DNA of 64,000 nucleotides, from positions 3,994,330-4,058,329 of the forward strand of contig OU744736.1 in assembly GCA_916613615.1 (NCBI GenBank). Direction: 5' to 3'. Below the pieces are notes generated by a model. That model saw nothing but the letters and a program-made list of their open reading frames with translations, searched no databases and was not told the DNA's origin. Positions within the stretch are counted from its first letter, which is position 1. Each line of letters begins with the position of its first letter. The position numbers and the translations under genes were made by a program. Source of the DNA: Steromphala cineraria (taxonomy: Eukaryota > Mollusca > Gastropoda > Trochida > Trochidae). Shown here in pieces: positions 1 to 64,000 of the stretch.

Positions 1-799
1 ACACACACATGTATTTAGATATAAAAGCAGGCTACGTGCATCTTCAATTAACCAATCAAGTTTATTTCTTACCCCAGATGTGGTACAGGAGTACAAGAGT
101 AAAGATAAATAAAATGTATATAATAAAGAGACAAAAATGGTAATGACAACAATAACTGTCACTTGTTACATACAATATGAAAATATGTCGATAAGGTTTT
201 AATTTTGTGACACTTTTGTTGTGCATAATATTTTTCTATATTTGTACATATTTGGCCATGTTACAAAAAGTCGATAGATAGAGAGATACCTTCTGTTTCA
301 AAGGTTTTACATTTATATAAAATTATCCGTTTCAAGTATTTTTAATTCCATGCTTTCAAATCATCAGATACGTCGTCGACACAAAAAGCATACCTTAAAG
401 TTTAATTCTGTTCACATGTAACTAATTGGTGTTTGATCTCGGGATTAACAATGAAACTACTTAATAAGCTAATCACATCGATTAATAGCGGACGATCAGG
501 ACTAATTCGGATTAAGGGGGATTTCAAAGCTTTCAACGCCATTTTGCCATGACTAAAGGTGGATTGTTGTATAGCAAGTAAGAGTTCAGGTGATCTCTGG
601 TAGCATAAAACACTTTGATCATTTTTAAATTGTTATTTAGGATATTGACTAGGCTGATGTGTATGTCTTGTTCGTTTCTACAACACGCCATAAATGACGG
701 AAACATTGCCCTAACTGGCATACTGCTAAACAATAACTTAGGCACTTACATACTCACTCCATTACTCGCTTCTACAAGATGTGATTCTATTCTCCCCAG
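1..799. other. Intron sequence upstream of the first visible exon
   Basis: AT-rich sequence with no convincing exon. It ends in a pyrimidine-rich acceptor (AG at 798-799) for the first visible exon of the MAM/LDLa gene. The incoming exon begins in phase 1, so at least one further exon must lie before this window. The small open frames here show no domain signature and I treat them as chance. Confidence 0.6.
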
Positions 800-2484
800 A
801 CACCTGTGACTTTGAATCAACCGACATCTGCAGCTTCCGCCAGGACACAACGGATAACTTTGATTGGACAAGAGCGCATGGAACCACTTCATCAACGAAT
901 ACTGGACCACTTAACGATCATACCTATGGAACATCTAGTGGTATGCAGAAATTATATGTATAAAATGTTAAAAGTATAAAACTGTGCATTACTTATTGAA
1001 TAATCGGTAAGATGGATTTCCTTCGCGCTATGATACTAACTGAATGCATCAATGTATAAGAATGACATAACATTGGGACTGGTCATGTTATAATATCGAT
1101 ATATTAGATAACTGTTCCTGTATTTTTTTACTTTTTCAGTTACAACAAATACCATGATTATTTGGAAAATAAACACAACATTTATGTAAATGTTAAAGTA
1201 GCTATAGATGAAATGATTGTATAATATTTTACCAACTTTTCCTTTTATTATCATAATTTGTTACATAGTAGCCTTTTAGGGTTTCATAGTTTCGAAAATG
1301 TATTTAATGTTTATCTTATAAATTATCGATCAAATACTTAAAATACCATATTACATTCAGAAATAACCTAAGATACTCCTGATTATGGACATATCATTGT
1401 ATTTCGATGAAATATACCGAAATGTTACAACATTACATCATTTACTCCATTATCTCCCCACAGAGGCAACTAACTTATACCCGAGCAACGTCACTGAGCT
1501 GCCTCTGTCGCGAGAAAATGCATTTCCCCACGCACTGAGAACATTTATATTGATAAAATTGTTTGGTCACGAACCCTTTCCTTTGTCATGTAGGATACTA
1601 CATGTACATCGAGGCCTCATCACCAAGGAAAAGGGGGAACAAGGCCCGTCTGATTGCCGAACATTTCGGAGCTGTCAAGGGCAAGTGTCTCCAGTTCTTC
1701 TACCACATGTATGGATCAGGCATGGGCACATTCAATGTGTACTTCAAGCAGCATGGATACCTTGGACGACCAGTGTGGACAAGGTCTGGAAATCAAGCCA
1801 ACGACTGGATCCCTGGCGAAATCAATCTCAACAGCGATGTGCCCTTTGATGTGAGTGTGATTCTTGTTATATCCGTCATCCGGAAGTTTGATATAAATTA
1901 TATTTAGAAATTATTTGAATAAGCAGCGACCTGCCATCCATTTTCAAACACTATAAATGATCTATTATAAATTTGTTGTAAAAACATGTGTGTTAACATA
2001 CTTATGCTTGCCTTCTACTGTTATTTTAACAATATGTTGAAAAAATGCTCTCCTTTGTCATATTTACTTATAGATGAACTTTAATTAAATCATTTTTTAT
2101 CTGATTGACATTCAAAGTTTGAGGAAATATAAATTATCATAGCAAGAAACTCTATATTTTTGTATAATTATATTAGATTTTCACTATTTGATTATAAACC
2201 GTCATAGTTTCTTAGCGCAACATCATTCATTTTGTTGATTCCTTTTTAACAGGTGGTGTTTGAAGGTGTAGTGGGAAGCTCCTTTTTAAGTGACATTGCT
2301 ATTGACGACATCTCGGTAAAGAACAGACTCTGTCGACCAAACGGAGGATGCGACTTTGAGACTGATATGTGCACATGGACCAATGACAAAAATGGTGACG
2401 ACTTCGATTGGCTGAGAACTAACCATGGAACTGGCTCGTATGGAACTGGCCCAAACACTGATCACACTCTTGGAACAACCCAAG
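800..2484 (+). CDS. MALRD1: Exons 1-3 of the visible MALRD1-like gene: MAM1 and start of MAM2
   Basis: Exons are 800-940, 1594-1850 and 2253-2484. Junction phases are 1, 0 and 1. MAM1 is cut twice: in phase 1 just before GYYMYIE, and in phase 0 before [11 protein letters not shown]2 begins in exon 3 and is cut at the same phase-1 position before GYYAYIE, which opens the giant exon. These two cut points recur in the 3' MAM domains, so they look ancestral to the domain. Donors are GTATGC, GTGAGT and GTAATA; acceptors are TAG, CAG and CAG. Confidence 0.85.
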
Positions 2485-5400
2485 GTAATATTTTCATGAA
2501 TTCTATCATATTTCATAATCAAACTTGATATACACCTTAATGATACCAAGAATGCGATATGCTCTATATCATTATTCAATAATATTGATAATTCTATTCA
2601 TTATATAAGTACTAATCAATACAATTATTTTTCAGGTTACTACGCATACATCGAGTCATCAAGTCCAAGGAAGCCCGGCGAAAAGGCTCGCTTCAGATCG
2701 GAGGTGCTTAGAATGTTATCAGGAGGTTGTCTGACATTCTGGTACAACATGTACGGCAGTGGAATGGGAACGTTGAACCTCTACCTCGACGCCTCAAATG
2801 CAAGCCCAACCGCCCCTCTCCAGAATCTATGGACCAGAACAGGAAATCAAGGACAGAAATGGAACAATGCTGCAGTGTCTGTGCAATCACCTGCCCAATT
2901 CAGGCTTGTCTTTGAGGCTATAGTCGGACCAAGCTACACCAGCGATATTGCCATTGACGATGTAACATTCACTCCTGGCCTTTGTTCTTCAACCAGTGCA
3001 CCAACATCATTCAAATGCAAGAATGGACAAAGTATTGACGCATCAAAGGTCTGTGACTTCCATACTGATTGCTCAGACAAAAGCGACGAACTATCATGTG
3101 GCAATTGTACGTTTGAAAATGGCATGTGTTCCTGGAATGACGTCAGCAAAGGGTCATTCAGATGGCAAAGGGGTCAAAACTCCACTGCATCGATATTAAG
3201 CCCAAGTGTCGATCACACCCGGGGATCACGATACGGCCACTACATGTACATTGATAGTTCCAAAGGAACAGTAAATGCCAAAGCAACATTCATGAGTCCA
3301 ACAATGAGACAATCAGCATCAACCTGTGCGGTGCAGTTCTACTATATGAACTCATATTCAAGTTACAGCTATGGCTATATTTCAGTGTCTTTGCAAATAG
3401 GATCACGGGTGACTGAAATCTACAGGACAAAAGCATCAACTCAGTTCAAATGGGTGGCTGCCTATGCTGACATTGGACGAATCACCTCACCATTCCAGAT
3501 CCTGATTCAGGCATCAAAGAGTTATTATTCCAGATCGCTGCTCGCCATTGATGACGTCTCCTTCATCAACTGTGCTCTTCCTCCTGTTCAGGCCAGTTGT
3601 AGCTCAACCCAGTTCACCTGTGCTAGGAAGGCCTGTATTGACAAGAGCCGAATCTGTGATAATACAGACGATTGTGGAGATAATAGTGATGAAAGCAAAA
3701 GCCTGTGTGCCTCAGCCTCATATTGCAACTTCGAGCATTCGTTCTGTCACTGGATCCAAAGTAAACAGGATAACTTTGACTGGACACGTCACAGAGGACC
3801 AACATCATCATCTTCAACGGGACCGACGCGAGATCATACAACAAATCTGAACTCAGGCTACTTTATATACATAGAATCCTCCTCGCCCCGCAAGACTGGC
3901 GACAAAGCCCAACTTCTGAGTAGGGTTATCCAACCAGCAGCACCAAACGACAAATGTACCTTCACATTCTACTATCACATGTTTGGAGTGGGAACAGGCT
4001 CTTTGAACGTCTATATGCAAACACTGAATGGTGGTCAAGCTCGAAAGTTATGGTCCAAGACTGGAAATCTGGGTGACGTATGGGCAAGAGCATCAATACC
4101 ATTGGTAAATAACCAAAACTTCCAAATTGTACTTGAAGGTGTCCGTGGTACAACATACACAGGGGATATTGCTGTTGATGACACAGTTATCAGTCCAAAC
4201 TGCAAGATATCTGGAGTGTCACAGCCGACAGGTTTCTACCCACCAAGTACAGCAGCGGCTACCATCAATCCATGTAGTACAGGGGGACACAAATGTGGCA
4301 ATGGAACATGTATTGACAAGAGGAAAGTATGTGATTATACAGTGGACTGCCAAGATCATTCAGATGAGAAAAATTGTGGACCATGTGACTTTGAAACAGA
4401 CAACTGTGGATGGACAGACATGAGCACTGGGCGGTACAACTGGACTCTGACTACAGGACTGATAACAGCAGGGAAAGGACCATCAGCTGATCACACAATG
4501 AGAAACAACAAGGGCCATTACATGTACGTTGAAGGGTCAAATGCTGGTGTCTTTTACAGCAACGCTGTTCTGCAGAGTCCTCAATTGTCACCACCATCAA
4601 AATACTGCCAGATGTTCTTCTACCAGAATGCAAATGGACGATATGCAGGAACCCTACAGGTTGGGTCAGTCGTAAATGGAACATTCAGAATACTGGCAAC
4701 TTACCGCCCAAGCCAGTATTATTCAGCAACCACATGGTACAGACGAATTGTGTACTTAGGTCGTTATGGACAATTGTCTAATGGATACAAGGTACAGTTT
4801 AGAGTTCTACCACAACGAGGTTATTTGGCATCAATGACGAACGACGTGGCAATTGATGACATCTCCTTTAACAACTGCGACCCAAAGAAGTTCCCACCAA
4901 ATCTCCAATGCAATTTTGAGAGAGATCTTTGCTCATGGAGTCAGTCACAAACGGACAATTTCGACTGGATAAGACACTCTGGATCCACTTCAAGTTCAGG
5001 CACTGGTCCAAGAAATGATCACACAACATCACGAACTGGTTACTATCTCTACATAGAGACATCATCACCAAGAAAACGAGGAGACATAGCAAGGCTACAG
5101 ACGCCGCTCTTACCACCAACGCCATCAGACGGGCATTGCTTCTCATTCTGGTATTACATGTTCGGATCGACAGTTGGAAACCTTACAATCCGTCTAAACG
5201 GAGAAACAAACTCATCTGTGTTCTGGTCCAGATCAGGTACACAGGGAGATAAATGGATACAAGGTCAGCGCACACTGATTTCAAATGTAGACTACTCTGT
5301 TTACATTGAAGCAACAGTCGGCAGCGGATACACTGGAGATATTGCAATTGATGATTTGGCTGTTGTAAAGGGTCCCTGCCCACCAATACGAGGGTGTGAC

Positions 5401-8400
5401 TTTGAACAAGGATTCTGTAGCTGGACACAATCTCTTCAAGATGAATTTAACTGGACAATTGGAAGCAATGGAACATCATCATTGGGAACTGGACCTAAAT
5501 ATGATCACACCTTTGGGTCGAACACTGGCCACTTCGCATTTATTGAAACGTCAACCAGAGGGTTAGCGAAGGGAGACAGAGCAATACTAGTCAGTCCAAC
5601 ATATGGTGGCCGCAAAAACACCTACAACAACTACGTCTACTATTCCATGAGCTGTCTTACCTTCTGGTATCATATGTACGGCTCAACAATTGGCAGTCTT
5701 AACGTATATCAGAAGGATAATGGCACCCTGAGAAAACAAGTGTGGTATCTAAATGGCAATCAAGGCAATCAATGGAAGAAAGCAAGCATAAGGATAACAC
5801 CTCACCGCAAACCATTCCAGATCCAAATTGAGGCAGCAAGAGGTACCTCATATACTGGAGATATTGCTATTGATGATATCATCTGGAAAGACGGCAACTG
5901 TCCACCAGCTGGCTACTGTAACTTTGAGACTGATATGTGTGGCTACACAAACATCAAGACGGGAGACAACTTTGACTGGCTCAGAGACTACGGAGGAACG
6001 CCTAGCATGAGAACTGGACCTTCAGTTGACCACACCAAGCGGTCAGCAAGTGGGTTCTACATGTATATTGAAACCTCAGATGGAATCAGAAAGAAGGGAG
6101 ATACAGCGAGACTAGTAAGTGAACATCTACATGCAACAAGTACCTACGGAGGATGTGCAAGGTTTTATTACTACATGTATGGAGCTGGAGTTGGTACACT
6201 CAATGTGTATACACAGATTGTAGGCAGCAACAACACGAAACTAGTTTGGTCTCTGTCAGGGAACCAAGGAAATCTGTGGAAAATGGGACAGGCCCCAATA
6301 AATGAAGCCAGTGACTACTTTGCCATCTTTGAAGGAGTCTATGGAGGAAACTACACTGGTGATATTGCCTTGGATGATTTGTCAGTTGGCAATTACAGGT
6401 GCTATGGAATAACAACCATTCAGACAACACCAACAACTGTAACTTCACCAGCTACATATCCACCTACAAAAATCGATTGTGATTTTGAAAGAAACATTTG
6501 CGACTGGACTCAAGATACTCGACAAGACAACTTTGACTGGACAAGAATATCTGGAAGCACAAGTTCCCAATTTACAGGACCTACTGTTGATCATTCTAAA
6601 GGTGACCGTTCTGGCCATTATATCTACACCGAGTCTTCAGCTAAGCCAGCAAACAGCTCAGCACGACTAATCAGCGCCAGCTGGACAGTGCCATCGGTAG
6701 GAAGTTGCTTTAAGTTCTGGTACTTCATGTATGGTGCAAACATTAACAGACTGAACGTGTACGTCAGGAATGCAGGAAGGGATAGATTAATTTGGACAAG
6801 AATTGGAGATCAAGGGAAGCTCTGGAAGTATTCACAAATATATCTTAAGGGACAAATATCAGGACAAATCGCAATTGTTCTGGAAGGCCTTGTTGGAGCG
6901 AGTTACACTGGTGACATCGCGATTGATGATGTCTCAATGAACACAGATCACTGCCCAGCTCAAGTCACATGTGATTTCCAAGATGGGACTTGCGGTTATA
7001 CCCAAGATTACACCGACAAATTCGATTGGACACGGCATGGAGGAGGAACATCAAGTCTTTCAACAGGACCATTAAGCGACCATACATTTGGCACACCACA
7101 AGGAATGTATATGTACATAGAAGCATCTTCCCCAAGAAGATATGGGGACAAGGCTCGTTTAGACAGCCCTCAAGTTGATCCCACTATAACGTCATGTCTT
7201 CAGTTCTGGTATCACATGAGTGGAAGAACAATGGGAACTCTGAATGTATACAGACGACAAGGTACAAATCTCGGAAGACCAGTTTGGACACGAAGTGGCA
7301 ATCAGAATCAAGACTGGAACATAGCTCAAGTTAACATGAAGAGCACCATTCCTTTTAAATTTACATTCGAGGCAATAGTTGGTCGTGGATACTACAGTGA
7401 CATTGCTATTGATGACATCACTTACATGAAAGACAAGCAATGTGCTCCAGAAGGTTACTGTGGGTTTGAAGATGACTTCTGTACCTGGAGTAACTATCCC
7501 AAAAATGACACTTTTGACTGGTTGAGAGGCAAAGGAACTACCTCATCTTCAGGAACGGGACCAAGCAAAGATCATACTTTAAATACAGCTCAAGGGTCGT
7601 ATGCTTACCTTGAATCATCATCTCCAAGAAGAAAAGGTGACAAGGCTTGGCTGGTTTCACCATCATTTAGCCGGACAACAAGGTGTCTTTCCCTGTGGTA
7701 TAATATGCATGGAACAGGAATGGGAACTCTGAATGTTAAACTTTGGCCTAGTACTGGATCCATGAAAACACTGTGGACTAAATCTGGTGATAGCGGGGAC
7801 AACTGGCTGCTGACACGTGTTCTAATCCCTACACAATCCTACCCATACCGCCTACTTATAGAAGGAATAGTTGGGCCTAGCTACACAAGTGACATGGCTG
7901 TTGATGACATAGCTCTTCAAATGGGAAGCTGCAACTTATTACCTACTCCTACACCATATCAGAAATGCGCATTCACATGCCCTACAACGTCTAGCTGTGT
8001 TAATACTCTGCAGTTCTGCGACTTCAAAAATGATTGTCCTAATGGAGAAGAGGAGACAGCCTGTGGATATAACTGTAACTTTGACAATGGAACATGTAAG
8101 TGGACAACCAGAGCCAGCAGTGGGTTCAGCTGGACCAAAAACCATGGCTCAACACCAGATTCGAACACTGGTCCCTCGATTGATCACACCTATGGATCGT
8201 CATCAGGCTACTACATGTACGTGGATGCATCAAACGGATCAAGCTATCAAAGAGCAGACTTCCAAAGTCCAATGTTGCAACAGTCATCTGCCACATGCCA
8301 GTTGACATACTGGTATCACATGTATGGAACAGGTATTGGAACAATGACCGTATACCAGACTGAGGCAAATCTCAGAACCAGGGTGTGGTACACGACTGGC

Positions 8401-11400
8401 AATCATGGAAACAGATGGTATCAAGCTGTAGTACCAATAGGTAGAGTGGCAAGACCATTCCAGTTATCAATTGAGGCATCACGCACTTTCAATATCCTTG
8501 GCGATATTGCAATTGATGACATTAAATTCCAGAATTGTGGCCTCCCAACTTCCAAATCCTGCTCTTCAACAAGACAACAATTTACTTGTGCAAACCATGC
8601 CTGTATTGAAACAAACCGACAATGTGATTTCACTGATGACTGTGGCGATGGTTCTGATGAAACAAAAGCTCTATGTCCTAAGTACATTGGATGTAACTTC
8701 GAATCAAATTTATGCATGTGGACGCAGATGCATGATGACGATTTTGACTGGACAAGAAGACTTGGAGCAACACCTTCAACTAGTACCGGACCATCGAAAG
8801 ACCATACATTGAACACTGCCTCAGGACATTATATTTATATTGAAACTTCATCACCACGAAAACAAGGACAGAAAGCACGAATTGTAAGCTTATCTTTTGC
8901 CCCATCAACCTCAGTCCCTTATTGCACAGTCAGATTCTATTACTTAATGTATGGAAAGGACGTGTCCACACTAAGTGTTTACACAAGAACAGCGGTTAAT
9001 GGTCCACTAGCTCGAGTTTGGCAACGAACAGGTGAAGTTGGTAACTACTGGGCAAGAACTGAAATTCCTTTGTACTCTACAAAACCATTCCAGGTAGTTT
9101 TTGAAGCAACGGTAGGACGAAGCTATTACAGTGACATTGCACTTGATGATATCTCTTTCACTCCACAATGTACCTTGTTCACAGGAGTCTTCCCAACCGT
9201 CCAACCTGCTCTGCCAACAGCATCAACACCTACACCATGCGGACCAGGAAAATTCCATTGTGCAAATGGACAGCAGTGCATTTTGACAAGCCAGGTTTGT
9301 GACTTCATCAGTCAGTGCAATGATGCTTCAGATGAGAAGAATTGTGGAAAATGTGACTTTGAAACTGGACTCTGTGGATGGAGCGACGTCAGCGTAGGAC
9401 GAGAAAGATGGGAAAGACATAATGGCTCAACGCCAGCTAAGAACACAGGTCCTGACAATGATCATACAATCGGAACATCGGGAATAGGTAACTACATGTT
9501 TGTTGATTCAACCAAGGGGTCGTACTATGGACATGCTATCATGCAATCACCGGTCTTTGGACAACTAGGCAGTGGCTGTAAATTTAATTTCTGGTACCAC
9601 AAGAGCGGCAATCAAGGTCAAGGATATTTACGGTTATATTTGATCCCACCTCATATGAGTGCAAGGAGCCCATATGGACGACTAATGATATGGTCAACAG
9701 CTGGAAGCAAGAACAACTGGAACAATGTCACTATAGGAACTGGATCGCGCAAACCTGGTTACAGACTGGCATTCGATTCATACCATAGTCAAACAACGGG
9801 AGACATGGCCCTTGATGACTTTACTTTTACCAACTGTGCGCTTGGTAGCAGCATTCAAACTTGCACAAGCAATCAATTCCATTGCCAGAGTGGTTCATGT
9901 GTTGACAAAACTTGGGTTTGTGACTACCAGAATGATTGTGGTGATTGGTCAGATGAGCTTTATTGTACAAGCTATGTGGAACGTTGTAACTTTGAAACAG
10001 ACTTATGCAACTGGATCCAAGACAAAACAGATGATTTTGACTGGACAAGAGCCAGAGGAAGAACAATGACTATTGGAACTGGACCCGATACAGACCATAC
10101 CTCTGGCAACGAAACAGGTTACTACATTTACATTGAGACCTCTGGTCCTCGTAAGCCAAATGACACAGCAAGAATCAAGAGTCCTATCTTCCTTCCAACT
10201 GCTTCAGGAACCTGCAGCATGAGATTCTTCTACCATATGTTTGGTAAACATGTCAACGCCCTGACAGTGTACATGGAAACAGCCCAGAATGGTGCAAGAT
10301 CGGCAATATGGAGTAGACAGAACTCACAAAATAATGCATGGATGAGAGCTGACATCGTCTTAACAAGCCAACAAAATTTCAGAATTGTCATTGAAGCAAA
10401 GAGAGGAAATGGTTACCTTGGTGACATTGCAATTGATGACACATCATTTACACCTGGATGCACACTTGCAACCCGTGTAACACTTCCGGTCTCTCAAACA
10501 ACACCAGGCCCATGTGGAGCAGGCAAGCAACAGTGTGCTGATGGTAGACAATGTGTTCCTGCTGGATCTACCTGCAACTTTAGAACAGACTGTAATGACG
10601 GTAGTGATGAAGCATCATGTCCCTATAAATGCAACTTCGAACAGGGTAACTTCTGTAAATGGACAAACCAACTAGCAGGTTCAACAGTAAACTGGACTGT
10701 ATCATCCAATGGACAGCCTAAAAGCTTTACAGGACCAGCGGCTGATCACACATCAAGTCAAAGTAGTGGTCATTATGCCCTCATTGCCAACACAGGACTT
10801 AGGTATCAAGAAAAAGCTCGTTTGATAAGTCCTCAATTCAGTGAAGGAGGAACAAAATGCTCAATTTCCTTCTGGTATGCAATGGCTGGTTCAGGATTTT
10901 CTGCCTTTACACTGTATATAAGAACGGGTGGAATGGACAAACCTATCTGGCACATGCCAACATCACCAAAACCAATGAATACTTGGTACAACGTTTCAGT
11001 ATCTCTGCCAGTTTGTTCTTCAAAATTCCAGATGGTATTTGAATCATCGGCCTTCTCAGGGTCCTTGTCCTACATTGCGATCGATGATATTGCCTTTGTT
11101 AACTGCGGACAACCAAAACCAGCAGCAACATGCCTTCTGGGACAATACAGGTGTGCTGATGGACACTGTGTACCACAAAACCTTCAGTGTGACTTCCAAA
11201 CCGACTGCTGTGATGGATCCGATGAAGCCCAAAGCCATTGTTACATCTATTATGGCTGCTCATTCGAGCATGGAACGTGTGGATGGCAACAGGATATCAA
11301 AGACAACTTTAACTGGACACGACATAGAGGAAGAACATCGTCACTGCTTACAGGCCCAACTGTAGATCACACAAGTCAAACTGAGAATGGATACTACATG

Positions 11401-14400
11401 TATATAGAATCATCATCTCCTCAAAAGCCCAACGACACAGCACGATTAACATATACCCTTCCAGCAACACATGGCCTCTGTGCACTGAGGTTCTGGTACC
11501 ATATGTACGGAACAAATATTGGAGCATTAAATGTTTATCAAAGAACTTTTGCAGGCATGAAACTTCTTTCATCAACAACTCAAGAAAAGGGCAACCAGTG
11601 GCTAAGATTAGAAGTCGGCCTACAAAGCAATGCACCATATGAAGTAATAATTGAAGGAGTCGTCGGTACTGGTTATAAGGGAGATATTGCAATAGATGAT
11701 ATATCATTCACACCAGGTTGTGGAGCAACAACATCTTCCATGGCTCCACCAACACAACCTGCAGTTCAGTCAAACACTCCCCAACAAGGTTTTACTGGAA
11801 CACCATGTCCAAATAATCAGTTTACATGTATGGACGGATCATGCGTTGCTCCAAATAAAGTATGTGACTTCACGCCAGACTGTTCTGATGGTGGAGATGA
11901 AAAGGGTTGTCAACTATCTTGTGGTTTTGACAATGGTCTCTGTGGATGGAACAATACTCACATTGATAAATTCAACTGGGAACGAGGATCAGGAGCAGCA
12001 ACTGTTAGCATGAGGTCCATGGCACCACAATATGACAGTACATCGAATCTTAATGGCTATTATGTTTTCATACATGATCAAACAGGTGGTAGACCTTCCG
12101 GCAACAGTGCAATATTCACAAGTCCAACATACAACGGAGCTAATGGTAACTGCAAGTTACAATTCCACTATTACATGAGTGGCCCATATATTGGAATACT
12201 CAAACTGACACTTACGGAAGGTGGAACAACATCCAATTTGTGGGAGACAGCTGGAGATCATGGAACTTCTTGGCAGTCAACAACTGTGGGAATCGGACGG
12301 AGAACAGGAGCTTTCACTCTTGCTTTCCAGAAAACAGGCTATACATACCATGGAGCTCTTGCTATTGACCAACTGCAATTCCAAGACTGTGGACGCCCCC
12401 AACCTCAATCATCATGCGACACATCATCACACTTCAGTTGTACCAATAAGGTCTGTGTTAGTTTGAGCAAAGTATGCGATTTAACTGACGATTGTGGTGA
12501 CAGATCTGATGAACAGACGTGTGGAACATACAAACAATTCAACTTCGAAACCAGCTTTGGAGACCTCATGCAAGGTAAAAACGGAGTTGATGACAACTTT
12601 GACTGGATACGTTGGAACGGAAGCACACCATCAGTGAACAGTGGTCCTGATCGAGATCATACAACAGGTCTTGCTAGCGGACACTACGTATACATGGAGG
12701 CATCGGCTCCTCACAAGTACAACCAGAGGACGTGGCTTCTAAGCAAACCCTTCTCCCCAACGTCTGGAAGGAACTGCCACATGAGATTTTACTACTTCAT
12801 GTATGGTAAATTCGTGAATCAACTGAACGTCTTCTCACGAATCTACAACTCTGGAACTCCAACGCATCTCATCTGGACTGTGGCTGGGAACCAAGGCGCC
12901 GTCTGGCAGAGAACTGATGTTGCTCTCAATAACTCAAACAGCTTCCAGGTAATCATTGAAGCTAAGATAGGCGATAGCTACCTCGGCGACATCGCAGTCG
13001 ATGACGTATCCTTCACTCCAGATTGTCAGTATTCTGGACAATCGCTTCCAGTCCCCCCAGTCACCAGTGCGGCTTCAACTGTAACTCCGCCAACCACGGC
13101 TCCTCACTCATGTGATCTGACTAAACAGTTCAACTGTCACACTTCTGGCAAATGTATCACCAAGCAGAAGCAGTGCGACTTCAGACAGGACTGCAGTGAT
13201 GGATCAGATGAAAGCCAGTGTGGTAAGTTATATCACAGTTATTTAAAGAGCAATAACGACTTCAAATATAATGATGATACTTCCACGAGATATGGACGTT
13301 TTCGGACAGTTCATTTCCTTTATGAAAACACTGGTTACAAGGTACTTTAAGTAATATATCCACAATACACACTAATTAAGTGGTTTGGGATATTGTTAAA
13401 CGAAAAAAATATATTGGCTGCTCTCAATTCAAGTCTCTGTTATTTCATATGTCCATATTGAATGATATTGTAGTATATATGTTGATGACTGCATGTATTT
13501 ATGCTACAGATGAATGGATGTTTAATAGGACTTTAGTATGGGTGGACTGCCATTTTATGACATAAAGACGCCTTTATCAAAGTTGATAGCTTCTTCTTGA
13601 ATATAAATGATGAATGTTTCAGTTCATGCAACCACAACGTTTGAGAATAGTGACATGGGTAACTGGGTCATTAATACGACGCAGGGAACAACAGGCATGA
13701 CCTACTCCTGGAAGCTCATCCAAGCATCCGCTAACCAAGGCGACAAATACAGGTGAGTTTAGAATAACAAATAGTAAACTATCCTCATAGCTGCTTTAGA
13801 AAAATAGAATGGCAGGGAGGTTTAAAATGTCGTTATTCCTCTATTGCCTGAAATAGTGTTGTGTGCGATATTTAAGTACAAATGTACAGGCATTAAGATA
13901 ATTGATTTGACGAATATCCAGTTTTACAATTTTCACTAGTCTTTATATTGATTTTTATCAAAACTCTTACAGTCCGACGTCTGACCACACCAAGAGCCCA
14001 AGCACGTCAGGCTACTTCCTATGGGCCGACAGTTCCCCAGGTTCGTACCGGGACACAACAACCTTCTACACACCAACCATAGGACAGACAGGGCCACAGT
14101 GTACTCTCAAGTTCTTCTACTATATGACTGGAGTCACCGGAGTTCTGGAAGTGTATCTCCAGTATGGTCAGAACAAGATGCAGCTCTGGTCCACAAGCGG
14201 AGGACATGGCACCAACTGGAACCAAGCAAACGTGTTTATTGGAGCTGGTCAGAACTTCCAGGTTTGTCCTAAGTAATCAGTTATGTTCGTCAAGAGTGTT
14301 AAGATGTGTTCTGCTCAAATATTTTCGTATTTTCCGTACAGAAAAATATCACCTTTTCAGTGTCGATTCTTGGCTTTACTTTAGTTTTCACAGCTATCAT

Positions 14401-17400
14401 TCAATGACTGTGATTTAATCGTTGTCCCTAAGACACAGGTAATAGACAAATTCTAGAGCTTCTTCAACCATGTGAGGAGTACTTTTGGACTTTTGGCATC
14501 TATACAATGCCTGTATGCATAAATCCATAGTTTGAAAAGGTTAAATTTTTTTAAATGATTTACATTCTCACCTTTTTATTTATAGACGTCAAGAATTTGT
14601 TCTCAAATCACTTAAAGACTGGCAACATTTTTCATTTATTCAGACGATGCATCGATGATGACAAACAAGAAAATGTGATATAAATGGAAACTTGGTTTGT
14701 CTCTTATTGCCTTCTGCTAGGTGTATTTTGCCAATGCAATTAAGGCATAAACATGTTCTACATTCCCTCCACCAGATTGTGTTACAAGCCAAACGAGGAG
14801 GCACTTACAATGGCGACATCTCAGTGGACGACATGTTGTTCCTCAACTGTCAGCCTCCAACAGTGACACCTGGTGGGTGTAGCAGGAACCAGTTCACCTG
14901 CAGCAACAGCTACTGTATAGATTCATCCAAACACTGCAACTACGCTAACGACTGTGGCGATACTTCTGATGAATTGGTGGGTAAAGAAAACACTTTATTT
15001 TGACTTGCACAGCAATGTCGGCTATTGTTTTGCTTAAAATTCGACTCGTACACATGGTAACTATCCATTTAAAACTAGCGGACAAATAGAAACATCAAAT
15101 GATTGATATGTAAGATACTCATCAGCCTTCTTTTGAAATGTTTGCACATATATGTAGAAACGGTTCCAAAATGCATGTTTTATGTGTCAATTTCTGATTT
15201 CATTAGAAGTTGTTGCACGTTAAACAGTGAATTGTTGTATGCCACAACGAATGGGCTCGAACCTTGAGTTGTGCGAACTTAATTTTGATATCACAATTTA
15301 TACAGAATATATAATATTTGTCCTTGAGTGCTTCTTAAACATTTGTAGTCTATTGAATCGTCCAACTGATCAGGAAGTTCAAATAATATCCTTTCAAAAT
15401 TATTTTGCCAGAAATCTTTCTGCGATGCTACCTATCCTGGACGCTGCGACTTTGAACACACAATCTGCTCCTGGACACAAGAGGTCAACGATAACTTTGA
15501 CTGGACACTACATCAAGGTCCCACGATGACCCCTGGCACTGGACCTTCTGTTGACCATACAATGCGCAGAGTGTCCGGTAAGTCGCTTCATGGTACTGTG
15601 ACCCTTCGTATTATTTTCCTCGAACTAGAGGCACAATGTCGAATTCTTCCTTACCTCTTCTATTCCTACAGTTGGTACTCGTGATATTTTTATCTTTCTT
15701 TAAGAAAATACAGGCTGTAAGTATTATTTTATAACTCATTTTCCTTTGGGTTAACGAGGCCTGATTTTCCTAAAGATCAGCATTTAGCGACAGATGTACT
15801 TAAGACCAAAGTCGGTAAATGTTTGATAAATTACATTTTAGTGAGTGAGTGATTTGACGTTTTACCAGACTTTGGCAGTGTTATTCAGCCATTAGCAATT
15901 TCATAAAATATACATGGCCCCTGTAACGTGCTTATTGAAGGTTATCATTATTAATTTGAAAGTAAGATCACAGGAGAGTAAGACACTTGGAGTGTGTTCA
16001 CATGAAATTTTTCAACATACATATGACATTTGTATTCAGGCCACTTCCTCTACATTGAGACGTCTTCCCCAGCTAAGCAAGGAGACAAAGCTAGACTTGC
16101 TTCATTCCCGATCAAGGGAGTATCCAGAAACTGTGCTGTAAGTTATCCTTATTTCTCTGAATAATTTTTTTTTTCTCTTGGATGTCGGCAAATATAACTG
16201 AGTGACTTTTCATACTATCCGCATAAAACAAGTATTAATAATTATGATGATACGTCATGTCCGCAAAAACCAAAATGTTACTTTTCTCGCATTTGAATAT
16301 TTTCCCCGAAACAGATATGATGCAATGTGGTTATTAATGACTTGGTGATTATAGGTCCGCTTTTGGTACAACATGAACGGTGCCGATGTTGGAACGTTAA
16401 CGATCTACAAGAGATTCAGCTACTCTGCAAAGGGTCTATACACAATCAATCACTTCAACATAAACGGCGGTGATGTGTGGGTAGAGACACAGAATGTTCT
16501 TGATGGAAAGGGAGGAACAGGAGACTACATGGTAAAAGCCTCATTAGTATAATTAAAGCGTATTTGCATATAAAAAGAAATGAAGTGATAAAAATATAAT
16601 GATTAGAGCGTATTTCAGCACACCATCAAAGTTTAGTTGACGCATTAGATAACGCACCGAGGAGAGGAATACACTAGCAATTTAAGTGCCTGAGTTCAAC
16701 TTATATTGATGTGACCATTCACTAGTATTTACTGCTTAGTCTACTGGTTAGATGTTTGTATGTTAAGGTGTCGCCCGCTCTGAGGGTGTCGGTTCGTATC
16801 CCGAAATGATCTCGACCCGGTAAACATTTTGTGCTATTGCAGGCAGTGTGATTCTTTGTATGATTTACTTTAAGAAACATAACATTTAGATATAATTACA
16901 TTAATGTTGCCTTCTTCACATGTTCTACTCCTTGTTCAGGTTGTGATTGAAGGCACGAGAGGAAAGGGATACCGGGGAGACATCGCTATTGACGACATTT
17001 CATTAACCCCAGGCTGTGAGACAGGCGGTAAGATACATCAATTGTTTTACCAGAAAGTGAATGACAAACGAATTACATTTTATGAAATATGAAAACATAA
17101 AAATGAGAATTAAAAGTCATTTTTGATGTGGTTTACCAGGTTCGATCCCCGGACAGCCGACCGCCCCACCCACTTCACCATCAACTTGCAGTCACATGCT
17201 GTTGACATGTCAGAACGGCAACTGCTATGCTCGGAACCAGCAGTGCAACTTCCACGACGACTGTGGTGATCAGACAGATGAAACATCGTGTGGTATGATG
17301 ATTTTAATTATTTGCTATGAATCAATCAATGAGCCCTGACGCTTGATGGGAAATGGTGTTACGTAATGGATGACAAGTGCAAACAAATAAAGTTGAATTT

Positions 17401-20400
17401 TAACAGCATAATAATCTCACAATAGAAAACTGATCTGATATTTAAAATGTTTAGAGTGTTAGCACTAGGTATGATGCACTAGGTCACAGATTGAATCCAA
17501 AACCACACATTCATTGAACCCAAATATATGTTCAGATACAGTAACTAACAAGATTCACTCTTTACATACATACTCCATGTATGCTGACGATAAGATAGTT
17601 AATCTATGGTATATGATTATATATATGAAATGAATCAAGGCCAGTATCATTCATCGGAAACGCAGTAAAATGGTTGTCAAACTTGTCAAATCCAATAGTT
17701 AAAATTATCTTTGTTTAATAAAGGTACGACCTGCAACTTTGAAAATGGCATGTGTGGATGGAAGAACGACAAGGGAGAGACATTCGACTGGTCAATGCAG
17801 ACCGGACCTACACAGAGTGCTGGGACTGGACCATCGAATGACCACACTCTCGGAAACAGCAACGGTACGCAATTCTCGTAAATCTGGGGGATACTGTTAA
17901 GTCGTAATAAGACTTACCCCCAGCATAATACTCCAAGCTGAGTGAGCCTGGGAACCCATGCAGATACAGATACAGACTCACCATGTGTTGCTAAGGAACC
18001 TTAATTGTAGCGGGAAGTAATACTAAGGCGGTATCTCTATCGTTATATTCGTTATTGTTATTAACGATCAGATGCATATGGGAAATGTTCATAATTCTTT
18101 TAATCAAAATTCGTTCGAAATCTTTTTTCTCATTTTTTGAAGTTTGGATTTGCTCATTGCTTGAATATTCATACACAAACGTCAGACACAAATGACGAGT
18201 TTGATTGACTGATTAGCTAGATGAGTTAAGATGCTTCAAAATCCAAAGAGATAACGCATAAACGTTTAAATTATCAGTGAAGAAAATACTCACCAGTCAA
18301 TTGATTTATCCCGATATCTACAGGTCACTATATGTACGTGGAGACAAGTGGCAATCGTCACCGTGGAGACACCGCCATATTGGAGAGTTCCATCTATGCC
18401 AGGAGCGGAGCCAACTGCAACCTGACCTTCTGGTACCACATGCACGGTACCCAGACCGGCTCACTCAACGTCTATGTGAAGACAGCTCAGGATGGAATGG
18501 TAACCGTCTGGGACAAGTCTGGCAGTCAAGTCAACGCCTGGCAACAAGGCAGTGTTCTTTTGGGTTCAAGAAGAAGTTTCGCCATCATGTTTGAAGCCGT
18601 GACAGGAAACGGGTTCCTGGGAGATATCGCCATTGATGATATAAAGTACAGCAACTGTGGACTTGGTGAGTAGAATCAGAAGAATTTCAAACAGAAAGTA
18701 AGCTAACGACTAACATTAAGGCTTGGTTTAGTAGATCCACGTTGCTGTAACTAAGCTATAAAGCTGTAGAGGCGATGTATTCTATCAAATGTTTGATAAA
18801 GTATATAGTATCGTCTAGATAAACAGTTTTTTTATCTATTGTAAGGTACAATCGCTCAAAGCTGCAACTCGAATCAGTTCATGTGCGCCAATCAACTGCA
18901 GTGTGTGGACTATGTGGACATGTGTGACAGAACAGCTGACTGTACTGACGGTTCAGATGAATACCCCAGCAATTGCCGTGAGTAATATTGTTGATCTGAT
19001 ATGAACATACTCATCGACTGTCGAGTTCATCAAAGTAACTCATATTTCCTTTAAGTGAGATGTAACCTAGTTTGTTAAGCGTCTGCTCATCAGTCCAGAG
19101 AAGAGGGTTAGTTAAAAGTTAAAAATGGTAGTTGCTGCTTCGTTCAGAATATTAAGGATAGAACAACGCTTGAACTTTGGCTGCAATGTCACTGAGGGTC
19201 AAGGGCAGAAACAGATTTTGGTATTGAGGACAAGAAGAGTTATCGTTGTCATCATCAAATTCGAGATGCTTTTCAACACGTAGGATTTATGAATTATGAA
19301 TTATCCGAAAAGCCGTAACCCATTATGTACTATGAATAAATATTTTCGTTTTAACAGCCAAACAACTTGGCGACTGTACCTTCGACACGACGACCTGGCT
19401 GACCGACTGTAACTGGCAGCAGTTGAAGAGCGATGATGAGAATTGGTACCAGGCAGCAGCAACCAACAAGAAGGGGTCAGGACCACCGAGTGACCACAGT
19501 CGGACAGCAACTGGTCAGTGTAACAGCCGCTTCTTATGGTGTTTAGTTTGTCAAACAATTTGACACATCGTATAGTCGAAAGTCGTTAAGTTAGGAAGGG
19601 GTAACGGTAAAAATAAAACCTGGATAAGTAATGTTTCTTTGCCAATACCGGAATTGCGTTATAAAATGATGTAATAAATAAAGTAAATGATGTTTTCATG
19701 ATCCAAAGAATCTTACGTGTTGAATTGTCGGCTACTCATTTACTCCGTATGGAATTATCGATCATTGATCATATTTTGAAATAATATCATTAGTTGACTA
19801 TGATTATACTGATTTGGTAAGACCAAACGAAACCATAAATATTTTAGTATTGAACGATATATGAGTTATTTTTATTGTATTATTTTAAAACATGTTTTAG
19901 GTAAATACATCTACATGGACGCCAGTAAGATGAATGTAGGTGACATCACCAGTGTTGCCACGCCCACCTTCCCTCCCAGTACGGAGCTGTGTCATCTGAG
20001 GTTCTACTACTTCATGCGTGGATCACCGGACATGGGACCTTTTAAGGTACATATGACATACTTTTGAAGCGATCTCTATAAATTTCAGACATGTTTGTTC
20101 ATTCATGTTGTTCAACAAATTCTGACTTTATCAAATGAAAAATACCGTATTGGCTTAAGGAATGCAAACAAGTTTTTTGTACGGTACATTAACACGAGCT
20201 GTCATGTTTTACTTCATTTTATCTTTTTTTCACTTTGATTAATGGTTCAAATGAAACCAATGTTTAAATGTGGTCACGTTCCGTTATTGGTCCTGTACAT
20301 TCTGAATATAACGAAACTAAAATGATTAATTTCTGAAACATCATAATCCGTGTTTGCGTGACCATGATATATGTATTTTATATATGACACTGTGATTGTT

Positions 20401-23400
20401 AATACAGAATTGGAAACTTGGTGTATGACTGTATATATAGAAAGTTCTTTATTCAATGAGGCTAAATACGTGATCATGAACAACAAGTTACTTAACCAAT
20501 TGCACCTTAAATTGACAGAGGTTCATGTGATATTGAACATCACTTTATGAACATTTGATTGACCTTCAGGTGTATCTTGAGAACAGCCAGCACCAGCGCA
20601 ATCTGATCTGGACGATGAGCAACAGTCAGGGGTACGGGTGGAAGAGAGTCAACATCCCCATCGGCGACACTCTGGGCTTCAGGGTTGTCTTCGTAGCAGA
20701 GCGTGGTACTGGTACCCTGGGAGATATCGCCCTTGATGACGTCACATTCACTCCGGAATGTACCACAGGAAGTACGTGCAATTCAGTGTTATTAACGAGA
20801 ATGTTCACAAAGCAGCAACGTTCATATAAATGACAACTAACAAGAGTCCTTCATCGAAAACGTAATGATCACCTGCTATGAAAAGGTGTCAATACAAATA
20901 AATGTCTTGCTGATACATCAACGTATCTCGAAATCTATTAAAATGAAAAGATGTTATAGTATATCCTCATTTCAAAACCTCCCCGAAATTTCGTCATTTT
21001 AATGAATAACCCGAGTCTCAGAATTGTTTCGGTGACAATTAATTAAGAGTTGGTCCTGCATCTGAGTCCAAGTTCTCTTGTTGTATGGAACCAAAATGTC
21101 TATTTTGTATCCCATTTCCTCTATTGCAGAGCCCCGGCCAACTAGCGGAGTGGTGTGTAGCGCCCAGCAGTTCATGTGTAGTCCTCTACAGCAGTGCATG
21201 TCCAACACGTGGAAGTGTGACGGTGTTCAGGACTGCCCTGATGGAACTGATGAACCCTCCAACTGCCCAACCGTCACGTACGCTACCAACTGTAAGTGAT
21301 ATCAACATGTCTCTTTGTGGTTTTCATGCGACAAGTCATGTTTTAAACATTACCATAGCAAACAAACCATTCATAAAAGCCAATAAATAATCATACATCA
21401 TAATAGCAAATAAACTTACAGATGTGGAGCTTCGACTAATGATAGGAACTGTGCAAAAGGCATTCTTTGAATTGAATATGGTACGTTTTTATCTGCATTG
21501 GGAGATTTAAAATTATAAATCAATAGTACCTCATTCGGGTTTTGTTATTCATAAGTTATGTAAGACACAACTAGTTAGTAAATATAAGCGGATCATGTTT
21601 TATCTTTGTAATAGAAATATAAAAAGAACAGTTCTCCTCGTCAAATATACCGACAGCAATAAAAATGACTCTTTCACTTTTAGCCAAGGGACAAACGATT
21701 ATCCCCGTGAAAACAACGCCAAGGCCAACGCCATCACCAAGTCATGTGACCCAGGGTCCGAATCTGTGTCCAGACGGTCAGTTTATGTGCACCAGCAACA
21801 AGCAGTGCATCTTCGCGCGACTTATCTGTGATGGGGTTAATGACTGCGCCGATAAATCCGACGAACAGGGATGTGGAGGTAATCATTTATTTTTCATTTT
21901 TAATCAAGTTTCGATGCCATCAATCATAATTACTCTGCTTCTCTGCAACTTACTTTTGTGTAAACAACTGTTAAGCGAGTTTAACTGGACATCGCTGCCA
22001 ATAATGACATATATAATGTTTAGTTTTGGTTAGTTTTAATAGAATGTTTGTTATTTGATGTTCATTTGTATGTGCACAATTATATGTTTTACGTTTTCGT
22101 TTGCAGTTGGTTGTGGAGTAAACAGTTTCTACTGCAAGTCTATACGAATGTGTAAACCCCAGATTCTACTGTGCAACAAGAACACAAACTGCCCACTGCG
22201 AGCTGGGGACCAAATTGGACAGGACGAATCAAGTTGTAACCGTACGTCTTACACCTTGCATACTCATAATGTCAAAGTCTGCAACTTATTGCCGAAATAT
22301 TGCCATGAACTTACTAACTTACTAACTTCAACTCACTATTATTCATAAGTTCATACAGTGGACTTAATATTGAATATTTTCATGATAAAGCATCTGAACG
22401 TTTAAGACATGAACGATTTGAATTTTTAACTCGTGAGGGTTATTCTGTATTGGCAAACTTAAAAAATTAAGACGAAAGGGGTAGAATACTTCAGTGTAAG
22501 TATTCACGCACGGTAAGTAGGTTATGAAAGTGATAAATAAATGCAATGAAGGGAAGGTGTTGATGATAATTCTCTTCTCTTTGCAAGACTGTTTCTCTCA
22601 ATAAACTGAAATGACTGTTGTACATTCTATTATTTGAAAACAAAATCCATATTAGCAAGTGCATTATTTTACTTTATTTCTCAGAATGCCCAAACAACTA
22701 CTGTCTTAACGGAGGAAACTGTACTATCCACCAGCCTGGTATTGGTCCTAGGTGCAAGTGAGTTCTCATTTCTGAAAAATAGAATATCTATTCGGTTTAT
22801 CAATATCATTTGGACTCTCTCTCTCTCTCTGTGTCTCTGACTCTTTTTCCCTTGCTTCTTTCACCTCCTCCCCTCTCTCGTCGATCTCTTACTCTTTGTA
22901 ATGCTATCCAACCCTCTGTGCGTCTGGTTTCATTTATAGATACACTATATCGACTTCTGCAATGTCTTTAAGGGCCTTGAGATTAGATAATAATTATGCA
23001 ATATTTCTAAATAGTTCTTGGGTAAGATTCATAATTGTTTGTACAGGTGCCAGAAGAACTATTCTGGAAGGAGATGTCAGACATCCAATATCAAACCAGG
23101 ATCCACTCAAGCCTCTGTCGCCAACGATTCCACCAATACTGGTCAGTATTCTGCGTATCTCACAGTTTGTATTTGATTTAATTTTTTAATTGGTTTACAA
23201 TGTACACAACTTCAGAACGTTCATCTGTGTACTTAGTTTATCATTCTCTGAGAACACCAAAAACTATTGTAAAATAATTCCAAGCAATAATTGGGACTGT
23301 TTGTATGATAAATAAACTTAGCAAAATGTTAAGATAGGGGGTAGCTATGTCATACCATGAAGGATGTAGGTGAAATGGTATAGAGACTGTCTACATAAAA

Positions 23401-24653
23401 ATGCAAATGCTTGCATGTGTCCTGTAGTAATTGTACATACCACAGCAAAATATTAAGATAGAGTGTTGCTTTCTCCTACGAGGTAAGATGTAGCTGAAAA
23501 AGTTCCATACGCGTGGAAAACAAGTTTAGTCTTACCCATTGATGTTTGATAAGGTAACAGATGACCAATGCAAATCAACGTACAGTGCTATTAACATAAT
23601 GTGTTCTGTTCCTAGCTGCCTGGGCTGCTCCAGTGGGTATCCTGATCGTCCTCCTGGCTATCGGTGCAGGAGTGGGCGGCTTCATGTTCTACAGGAAAAG
23701 GCAACAGAGGTACTACACTATGTTCATCATTATAGCCTTCTGTTACACACGAATATTTGAATTAATACACAATCATCACATCGTTTATCTTCTCTCTTGT
23801 AGTATGTCAGTCTGTTTGTTTTGCAGTTCATGCAAAGCAAATCGAGGATTTAAAGGCCGTAATTTGATGTTTTTTGAGAGCTGGCGTATCATTTTGACAT
23901 TAAAAATTCTGGCATGTTGATGAAGCGTAGAGATCTATAACCTAAGGCATTGTACTTACACTTATCCGAGAGACTGTGGGCTCTATAACCATGTTGATGA
24001 GAGTAACAAGTTAGCACAGATATTTAATATGAAGAAGCCTGTCGTGTATCAATGTTTACCTATTTGTTTCCTCTCCAGAGCGCTGCTGTACGGTTCTGGT
24101 AACCAAGGACTCTCAAACCCTGTCTACGACTACGGTACCGGCGAATCTGACGTAAGTGTTTCTGTGTAACTAATTACCTTTAATGAATGGAATCCTTAAG
24201 CTTACCGTAAATATATACGTTATTACATTGCAGCATTTCGACAATTTAATATTAAAGCGCCCATTAAGTATCATTTTAAGTATATTTGTTAAAAATCATT
24301 ATTTGATTAATAATTTGATACGATAATATTTAGATTTTAGCAATTATCATTCAACTGACATGGTTCCGATGTCCAGCTCCTTCACTAAAATAAAGATACA
24401 ATAGTTAAAAAGAATGGCATTATCTTTCATTGAGGGATATATAACGATTAAATTTGTTATAAATCAATTAAACTCAAAATGTGAAAATCACTTTATCTAC
24501 TTAGCATTAAAAAAGCATTTGACCTATTTATGAACATAATTATTAACTCATGATGATATTTGGTTCCAGTACCAGATGTCGGAGCTGGAACCGCCCAATC
24601 TGAACACGGACTCGTCCCTGTCAATCGACAACCCGCTATACTCCGAGGCTTAA
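800..24653 (+). CDS. MALRD1: MALRD1-like giant MAM/LDL-receptor class A transmembrane protein (5'-partial, 26 exons)
   Basis: Twenty-six exons join with consistent phases to 14,549 coding bases, about 4,848 residues, ending at TAA 24651-24653. I count 23 MAM domains (each opening with C-x-F-E, then FDW, TGP and DHT motifs and closing near a DIAIDD motif), 18 LDLa modules (C..DC.D.SDE..C), one EGF module, one helix and a tail of about 55 residues. MAM/LDLa alternation followed by EGF, helix and NPxY tail is the architecture of vertebrate MALRD1/Diet1, an intestinal protein linked to FGF15/19 production and bile acid control. That function is known only in mammals and should not be transferred. 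The vertebrate protein is roughly half this size. The first domain here is complete, but signal peptide and start codon lie outside the window. Identification rests on domain order, so another large MAM/LDLa protein remains possible. Confidence 0.88.
1455..1515 (+). repeat. Intronic copy of the CAGAGGCAGCTCA repeat end
   Basis: Inside the first intron lies the string CTCCCCACAGAGGCAACTAA followed about 30 bp later by GAGCTGCCTCTGT, an inverted pair. Both ends closely resemble the terminal repeats of the MITE-like element at 59608-60228. It looks like an internally deleted copy in which the two ends have nearly met. Confidence 0.5.
2636..13222 (+). CDS. MALRD1: Giant 10,587-bp exon: end of MAM2 through LDLa12
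   Basis: The exon opens at AG|GTTACT (phase 1, completing a Gly codon) and closes at TGTG|GTAAGT in phase 1, so it is a symmetric 1-1 exon of about 3,529 codons without a stop. It carries most of MAM2, all of MAM3-MAM19 and LDLa1-12. MAM5-MAM11 follow one another without an LDLa between them; elsewhere MAM and LDLa alternate, joined by Thr/Pro/Ser-rich linkers. Flanking MAMs have introns inside the domain, but none of the domains here do. LDLa1 (about 3019-3092) lacks two of the six expected cysteines. MAM19 (from about 12535) lacks its first cysteine (FNFETSF in place of CxFE). The open frame runs past the donor to 13350, but that tail (from SYLKSNN) is intronic and domain-free. Confidence 0.9.
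13623..14976 (+). CDS. MALRD1: Exons 5-7: divergent MAM20 and LDLa13
   Basis: Exons 13623-13752, 13973-14261 and 14776-14976. MAM20 lacks the usual CxFE opening ([12 protein letters not shown] is seen) but keeps SDHTKSP, the aromatic core and a phase-0 cut before IVLQAKRGG, matching the second intron position of MAM1. LDLa13 follows with CSRNQFTC and [13 protein letters not shown] spacing (NDCGDTSDE). The donor at 14977 (GTGGGT) is preferred over GTAAAG at 14981 because only the first keeps phase 0 into the next exon. Confidence 0.85.
15412..17027 (+). CDS. MALRD1: Exons 8-11: MAM21
   Basis: Exons 15412-15577, 16040-16137, 16355-16531 and 16940-17027. The first completes LDLa13 (SFCD) and opens MAM21 with [11 protein letters not shown]. 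The phase-1 cut before GHFLYIE and the phase-0 cut before VVIEGTRG repeat the MAM1 pattern, with an extra phase-0 cut after RNCA. The last exon ends with the MAM signature [10 protein letters not shown]. Confidence 0.85.
15839..15900 (+). repeat. Possible SINE-like fragment
   Basis: The run GTGAGTGAGTGATTTGACG with TTTTACCAGAC and ATTCAGCCAT resembles a dispersed motif (GTGAGTGAGT...TTTACGC...) that I remember from mollusc SINE-like repeats. This is recognition from memory only. Confidence 0.3.
16733..16850 (+). repeat. tRNA-derived SINE head
   Basis: The string TAGTCTACTGGTTAGATG fits a pol III A box and GGTTCGTATCC, about 45 bp later, fits a B box. This tRNA-like unit lies in an intron and has no closed acceptor stem, so I call it a SINE head, not a tRNA gene. 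The body after about 16810 is unassigned. Confidence 0.6.
17140..18665 (+). CDS. MALRD1: Exons 12-14: LDLa14 and MAM22
   Basis: Exons 17140-17292, 17724-17864 and 18324-18665, all in phase 1. LDLa14 contains CSHMLLTC and [15 protein letters not shown]22 opens with [11 protein letters not shown] and is cut in phase 1 before GHYMYVE, but the phase-0 intron near the domain end is absent, so its last 342 bp are one exon. That is a small-scale intron loss compared with MAM1 and MAM21. Confidence 0.87.
18846..20771 (+). CDS. MALRD1: Exons 15-18: LDLa15 and MAM23
   Basis: Exons 18846-18977, 19358-19513, 19901-20046 and 20570-20771. LDLa15 shows CNSNQFMC and [16 protein letters not shown]23 is atypical: it opens with [15 protein letters not shown] and has lost the FDW core (ENWYQ), but keeps [12 protein letters not shown] and [10 protein letters not shown]. 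Its phase-0 cut lies before VYLENS, earlier than in the other MAMs. Confidence 0.85.
21130..22241 (+). CDS. MALRD1: Exons 19-21: three consecutive LDLa modules (LDLa16-18)
   Basis: Exons 21130-21291, 21684-21878 and 22107-22241, one LDLa per phase-1 exon, the classic shufflable LDLa arrangement. LDLa16 and LDLa17 are the most canonical of the protein ([33 protein letters not shown]), with the acidic residues expected for calcium binding. LDLa18 is divergent, with an insert before the last cysteine ([15 protein letters not shown]). An alternative GT lies inside the Thr-rich linker before LDLa17. Confidence 0.86.
22685..23141 (+). CDS. MALRD1: Exons 22-23: EGF-like module and stalk
   Basis: Exons 22685-22757 and 23047-23141 encode [12 protein letters not shown] and [12 protein letters not shown], a six-cysteine EGF module split in phase 2 between its last paired cysteines. 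A short Ser/Thr/Asn-rich stalk follows before the membrane. One EGF module between the LDLa block and the helix matches the MALRD1 layout. Confidence 0.85.
23616..24653 (+). CDS. MALRD1: Exons 24-26: transmembrane helix and NPxY cytoplasmic tail
   Basis: Exons 23616-23709, 24079-24151 and 24570-24653. The helix (about residues 4767-4790 of the visible protein) reads [20 protein letters not shown] and is followed by the stop-transfer run YRKRQQR, giving a type I topology. The tail has SNPVYDYG (residues about 4809-4816) and DNPLYSEA at the very C-terminus, both NPxY sorting or PTB-binding motifs, on separate exons. This agrees with an endocytic receptor, as in LDLR/LRP tails. Confidence 0.88.
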
Positions 24654-24882
24654 ATACGTTCTTCAACGATGTATACACTTATAATCAAACTTAAATAAGA
24701 AAATCTGTGATATTTCCAATTATTTAATTATTTTTTAAATATTTACTTATACTTTTTTACTAGATTTGTTTATAAAGTGTTATTGTTGACGATGGAAGAT
24801 AATGAAGTAACCATACGAAAATCTGTGATATGTTGTTAATATTTGTTAAATGTTGTATAATGTAAATTTATTTGTATGATTT

Positions 24883-24899
24883 AATAAATTTTCAATAAA
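24883..24899 (+). promoter_or_regulatory. Polyadenylation signals of the MALRD1-like gene
   Basis: Two AATAAA hexamers (24883-24888 and 24894-24899) lie about 230 bp after the stop codon in AT-rich 3' UTR sequence, with a GT-rich stretch (GCATGTGTCC) just after them. Confidence 0.65.
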
Positions 24900-24904
24900 T
24901 GCAT

Positions 24905-25540
24905 GTGTCCTTTTATGACTAGCCAAACAATAAGGAGACATGAAATGGCATGAAATGTTCATAATATACATGAAAAATATGCACATTTACGTATATAGAG
25001 TGTGTGTGTATAAGGTGAAAACGTTGATGCTTTCGACGAAAGGAAAGGAAAATACTCACAAATTAAATGCAAAGATTATGTTCAACAAGTCGCAAATGAA
25101 TAAACTGTTATTATTTTAGATTTAGAATGAGTTGCAAAGTGACAAGATTCCCAATCTGCGCATGAAAGATGTAAACGTTTGAAAGCGTTGAACATGATTG
25201 AGACGTTCTGCCATGCGATGACTAAAAGATGAATGGTTTTACATTCCAAATTATGTCACTTACATAACATATATCAGTTATTGATCTGATAACTTATTCT
25301 ATTCATTGTCAAAATATTATTTTATTGCCTGCAAGATAAAACCATTAAATTCTTAGCCAAAACGTTATTACCAAAGAATTAATTCAAAATATTTCTTATT
25401 TCCAAATATAACGACAGGTTTCAAATTTATTTCAAATTCCATGAAAAAAGGAAGACAAACCCTCTAAAAGCAAAAGCGTTAAATAAAACTTTCCAAACAA
25501 GAAGAATAGTAAAATGGTCAGATGTACACACAAATAACAG
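24905..25540. other. Intergenic stretch without recognisable gene
   Basis: AT-rich sequence between the poly(A) signals and the satellite. I see no open frame with a known motif and no RNA gene. Confidence 0.5.
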
Positions 25541-27215
25541 AATGTTGACACATGGTGACGAGCGAGTATTTCCTCTTGGAACATTAACACGTCCGCCATG
25601 ATGACTTCAAATGTTTATTTCATCAACCAGAACGTCGACATTTGATGTAATCAAGCGAGAATATCCTCCTTTAACATTTATACGTGCATGAAAACGTCGA
25701 CAAACAATGACGATAAACATTGACACATACAATCACATGTCGACACATGATCACGTCGAATGACAATACCTCTTTGAAGATTGACATGAAAACATCAACA
25801 CATGATGACGTTAAGCGGGTATATCTTCTTTGAGCATTGACAAAAGCAGGAAAACATTAAAACATGATGGCGCCAAGCAAGTTTATTCTCCTTGAACATT
25901 TTCACATACAAAAAATGTTGACACATAATAACATCAAACAAGTTTATTCAATTTGAAAATTGATAACATGCAAACAAACGTCGACATATGATGACGTCAA
26001 ACGAGTATGTCCTCCTAAAGCATTGATATCTTATCCTCCTTAAGAATTGAAACATGCAACAAATCGTCGCCACATGATGGTGTCAAGCAAATGTATCGTC
26101 CTTAGCAATTGAAACATGCAACAAATCGTCACGACATGATGGCGTCAAGCAAATATATCGTCCTTAAGAATTGAAACATGCAACAAATCGTCGACCCATG
26201 ATGGCGTCAAGCAAATATATCGTCCTTAAGAATTGAAACATGCAACAAATCGTCACGACATGATGGTGTCAAGTAAATATATCGTCCTTAGCAATTGAAA
26301 CATGCAACAAATCGTCGCCACATGATGGTGTCAAGCAAATGTATCGTCCTTAGCAATTGAAACATGCAACAAATCGTCACGACATGATGGCGTCAAGCAA
26401 ATATATCGTCCTTAAGAATTGAAACATGCAACAAATCGTCGACCCATGATGGCGTCAAGCAAATATATCGTCCTTAAGAATTGAAACATGCAACAAATCG
26501 TCGACCCATGATGGCGTCAAGCAAATATATCGTCCCTAATAATTGAAACATGCAACAAATCGTCGACCCATGATGGCGTCAGGCAAATGTATCTTCCACA
26601 AGCATTGAATCATACAACAAATCGTCGACCCATGATGGTGTCAGGCAAATGTATCTTCCATAAGCATTGAATCATACAACAAAACATCGACCCATGATGG
26701 CGTCAAGTAAATGTATCTTCCATAAGAATTGAATCATGCAGCAAAACGTCGACCCATGATGGCGTCAAGCAAGTGTATCTTCCCTAATAATTGAAACATG
26801 CAACAAATCGTCGACCCATGATGGCGTCAAGTAAATGTATCTTCCATAAGCATTGAATCATGCAACAAAACATGGACCCATGATGGCGTCAGGCATTTGT
26901 GTCTTCCGCAAGCATTGAATCATACAACAAAACATCGACCCATGATGGCGTCAAGTAAATGTGTCTTCCATAAGCATTGAATCATGCAACAAAACATGGA
27001 CCCATGATGGCGTCAGGCAAATGTGTCTTCCGCAAGCATTGAATCATACAACAAAACATCGACCCATGATGGCGTCAAGTAAATGTATTTTCCATAAGCA
27101 GTGAATCATGCAACAAAACATCGACCCATGATGGCGTCAGGCAAATGTGTCTTCCGCAAGCATTGAATCATCCAACAAAACATCGACCCATGATGTCTTT
27201 GAACATTTACACATT
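25540..27215 (+). repeat. 62-bp satellite array with higher-order structure
   Basis: From about 26060 to 27190 the unit repeats every 62 bp; for example CAACAAATCGTCGACCCATG starts at 26181 and again 62 bp later in varied form. I count about 19 good units, preceded from about 25540 by diverged ones. Two levels of order are visible: a block near 26060-26260 recurs about 248 bp later (four units), and at 26870-27130 two variants alternate with a 124-bp period. The degenerate 5' units and the last one contain GATGACGTCA, including the palindrome TGACGTCA; core units read GATGGCGTCA. Confidence 0.85.
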
Positions 27216-27265
27216 AAATTAATATCGACACATGATGACGTCAAGAGACTGAGCGAGTACATGTA

Positions 27266-27891
27266 CAGCTGCATACTAAAAGTTTGTTCACCTGCATGTG
27301 ATCTTAGTGCAAATATCATGTAATTTGGGTTTCGTTTTGACGTTCATAAACAAACTCCAGGACCACTTACAGAAGATCATCAATTGTCCATGTGTAAAAT
27401 AACCATTCCCAAACCACATTTCGGGATCGTCTTGTCACTGGTGCTGAATGTCGATATTTGGCATTGTTAAATAGACAGATGGGGTCATATTTGTGAAATT
27501 CGAATTTTCTTTAATTTCGATTAAAATCATACATGTAAACTTTGTAGGACAAAAAATAGGACAGTTACGTTGCCTTATCGCAAAGGAACACACATGAATA
27601 ATATCTAAAGCTGTTGATCACTTATGAAGGATTTTGGAGAGCAAAATAGAAATCAGTGTTTTCGAAATATGGACCCCTGGTCACTTCAATGACCTGCCAA
27701 ATGTATTACAGCTATCTGCTAGGTATGACATACGAATATGTCAACGCAAACTGAATCTTAACTTATGCAGTGAAATTTCATCATTATCGGTCTCGTTTTC
27801 ACAATGATATGATGTCTCAAAGACGTTACAAATTACATGATATTTGCACTAGAATACGAAGGTAAGTGAACAAACTTAAGATACGCAGCTG
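27266..27891. mobile_element. TA-flanked MITE of about 626 bp with long inverted ends
   Basis: The left end CAGCTGCATACTAAAAGTTT is mirrored at the right end, whose reverse complement starts CAGCTGCGTATCTTAAGTTT; similarity continues through GTTCAC and the AAATATCATGTAATTTG block for about 60 bp. Both ends abut TA (27264-27265 and 27892-27893), the Tc1/mariner target. There is no coding potential inside. A third copy of the end lies at 30325-30363. Confidence 0.7.
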
Positions 27892-28356
27892 TAGGTGAAT
27901 TGCATTTAACGCAGCTTGGGAAATACTTCAGCCATAATGTTATGTTGTTGTGTCCTTTAAGAATGGCACATGTGTTGAAGTCGACTACTAAGGTGATTCA
28001 AACAGAGTCATAGTCGAATCTAGATAATATGCAATGCTATGAGAAGGAATAATGTTAAAGTAATGCCATTAAGTCATACAAACACAGTAGTGGCCGGCTA
28101 CAGAGATTATTCAATAAAACATAAAACATGAATTATAATCCATCTTTCTCTCATCATTTAAGCATTCAAGAGAACAAAGAGTGCCAAAGTGGACCTCAAC
28201 TTTCTTTCCATCAATATTGGGCAATGTTTTGTGCACACCAATCGAGGCTTTTAAGCTTATGAAATGTTATAAAGGAATATTCAGTTGGACCAGTTACTAC
28301 AGCAGTACAACAAAAGCTTAAAAAATCACTAAGAACCGTAGGATCATATGGTTATA
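27892..28356. other. Spacer between MITE and Tc1 element
   Basis: No open frame, RNA gene or repeat recognised. Confidence 0.4.
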
Positions 28357-29887
28357 AACTAAAAGGCAAAAGAAAGTATAGGTCGTGTTAAAATGATAAT
28401 AATGACAACAAAACAAGTCGTATCAGTACACTGTTTGGTTTATACAAAAGACGGGTTTCATATCATCATTGCGGCACAATATCATAAGCAAACACAAAAT
28501 ACATGATACGTGGGATCTCATTGAACAGTGGTTGGGTCAAAATAAGTCCTGTTCAGCGATTACTGAATCCACATGCTTGATTGCAAAAGTTCTCAAACCT
28601 ACACAGCACGGGTTTCAGTAGCGTGTATGTCCACCATGTGCATCAATGCAGGCAGTGATACGTCTCCTCATCGATGACGTCAGACGTCTGATGACGTTAG
28701 GTGAAATTCTTTGCCATTCTTCCCTGAGAGCAATTTCCAGTTCATTTATGGTCAAAGGTGGTTGCTGACGGTTCCTTATTTGTCTGTCGAGATGGTCCCA
28801 AAGGTGTTTTATTGGGTTCATGTCCGGGGAACAGGCAGGCATGGCAGAACTTGAATTTGTGCTGATTCAAGAAGTCCCTTGTCAATCGTGCTGAATGAGG
28901 CCTGCCATTATCATGCTGGAATACTGTTCCCTGTGGTTGATTTTGCAGGAATGGAAGCATTACTGGCCGTATAATGTCATCTCGGTACTTCGCAGCATTC
29001 AAATTCCCATGCACAATCACTAGTGGAGTCTTCTGCTCTCCACAAATGCCTCCCCAGACCATTACACTCCCCCAACCGAATTGATGATGCTCTTGTACGC
29101 ACACTGGAGCCAACCGTTCACCTCTACGTCGGAAAACTAGTTGTCTGCCATCGTTCCTGAACAACCTGAAACGACTTTAACCGGAAAACAACACTCTGCG
29201 CCATTCCCGGACTTGCCAGACTCAAACTCGTCTCGCCCATCGTACTCTCTCACGTCGATGTTGGGCGGTCAAGAACATTCCTCGGAAGGGACGGTAAGGT
29301 CTGATACCTACAGAACGTAGTCTCCGTAGGACCGTACGTGGACTGATGCGACGTCCCAGAGCCGTTGCCGCCGTTGCCGCCGCAGTTACGAATCTGTTAC
29401 GAAGGTGAATGGTTCGTATACGGTGATCTTCGTGCGGTGTTGTCACGCGTGGTCTTCCAGTTCTGGGCCTGTCCTGGGTCCTGCCTGTCTGCCGGTGTCG
29501 TTGGAGGAGTCTGGCCACCGTTAATAGTGTGCAACCGAACCTTCTTGCAATTTGGACCTGTGTTGCCCCAATCTCGTGCATTCCAATAGCTCGCTCTCGC
29601 TCCGCTTCTGTTAATCTTGGCATTTCTTTTTTGTGCTTTCATCAGCTGTGTTTCCAACCTCTTGTATGCGCACATTTATACTCTACTTCAGCACGTGCAT
29701 TTTTAGCTATTGGCTTAAAACATGTTTTACCATTTTCACGTGAGGTTTGGTACCATGAATAAGGATCCGTTTCAGCGATGTGTTTCTCTCCGTATTGTAC
29801 TCGGTTAATGACATTTGGTTCACCTTTTAACAAAGTTTTAAAATAAAATTGATTTTTCGAACCTATACTTTCTTTTGCCTTTTAGTT
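28357..29887 (-). mobile_element. Tc1/mariner-type transposon with perfect 30-bp inverted ends
   Basis: 28354-28383 and 29861-29890 are perfect reverse complements (30 bp, core AACTAAAAGGCAAAAGAAAG). Both ends contain a TA (28355-28356 and 29888-29889) usable as target duplication, leaving an element of about 1,531 bp, normal for Tc1. A broken transposase lies inside on the minus strand. Perfect ends with a dead gene suggest recent mobilisation by a transposase made elsewhere. Confidence 0.85.
28615..29623 (-). pseudogene. Tc1-like transposase, inactivated
   Basis: Read from 29623 down, the first part (29623-29222) has the paired helix-turn-helix region of Tc1 transposases (ATQVQIARRFGC; GRTQDRPRTGRPR, a GRPR linker), followed by the DDE domain (SVMVWGGICG; FQHDNGRPHSA; PACSPDMNPIKHLWD). 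Breaks seen: TGA at 29222-29224; TAA at 29177-29179 at the place of the first catalytic Asp (FSG-stop-SRF where the family has FSDESRF); a frameshift near 28840; and Lys where the third catalytic acid is expected (NPIKHLWD against the family's NPIEHLWD). Only the middle Asp (QHDN) remains, so the protein cannot be catalytic. Confidence 0.88.
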
Positions 29888-29924
29888 TATGAACAATATC
29901 TAAAAGAAAAATCGTTATCTTTAA

Positions 29925-30281
29925 GGACCAGTAGCACGTTTTTTTTAAATTTTGTATTTTACATTTTTCACTGATAATTGTACGTTAATGCTAAATGTTT
30001 TATTTCAATGGTGTCAAAAATCTCATTGCACAAACCAACCACCCATAGTCAGAGAACAAATTATAGAGATTCACATAAAGTCCATAGGCGGCCATTTTGT
30101 GTCAACATCTTTAATTCATTTTGTTTCAGAAAGGGAATCGCATGGCCGAACTTGACATTTATTTTTTTACTTTATTACTGCTTCATTTTGTTTAAATACA
30201 TTGTATTTCAATTGGAACCATTTTCATTTTCCTAACATCACCGTATATTTCCCCCTAAAAACGTCCCTCTGCATGCCCTAG
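29925..30281 (-). mobile_element. TTAA MITE, copy A
   Basis: Starts after TTAA at 29921-29924 with AGGACCAGTAGCACGTTTTT and ends near CCCCCTAAAAACGTCCC...CCCTAG. It matches the five related elements at 33.1, 38.2, 52.2, 54.8 and 60.7 kb; orientation is opposite to the 38.2-kb copy. There is no coding sequence. Confidence 0.75.
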
Positions 30282-30324
30282 TAATCGTTTAAGCAAAATC
30301 CAAATTTGAAGATATTTAATCTTA

Positions 30325-30363
30325 ACTACATCAGTAAGTGAACAAACTTTAGGGATGCAGCTG
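30325..30363. repeat. Solitary end of the TA-flanked MITE family
   Basis: AGTAAGTGAACAAACTTTAG followed by GGATGCAGCTG and TA repeats the right end of the 27266-27891 element. It may be a truncated copy, or the outer right end of a larger (about 3.1 kb) element into which the Tc1 and TTAA elements inserted. Confidence 0.55.
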
Positions 30364-30554
30364 TATGTTTAAAATAAACAGCTTGCAAAGGAAATATGAA
30401 ATCTTCATTGCTAACAGACTGATATGCTAAAGCTGTAAAAGCTGATAAGATATCTCTGACCTTATGCAGCGATCTGTGTCATGTCAAACACATTCCGGTT
30501 TGTCATTTCAGTTAAGTGTTTTAAAAATAAACGAACACGAATTATCATACAAAG

Positions 30555-33500
30555 ATGTCTTCAGAAACAGGAAACTTCAGCCTCACGGTAATTGGTTTAG
30601 TATATTATTATTTTGAGGTGAATATTTATTTCAGGCAGATAGACGCATACACAATTACTTAGCTATATAAAAGTAAAGAGGTCATTGCACCAGGATAAAG
30701 GAAACTGGTTAATTATACAGAAGGTACTCTCACATTACGTAATATATTTCATGATGTATGTACAGTCATGTATCACTATCAGCCAAGATTGTAAACACGC
30801 TAATGGGCTTCATTTTCGATTTGTAGGGCCTTTGCATACATACATGTATTATGTTGTTATTTATGTATTCAATTTAGTTTGCCATAGGCATATGCATGTT
30901 ATATAACTAAAAAGGGTTTTTTTCCTAAAGATATCTCACCTGTAATTGTACTACAATAGTGTTAGTGAGTTGACCGACATAATCTGACCTAATGACTTTA
31001 GTATCCAAAGTATATATCCAATTTAACACTTGAGGTGATCGTAATAAAACAGAATGAGAATATTATGTCCAAATGTCCATAACGTTAAAAATATCATGAT
31101 TTGTATATCACTACTTATTATGTAGTTATTTACCCACCTGTAATTGAGACATTGAGACCCATGTTTTAACATTGGATGTATAAGATATATCATTGTTGAC
31201 GACACAAAGGAGAAAATGTAGTTAAGTCACACAACAGTCTGAGTTTTCAACAGCAAGCAAATCCCTCAGCATCATAAGTTGAATATTTGGTAACTGTATA
31301 CTACCTGTAACGTTATGCGCTCCTTCAACTACAGAAGGTCTCGCTAAAACATTAACCACATTATACTCTAAACCCCTCAGGGGTGTAGGCACGGGGACTG
31401 GAGGGAGGGATTTGGGGGATGGTGGACTTGACTGTACTTTACAAAGATGAAAAAGGTTAAAATGTTATCTTCAATAATCTTCTTCATATATTTAACAAGT
31501 TTTGTTGATGGACTGCTTCAACGGTTAGGACTTATATTGAAATGTAGTTCTCCAGTGACAACGTCAAAGTTGGTCATCCTATACAACACCTGAAAGAAGT
31601 GTTTCAACATTAAACTATTTTACCAGTGAAAGTTGGCCTATAAGAAAGAAGATTATGTTTCTTATAAAGTGATTGAATATCAGGATAGAATCAGATAACG
31701 TTTCACTGCTTTTTTATATTTGCCTTCTTAAACTTTGGGATTTGTAATCGTTCACTGGGTAAGTACGTTTAACAAAATTAAACTGACAATAAATTTTGAT
31801 TTGAGAGCATTGCAATATCTATCAATTGTCTTTCGGAGTCTGCATTTAAATAATATATTCAAGGAATTAGAAAGAACATTTCCCTTGTAACCTCAAAGTT
31901 TTCATATTAAACTTCTCTGCAGCGAATTGTCAAGAATTTTATGGGCGCATCCTTTAACCTGTATGATAATCGATCGATAGATTGCTCTTTTTAGGAAATA
32001 ACTTAAATTTCTATTTACGAAAAAATGACCTAAAACCGGTCGCAGTGCTTCAAAGTTTATTGTGTGCAATGGGGTCATCATGGCATCAAGTTAAAACATA
32101 TTTAAACAAACGCTATGATAACAGTTTTAGTATATGTGCTTGTTCGCATTTAAATTAATTACGTGTCTATGTAATATCGCTATTCAAAATTATTAGTACT
32201 TACCTTGTTTTTATGTTTTGATAATATGTAGAGTTTAATTTTATACACAGAATGATATGTACTAAATACCAAAAGTGTTTAGGAATTGTTGACATTATGA
32301 CGGTATGACAATGACAATGACGCAAGTCAATCACTCAGGCGTTATTTATGAAACTTAATGCAGCCTGGATGTGAATTACTTGAATTTATGTAAAACCGAC
32401 GAGGATTTCAGCGTCTGCTAATATTTCACTGAATTTAATCGAAAATAAGTATCTTTTATATTTGTTATTTTATGGATGATGTGTTAATTTAAATTATATG
32501 TAATGTTTATTACATTTTGGTACGTATCAAAATTAAACAATAGTGCACTTGCTCTTTCCAACAAAGTGCGTATAATTCGAAGATTTAGCGATTTGGTTCA
32601 CTGTGCATACGATAACTATTTATTCGTATACATATTACAAATAAAACAGGGTTATTAAAAAGATGACACACCCATAGACTTACGATTCATCTAAGTGGAA
32701 ATCGAAATCTTTCCAAATTGTTCATTTCTAACTTCCTCTTAAGACTTTCAAGAGCTTTGCCAATTAGCTAAACCTATTTTTCGTCAGGGATAAGAAAGTT
32801 TACAGTAAATAGTTACACATATATATATAACTAAAGACAAATATCTCACACTTACAAAGAAATACAAATTGTAACATACGCTCGTATATGAAAACACAAC
32901 ATTCACACATACATGTACATGTATATCTCACAGGTCAAAGACGCGCCGTTTAAAGGAAGTGTGGATGGTGAATACATCTACTTTACCGATAGAAGTGGAA
33001 TGAAGATGAAATTTAAGCACTTCCAGCACAGTTACTACTTCCCTCTGTATGACACGGGCACTCTAGAAGGAATCAAATCGCTAGAGATGCGGGATGGTGA
33101 TATCTACTTCCCTGCCTTCCCTCGCACAGGTAACGTAAGGTAAAGGAGCAGTAGCACGTTGTTTTGACAACTTTATATTTTTAAATTTCAAATGATAAAT
33201 GTGCCTTAATGCTAAATGTTTCCTTTTGATAGTGTCAGAAATCTCATTACACAAACCAATCATTCATAGTCAGAGAACAAATTACAAGAATTCACATAAA
33301 ATCCATTGGCAGTCATGTTTTAATAAGGGCCTTTATTTTATTATGTGTAAGAAAAAGGAATCGCACGGCTGAACTTGACATTGTTTATTTGATTAATTAC
33401 TGCTTCATATAGTTTAAATTCATTGTCTTTCATTTGGAACCATTTATTCAATGTTCCTGGCATCACCTTATATTCCCCCTAAAAAGGTCCTTCTGTCCCT

Positions 33501-36500
33501 TTAATCAGCTTCTGCAAGTTGCTATTCAACGGCAAGGTAGCAGTTACAGCAGTAGTGAAGGTAAATCAAGTGATTTCACGAACACAAAAATATGTCTCCA
33601 ATTGCATGGCGATGTTTATAAAAATAATGCAGTTTTAAATGAACTTATTTTATTATGTCCCTACCTAAAAAAAGTGAATAAGAGGTATTCGCATTAAATG
33701 TGACTGCAAATGGTTTATGATTGAGACATTTTGTTTTTACCGCGAAATGAGGGGTTCAGTATTGAGTGTTTGACCCCCCATTAAATTAATTTTTGTTGCA
33801 TAAACTACTACTAATGATCTGGAAATTTGGAACAAAAGTTAACACGTGCTACTTCCCCTTTATTATCTCTCATAATGTGACAGACATCTCGTTGGCGTTG
33901 GATTTTGATGGCTGATGATCCTTGAGCGACTTAAGGTTTTATAACAATCATATTCATCAATTCTAAACATAAATCAGACAATTCTGTGTAAGTTAAGATG
34001 CTGATTCAACGTTATTCCCTTGCAATTTTTCCCACGATTTTCACGAAAGATTACTCAGTAAGTAATTTTAAGCAACAACCGTTTGAAACCTCCAATGATA
34101 ATAAATAACTAGATATCAACTACTTGTATCTTGTACTTGTATTTGTCTGAATTCTTTTCATCAGGTCATCACTGGATATTCGAGGTCGTCAGTATGTTGT
34201 TGAGGGGAAGAGCAGAAACGATCACCGAATGGAAGGGACGCTACTCTCTCGAGCTGCAGACTAGTGAAGCCCTGAGTTGTCTCCCTTCCCCTCGCTTCCT
34301 CAATGCGCACATGAAATTGTCAGACGGACCGGTTGATTTGAAAAACAAAAATGTCAAAATTATTTACAACTTGCGAGATCCGAGAGACGTGATTGTGTCA
34401 TTGTATCACCTCAACTCTGCCGTCAAGGTGTACGAGTACACAGGGAAGTTTGAAGATTACCTATACCTCTTTCTGGATGGCACAGGTACAGTTGCGTATT
34501 CTACATTCTGTCAAAGCTAATGATCTTACAGATCTAGATAATAAAATGTTGAGTGCATTATAAAGCTACCTATGGAAACGAAATGTCACGTATTAATATA
34601 GACGATCATATTTATAAACCGTATTATTGTAAGACACAGGTTACTATTTTCATCATCTTAATAACAGAAATTGTCAACATTAGAAAGTTCTGCAACTAAA
34701 TATGATTATGAAATCACACATGTATGAATAGTTACGAATAACACTTACACTGTAAATGCATATTTACCATGTTTGGCGGGTATGACGTAATCGCTTACTA
34801 ACAATCTAGAGATATGTTTATCCCTTTACCTGATTCAGTGGAATGTGGAGGGATATTCAACCACTATCGAGATGCAGAGAAGTTTTTCATCGAGAACCCA
34901 GACATACCGGTCCACATTCAGGTGTATGAGGAAACTCACAAGGTGAGGTAGTATACAACCCCGATCACGAGGATTTATCCGATGATGGAGCGTGAATCCG
35001 ACTAAAACCCGGAAACCGGAATGGTCCGAGGGTTTTCCTGCTCTCAGGGTTTATAATTCAGGGACTCCGACTCCTTTATCTACTCAGTTGGTCAATTACT
35101 AGGCGAAAATTTAAGTTGAACCATGTCAGCTGTGATAATGTAATCTTTAGATACTACCGATTATGATGGTGATGATTTGTTTATGGTTTATGGATTGTAA
35201 AATAATCCTTCTAATGGGTAACTGTATATTGACAACTTAAAGGTCCATTCCGGAAATTTAAAGTCACATCGCTGATTTTAAAGATTCATTCTTGCGTTTG
35301 ATAACATGTTGTTTGCGGCGGATACCATTCTTTTAACAGTGAGGGTTCGCGAGCACGCATGAACATCCCGGGAATTTCCCGTTTCTGAACTTGTGGTACC
35401 TTCTAGAAAAGACTGTTTGATTATCAAGAATTAAAAACCTTTAGATACGTCACTCCAGTTCTTTCCAATCTTTATTTATCAATATAAACCTCAGGTGTCA
35501 TAATCGTGTCATTTTGAAGGTAATTCTTTTCTCGGGTAAACCTGCTTTCAGTGTCACATTGCTTCTCACCGGGACATTCTGTCATATCCCAGGGACATTC
35601 TAGAATATCTCAGGGACATTCTAGAATATCTCAGGGACATTCTAGAATAATTTTTATTTTACTTTTTTATATATTTTACATTTTATACAAGACTCATAAC
35701 TTGTAAACTTAAGAAACAAACAAATGGATTTGTAAAATTTGAATTTTTACCAAATTCTGATTTAACGTTTCAAGCGGGATTCGAACCCGTAACCTTTACA
35801 TTGTTAAACGGTGCTCTTACCGCCTGAGCTACCGAGGCTTGCTGTCAGCAAATGTTCATTTTGTTGTGTCATCACTGACACTGTAGTTTTTATATACATA
35901 ATGTTAATATATATCAAATTTGATTCTAAAATCGTATGCAAACTGTATATTTAAAGTCTTTTGCGAAGAGCTGCTGTTAAACAGACAACTTGCAAGGATT
36001 GGCTGCGTTTGTGTGATATTTTAAGTGTTATTATATATTTCAATATTTTTACCGAATTTTTCGTCCTTTCCTTCATTTTATATGACAGATATTAACCTGT
36101 CCCACGGGTTTTATTGAAATGTTAACATACGGAATCGGGGAAACCCTAGGGCCTATTGACAGGTTAATATCCTTTACTTATTTCCTTCTGACTCTTACGG
36201 CAAGGGAATTATTCGAGTAATGTCCCTCGGATGCAAGTTTAGTGAGGTAATTATCAACATAATCGCCCTGCAATACAGTATATTATTATGGTATGTCCCT
36301 CTTCAATTAATCATTTCCGAACGATGTAATTGATGATTTTTTGTTAAAGTCAAATATTAACTATCACTTTTGTTAATAGCGACGTAACGTTTAGTACCCG
36401 CTTATAGTTCACACTCTGATTACTGAGCTATTATGACGGCGCTGTCAGTTATCTCATGACAAAGGTCTGAGTGTGGGTTATTTGATATTTTACGACCGCC

Positions 36501-39500
36501 TCTGTTCTTTCCCATCCTTTCACGCAATATCAATGTTATTATAACTAGATGGCGGTATATAAGATAGATAAGACGTGGTCCGTGGGATAATCAATAATAA
36601 AGGATGTTTGTCCTCGTGATATGCCCGTTGGAAAATCCCGCGGCAAACACGCTTTGTTATTAATGATACACGGGGCCAATGTCTTATTCATAAGTTGGAC
36701 CTTAAGCAGGTTGATATTATACAGTGACTTTATTCGTACAAAAGATTTCCCTATAGTGTTATATCTGAGGAGATGCGTTAATCCAATATAAACAAATTAT
36801 TCCAGATATGTAAATAATTGTTAAATTAATATTAGTACTTACATGGAGTTTTTTTTTTAAATTGAACAACATTCACTGCATGAAAAGAAGTTCTTTACAA
36901 GATATTTACAAAGGATTAAATATCTTGTAAAGTACTTATTTACAAGATATTTACAAAGATTAAAGTACTTATTTACAAAAATAATCAAGGTAATAAATAT
37001 CTATTAAAGATGATATTTACAAGATATTTATTATTTTGTAAATGTTTGTAAAGGTTTGTAAAGGTTTGTAAAGTTTTGTAAATATCATCTTTAATAGATA
37101 TTTATTACCTTGATTATTTTTGACTTTGAAAAGTGATAATTGGCAAAATGTTGACTTTGAAAAGAAATAATTTGAAAAATGATGACTTTGAAAAGTCACA
37201 ATTGGTGAAAAGTTGACTTTGAAAAGTAACAATTGGTGAAAAGTTGACTTTGAAAAGTAATAATTTGAAAAATGTTGACTTTGAAAAGTAACAATTGGTG
37301 AAAAGTTGACTTCGAAAAGTAATAATTTGATAAAATGTTGACTTTGAAAAGAAATAATTTGGTGAATGATGACTTTGTAAATAAATGATTTGTGAAATGT
37401 AGACTTTGAAAGAAATGATTTGATGAAAGGATGTCTTTTGAAAGAAATAATTTGATGAAATGTTGATTTTGAAAAGAATTAAGGTGAAATATTGACTTTG
37501 AAAGGTATTAATTTGAAGAAATGTTGGTTTTTTTAAATTAATGATTTGATGAAGTGTTTACTTTCAAAAGTAGTAATTTGGTGAAATGTTGACTTTGAAA
37601 ACTGATATGTTTGAAGAAGTGTTGACTTTGAAAAGAAATAATTGGTGAAATGTTGACTTTCAAAAGAAATAATTTGATGAAATGTTGATTTTATAAATTT
37701 ATTAGTTGATGAAATGTTGAGTTTGAAGAGAAAAAAATTGTGGAATGGTGACTTTGAAATAAATATTTTTTTTGAAATGTTGACTTTCAAAATAAATAAT
37801 GGTGAAATGTTTACTTTCAAAAGTAATGATTTGGTGAAATGTTGACTTTGAAAACTGATATGTTTGAAGAAGTGTTGACTTTGAAAAGTAATAATTGGTG
37901 AAATGTTGACTTTCAAAAGAAATAATTTGATGAAATGTTGATTTTAAAAAGTTAATAGTTGATGAAATATTCAGTTTGAAGAGAAAAAATAATGAAATGG
38001 TGACTTTGAAATAAATATTTTTTTTGAAATGTTGACTTTCAAAAGAAATAATGGTGAAATGTTTACTTTGATATGTTATAATTTGATGAAATGTTGACTT
38101 GGAAAATTAATAATTTGATGGAATGTTGATTTTGAAAAGAAATAATAGTGAAATGTTTACTTTGATAAGTAATAGTTTGGTGAAATGTTGACTTTGAAAT
38201 ATATAATTTGATGAAATGTTGACTTTAAAGGGGCAGTAGCACGTTTTTAGGGGGAATATATGGTGATGTCACGAAAATTAAAATTAGTGGTTCCAATTGA
38301 ACAACAATGTATTTAAACTATATGAAGTAGTAATAATTCAAATGTATAAGGTAAAGTTTAGCCATGCGATGACATTTTCTTACACAAAATGAATTAAAGG
38401 TGTTCACACAAAAATGGCCGCCAATGGATTTTATATGAATCTTCATACTTTGTCCTCTGACTATGGATGACTGGCTTTTGTAATGAGATTTTTGGCACTG
38501 TCAATATAATACATTTAGCAATAACTCACAATTATCAGTGAAATATCTTAAATATGAAATTATTAAAAAAAAGTGCTACTGCCCCTTTAAAAAGAAATTA
38601 CATTAATCTCAAAGACTATACCTGAATAAACAAACATTCATAAAGCAACTACCCGACAAATAAACTTGGCAAGTTTTCAATAAATGTTTATCTTGGAGCA
38701 TAAAATAGAAATCATCAATCTATCATCTGCTACCTACTCTGACTCCAAAACCCTCCTCGTTAAGATTAACGACATTCAATTAACAATAAGCTCAGATGAC
38801 TAAACTGAATATACGAACACTTAACAAGCATCTACCCGACAATTAAACTTGGCGAGTTTTCAATAAATGTTTATCTTGGAGCATAGAGAAGAAATCATCA
38901 ATCCATCGTCTGCTACCTGCTCTGACTCCAAAACCCTCTTCGTTAAGATTAACGACATTCAATTAACAATAATCTCAGATGACTATACCTGAATATACAA
39001 ACAATCAACAAGCAACTACCCGACAATTAAGCTTGGCGAGTTTTCAATAAATGTTTATCTTGGAGCATAAAATAGAAATCATCAATCCATCGTCTGCTAC
39101 CTGCTCTGACTCCAATACCCTCCTCGTTAAGTTAAACTACATCCAATTAACATAAATCTCAGATGACTAAACTGAATATACAAACACTTAACAAGCAACT
39201 ACCCGACAATTAAACTGGCGAGTTTTCAATAAATGTTTAATTGGAGCATAAAATAGAAATCATCAATCCATCGTCTGCTACCTGCTCTGACTCCAATACC
39301 CTCATCGTTAAGTTAAACTACATCCAATTAACATTAATCTCAAAGACTATACCTGAAAATACAAACATTTAAAAAGCAACTACCCGACAAATAAACTTGG
39401 CAAGTTTTCAATAAATGTTTATCTTGGAGCATAAAATAGAAATCATCAATCTATCATCTGCTACCTGCTCTGACTCCAATACCCTCCTCGTTAAGTTAAA

Positions 39501-42500
39501 CTACATCCAATTAACATAAATCTCAGATGACTAAACTGAATATACGAACACTTAACAAGCATCTACCCGACAATTAAACTTGGCGAGTTTTAAATAAATG
39601 TTTATCTTGGAGCATAGAGAAGAAATCATCAATCCATCGTCTGCTACCTGCTCTGACTCCAATACCCTCCTCGTTAAGATTAACGACATTCAATTAACAA
39701 TAATCTCAGATGACTATACCTGAATATACAAACAATCAACAAGCAACTACCCGACAATTAAGCTTGGCGAGTTTTCAATAAATGTTTAATTGGAGCATAA
39801 AATAGAAATCATCAATCCATCGTCTGCTACCTGCTCTGACTCCAATACCCTCCTCGTTAAGTTAAACTACATCCAATTAACATAAATCTCAGATGACTAA
39901 ACTGAATATACAAACACTTAACAAGCAACTACCCGACAATTAAACTGGCGAGTTTTCAATAAATGTTTAATTGGAGCATAAAATAGAAACCATCAATCTA
40001 TCTTCTGCTACCTGCTCTGACTCCAATACCCTCATCGTTAAGTTAAACTACATCCAATTAACATTAATCTCAAAGACTATATCTGAATATACAAACATTT
40101 AAAAAGCAACTACCCGACAAATAAACTTGGCAAGTTTTCATTAAATGTTTATCTTGGAGCATAAAATAGAAATCATCAATCTATCATCTGCTACCTGCTC
40201 TGACTCCAATACCCTCCTCGTTAAGATTAACGACATTCAATTAACAATAATCTCAGATGACTATACCTGAATATACAAACAATCAACAAGCAACTACCCG
40301 ACAATTAAGCTTGGCGAGTTTTCAATAAATGTTTAATTGGAGCATAAAATAGAAATCATCAATCCATCGTCTGCTACCTGCTCTGACTCCAATACCCTCC
40401 TCGTTAAGATTAACGACATTCAATTAACAATAATCTCAGATGACTATACCTGAATATACAAACAATCAACAAGCAACTACCCGACAATTAAGCTTGGCGA
40501 GTTTTCAATAAATGTTTATCTTGGAGCATAGAGAAGAAATCATCAATCCATCGTCTGCTACCTGCTCTGACTCCAATACCCTCATCGTTAAGTTAAACTA
40601 CATCCAATTAACATTAATCTCAAAGACTATACCTGAATATACAAACATTTAAAAAGCAGCTTCCCGACAATTAAACTTGGCGAGGTTTCAATAAAAGTTT
40701 AATTGGAGCATAAAATAGAAATCATCAATCTATCATCTGCTACCTGCTCTGACTCCAATACCCTCCTCGTTAAGATTAACGACATTCAATTAACAATAAT
40801 CTCAGATGACTATACCTGAATATACAAACAATCAACAAGCAACTACCCGACAATTAAGCTTGGCGAGTTTTCAATAAATGTTTATCTTGGAGCATAGAGA
40901 AGAAATCATCAATCCATCGTCTGCTACCTGCTCTGACTCCAATACCCTCCTCGTTAAGTTAAAAAACATCCAATTAACATTAATCTCAAAGACTATACCT
41001 GAATATACAAACATTTAAAAAGCAGCTTCCCGACAATTAAACTTGGCGAGTTTTCAATTAAAGTTTAATTGGAGCATAAAATAGAAATCATCAATCTATC
41101 ATCTGCTACCTTCTCTGACTCCAATACCCTCTTCGTTAAGTTTAACTAAATCCAATTAACATAAATCTCAGATGACTAACATGAATATACAAACACTTAA
41201 CAAGCATCTACCCGACAATTAAACTTGGCGAGTTTTCAATAAATGTTTATCTTGGAGCATTGAGTAGAAGTTAACACTCATACAGAATGACAATATGAAA
41301 TTCCGACTTTCATTTTTTTTTAATTCTTAAAATGTTCTGAAATTGATCAAAGTTTATTTTCAATTTATTCTTATATCAAATTATTATTGAATTATTTGCT
41401 ATTTTGGGAGATGATAACTTTCATGAAATATTTAGTTTGAAGTTTAGTTTGATGTTGTTTAAAAGTTAACTTTGATAAATATGAAAAGTATGTTGTCTCT
41501 TTTTAATGTTTTTAGAATATATTTAAAGATATTCGAATTCAGTTAACATTCCCAATGAAAAATAATCCTTCATTGAGTATATTATTGTAAGTGTACAGTT
41601 AAACAATACGCTATACTGATTAGTGAATGAATGGTTTATAACCATGAAGTTCACACAAAAAATGACATAGAAAAAAAACAACAAATAAACATGTTTGATT
41701 TTGGGAGCATGCGTAGACAGGTTTTGACACTCTTTCAAAATATCCACTGCAGTTGTTTATGTTCTTATGATATCAGTGATATAAACGTATCTAAAGATGG
41801 AAGTAATGAATATTATACATTGCTAAAAGATGGACAAACCAATAAATATCTAATCAGGCTCTAAAAATGAAATCACTATCATAATAGATTGACCTTGAAA
41901 TAACACTGTCTCAAGATGCACGCCACTGATTGAAGCATAGCAATCGTAGAACAAACACGTGCATATGCTTTCATCGGACAAAAGTCTTCATGTAGCCACA
42001 CCCCTGTTCAATACCCATTGAAACACCGTCTATTCCATGCCCACAGTTTGCTTTTTTTACTTAATATTTGCGTTTTTGCACAATATCCTCTTTGCATCTG
42101 TTATTCAGTCATGTGAAGGTGGAATATTGTTTTTGCATTCTGAATTTATTTTTCAAAGTAGAGATTTAAGTACGTAAAATGTATCATAAAGGTTCCCTTT
42201 TAAGTCGAGTATGTAATAATGTGACATTATACATAAACGGTTTAATAAGATGTTTGTGGGTTCAATAACATTTCAATAGGTCAATTAGAGCAAAATTTTG
42301 TTTTCATCTTTTGTTGAATGTCTCACACCATCTCGGATCTGACATTACTAATACAAAATACATATTTTACATCATATGCAGAATTCATACAGGGACAAAA
42401 GGATATAGATATAACTACAATAAGTCAATCTGTTTAAGCTGTAAAGTTACAGGACTTGCTCACCAGAAATATAGAACACGCCCATCACGTGTAAACAGAT

Positions 42501-45500
42501 TTAGGATATATTTACAAGCATTCGTATATAACGAGATATTTTTCAAAATTAGCATGTCAACCACATCAACTTTATTTCAAAGTAACCATTTCATCAAAAG
42601 TATCATCTCTCAATATAGCCAATAATTATGATGCATCTACTTTGGAAATCACTTGTGAACAATATAACAACTTCAGTGTCAACAACTTCCTAATTTCAAA
42701 TATATTAGAAAGTCAGAACTCATATTTTCATTTTGTATGAGTATTGATTTTTACTCTAAACCCCAAGATATACATTTAGTGAAAACTCGCCAAGCTTAAT
42801 TGTCGTGTACTTGCTTGTTAAGTGTTTGTATATTCAGGTATAGTCATGTGAGCTTTATGTTAATTGAATGTCGTTTAACTTAGCGAAGAGGGTATTGGAG
42901 TCAGAGCAGGTAGCAGACGATAGATTGATAATTGTTACTCTATAATCCAAGATATACATTTAGTGAAAACTCGCCAAGCTTAATTGTCGGGTAGTTGCTT
43001 GTTGATTGTTTGTATATTCAGGTATAGTCATCTGAGATTATTGTTATTTGAATGTCGTTTAACTTAACGAGGAGGGTATCGGAGTAAGAGCATGTAGCAG
43101 ATGATAGATTGATGCAAATAGCATTGATTGCCCTTGAACAGAACGAAGGGGCCTAAAATAGTATATGGTAACATTTGAATTGGTAGATTTTACACAATAA
43201 TAAATATGTTTATTATATGATCAGCAATGAAATACTGGGTTTTATCAGTGAAATAAACTGTCTATCAGGCACCAGTGACGATATATTATATTTTCACTGT
43301 GACCAGTGACGATATATTATATCGTCACTGGTCAGGTGCCGGACCTGCGCCACTCGTGAAATATCAACTTTACCCATGACACTCGATGAAATAAACCTGG
43401 TATTTGGAAAACAACATTAAGTATCCTCTATCTATTAGGGTCAAAATGTTTTTGACGCTACATATTTACAAATAAAATAATCCAAAGTAAACTTTCTTTC
43501 AGAAACATTGCAAATAAAAAGTCTCATTGAGAATATTTTTCTCAAAAATATGCAGTCATGAAATGAAAATTACTCAATACGTTTGCCCATGAAGCTGAAC
43601 TTTAAAAAATACATCATCAAAATGTTCACAAAGTAGTTATCACAACAATTGTAATACAGACAAACTGAAAGACAATGATATCTATTCAACTTGCACTCGC
43701 TGGTTACATAATAAAAATAGATAATAAAAATAGATTAAACGTTCACAAATAAAAAAAATTTCTGAACTAGCATGTCAACAACATCAAACTATACTTCAAA
43801 GTAAACACTTCATCAAAATTATAAACCCTCAAAATAGCCCTTTTTCATACGGGCTATACTTTGAAAATAACCTTTGAACAATATGACAGCTTCAGAGCCA
43901 ATGATGTACACCAAATTCAATTATATTTAAAAGTCAGAATTTCAAATTTTCACTTTGTCTGAGCGTTAACTTCTCCAAGATAAACATTGATTAAAACTCT
44001 CCAAGCTTGATTGTCAAGTAGTTACATTAAATTGTTTGTATATTCATGTATTATCATCTTATATATTGATTGAATGTCGTTAAACTTAACAAGACAGGTA
44101 TTGGAGTCAGAGCAGGTAGCAGACTATAGATTGATGCTAAGAGCATTGATATCCCTTTGACGGGACAAAGTGGCCTCAACATTATATTGTTGAATTTGAA
44201 TTGGTAAATTTTACACATGAAGCAGTATGTCTTTCATAATCAAAATATCAGTGACACCATGATGTACATGGTAACATGATATAGTGTAATATACTATCAA
44301 TGTGAATATGTCACCCAGACAAAGACAAGTACTACAGTATATCTTGCTGTTCACTAATTTTAAACAACACAGAATTAATGCCCTTACTATGATTAACAAT
44401 AACATAAACAATAAGTTAATATTCAACTGAACCTAATTGGTTTCAAAGTCAACATTTCAATAGAATCATTATTTACGAAATTAGGATTTATCTCCTCATT
44501 TTTTTGTGTGTGTGGCAAATAAAGGATTTTTGTACTATACATTCGATGAGCCTTTAATGGGTAAAGCTATTTGATTCTCATTATTTAGTTTATTGCACTA
44601 ACAATAACATAACAGATGCAGTGACACACTGTGTTTATAAGGTAGTAAAGTGGTATGCATGCATGAAGACTTAACGAGCCTTTGGCTGAATCCTTGACAT
44701 GTAGAATCTTGGCAATGTTTGATTTGTCATAGCTTCTTTTTTCATTGTCAGTGAGGTCATGGGTTGCGCTTTTTTTGCAAATATGTTATAAATATATTAT
44801 TTAAAAGTGTAAAGCTACATATAAAAACCTTTTACATTTAGGATAACTGATTGGAACATAAAATCTTGAAATTCTATTTCTTATGATTATATCTAAACAA
44901 TCAACAATTACGGTTGATTAATTAATTAACAAATATGTTGTATTAAGTAGATGATTTGATTAAATGAAATCATCAATTCATAGATTCAACCTGTTTCTCA
45001 AAATCATTAGATAAATCATGTTAACTATTTAATACTTGGTTTTTCCAACAATAGGTCTACATCAGGTAGAGAATGCACCAAATGACGAAAAACCTTTCAT
45101 TCTTTCATTATTGTCTACTCTTATGCCTGGGTGAGGATCCGGTGGGGTATCAGGCGACGTATCAACTTTACCATCTTAATTCATTAGTTACTACTTAGTT
45201 ACATGTAGTTAGTACTTAAAATAACAATGTACATTCTCCATATGTATCTACGCTGCAATCACCGTCCACCTGTATCACTTTTTGTATCACTTTATGTAAC
45301 TGCCGATAAGTTGTGTAACTTAAGGTTATATTAATAAAGAATTGAATTGAATTGAATTGAAATTGACAATTTCTAATACCTACTATATATTTAACGTTTA
45401 AACACATTTAGACTATAACAAGTTTTAAAGATCTATTGCAGTATAAGGTGTTTTATGTATCCGTCAAGAAACTAATGATGGACACCTCGCCGACAGGAAA

Positions 45501-48500
45501 TTAAAAACTGCAACAACCGCTAACCTCGATCACTTTTCGATTTACTTTCAAAGATATTTCAACTAAATAAGAACTGGGTGTGCTTTTTGTCAATTTGTCC
45601 AATAAACACCTTCAATTAGCTTTTTATTAAGACTGCGTAATTAACGGCTATAAAAAACCTACCTGAGATAGGGGCCATAAAACTCGCGCGGGTGTGACGT
45701 AATAAACAGACTATATAGAGTAGCGCATCATTAATTGAACTGAAATACCGCCTTAAATAATTGTTTATTTACAAGTGATGTTGATATCTTTATTACTTCA
45801 AACGCTTAATAGTGTTACATCGTCAAATGACTAATCCAACTGAGTGTTTATAATTTTCTGAAAATCGTTAATGAATGGGTTTATTTGGTGATCTCGTTAA
45901 GATAGATGTATAGAGCTCGTTGTAATCATTCTGAATATATGACGTCTCAAAAATGGCGTGTGACCAGTCATGCATTCACGGGTCTGTCGCGAGACAGATC
46001 TAGCTGCCCATCAAGTCGGCATTCAAAAACGGCTTTAGTTACTAAACTGAACATAATTGAGTATCAACCTTTGACACACTATAAAATATTTAATCAGACA
46101 TACTTATATTCAAAAGAAAATAGCAACATATGTTTGTGGTTATATGATGTTTAACATTTAAACACATTTACACTCAAACAAGTTTTAAAGATCTATTGCA
46201 GTGTAAGGTGTTTATGTAAACGTCAATAAACTATTGATGGACACCTCACCGACAGGAAATTAAAAACTGCAATGAGATATTTTTAAAATTATTTTATTAT
46301 TGCGTCACGCAAATGTTGACATGTCGTATACATAAAAATTAGCACCATATACATAAAACAACATTTGCCCGGCATACAAGATGGTCGATCCCAATGAACA
46401 GTGCTAGGGTAGGCTTTTACGCTGAGAGTTGATCCAGGCGTTGAGCCATGAAGCATATCAAGCATGAGCTAACGGCATTGCCATTCAATACACAATCAAC
46501 ATCTTAATTAATGAGATATTCCAACAGGTGTATTCGTTAAGCTACCTACAAGTGAGGGGAATTTAACTTCTAGTAAGCTGTTTGGATTCCTCAAATCAGT
46601 GATTAGTTTTTCTTTTTCTTATGAAAATGAGAAAATATTTCACAAACTAAAGACAATAGTAAACATTTCCAGTATCTCATGATTAATTTTTCATCAAAAA
46701 TCTTCATTCAACAACACAATGGATTTTATAAGTCTATGTTTTACAAAAGGTCAACATTTGAAATTATCAAATTTTCCTTAAAAGTTAATATTCCATCTGA
46801 AAAATTAACACCCATTAAATGCGTAATGAATACATCGAACTGATTATGTAACAGTATTGTCACTCAATAGACAATCAACACCTTGACTTATGAGTTATTT
46901 AGCAAGTGTATTCGTTAAGCTACAACCTAATGAGTGGAAATAATTTCCAACAAGCTGTTTTCATTTTTCAACACTGTATTTATTATTCATATTAGTTAAA
47001 ATAAGGAAATTATCAAATTATATCTTTTCTAAGTCATCATTTCACAAATTTCACAAAATATTTCTTTTTTTAAGTCAAAATGTCATCAAATTATTACTTT
47101 TCAAAGTAATTATTTCACCAAACTCATATGTTTTCAAAGTCTTCATATCATTCATTATTACTTTCCAAAGTCAACATTTAACAAAACGTATAAGTTCCCA
47201 AAGTCATCATTTCACTAATTCTTCCTCTTCAAGTCATAATTTTACCAAAATTATTCCTCTTCAAAGTCATCATTTAACCAAATTACTTCTTTTAAAAGTC
47301 AACATCTTATAAAATGTTCACGTTTCAAAGTAAACATCTAATAAAATAATCACTTTTCAAAGTCACTATTTCATCAAATTATTTCCTTTCAAAGTCATCA
47401 TTTCACCAATTATTTCTTTTCAAATTCAACATTTCATCAAATTATTATTTTTCAAAGCATTTTTTCACTATTTCACCAACCTATTAGTTTCCAATGTCAT
47501 CATTTCACTAATTATTTCTCTTCAAATTTATCATTTCATCAAATGATTCCTCTTCAAGTCATAATTTCACCAAATTATTCCTATTCAGAGTCATCATTTA
47601 AACAAATTATCTCTTTTCAAAGCCAACATTTCGAAGAATTATATTTCTCTTCAAACTCAACAAATTCATCTTGTATTTTTCAAAGTCAACATTTCATGAA
47701 ATCATCACTTTTGAAAGTCAACATCCCATAAAATTTGTACTTTTCAAAGTTACCATTTGATGAAATTGTTGATATTAAAAGTAAAAATTTCATCAAATTA
47801 TTTCTTTTTAAAGTCAACATTTTACCAATTATCACTTTTCAAAGTCAACACTTCACCAAACATATTAGTTTTCAAAGTCATCATTTCACTAATTGTTTCT
47901 CTTCAAAGTCATCATTTCACCAAATTATTATTTTTGAAAGTAAACATTTCATCAAATCATTAATTTCCAAAGCCAACATTTCTTCAAATTAATACCTTTC
48001 AAAGTCAATATTTCAACTTAATTTATTTTCAAAATCAACATTTCATCAAATTATTTCTTTCAAAGATATCATTTCACAAATTATTTCTTTCCAAAGTCAT
48101 CCTTTCACAAATTATTTCTATCCAAAGTCAACATTTCATCAAATATTTCTTTCAAAGTCAACATTTACCATTTTTTTTACTTTCAAAGTCTACATTACAG
48201 ATTAAAGATGATATTTACAAATATTTACAAAAATTTACAAATATTTACAAATATTTACAAAAATTTACAAAGGATTAAAGATGATATTTACAAAGAAATA
48301 AATATCTTGTAAAGATGATATTTACAAAAAAATAAATATCTTGTAAAGGTAATAAATATCTTCATTTCACCCAGTGATTATTATCTTGGGATTTAGTCAC
48401 ATATCATCTAATTTCATAAAATATCCCTCTGTTTATCGTTTTTGGAAAGAACTATATATTGATATCATTTACTAAATGTGTTGACATTTGATGAACCATA

Positions 48501-49383
48501 GAATTCAATTGCTTTCCAGGACCCGCTCTCTGAAGTTCAAAGGTTGTCTGACTTCTTAGGTCTGCAGAGAAATGACGACCTGTGTAAACAGATCACAGAT
48601 AAATGTTCCTTTTCTAGAATGAAGACTGACAAAGAAGATTACACCTTTAAAGTTGACGGGGAAAACTGTATTTACAGAAAAGGTACACAACAGTAAAATG
48701 CATTTAGTAACGAAATGCGTTTTTGTTTCTTTGACAATTCAATTTTGCTCCGTACATTTGATGAACATTGAGCCCAGTGTTGTCATTTTAATGACAACTT
48801 CTCATCACATCAGGTAAATTCGTCGTCATTTCACGATATTTACCAATAATCTTAACTGAATGATGTCATGTAAATGTTATGTTATTTTTACACCTTTTTT
48901 CTACCTACAAGTATGATCTCCATTTCCTGTTTTGTTTAAGCCTACGAAATAGAAGCTGTAATATTATATTTCCGGAGGTTCTTTCTTTGAATGCGGGTCA
49001 TTACAGCTAGTTTAGTTTTGTGTTTCGATAGATTAATGACGTTCAGTTTTGAAAAGGGACAACTAGTGATAAGAGTCACGATATGAAAATGACGTTATTC
49101 AGCAAGAGCAATATGTTTATCTGAAGTAAGTCTCTATATATTGGTCAAATCGCTGATGTTGATAATACTCCATTTTCTTGTTTTGTAAGATTGTGATATA
49201 GAGTTTTTAAGTACATACTTGTTTTTCAGTGTTAAATAATTTTGAAAACTTCCTTCTCTAGGACAAGTAGGAGACTGGAGGAACTACTTCACAGAGGAGA
49301 TGTTGGATGACTACTACCATGTGTATGAGGAGAAGATGGCGGGCTCCAGGTTCTATCAGAGATATGCCAGACAGGACACATAA
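30555..49383 (+). CDS. Cytosolic sulfotransferase (SULT family), six exons
   Basis: Exons 30555-30587, 32934-33129, 34165-34485, 34839-34942, 48520-48682 and 49262-49383 join to 939 bases (312 residues), the usual SULT length of about 290-310. It would transfer sulfate from PAPS to a hydroxyl or amine acceptor in the cytosol. PAPS-binding motifs are in order: 5'-phosphosulfate loop FPRTGHHW (about residues 73-80, against the family's YPKSGTTW); the 3'-phosphate motif LRDPRDVIVSLYH (146-158, with R147 and S155 spaced as in other SULTs); and RKGQVGDWRNYF (271-282). H125 in NAHM fits the catalytic His. The loop Lys is replaced by Arg and the second Thr pair by HH. No signal peptide or helix is seen. 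The 11-residue first exon is inferred from a good ATG context (AAAGATG) and phase; starting instead at ATG 32913 without that exon is the main alternative. The substrate cannot be inferred. Confidence 0.88.
30588..32933 (+). other. Sulfotransferase intron 1
   Basis: A 2.3-kb AT-rich intron with donor GTAATT and acceptor CTCACAG. I see no exon, RNA gene or clear repeat inside it. Confidence 0.6.
33145..33500 (-). mobile_element. TTAA MITE, copy B, just inside sulfotransferase intron 2
   Basis: Begins GGAGCAGTAGCACGTTGTTT about 15 bp after the exon 2 splice donor and ends in CCCCCTAAAAAGGTCC...CCCTTTAA. It has the same orientation as copies A and E. The left target site is degenerate (GTAA instead of TTAA); the right TTAA is kept. 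Confidence 0.75.
35590..35648 (+). repeat. 21-bp tandem repeat containing TTCTAGAA
   Basis: AGGGACATTCTAGAATATCTC recurs at 35591, 35612 and 35633, preceded by a diverged copy near 35570. Each unit contains TTCTAGAA, a perfect inverted pair of the NTTCN/NGAAN type. Confidence 0.8.
35766..35838 (-). repeat. tRNA-like segment (tRNA pseudogene or SINE head)
   Basis: On the minus strand TAGCTCAGGCGGTAAGAGC folds as a D arm with an A box, and GGTTCGAATCC is a perfect B box; the span is about 73 nt. The acceptor stem does not close (GCCTCGG against TTGAAAC) and the anticodon stem is poor, so a functional tRNA is unlikely. Confidence 0.65.
36977..37121. repeat. Perfect inverted repeat, arms of about 46 bp
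   Basis: The arm at about 36977-37022 (contains AATCAAGGTAATAAATATCT) is the reverse complement of about 37075-37121, with a loop of about 52 bp made of repeated GTTTGTAAAG. It can form a long hairpin at the outer edge of the left 32-bp array. Confidence 0.85.
37121..38225 (+). repeat. Left array of about 32-bp repeats
   Basis: Units of 31-33 bp, consensus near GAAATGTTGACTTTGAAAAG plus TAATAATTTGAT, with substitutions and small indels. Chance open frames run through it on the minus strand (37533-37916) because the unit lacks stops in one frame; they are not genes. Confidence 0.88.
38229..38586 (+). mobile_element. TTAA MITE, copy C (most complete)
   Basis: Flanked by TTAA on both sides (38225-38228 and 38587-38590). 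The left end AGGGGCAGTAGCACGTTTTT and the right end GTGCTACTGCCCCT are inverted. About 358 bp, non-coding. Ends reading TTAAAGGGG resemble those described for T2-type/piggyBac-related MITEs. Confidence 0.85.
38590..41275 (+). repeat. 183-bp satellite with a four-unit higher-order repeat
   Basis: The marker CTACCCGACAA falls at 38649, 38832, 39016, 39199, 39380, 39563, 39747, 39929, 40110 and on to about 41208: roughly 15 units spaced 181-184 bp. Four variants are recognisable by the bases before the marker (ACATTTAAAAAGCAACT, ACACTTAACAAGCATCT, ACAATCAACAAGCAACT, ACACTTAACAAGCAACT). They run in the order 1-2-3-4 twice (38649-40110), giving a period of about 730 bp, then become irregular. Confidence 0.9.
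41276..42769. other. Core of the foldback-like structure, left part
   Basis: AT-rich, no gene recognised. Open frames at 41631-41864 and 42311-42625 have no known motif. Single diverged 32-bp units occur near 42560-42600. Confidence 0.45.
42770..44170 (-). repeat. Inverted, diverged copies of the 183-bp unit
   Basis: At 42770-42935, 42950-43110 and 43975-44130 the reverse complement of the satellite unit appears (AAAACTCGCCAAGCTTAATT, then GGGTATTGGAGTCAGAGCAG and GGTAGCAGAC). They are more diverged from each other than the + array units are. Confidence 0.8.
43267..43340. repeat. Nested palindrome
   Basis: 43301-43333 is a perfect palindrome with 16-bp arms (GACCAGTGACGATATA and its complement) and a one-base centre. 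The left arm also occurs as a direct copy at about 43270, and outer GGCACC/GGTGCC strings extend the symmetry. Confidence 0.85.
45060..45362 (+). mobile_element. Probable 3' end of a 5'-truncated LINE
   Basis: Ends TTAATAAAGAATTGAATTGA with an (ATTGA)n run at 45340-45361, the microsatellite type of tail seen on CR1-like non-LTR elements. No coding remnant is visible, so this is a tail-based call. Confidence 0.4.
45390..46275 (+). repeat. Pair of about 124-bp direct repeats
   Basis: 45390-45513 and 46150-46273 are close copies (shared strings include AGTTTTAAAGATCTATTGCA and GACAGGAAATTAAAAACTGC), 760 bp apart. The 636 bp between has no open frame with a motif and no primer-binding or polypurine signature. 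Confidence 0.75.
46990..48195 (-). repeat. Right array of about 32-bp repeats (opposite orientation)
   Basis: Reverse complement of the left array: AAAGTCAACATTTCATCAAA recurs every 31-33 bp with variation. Looser units begin near 46650. Open frames at 47543-47992 simply translate the repeat. Confidence 0.88.
48195..48365. repeat. TTTACAA-rich outer edge of the right array
   Basis: Repeated ATATTTACAAA and GATGATATTTACAA, with AAATAAATATCTTGTAAA twice. It mirrors the left edge at 36890-37110. Confidence 0.75.
48683..49261 (+). other. Sulfotransferase intron 5
   Basis: Donor GTACAC, acceptor TTCTCTAG. Nothing else recognised. Confidence 0.6.
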
Positions 49384-49490
49384 TTGTCCACAAAGCAATA
49401 CATACTTTTGACAAATTGTATGCTGACTCTCTTAAAAGACTAAGATAATGTCCTTATAGGAAAAGGAATGATGTTTCATTAAGGTTCAGC

Positions 49491-49666
49491 TAACTATAAG
49501 ATACTTAGTTCTTGTATTACTAACAGACTAAAAATCACGCTAGATACTCTCATACACCCAGATCAAACAAGTTTTATACCTGGTAGATGCATAAGTTATA
49601 ATGTCAGATTAATGTACGATATCATGTTTGAAATGAAAAAAGAAAATAAACCAGGTGTTGAACGCA
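49491..49666 (+). pseudogene. LINE reverse transcriptase fragment
   Basis: One frame reads through NRLKITLDTLIHPDQTSF, then IPGRCISYNVRLMYDIM, the finger/palm region (LIHPDQTGFIPGR) of L1-like reverse transcriptases. About 58 codons remain, with no catalytic box. It lies about 110 bp after the sulfotransferase stop codon, so it may form part of the 3' UTR. Confidence 0.75.
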
Positions 49667-49731
49667 GGTATGAGTAAGAAACTGAATTTACACCATCATA
49701 ACCTCTACCATATTTTGAAGTTTTGTTAATT

Positions 49732-49737
49732 AATAAA
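49732..49737 (+). promoter_or_regulatory. Possible sulfotransferase polyadenylation signal
   Basis: AATAAA 349 bp after the stop codon, beyond the LINE fragment. An earlier AATAAA lies within that fragment. The choice cannot be settled from sequence. Confidence 0.35.
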
Positions 49738-49739
49738 GT

Positions 49740-51750
49740 TTTTATTATAAATTTTCACATATGATATATAAAATATGTTTTCTCTGTTGATGAACATTTG
49801 TGTTATATCAAAATTTATTTCGGAACATTAAATTAGCATTCAATTCAAATTTTTTGAAAAAATTTAACACAACAATCTAAAGTTTTCTTGAAACGATGAT
49901 TCCATCAGTTTAAAAAATGACATGAAAACCCGAAATAATTGTAATTGAGAAACTTTTAAATTAAGAATTCAACTGAAGTGTTTATTTTCTTTTGCCTGGA
50001 AGTTTAGTACAGGCCACCATATCACCTCGAATCAATAGTTACTGTTTATTTAGGTACGTTGAATGCATCCATCTAGAATTCTCTGTCTCTCGTCTGATAC
50101 CCACGTCACACGTACCAGATATTATGATGTAAAAAATAACTTGATTATTATAAATTCGAAAGAACAAATCTTGCAAACATTATCGCACTCTGAAATATCA
50201 TTTTTGAAATTGAAATTGAAATACATGACTGTGTATCTACTCATAATCATTTCAAAATATAAGTGTCGTTTTTAAATTTGGGAATGAGGTTATTACTGCT
50301 GACAAAATAATATATGTACATGTACACTTTAATACTTGGTAAACATTTAGATTTTTTATATTGAAAACAAATTCTGCTGTTTTTAGTTATGGTGTCCTAT
50401 ATCGGGATCAACTCTACAAAGATAAGACTTTAAGGATAATGAACCATGCTGCATTACTGTAATGAAGTAAAATGAAGTACTTTTATGTATCATTTGGTTT
50501 AATAAATTACATACGGTAGACATGAAACAAATAGCGCTTCGTAAATGTGTTGAAATCGTACATGTATAGTATAATTACGTTCATTGGTAAAATATTTCCC
50601 CAAGAGAACAGTGAGTTTCCGTCTTTAAGCTCGGGGGTTAGATACGGGAATTCCCCGTATGACTACAATGTACAATGTCAAACGCAGCGCATTAGAAACC
50701 GTTCTGCTCTGGTTGATTACAGCTCTTTCGAAATGTTCTGATAAAGGGGTGTGTTGCAAGTGTCTAAAAGTGGCTTTCTTGAACAGCTGACAGCGATATT
50801 ATCAGTCAAATCCCATGAAAGCTCACGAGCGTCAAATGACCTTCACTTCAGTACCAAACTGTTGTAACGGACTGAGAATATATAACAATGCCAGAAATAA
50901 AATTGCCATGTTATTAAAACATGCAATTATTTTACCAATATTGATGCCTGACACGTCAGAAGCGAGGCGGTCGTTTAAAGTTTAACTGTGCGATTTCACA
51001 TTCTAACGTCCCATCGGGAAAGTCCAAATAAAGTGTATAATCGTCTAACAAATCCCGTCTTGAATGTACATAATGATATCGTACCAAATGCAGAGAAACT
51101 TCACTACAAGGAGGTAGCAGCTCTTTGATTTGATAAGTCAAACATTCACCACACGTGGACATGTCCAGGTGATTTAATGAGTGTGTCTATGTAATCGAAT
51201 GAATCGTTTAGATCTATCGTTGGTATATCTCTCCATTGATTTCCGAAAAGGTCCATTTCAACTATTTGCGCGATATTTGATAACTAAATTCATAGAAAAG
51301 TTTGCTTTCAAGAACAAAAAGGTGGACTTATATTACAACGACAATGAAGCCATACAAAGTGAGAAATACGACCCCCTTAATGTTCCATATTCTCCCATAC
51401 AGTCTAAAAATATACTCAAATGTGAAATCATGATGCTATTTTCGTCGCTTTGTTGTAAGACAATACTATCTTGTAAATCTGATAAGAACTGGTTAATTGG
51501 TATAAATAGAGTACGACTGATATATTCAACCTTTCGCAACATGGAATTCATTCATTGAGATCAGATTACATCAATTTGATCTCGTATTCTACCACAGAGT
51601 GCAGTCTTTGAATTGACGTCACTTTACCTGACTTTTGCAATTTAAGAACAACACAAACAATGAACAGTTTTGGTTACAGCAAGCTTTAAATACTGTTCAG
51701 GGTAACACGTTGTAGCTGACGACCTGTATTGGAAGTAATCTGTAGTCATC
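49740..51750. other. Intergenic region
   Basis: No gene is supported. Frames of 60-125 codons at 51181-51558 (+) and 51333-51551 and 50956-51162 (-) overlap or face each other and show no known domain. The minus-strand frame ending 50956 (LYLDFPDGTLECEIA) looks more protein-like than the rest but has no start, splice or homology support. Confidence 0.4.
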
Positions 51751-52239
51751 ATGATGAGTTTAATCAAGCTATTTGCTGTTGCTCTAGGTATGTACCCATC
51801 TGTCACTTTACTAATAGTATGTATCTAATATTACTTAAGACATTCACTGCCAAAATCCAAAACATGAACACCATTTTAACTATTTGTGTTGCCTGCGTTC
51901 CTTTCAAATTTGTACTATCCCGTTCCTTTTTGTAAGAAATATTGTTGGCAGGAAATGAACTTAAAAAATAAGATTTGAAATTTTCATTATTTTTTTCCCA
52001 TATAACGACAGTACTAAAACATGTTAGATTAGTGAAGAACTTAATGTTTTACTTTGTTCGCAAACAATCTATCTGTTGTTATTTTTCTTTATGTTATATG
52101 ATTGACTGCTGCTGATTTTAATTCTATTTTGAAGCACATTGATACACATAGATACACATTGTTAACCTTTCCCAACATCATTTCTTATTAATGCAGGTAT
52201 AAGGTCATATTCCTACTTCCCATAAGACATTTCTGTAGT

Positions 52240-52545
52240 TTAAAGGGGCAGAAGAACGTTTTGAGAGGGATTATAAGGTGATGTCAGGAAAATGAAAATA
52301 TATGGTTCCAATTGAGACAATGTATTTAAACTAAATGAAGCAGTAATAGGTCCAAAACATATGTATTGTTCAGTCATGCGATACATTTATCTTAAACAAA
52401 ACGAATTAAAAGTGTTCACAAAAAATGGCAACCAAGGACTTGGGAATCTTTATAATTTGTTCTCTGACTATGGAGGATTGGTTTGTGTGATTTTTGACAC
52501 TATCAAAATAGTACATTTAGCTTAAACGTACAATTATAAGTAACA
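52240..52545 (+). mobile_element. TTAA MITE, copy D (3' end lost)
   Basis: TTAA at 52240-52243, then AGGGGCAGAAGAACGTTTTG and the family body (GGTGATGTCAGGAAAATGAA). The right end dissolves into a TATA-rich run at about 52545-52590. Lies in intron 1 of the secreted-protein gene. Confidence 0.75.
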
Positions 52546-52844
52546 TATTATATATATAAATATATATAAATACATGTATATATAAACATATATACAAAAT
52601 ATAAAATCGTCCGTCCTTCTAAGCTATGCTTGTGAAGATCCTTTAACGTATAGCATATACAATCACCATATACATTTGCAAAACGTTTACTGCAAAACAA
52701 AACTTCTTTTCAATAAAAGATAACATTTCATATCTTGCCAGCTCTGACGACCTGTAGTTGTCTAGAAGCAGAGGATCTTTGTCCATCCATTCAGAGTAAG
52801 ATTGATGGATGTGTGAGCGACTTCATCAGTGATGTGCCTGCACT

Positions 52845-53745
52845 GGTTGCTCTTTTCAACAACACCTCGTCCGTCCTTAACTTGGCATCAACAGTTACCA
52901 CACAGCTTAATCTTATATGCGAGTGAGTGGTCTAGTTGCTCTCTTCAACAACACCTCGTCCGTCCTTAATTTGGCATCAACAGTTACCACACAGCTTAAT
53001 CTTATATGCCAGTGAGTGGTCTAGTTGCTCTCTTCAACAACACCTCGTCCGTCCTTAACTTGGCATCAACAGTTACCACACAGCTTAGTCTTATATGCGA
53101 GTGAGTGGTCTAGTTGCTCTCTTCAACAACACCTCGCCGTCTTTAACTTGGCATCAACAGTTACCACACAGCTTAGTCTTATATGCGAGTGAGTGGTCTA
53201 GTTGCTCTCTTCAACAACACATCGTCCGTCCTTAACTTGGCATCATCAGTTACCACACAGCTTAGTCTTATATGCGAGTGAGTGGTCTAGTTGCTCTCTT
53301 CAACAACACCTCGTCCGTCTTTAACTTGGCATCAACAGTTTCCACACAGCTTAGTCTTATATGCGAGTGATTAGTCTAGTTGCTCTCTTCAACAACACCT
53401 CGTCCGTCCTTAACTTGGCATCAACAGTTACCACACAGCTTAGTCTTATATGCGAGTGAGTTGTCTAGTTGCTCTCTTCAACAACATTGTCCGTCTTTAA
53501 CTTCGCATTAACAGTTTCCACACAGCTTAGTCTTATATGCGAGTGAGTGGTCTAGTTGCTCTCTTCAACAACACCTCGTCCGTCTTTAACTTGGTATCAA
53601 CAGTTACCACGCAGCTTAGTCTTATATGCAAGTGAGTGGTCTAGTTGCTCTCTTCAACAACACATCGTCCGTCTTTAACTTGGTATCAACAGTTACCACG
53701 CAGCTTAGTCTTATATGCGAGTGAGTGGTCTATTGCTAGTTGCTC
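52845..53745 (+). repeat. 89-bp minisatellite derived from the exon 2/intron 2 boundary
   Basis: GTTGCTCT starts at 52845, 52935, 53024, 53113, 53201, 53290, 53379, 53468, 53555, 53644 and 53739: ten units of 87-95 bp plus a stub. The first unit is the genuine end of exon 2 with its donor (GCGA|GTGAGT at 52923). The following units copy about 78 bp of coding sequence, the GTGAGT donor and a short intron piece (GGTCTA). Most units keep GTGAGT; one has GTGATT and one GTGAGTTG. Units are 94-99% alike by eye. Confidence 0.92.
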
Positions 53746-53759
53746 TCTTAAAAAGATGG

Positions 53760-54417
53760 ATATTGCTAACACTTTAATTTCTAGTTATGTAAATGTCATA
53801 TCTATATGCTTTTTATCAGTTAAATTCATGTAAAGATTAGATTATCTATTAAAAGTTGGAAATTGGAAACAAACCTTTAAATCTGAATCTAAGGATAATC
53901 TTAGGAAATAATAATCTACAAATTATAAATCTAAATCTGAATGTGAATCAGCAAGTCATTAAGAATGTTTATTTTCTAAAAACATCCAAACTCTTGGATA
54001 TAATTTAAATTGACAAAAAGTCAACATCACGGTGAATCAAAATGAATATTGAAAAGATTGCAATCTGACCTGAAATTAAATCCTAATTTTAATATTGATC
54101 TTTTAGCAAAGTAATTCGAGTTGAATTTTAATTCTCTTATGAAATAAACAGGATCTCAGCGAGTCTCGGAGTCAGTTTATGAATCAGAATATGGGATCAT
54201 AATACATATTTATCTTAACGCAAACATGAAAAAAAATTGAAGGTTGTGTTTCACATACGAACATGTCTCATTTGTTGCAAAGGTAAAGTTCTACAATCGT
54301 ATTTCCAAGTCTATCAGTCTAACATATAATTGCTGTCATTTTAGGTAAAATATTCTCATAACAAAACACCTGTTCATGCCACTTCTAATGACAAAATATG
54401 AATTTCCTTCTTTTCAG
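53760..54417 (+). other. Rest of intron 2 of the secreted-protein gene
   Basis: AT-rich with short AATCTAAATCTGAAT-type repetition (53860-53960). No gene. Confidence 0.45.
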
Positions 54418-54844
54418 TAACATGAGGAGCGTGGAACAATTCTATGGATGATTTTTCACTGCTTACCTTGCTTGCATGCCACAGGAGTGGGTCAAAACTC
54501 AACCATCAAAAGATGACGCAACTGCATCCGTCACTTACTTCTGTGAAATGCTCCCAGGTGGGTGCCAGGCTGAGTGTATATATCACAAGAGCCAGTAACT
54601 GTCGTGTCTATTAGTAATATAACAATTATCTAGATGTAATGATTCCAGATTAAGTATTGATACATTTCTGAGGATATTATCGTCAAATGTGTAACATTTA
54701 CTTTCATGTCATTGTTAAGACTATAAGTAGGCGAAGAAAATGTATTATTCATGGTGTCCCGACCCCTCAAAAGCTCAGATATCTCAGTCTACCACACCAT
54801 TTGAGTAGACATATATTTCGTTTATTTTAGCAACAGTGAATTAA

Positions 54845-55193
54845 AGGGGAAGCAGCACGTCACAAGTTTTTATATTTTCAATTCTTCATTGATAAGTGAA
54901 CGTCAATGCTTAATGTATCATTTTGATAGTGTCAAACATCTCATTACACAAACCAATCAGACATAGCCAGAAAACAAATTATGACAGTCCATTGGCGGTC
55001 ATTTTTATGTGAACACCTGCACTTTTAATTCATTCATTATGTGTAAGAAAAGGGAATCGCATGGCTGAACCACACAATATATTTTTGATTTAGTACTGCT
55101 TCATTTACTTTGGATATATTGTATTTCAATTGGAATTTGTATTTGTATTTCCATTTTCCTGACATCACCTTATATTCCCTCTAAATATCCCCT
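54845..55193 (-). mobile_element. TTAA MITE, copy E
   Basis: TTAA at 54841-54844 and 55194-55197; ends AGGGGAAGCAGCACG and ATATCCCCT. About 349 bp, in intron 3 of the secreted-protein gene, in the orientation of copies A and B. Confidence 0.82.
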
Positions 55194-55780
55194 TTAAAGA
55201 CGTAATAAAGATGTTATTTTCTTCTTTATAGAAACAAATGCACTTAATATTTTGATGGTTTGTAGTATAAGTTAGCACTATTGTCACTGCAGAGCTCGAC
55301 ATCTCCTGCCTGGTTGACAAGATCCTGGATGCTGGTATATGTATTGCGCTCTCTCACACCGGATCTCCTGACGTATCAACACCTGACGGCTATCTCAGCA
55401 ATACGTGCAGGTACGTACTGTTTAGTTAATTGTTGTCCTTTAGTTTAGTTAATTGCAGTACAGTTGTTGCATGTGGGGCTCTTTAGTTTTTAAAAAAAAA
55501 TGAAATGACCTCTTTGTGTGACCGATTTAATGGAAAAATTCGGTCAACTGACCTAATCTTTTTTAATTGACAAAATTCGGTCAAACTGACCTAATTTATG
55601 TCCTCTCATGGTATGATAAAAGGCCACTTTGTTCCATGAAAAAAATCATTCTCAGTCGAATCTTGAGAAGTGAGGAATCTCCTATGTTCTTGACATTATT
55701 GATTCTGTGGGCAGTTTACCTTGAAGACAGAAAATGGAGAATATGATGAGCAAGTATGGACCTCTTACTGAAACTGATAG

Positions 55781-56521
55781 ACAAATGGTAGAACTTCAGG
55801 AGTCTCGCTGTCATATCAGCTTGGTGGAGATGACATTGTGTTTGTGACAGCCACAAAGTGGAATGGAATGTTAAGTATACAATTCAGCAAGTATGATACT
55901 TTCCGTAATGGCAAGAGCTATCCTACCAGAGGAGGGATTATGTTGACTCTGAAACACTGGTTGGAACTGCCAGGAGTGTTCAAGTTCTTAGATGAGAATG
56001 GTAAGAGATATATTTATACACATGTTGGAACCAGTGTCTATGCCATCATAGAAGACCATGGTGTGGATCTCAGACACTGGGAGTTTAATGATAATATACT
56101 AGTACCTTCCTCAAAAGGTATTCTACTATCCCAGGATCAGTGGACACCATTGAGAGACGGTTGTGATGTGATGCCAGACTTTGTACCCGAACTCTTGGTC
56201 ATGTTACCCTCACCAAATGTTCATCTCAAACGAAATCATGGTGAAGAAGAAACTACATCTGAGGTAAAGAAAATGAAGAATGAAGAAAAGACCACATCTG
56301 ATGGAAGACCACAATATGAGGTTGCAACACCTTTTAATACATCAGATGAATTACCTCCAATGTACCTTGATTTGCTATCACCACCATTTGCTGATGATAC
56401 TGAGACTAAGGATTGTATTGACGATGATGACCTTAGTGTAAATGATGAACATTTTCACCAGAGTCAAATGGAGCATTTGCAATGTTCTAAATGTAACCCT
56501 GAAGATTGGATGAACTTGTGA
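55781..56521 (+). CDS. Protein with two PC4-like (p15) DNA-binding domains, element-encoded
   Basis: The open frame begins after TAG 55778-55780 and ends at TGA 56519-56521. The first domain (about 55811-55990) has GGDDIVFVTATKWNG, then LSIQFSKYDTF, SYPTRGGIMLTLKHWLEL. The second (about 56015-56160) has VDLRHWEFND and LVPSSKGILLSQDQWTPL. Each matches the PC4 pattern of a strand pair, a P-x-x-G-I-x-L turn and W-x-x-L helix. PC4 proteins bind single-stranded or melted DNA in transcription and replication. An acidic Ser/Thr-rich tail follows, ending CSKCNPEDW. No ATG opens this frame; an ATG at 55734 begins a good frame (MENMMSKYGP) that would need a frameshift near 55805-55820, so the 5' end may be broken. 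The family call is by eye. Confidence 0.6.
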   Translation, partial: TNGRTSGVSLSYQLGGDDIVFVTATKWNGMLSIQFSKYDTFRNGKSYPTRGGIMLTLKHWLELPGVFKFLDENGKRYIYTHVGTSVYAIIEDHGVDLRHWEFNDNILVPSSKGILLSQDQWTPLRDGCDVMPDFVPELLVMLPSPNVHLKRNHGEEETTSEVKKMKNEEKTTSDGRPQYEVATPFNTSDELPPMYLDLLSPPFADDTETKDCIDDDDLSVNDEHFHQSQMEHLQCSKCNPEDWMNL

Positions 56522-57007
56522 AGTGCATTATGCTCAGAGACTTTGGACTGTAAAGACGTGTTTTACAATCGCTCTTATAGCATGGATTCCTATGGATATG
56601 AGACTTTTGCTGATTGTAGTGGTTCATTACCAACTAGACCTGATTACACTTCCTTTGAGAAAAGACTGGAATCGTCTAAGGACTGGCCTCTTCAAATGAA
56701 GCAAACTCCAAGAGACTTGGCTCATGCTGGACTCTATTATCTGAATTGCGGGGGCTCGTGTATTTGTTTTAAGTGTGGTATGCGACTCAAAGAATGGAGT
56801 TCTACGTATGACCCCTGGGTGGAGCATGAGAAGTGGTCTCCTGACTGTGACTATCTCCGTATGGTTGGAGTGTCTACAGAAAGGTTTTCTAAAAAACTGG
56901 ATCTTGGGCTCCAACATCATTCAATTGAAGTCAAGGATAATATTAAACTGGTTGTACATATTTATATTGTACTGTCATTAACTATGCATTTCTTGAATAA
57001 ATTGTAG
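56522..57007 (+). CDS. BIR-domain (IAP-like) protein, element-encoded
   Basis: In the same frame as the PC4-like ORF and separated from it only by TGA 56519-56521. The first ATG is at 56582 (MDSYGYETF). The BIR domain (about 56675-56875) opens RLESSKDWP, continues LAHAGLYYLNCGG and has an intact zinc site CFKCG...EHEKWSPDCDYLR with spacing C-x2-C-x16-H-x6-C. BIR domains bind caspases or IAP-binding peptides and in IAP proteins hold back cell death. No RING or second BIR follows; the C-terminal tail is hydrophobic. It may be a captured host IAP fragment serving the element. Confidence 0.82.
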   Translation, partial: SALCSETLDCKDVFYNRSYSMDSYGYETFADCSGSLPTRPDYTSFEKRLESSKDWPLQMKQTPRDLAHAGLYYLNCGGSCICFKCGMRLKEWSSTYDPWVEHEKWSPDCDYLRMVGVSTERFSKKLDLGLQHHSIEVKDNIKLVVHIYIVLSLTMHFLNKL

Positions 57008-57078
57008 TTGAAATTTACAACTTGTGTTTGTGATATATAAATAGTGTGTTACCAAACTAATCTATTTAGTTTGTCATA

Positions 57079-58132
57079 ATGGCTCCTTGGGAAGACTATC
57101 TCAAGAGAATTTATTATGATCCATCTCATCCAGGAAGTTAGGCTGGAGCCAAGAAATTATACGAAACTGTGAAAGCTGAAGGTCAATTAAAGATTGGTCT
57201 TCATCACATCAGGAAAGGCTGAAAGGTCAGGGAACATACACTATGACTCATCAAGTGAGACGAAAGTTTCTAAGAAATACATATGTTGCTGAAGGTATAG
57301 ATAGTCACTGGCAAGCCGATTTGATGAATATGGTTTCATTAGCTAAATATAATGATGGTGTAAAATATGTATTGGTTATCATTGATTTATGTTCACGCTA
57401 TCTTTGGATCTATCCACTACAGTCACCAAAGGTCAGGAAGTACTGAAAGCCTTGACAACATTGTAGGAAACACAAGTGCGTCGCCCTGGTATATTTCAAT
57501 CTGATATGGGTTCAGAATTTAAGAATCAATGGGTCAAAACTTTTTTGAAAAATCACAAGGTAACACAGCTGTTCACACTCAGTGAGACGAAATCTCCTTA
57601 TGCTGAGAGAGTGATTAAAACTCTAAAAATGCGACTGTATCGATATATGCTGAACATGTTTACATATAGATGTATAGATATATTACAAAAAGTGGCAAAG
57701 AGTTATAACAATACAAAACATAGAATGTTGGGACACGCTCCTGCTCGTGTCAATAGACATAATGAAGGAGAAGTGAGGTTATCACATTATTTGATCAAAA
57801 CCAAGCAACAGAAACCAGCCAGGAAGAATGCAAAAAGAAAATTCACATTCAAAGTAGGAGATACAGTTCGAATAAGTCATTTGAATGGTAAATGTGATAG
57901 AGAATATCAGGAAAAATGGAGTGCTGAAATCTTTACCATTACCCGACGCTATTGGTCTCAAGACAATGATTTGTACAAACTGAAAGATTGGGGAGGTTAT
58001 CCTATTTAAGGTTCTTTTTATGCTGCTGAATTGCAATTCGCGACTGAACATCCAGACCAAGAATATAGGGTACAAGACATTATCAAAAGGCGAACACAAA
58101 ACAAACGGAAAGAAGTGTTGGTGAAATGGTGA
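57079..58132 (+). pseudogene. Polinton-type integrase with chromodomain, broken
   Basis: Opens MAPWEDYLKRIYYDPSHPGS at ATG 57079. The core has SHWQADLMNM (first Asp), FQSDMGSEFKN (second Asp) and KSPYAERVIKTLK (Glu), a retroviral-type D,D,E integrase fold of the F54H12.3-like group. The C-terminal part (58010-58130) reads FYAAELQ and EYRVQDIIKRR plus KEVLVKW, a chromodomain-like end. Breaks seen: TAG 57139-57141, a frameshift near 57220-57240, a frameshift near 57429, TAG 57464-57466, TAA 58007-58009, TGA 58130-58132. All three acidic residues remain, but no intact protein can be made. Confidence 0.82.
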
Positions 58133-58199
58133 ATTCTAATTAATGGACAGCATTATTGAGTAGTAGTCTTGGCTATTTACTTCCTAATCCTAAAATCAA

Positions 58200-58637
58200 A
58201 TCTCAAAAGTGATAATGGAAAATACATAATTTTAAGAAGTTGTGACAGTAAAGATAGATATCCTGACAATCAGTCCTAGTCATTTCGAGTTCATTTGAAT
58301 GAACTACTACATTTTGAACATTCTTGGATGATTGCTCAGTATTAACAGTGTCAGAAGAAGTTCAAAATTCAAAGAAATATATGTAAATTTACATTCTTCT
58401 ATCTGTGATTCAACTTATGTGGGTGAAAACCAAGAGCCTTTTCTCAGACGATTATGTTTAAACAATGGAAAATCTTTTTTTTTCACTATATATCAATATG
58501 TACCCATCAAAGTACGTGATCTTACAAGCATTGATATCATCATCACTGACGAAGAAGGTCAGCCAGCTACATTTTTAACTGGTACACCTTCATCTTTTTC
58601 CAGGCCTAAGTACTGTACCCAGAAAATTAACTCATGA
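58200..58637 (+). pseudogene. Polinton minor-capsid (penton-like) remnant
   Basis: The piece at about 58230-58330 (RYPDNQS, FRVHLNELLHFEHSW) and the open frame 58332-58637 (FKEIYVNLHSS, YQYVPIKVRDLTSIDIIITD, EEGQPATFLTG) fit the pattern I associate with Polinton/adintovirus minor capsid proteins: an opening jelly-roll strand with YPDN, then YVPV...FDTIEIDIRDDTGRPVPF near the end. At least one stop (near 58281) and one frameshift (near 58334) break it. Recognition is from memory of the family, without alignment. Confidence 0.55.
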
Positions 58638-58768
58638 CTGGTAGTGAATGAATTCAAGTTTGATGAAAGAGCTTCTCTAAAAATATGATCCATCTGAATA
58701 AAAAATAAAAATATAAAATAAATACACTCACTTAAGAGACAAATCGGATCGTTTTCAACATAAAAAAA

Positions 58769-58955
58769 ATAAATTCTAAATGAAGGGAGACAACTATTTC
58801 GTCCTTACTGACATGGTATCCCATTACACTAGTCAAAATTAAATTCTAAATTAAGGGAGACAACTCTGTCGTCCTTAGTGACATGGTATCCCATTACACT
58901 AGTCAAAATTAAATTCTGAATGAAGGGAGACAACTCTTTCGTCCTTAGTGACATG
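58769..58955 (+). repeat. Three-copy 70-bp tandem repeat
   Basis: GGGAGACAACT recurs at 58785, 58855 and 58925 with the shared following block GTCCTTAGTGACATGGTATC. Inside the 3' part of the Polinton-like element. Confidence 0.85.
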
Positions 58956-58959
58956 TAAG

Positions 58960-59454
58960 AGAAGATATTATCAAAAGTGTTAGAAATACTACCATATGTA
59001 TTCAATGTAAATAAATATTGTCATTCAAAATGTCCTTCCATGGCTTGTTAATTTATATTTTCTGAAGTTTACTATGCTATTTTTTTACTGTTTAATCTTG
59101 TGGACATTTTCACTATCAGATCAATCTCTTGAAAGCAGGTTTAGGGAAAAATCAATACACACAGAGGCTATTTTTATTGGTATTATTTGGTTAGGGTAAT
59201 TTTATTACCCTGAATATTTATTGTCCTGAAAAATCAATGTTTTCACCATTGAGCAAATTTAATGTTCAGTACTCTTGGTTGTAACAGGTGTCTTCTATTG
59301 ACCATCAACAGGCTTTTAAAACTGTGTGACCTGAGTGACACCTGCCTGTTAAAAGAAAATCAATAACAAAAGTGTTTATGCCTCAATCTTAGCAACAGAT
59401 ATGATGTCACCTAAAATTAGATCATGACATCATTTCCGCACCTGTGAAAAATAA
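58960..59454 (+). other. Non-coding 3' part of the Polinton-like element
   Basis: AT-rich, no frame with a recognisable domain before the right inverted end. Confidence 0.45.
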
Positions 59455-59607
59455 AATAGGCCAGTTGACCTATTTGTCCATTAAATCGGTCACACAAAGA
59501 GGTCATTTCATTTTTTTTAAACTAAAGAGGCGCCCATACAACATACAATCCAGTCATAAGTGCTAGCAGTAGGGCATGATATGTCCACCATGTATCCCAT
59601 CAGTTGA

Positions 59608-60228
59608 CATTCTCTCCCCACAGAGGCAGCTCAATCATACCCGAGTTAGCCTCTGTTCTATTACGCCAAGAATCCGGGGTTCCGGCAGATTGCCCTAGCA
59701 GCAAAAATTTGAAACTTAAGATATCTCCCTTCTTTGCAGCCAATGAAAACACCTTTTGGATATCCATGACTCGGAGAATACTAAACGGTCGTATAATGAC
59801 ATGGAATATATCATGCCTTTAAGTTTGTTTTTCATAAGCAGTGTGAGAGGGAAAATATTTAAAATATCAGATATGGATAGAGTTTTTCATTAGTTAGAAT
59901 TTTTTTATAATTGTGTAAATTATTATTTGTTTTATGATAGATTTTATTATACTAAGTAACCAAATAAAAAACAACGAGAAAGTAAAAAGCGATGTATTGT
60001 TAAATGGAGAGTTATCTCCCTTGGATGTTAAATTTCAAGATAGCTTTGCCGAAGTATATGGGAATGGCCGTGGTTTTGCGAATGACCACTTTTGAAACGG
60101 CGTTGCTGATTGCACAAATAACTTCGATTGCCTCCAATCAGATTTCTACCTTTCCATCCCCGGAGTATTAGTCTTAATAGAACAGAGGCTAACTCAGGTA
60201 TGACTGAGCTGCCTCTGTGTGGAGAGAA
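59608..60228. mobile_element. MITE-like element with about 57-bp inverted ends
   Basis: 59608-59664 (CATTCTCTCCCCACAGAGGC...GTTAGCCTCTGTTCTATTA) is matched in reverse by 60168-60228 with few differences. There is no coding sequence (the frame 59604-59822 is chance). It sits directly after the Polinton-like element, in the same intron. A reduced copy lies at 1455-1515. Confidence 0.75.
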
Positions 60229-60749
60229 TGATCAATTGACAGTCACGACTGCAATTGTTGATAATTCTAAAGGTTAATAACTTTTAGTTTTTTAAATATA
60301 TTTTGCTTTTGAGATAAATGTTATATATCTATACGGTTAAGATTAATGTTAAGCCTGAATTAATAGGAATAATGTTCTGTTATTTTAACTGCAAATATCA
60401 GTTTCATTACTGTCATAATTACCATAGAAACAATTCTAGTTATCCATCAGCTGACATTTTTTTCATTTTCACATTTCAAAAATATATTTTCTATTACCAG
60501 ATCCATCTCGGCTATGGAATCGTGCTACAAGACAACCATGGCATCCTGCCCAGGACAAACCGCTGAAGTGATGTCCGAATTTGTTCTTTACAGTAAACCT
60601 GTTGGTTGTAATGGCAATGCAACCAGACTCTCATGGGCTCTAGCATTTATCTCCCTTTGATTGTTGTTTAAACGTTTCATTTAAATGCAGTTTTGTTATT
60701 CCCTAACAAACCGAAAGTACAGATATTTTCTTCTGCGTTTGGCCGTTAA

Positions 60750-60955
60750 AGGGGCAGTAGCACGTTTTTAGGGGGAAGTTTGGTGATGACAGGTAAATAA
60801 AAATTAATGGTTCCAATTGAAAGTCAATGTATTTAAACTAAATTGAGCAGTAATAATTCAAATAAATAATGTAAAGTTTATAGCTGTGCGATTCCTTTTT
60901 CTTTCACAAAATGAATTAAAGGTGTTCACACAAAATGACCGTCAATGAAATCCGG
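60750..60955 (+). mobile_element. TTAA MITE, copy F (3' end lost)
   Basis: TTAA at 60746-60749 followed by AGGGGCAGTAGCACGTTTTT, nearly identical to copy C. Similarity stops near 60955 (AAAATGACCGTCAATG). It starts about 86 bp after the stop codon of the secreted-protein gene and could supply its 3' end; an AATAAA lies at about 60786. Confidence 0.75.
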
Positions 60956-60959
60956 TAAA

Positions 60960-61470
60960 ATTAGCCCAGAAAATAGCCCAACGCACCACAAATTGCAACA
61001 GAAATGGTTTTGATTGTTTTTAACATTTTAGATTATCCTTTATAACATATCAAAAGTTTAGGATGATTGGAGATGGGGAACATTCTGAAAATGTATGTCA
61101 AAGTTATAGGTAAAATATTAATTTTTGCTAAAAAAAAAAAAAAAAAAAAATTCTTAATTTGACTTTCAATTGAATCTTGATGTTTGACCACTTAAATGAA
61201 AGCTTAATTATTGTGGGAACTTTTTTTTATTTTAATATTTTTCAAGTTTTACATATATTCGGTTTGTTTGTACATATTCACAGTTGAGCGTGAATAAAGA
61301 ACATTATACATTTAAACAAAAAGGACATAAATACATAGGCTACAGTGACCTTCAGCGCTATACAGGTTATACTATTGGTGAAGGTACATGCACATTACAT
61401 ACATTGGCAATATGACGTGCTTGTAAGTGAACTGTGTGTAATACATAACATTTACAGTCGATTATCAAAA
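60960..61470. other. Unassigned sequence with an A-run
   Basis: Contains about 20 A at 61131-61150. The part from about 61200 is probably the 3' UTR of the minus-strand LINE that follows. Confidence 0.4.
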
Positions 61471-61473
61471 CAT

Positions 61474-62618
61474 CTAATTTCTCAATGTGGTACACGTATG
61501 TAGGGATGACCAGAATTTAACAAATGGATCATTCTCACTGGAAACTAAGTAAATGCAATTCGTTATGTCGTAGTATTGTTTGATTTGGCCAAGTATATAC
61601 AGAAAATTCGGAACATTCACTTTTTGACTGTTCTTGAATATAATGTCTTTTACAAGTAAAATGACAGCGCTAATAGGATTGTTATTTCTTCTTTTAATAC
61701 CGAGCATAATCTTTGACACTGTTAAATTTATATGAATTTGGGCGGTTTGTAAAAATTTGTCTAAACTTTTTGAAATTTTTACAACCGGGTCACAATACCA
61801 AAATAGGTGCTCTAAAGTTTCCAATTCTTTATTACAAAACCGACATAGCGGTGTTTCCGATACCTTTATTCTGAATAAGTACATGTAACAATATGTAGGT
61901 AAATATGATGGATAATCCTATACTGCAGCCATTTCAAGTCAGTACTACGAGTGCATTTGTGGGCTATCATATCAAATACTCTCCAAGCCTTTTCTGAGAG
62001 TTCAAAATCTAAAATTCTTGCTCATTTGCTATAACAGGGTAATTGCACATATTTCGAATCCATCAATTTCGTGTATATGTATTTACTGCTTATTTTTTCG
62101 CTATTATGAAATAAGTTAAAAGGATAAATTGGATTTTGAAAAACATTCTGTATGTTTTGTATATCTAACTTAGAGATATACGACATAACATACCTTTTTA
62201 TACCTTTATAACTTAAAAAATCTGTATGAATTTCAAATTTATTTTCGAATTCCTCAAAATTTATAAGTCTACCCTCATGGTGCATCAGATCATTGATAAA
62301 TATTACACCTTTGTTATACCATGATCTGTACATAATATACTTTCCATCTATGTTTATTCCATCATTATTCCACAAAGACTGACTTAGCAGTTCGCCTTCT
62401 GAAATGCTTGATGTTTTACACTTATTAATAAAAATTGAGTATGACATGAGAACATCCTTCCAAAATATATTTGTCATTTCTGGAATCAATTTATCTCGAA
62501 TAAAGGTGTTATCTGAAAGCCAAAGCTCATTCATATCATTTATTCTGTTTGCCAAAATAGTAGCCCATTTCTTGTCTCCACTTTGTAGTCTACTATTGTG
62601 GGAACTTCGCAACATCAT
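61474..62618 (-). pseudogene. LINE ORF2 C-terminal region, frameshifted
   Basis: Two minus-strand frames (62618-62022 and 61884-61474) belong to one protein; between them WRVFDMIAHKC, LKWLQYRIIHHIYL is readable in shifted frames. The end shows the cysteine motif PLCRFCNKE-x5-HLFWYC, the C-terminal zinc knuckle of L1-like ORF2 proteins downstream of the reverse transcriptase. There is no reverse transcriptase core: the copy is 5'-truncated at about 62620, where Tc1-like sequence begins. Confidence 0.78.
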
Positions 62619-62639
62619 GGACTGAGGTCATACCGGCCA

Positions 62640-63300
62640 ATGAGAGCAATGCTGTTAACGCATGGGTAAAACAGACTTGCATGGGCAAGAAATGTTCGAC
62701 ATTGCCAGAACCAAAACTGGCAGAGAGTGTTATTTTCCAACGAAAGTCGGTTCAAGATTTTCACTTAGCAGACGCGAGAAGGATGGTCTACCATCGCCGG
62801 GGTGAGAGGGAGGCACGCTTATCCCTTTCGGTGGAGGCAGCGTCATGGTCTGGGGTGGGATACGCGGCAACGCAACCACCAACCTCATTGTCATTGACGG
62901 CAATCTGACAGCACAGCGGTACATTGACAGGGTCCTTCAGCCAGAGGTCATCCCATTCTTACAACGCCATTCAAACACCCTTTTTCAACAGAACAATGCT
63001 CGTCCTCATGTAACCAGAGTGACTTTGCAGTCCCTCAACGTCAACAACGTCCAAGTTCTGGCTTGGGCTGTCAGATCGCCCGATATGAATTATGATTACA
63101 TCGATCGAAGGATCCGTCAACGTCATCACCAATCACACACACATCAACAACTTATTGCTGCATTGATGACCGAACGGAGGCAGATACCACCTGCTTTCAT
63201 CAAACGATTGACTTTTTCTGTGAGACGAAGAGTGCCAACGGCGGACATACCAGATACTGATCACATACAATATATCATTAAATTAATGATTATTCTATGA
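62640..63300 (+). pseudogene. Second Tc1-like transposase, inactivated
   Basis: WARNVRHCQNQNWQRVLF at about 62687-62740 is followed by stops and a frameshift, then 62845-63300 (MVWGGIRGN, DGNLTAQRYIDRVL, FQQNNARPHVTRV, VRSPDMNYDYIDRRI). Two catalytic Asp positions read Asn (FSNESRF; QQNNARPH), and the third motif is deleted around SPDMN. The N-terminal DNA-binding half is missing. It differs from the 28.4-kb element and shows no terminal repeats that I can pair. Confidence 0.82.
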
Positions 63301-63437
63301 TTTTGATGTTTTTGTGCATGATCGGAAATAGGACAATTGACCCAACCCATGAAGAACTGGCGATAACTTACTTACCATTGCAGGTCTGCTATTTTAGCAC
63401 AAAGCACTAAACTGATAGAGTGTTACAACAACACAAA

Positions 63438-64000
63438 GAGAGAGAGAGAATCTTTATTTCCTCCAATAATTTGAAGATTGTTACATTGTTATATTAATAG
63501 GATAATATCAAAACATCAAAAAATTCAAAGACAATATTATAAAACGTAGGATGAATGGACAAGAGCATTTACAGTATATACAATAAAACAGTGCACACAT
63601 TCAATTTGTATAAACATTTGTAAGATAAGATCTGAGCTTATATACAAAAAGTGTAAACTTAAGAATAATAAATTCCCATGTAGTATGATTTACATATTTC
63701 GAAAAATCTGTTGTACCCCCGAAAAGAAAAGTTAGCATATCAAGGTCTTCTTGCATTTCAAATAAAACATACGTTTCAACATCAAGCGAATCTATAAGTG
63801 AGCTAAAAAAGTCATTTCTATCACAAGTAAGGCTTTCACAGTGTAATAATATGTGGAAATCATAGTCATAAGTATGTTTTTTGCATAAAGTACAATATTT
63901 TAATATTTTTCCTCTAGATGATACTTTAATACATAGCTGAAGAGCGTTTCTGTATTCTGGTTTTACATAAGCCAGTTGCCAAAGAATGTGATAGTCAAGT
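63438..64000 (-). pseudogene. 3' end of a second LINE, running off the window
   Basis: On the minus strand a frame is open from the window edge down to a stop at 63601-63603 (about 132 codons): LDYHILWQLAYVKPEYRNAL, then KYCTLCKKH and FHILLHC, a C-x2-C-x9-H-x4-C type knuckle typical of LINE ORF2 C-termini. It has no start codon because it is a fragment. After the stop comes a 3' UTR ending AATAAAGATTCTCTCTCTCT (63434-63460 as read in reverse), a microsatellite tail. Confidence 0.7.

Follow-up and report, generated by a model that had tools for sequence, protein, structure and literature searches.

A probable decayed Polinton with neighbouring PC4-like and BIR genes in the genome of Steromphala cineraria

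We put at about 80% the probability that the locus described here is what remains, after decay and an internal deletion, of a Polinton (Maverick) whose lineage has the gene block PC4(x2)-BIR-integrase-penton, in which the tandem PC4-like gene and the BIR gene are two separate and recurrent accessory genes. The locus lies in a stretch of 64,000 nucleotides of S. cineraria, called here the window. As a dead element the copy is ordinary, but it points to an apparently undescribed Polinton gene set. The initial annotation of this DNA had proposed a Polinton-like element, which was borne out, as the locus is a Polinton derivative and both of its accessory genes recur together with Polinton genes.

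Results

The element in the window

The genes lie between two inverted arms (Table 1) with 107 of 137 columns identical (78%), and the ends of the element align with those of related copies, including L012. In that copy the element ends with 5'-AGTAGTATACC (AGTAGT) at 540 and 6283 and is flanked outside both ends by a 6-bp target-site duplication, ATCCGT; no target-site duplication was seen at the ends of the window copy or of L011. The window DNA is homologous to other copies over 55587-58586; beyond an interruption, homology returns over 59110-59492, and a portion of this second stretch corresponds to the far end of the element in L012. Because homology breaks off and resumes in this manner, the element is considered internally deleted, with a length of about 4.1 kb estimated from the inverted arms and the alignment to related copies. 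Full-length Polinton/Maverick elements measure 15-20 kb.

Table 1. Features of the shortened element, with window positions.
Feature	Position	Strand	Basis or remark
Left terminal inverted repeat	55460..55600, approximate ends	+	arms 55465-55597 vs 59414-59543; aligned with other copies' ends
Remnant of PC4 gene 5' end	55734..55799	+	other frame, MENMMSKYGPLTETDRQMVELQ (MENMM...QMVELQ); cf. PC4 start of L016, METVSPQLMERYGFVTQSDKQMAELQ
Tandem PC4-like gene, open frame	55781..56521	+	Pfam PC4; TGA 56519-56521 is the natural stop
First PC4-like domain	55826..55969, approximate	+	Pfam (two stretches); alignment; predicted fold of homologue L010
Second PC4-like domain, core	56060..56158	+	best Pfam stretch, residues 94-126
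BIR gene from its own ATG (MDSYGYE...)	56582..57007	+	start motif common to other copies
BIR domain, zinc ligands intact	56663..56857	+	Pfam; C-x2-C-x16-H-x6-C
BIR protein tail, displaced into other frame	56896..56994	+	matches L010 BIR residues 108-140, E 2e-4
Polinton integrase pseudogene, three frames	57079..58129	+	matches at 57079-57216, 57219-57431 and 57425-58129; 78-80% identity to L010 integrase pieces
Penton-like gene remnant (presumably F54H12.2-type), two frames	58220..58580	+	matches at 58220-58336 and 58365-58580; 31.9-42.5% to L009:1209-1634
Internal deletion site	58586..59110		homology to other copies ends at 58586 and resumes at 59110 with the L012 far end
Right terminal inverted repeat	59414..59548, approximate ends	-	paired with left arm; aligned with other copies' ends

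The PC4 frame, with 246 open codons, is the longest of positions 53001-61000; in 200 simulated sequences of equal length from a first-order Markov model the longest frame reached at most 179 codons, with a mean of 107. Pfam placed PC4 above its cut-off in this frame (55781-56518; 42.8 bits, cut-off 25; 3.7e-11, in two stretches) and found BIR in the frame behind the TGA (56522-57004; 64.5 bits, cut-off 22.9; 1.3e-17), so that both domain assignments of the initial annotation hold. Its description of the gene block was largely accurate as well. The BIR zinc site is perfect, but the gene as a whole is not quite intact, since its tail lies in another frame; likewise the PC4-like repeats are open, but the 5' end of their gene is displaced; and the neighbouring integrase and penton-like genes are broken, as had been stated. 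The window copy itself is dead, because these two genes, the PC4 5' end and the BIR tail are split over frames. The integrase pseudogene still gives an rve match of 1.4e-5, under the Pfam cut-off, and the penton-like DNA is 86-91% identical to that of L016, L017, L018, L022, L024 and L028.

An outer inverted repeat (54990-55185 and 60767-60947, 72%), first taken as possible element ends, was rejected because it also has matches in L016 (1271-1475), L019 and L026; the match in L016 lies about 2.4 kb outside that element's own end repeat. From these sequence matches, it is a dispersed repeat. Directly to the right of the element lies a MITE-like repeat (59608-60230) with 56-nt inverted arms (95%). 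The window also contains large tandem arrays (25716-27195, 37034-41269, 42536-43114, 46996-48329 and 52843-53752), and among the best 80 matches listed, portions of the 37-38 kb segment reappear in inverted orientation at 47-48 kb, as do portions of 38.6-41.5 kb at 42.5-43.1 kb without note of inversion. By eye, the stretches 62845-63300 and 61474-62618 show a transposase-like frame, perhaps of the Tc1/mariner type, plus reverse-transcriptase-like frames on the other strand.

Recurrence of the gene pair and element lineages

The pairing of PC4 and BIR is far beyond chance. The window PC4 frame has 96 matches genome-wide, which form 84 clusters; in 48 of these a BIR lies no more than 3 kb away, and all 48 share one strand with their BIR. 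The BIR stands on the 3' side in 42 clusters, in 41 of them starting within 300 nt of the 3' end of the PC4 match, and on the 5' side in the other 6. Thus, the pair occurs at dozens of places in the host genome, also with Polinton genes, and not only at this locus. Of the two outcomes that would have spoken against the initial annotation, a missing PC4 match and a pair confined to this locus, neither occurred. It is not obligatory, as 36 of the 84 clusters have no scored BIR nearby (150 of 243 BIR candidates were scored). Among these 36, an ATPase match was present within 6 kb in 12, which is a selected count since the 13 ATPase rows were picked for closeness to PC4, and 24 had neither neighbour.

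Divergent PC4 genes (30-34% identity, frames of about 164 aa) are found at G000 C1:97391428, C36:1098989, C32:6219920 and other places; they have an ATPase match on their strand at a distance of about 5.5 kb but no scored BIR, and look like another PC4-bearing lineage. At C36:56781055-56791497 and C41:6194947-6206434 of the same genome, pPolB and ATPase lie on one strand and PC4 and integrase on the opposite one, perhaps a further arrangement or nested elements.

We then consider 20 BIR-centred loci of 10 kb, chosen by hand and not at random among 131 BIR clusters. In 15 of them the BIR has a match to at least one hallmark gene nearby, be it integrase, penton, capsid, protease or ATPase. In eight loci (L010, L011, L012, L016, L017, L018, L022 and L028) the order is PC4-BIR, followed by integrase and penton where present and in some by ATPase; this is lineage A, beside which we place L024 with pieces of BIR, integrase and ATPase and without a PC4 match. 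Three loci have BIR and then PC4 (lineage B: L019, L020 and L026), eight have other element genes without a PC4 match, and one (L023) has the BIR alone. Lineage C carries integrase-penton-ORF127-capsid-protease-ATPase-BIR-ORF163-ORF216 (L009, L013 and L027; in L025 only BIR-ORF163-ORF216), with everything from integrase to BIR within one 10-kb stretch. Lineage D has integrase-capsid-protease-BIR (L015 and L021, and L014 in pieces). The sole partner found near the BIR is PC4 in L011, L019 and L020, and ORF163/216 in L025. In L016, a 606-aa frame (8059-9879) combines C2H2-like fingers and an extended Q-rich segment, both seen by eye, with a region that matches the A32-like ATPase of L009.

Several hallmarks of the family lie in the related elements. 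An rve integrase was found in L015 (1.9e-11), and L009 has a chromo domain in its integrase (9.7e-6), an A32-like packaging ATPase (Pox_A32, 4.4e-5) and an adenovirus-type cysteine protease (Peptidase_C5, 9.2e-6); the window copy had no match to the A32-like ATPase, the adenovirus-type protease or the capsid gene. The capsid-like protein of L009, a candidate double jelly-roll major capsid protein, had no Pfam capsid match, and its model (pLDDT 53) gave coat or capsid proteins as the best 50 Foldseek matches listed (E 1.9e-9 to 2.4e-7, TM at most 0.36). In seven lineage-C elements pPolB (PF03175) lies 8-11 kb 5' of the BIR and in the same orientation, and the ATPase immediately precedes the BIR. 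Among the 91 of 157 pPolB candidates scored, no match fell in the window and none was seen inside a lineage-A element.

These elements thus resemble Polintons/Mavericks and adintoviruses in their rve integrase (with chromo domain in L009), A32-like ATPase, C5 protease, capsid-like gene and upstream pPolB, and also in the inverted ends starting with AG and the 6-bp duplication of L012. They differ from the known members in carrying PC4 and/or BIR genes, and the window copy in being a deletion derivative. No report naming PC4 or BIR as Polinton or Maverick genes was found in a literature search that covered few subscription papers.

The PC4 protein

The window PC4 frame alone gave matches at noise level against solved structures (PC4 at E 0.57) and nothing at E ≤ 1e-3 among 5.8 billion proteins. 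With the intact homologue of L010 as query, the same protein set yielded 15 homologues; 7 of them are named, and every one of these belongs to Haliotis. A profile of ten PC4 homologues matched PC4 at 5e-9 among solved structures, a core stretch aligning with human PC4. Viral contigs held no relatives of the PC4 frame, the PC4 alignment or the capsid alignment; phage records gave two matches only, at E 0.5, and PHROGs nothing below 0.018.

The L010 model (mean pLDDT 72, with disordered ends) shows the beta4-alpha unit twice. Foldseek ranked human PC4 (TMt 0.79) and repeats I-II of PURA (about 0.6) first, with E near 0.001, and the PC4 homologue of phage T5 came at rank 27; only 3 matches reach E 0.001. 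The predicted fold is therefore like that of PC4/Sub1, PURA and the T5 homologue. Unlike these, the chain has two PC4 domains and a C...H...C..C tail, invariant over 10 aligned sequences, which from its pattern of residues may bind zinc; in the window gene an extra linker of roughly 60-80 residues precedes this tail. A further difference is the CARD domain, which stands at the N terminus of PC4 in some abalone copies and in one other homologue. Precomputed annotation gave it for 5 of the 15 homologues. When five homologues were rescanned, CARD exceeded the cut-off in P0001 and P0003, fell short of it in P0004 and P0005, and was absent in P0013. In the host genome no CARD-PC4 fusion was found, the nearest of 88 CARD matches being at least 15.7 kb from the 84 PC4 rows compared.

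Within a single chain, both PC4 folds would pack as a pseudo-dimer of the PC4/PURA type and bind single-stranded DNA. Most likely the protein would coat the displaced strand during protein-primed, strand-displacing replication, and it could possibly act at promoters too. Adenovirus DBP coats single strands during replication. The initial annotation had read the protein as a DNA-binding coactivator, suited to an element that must be transcribed. Membership of the PC4 family, by Pfam and by profile, and the names of the structure entries, in which human PC4 is a coactivator, favor that role. However, the same fold includes binders of single-stranded DNA and the T5 homologue, implicated by its entry title in recombination-dependent replication, and strand-displacement replication, as in adenovirus and phi29, needs a protein of this kind. 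Coactivation is thus one reading only and, although possible, somewhat doubtful; judging from the model, a role in replication would be at least as likely and fits at least as well.

The BIR protein

A short N-terminal stretch is common to the BIR proteins of lineages A to D, as is the motif W-P-x-Q-M-x-Q; across eight proteins (lineages A-D plus two others) this motif and D, G and D near the start are common to all. A 65-column tree mildly rejected a single origin of all Polinton BIRs (AU p 0.022). The L010 BIR had two matches at E ≤ 1e-10 in the protein set. At one groove position, which we assume from XIAP numbering, the window protein has Y where L010 and several other copies have D, so that the groove residues are partly kept. 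A RING E3 domain, a feature of many IAPs, was not found in the proteins of the window, L009, L015 or L016, in which the scan gave BIR only. Short single-BIR proteins occur in DNA viruses (baculovirus, malacoherpesvirus, nimavirus), and the proteins described here are like them by description.

A zinc-bearing BIR protein without a RING could bind caspases or IAP antagonists and so delay the death of the cell in which the element replicates. A single BIR without a RING would also suit a protein acting in virion assembly or, like survivin, in cell division, and not in apoptosis. This is unlikely, since NAIP (BIRC1), XIAP and the "apoptosis 1 inhibitor" entries are among the solved structures with the highest scores, with survivin (BIRC5) far lower, and since the fusion of CARD to PC4 in homologues from abalone hints at signalling in cell death. 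These fusions make the cell-death theme more likely but are no proof of it. The earlier proposal that the element keeps its host cell alive fits both the BIR and the CARD fusions, and would follow from this proposed activity.

Discussion

Polinton cargo and the expansion of mollusc IAP genes

The 150 scored BIR matches form 131 clusters, 115 with a single BIR and 16 with several. A match to integrase, ATPase or pPolB lies within 12 kb of 64 of the 115 single-BIR clusters and of 1 of the 16 multi-BIR clusters, as opposed to 0.6% for a random position. When PC4 is counted too, the figures become 78 of 115 and 1 of 16 (random 0.7%), and direct reading of L024, L025 and L026 adds three, giving 81 of 115. 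These counts rest on 150 of 243 BIR, 150 of 1096 integrase, 150 of 317 ATPase, 91 of 157 pPolB and 105 of 1352 lineage-D integrase candidates scored; the census at 12 kb used all scored ATPase, pPolB and both sets of integrase rows and 84 of the 96 PC4 rows, the other 12 being further pieces of the same places. The sole multi-BIR cluster near Polinton genes (G000 C2:65592195-65594209) has PC4, two BIR matches and integrase pieces in about 2 kb. Of the 34 single-BIR clusters left over, 16 have frames of at most 170 aa and 18 have longer ones; the shorter group may in part consist of remnants or of retrocopies without a link to Polintons.

In the hard clam study (Song et al. 2021, PMC7831173), 51 of 159 IAPs are intronless, which is ascribed to retroposition, DNA transposons are enriched around IAPs, and a G3-type IAP of hard clam and mussels combines BIR with a PC4 regarded as co-opted. 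Another study describes intronless IAPs of the eastern oyster without retroposition machinery (PMC8917759), and a hard clam table gives Maverick as 1.69 and 1.93% in two columns (PMC8905726). The genes described here resemble the bivalve intronless IAPs (PMC7831173, PMC8917759) in having a single BIR, an uninterrupted frame and scattered copies, and the G3 type (PMC7831173) in bringing BIR and PC4 together, a likeness by description. The differences are that the G3 type is described as an IAP type, whereas here we have two adjacent genes of a mobile element, and that the bivalve genes are explained by retroposition, whereas here more than half of the single-BIR clusters lie near Polinton genes. 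A statement that Polintons carry intronless or BIR+PC4 IAP genes was not found in the literature searched, which included few subscription papers.

Host IAP and PC4 genes might have been duplicated by retroposition and merely have landed beside Polintons, in line with the view given for intronless bivalve IAPs in the two studies (PMC7831173, PMC8917759). We regard this as very improbable for the genes described here, since the order, strand and spacing of PC4 and BIR with Polinton genes are repeated and since proximity to such genes is frequent in single-BIR clusters and rare in multi-BIR ones. Carriage by Polintons is a simpler account of intronless single-BIR and BIR+PC4 genes than retroposition or co-option.

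Two genes with different histories

The initial annotation had correctly placed the PC4 and BIR frames in register, with a single TGA (56519-56521) and the BIR ATG (56582) exactly 20 codons on, but the single PC4-PC4-BIR protein it drew from this, made by readthrough or recently split by the TGA, is ruled out for practical purposes: the PC4 stop is in the same position in 9 of 9 lineage-A copies read, the window included, the spacer has further stops in L010, L022 and L028, the BIR is in a different frame from PC4 in L017 and L018, and in L029, the nearest relative with 87% identity in PC4, the genes are likewise distinct ORFs with the PC4 stop at the same place. In the nine copies PC4 ends with CNP(N/S/E)D(Y/W/D)MN(W/L)-stop and the BIR starts about 60 nt past it with MDVCGYE, MDSYGYE or MDDCGYE. 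Most aligned homologous PC4 proteins from elsewhere also stop within a few residues of the tail motif (7 of 8; P0009 ends just before it). As the PC4 stop is conserved and the BIR has its own ATG, these are two separate genes.

Median pairwise dN/dS is 0.28 for BIR (55 pairs, 11 copies) and 0.21 for PC4 (32 usable of 36 pairs, 9 copies), medians that count related copies many times and whose low values could reflect selection in past active elements. Between the window copy and L029, the PC4 genes show dS 0.067 with a relaxed dN/dS of 0.68, and the BIR genes dS 0.588. The two genes therefore have different histories, and exchange of PC4 and BIR genes between elements is likely from this divergence.

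Implications

The data suggest that some "expanded" cell-death genes of the host genome travel with mobile elements. We lean slightly towards a broader view, with genomic counts that come from one host genome: that mollusc Polintons bear a module for cell death (BIR, joined in some lineages by CARD-tandem PC4) together with a PC4 protein binding single-stranded DNA, and that a large part of the mollusc intronless IAP expansion consists of Polinton cargo, the BIR+PC4 "co-option" among it, rather than of host genes spread by retroposition. If this is true, counts of apoptosis genes in molluscs lump genes of the host together with virus-like cargo, and the idea of IAP expansion as a host adaptation to stress needs a recount without the Polinton copies. 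It would also provide a proposed single-stranded DNA-binding protein for the protein-primed replication of Polintons. Moreover, purifying selection would seem to have preserved an anti-death gene in a family of virus-like elements.
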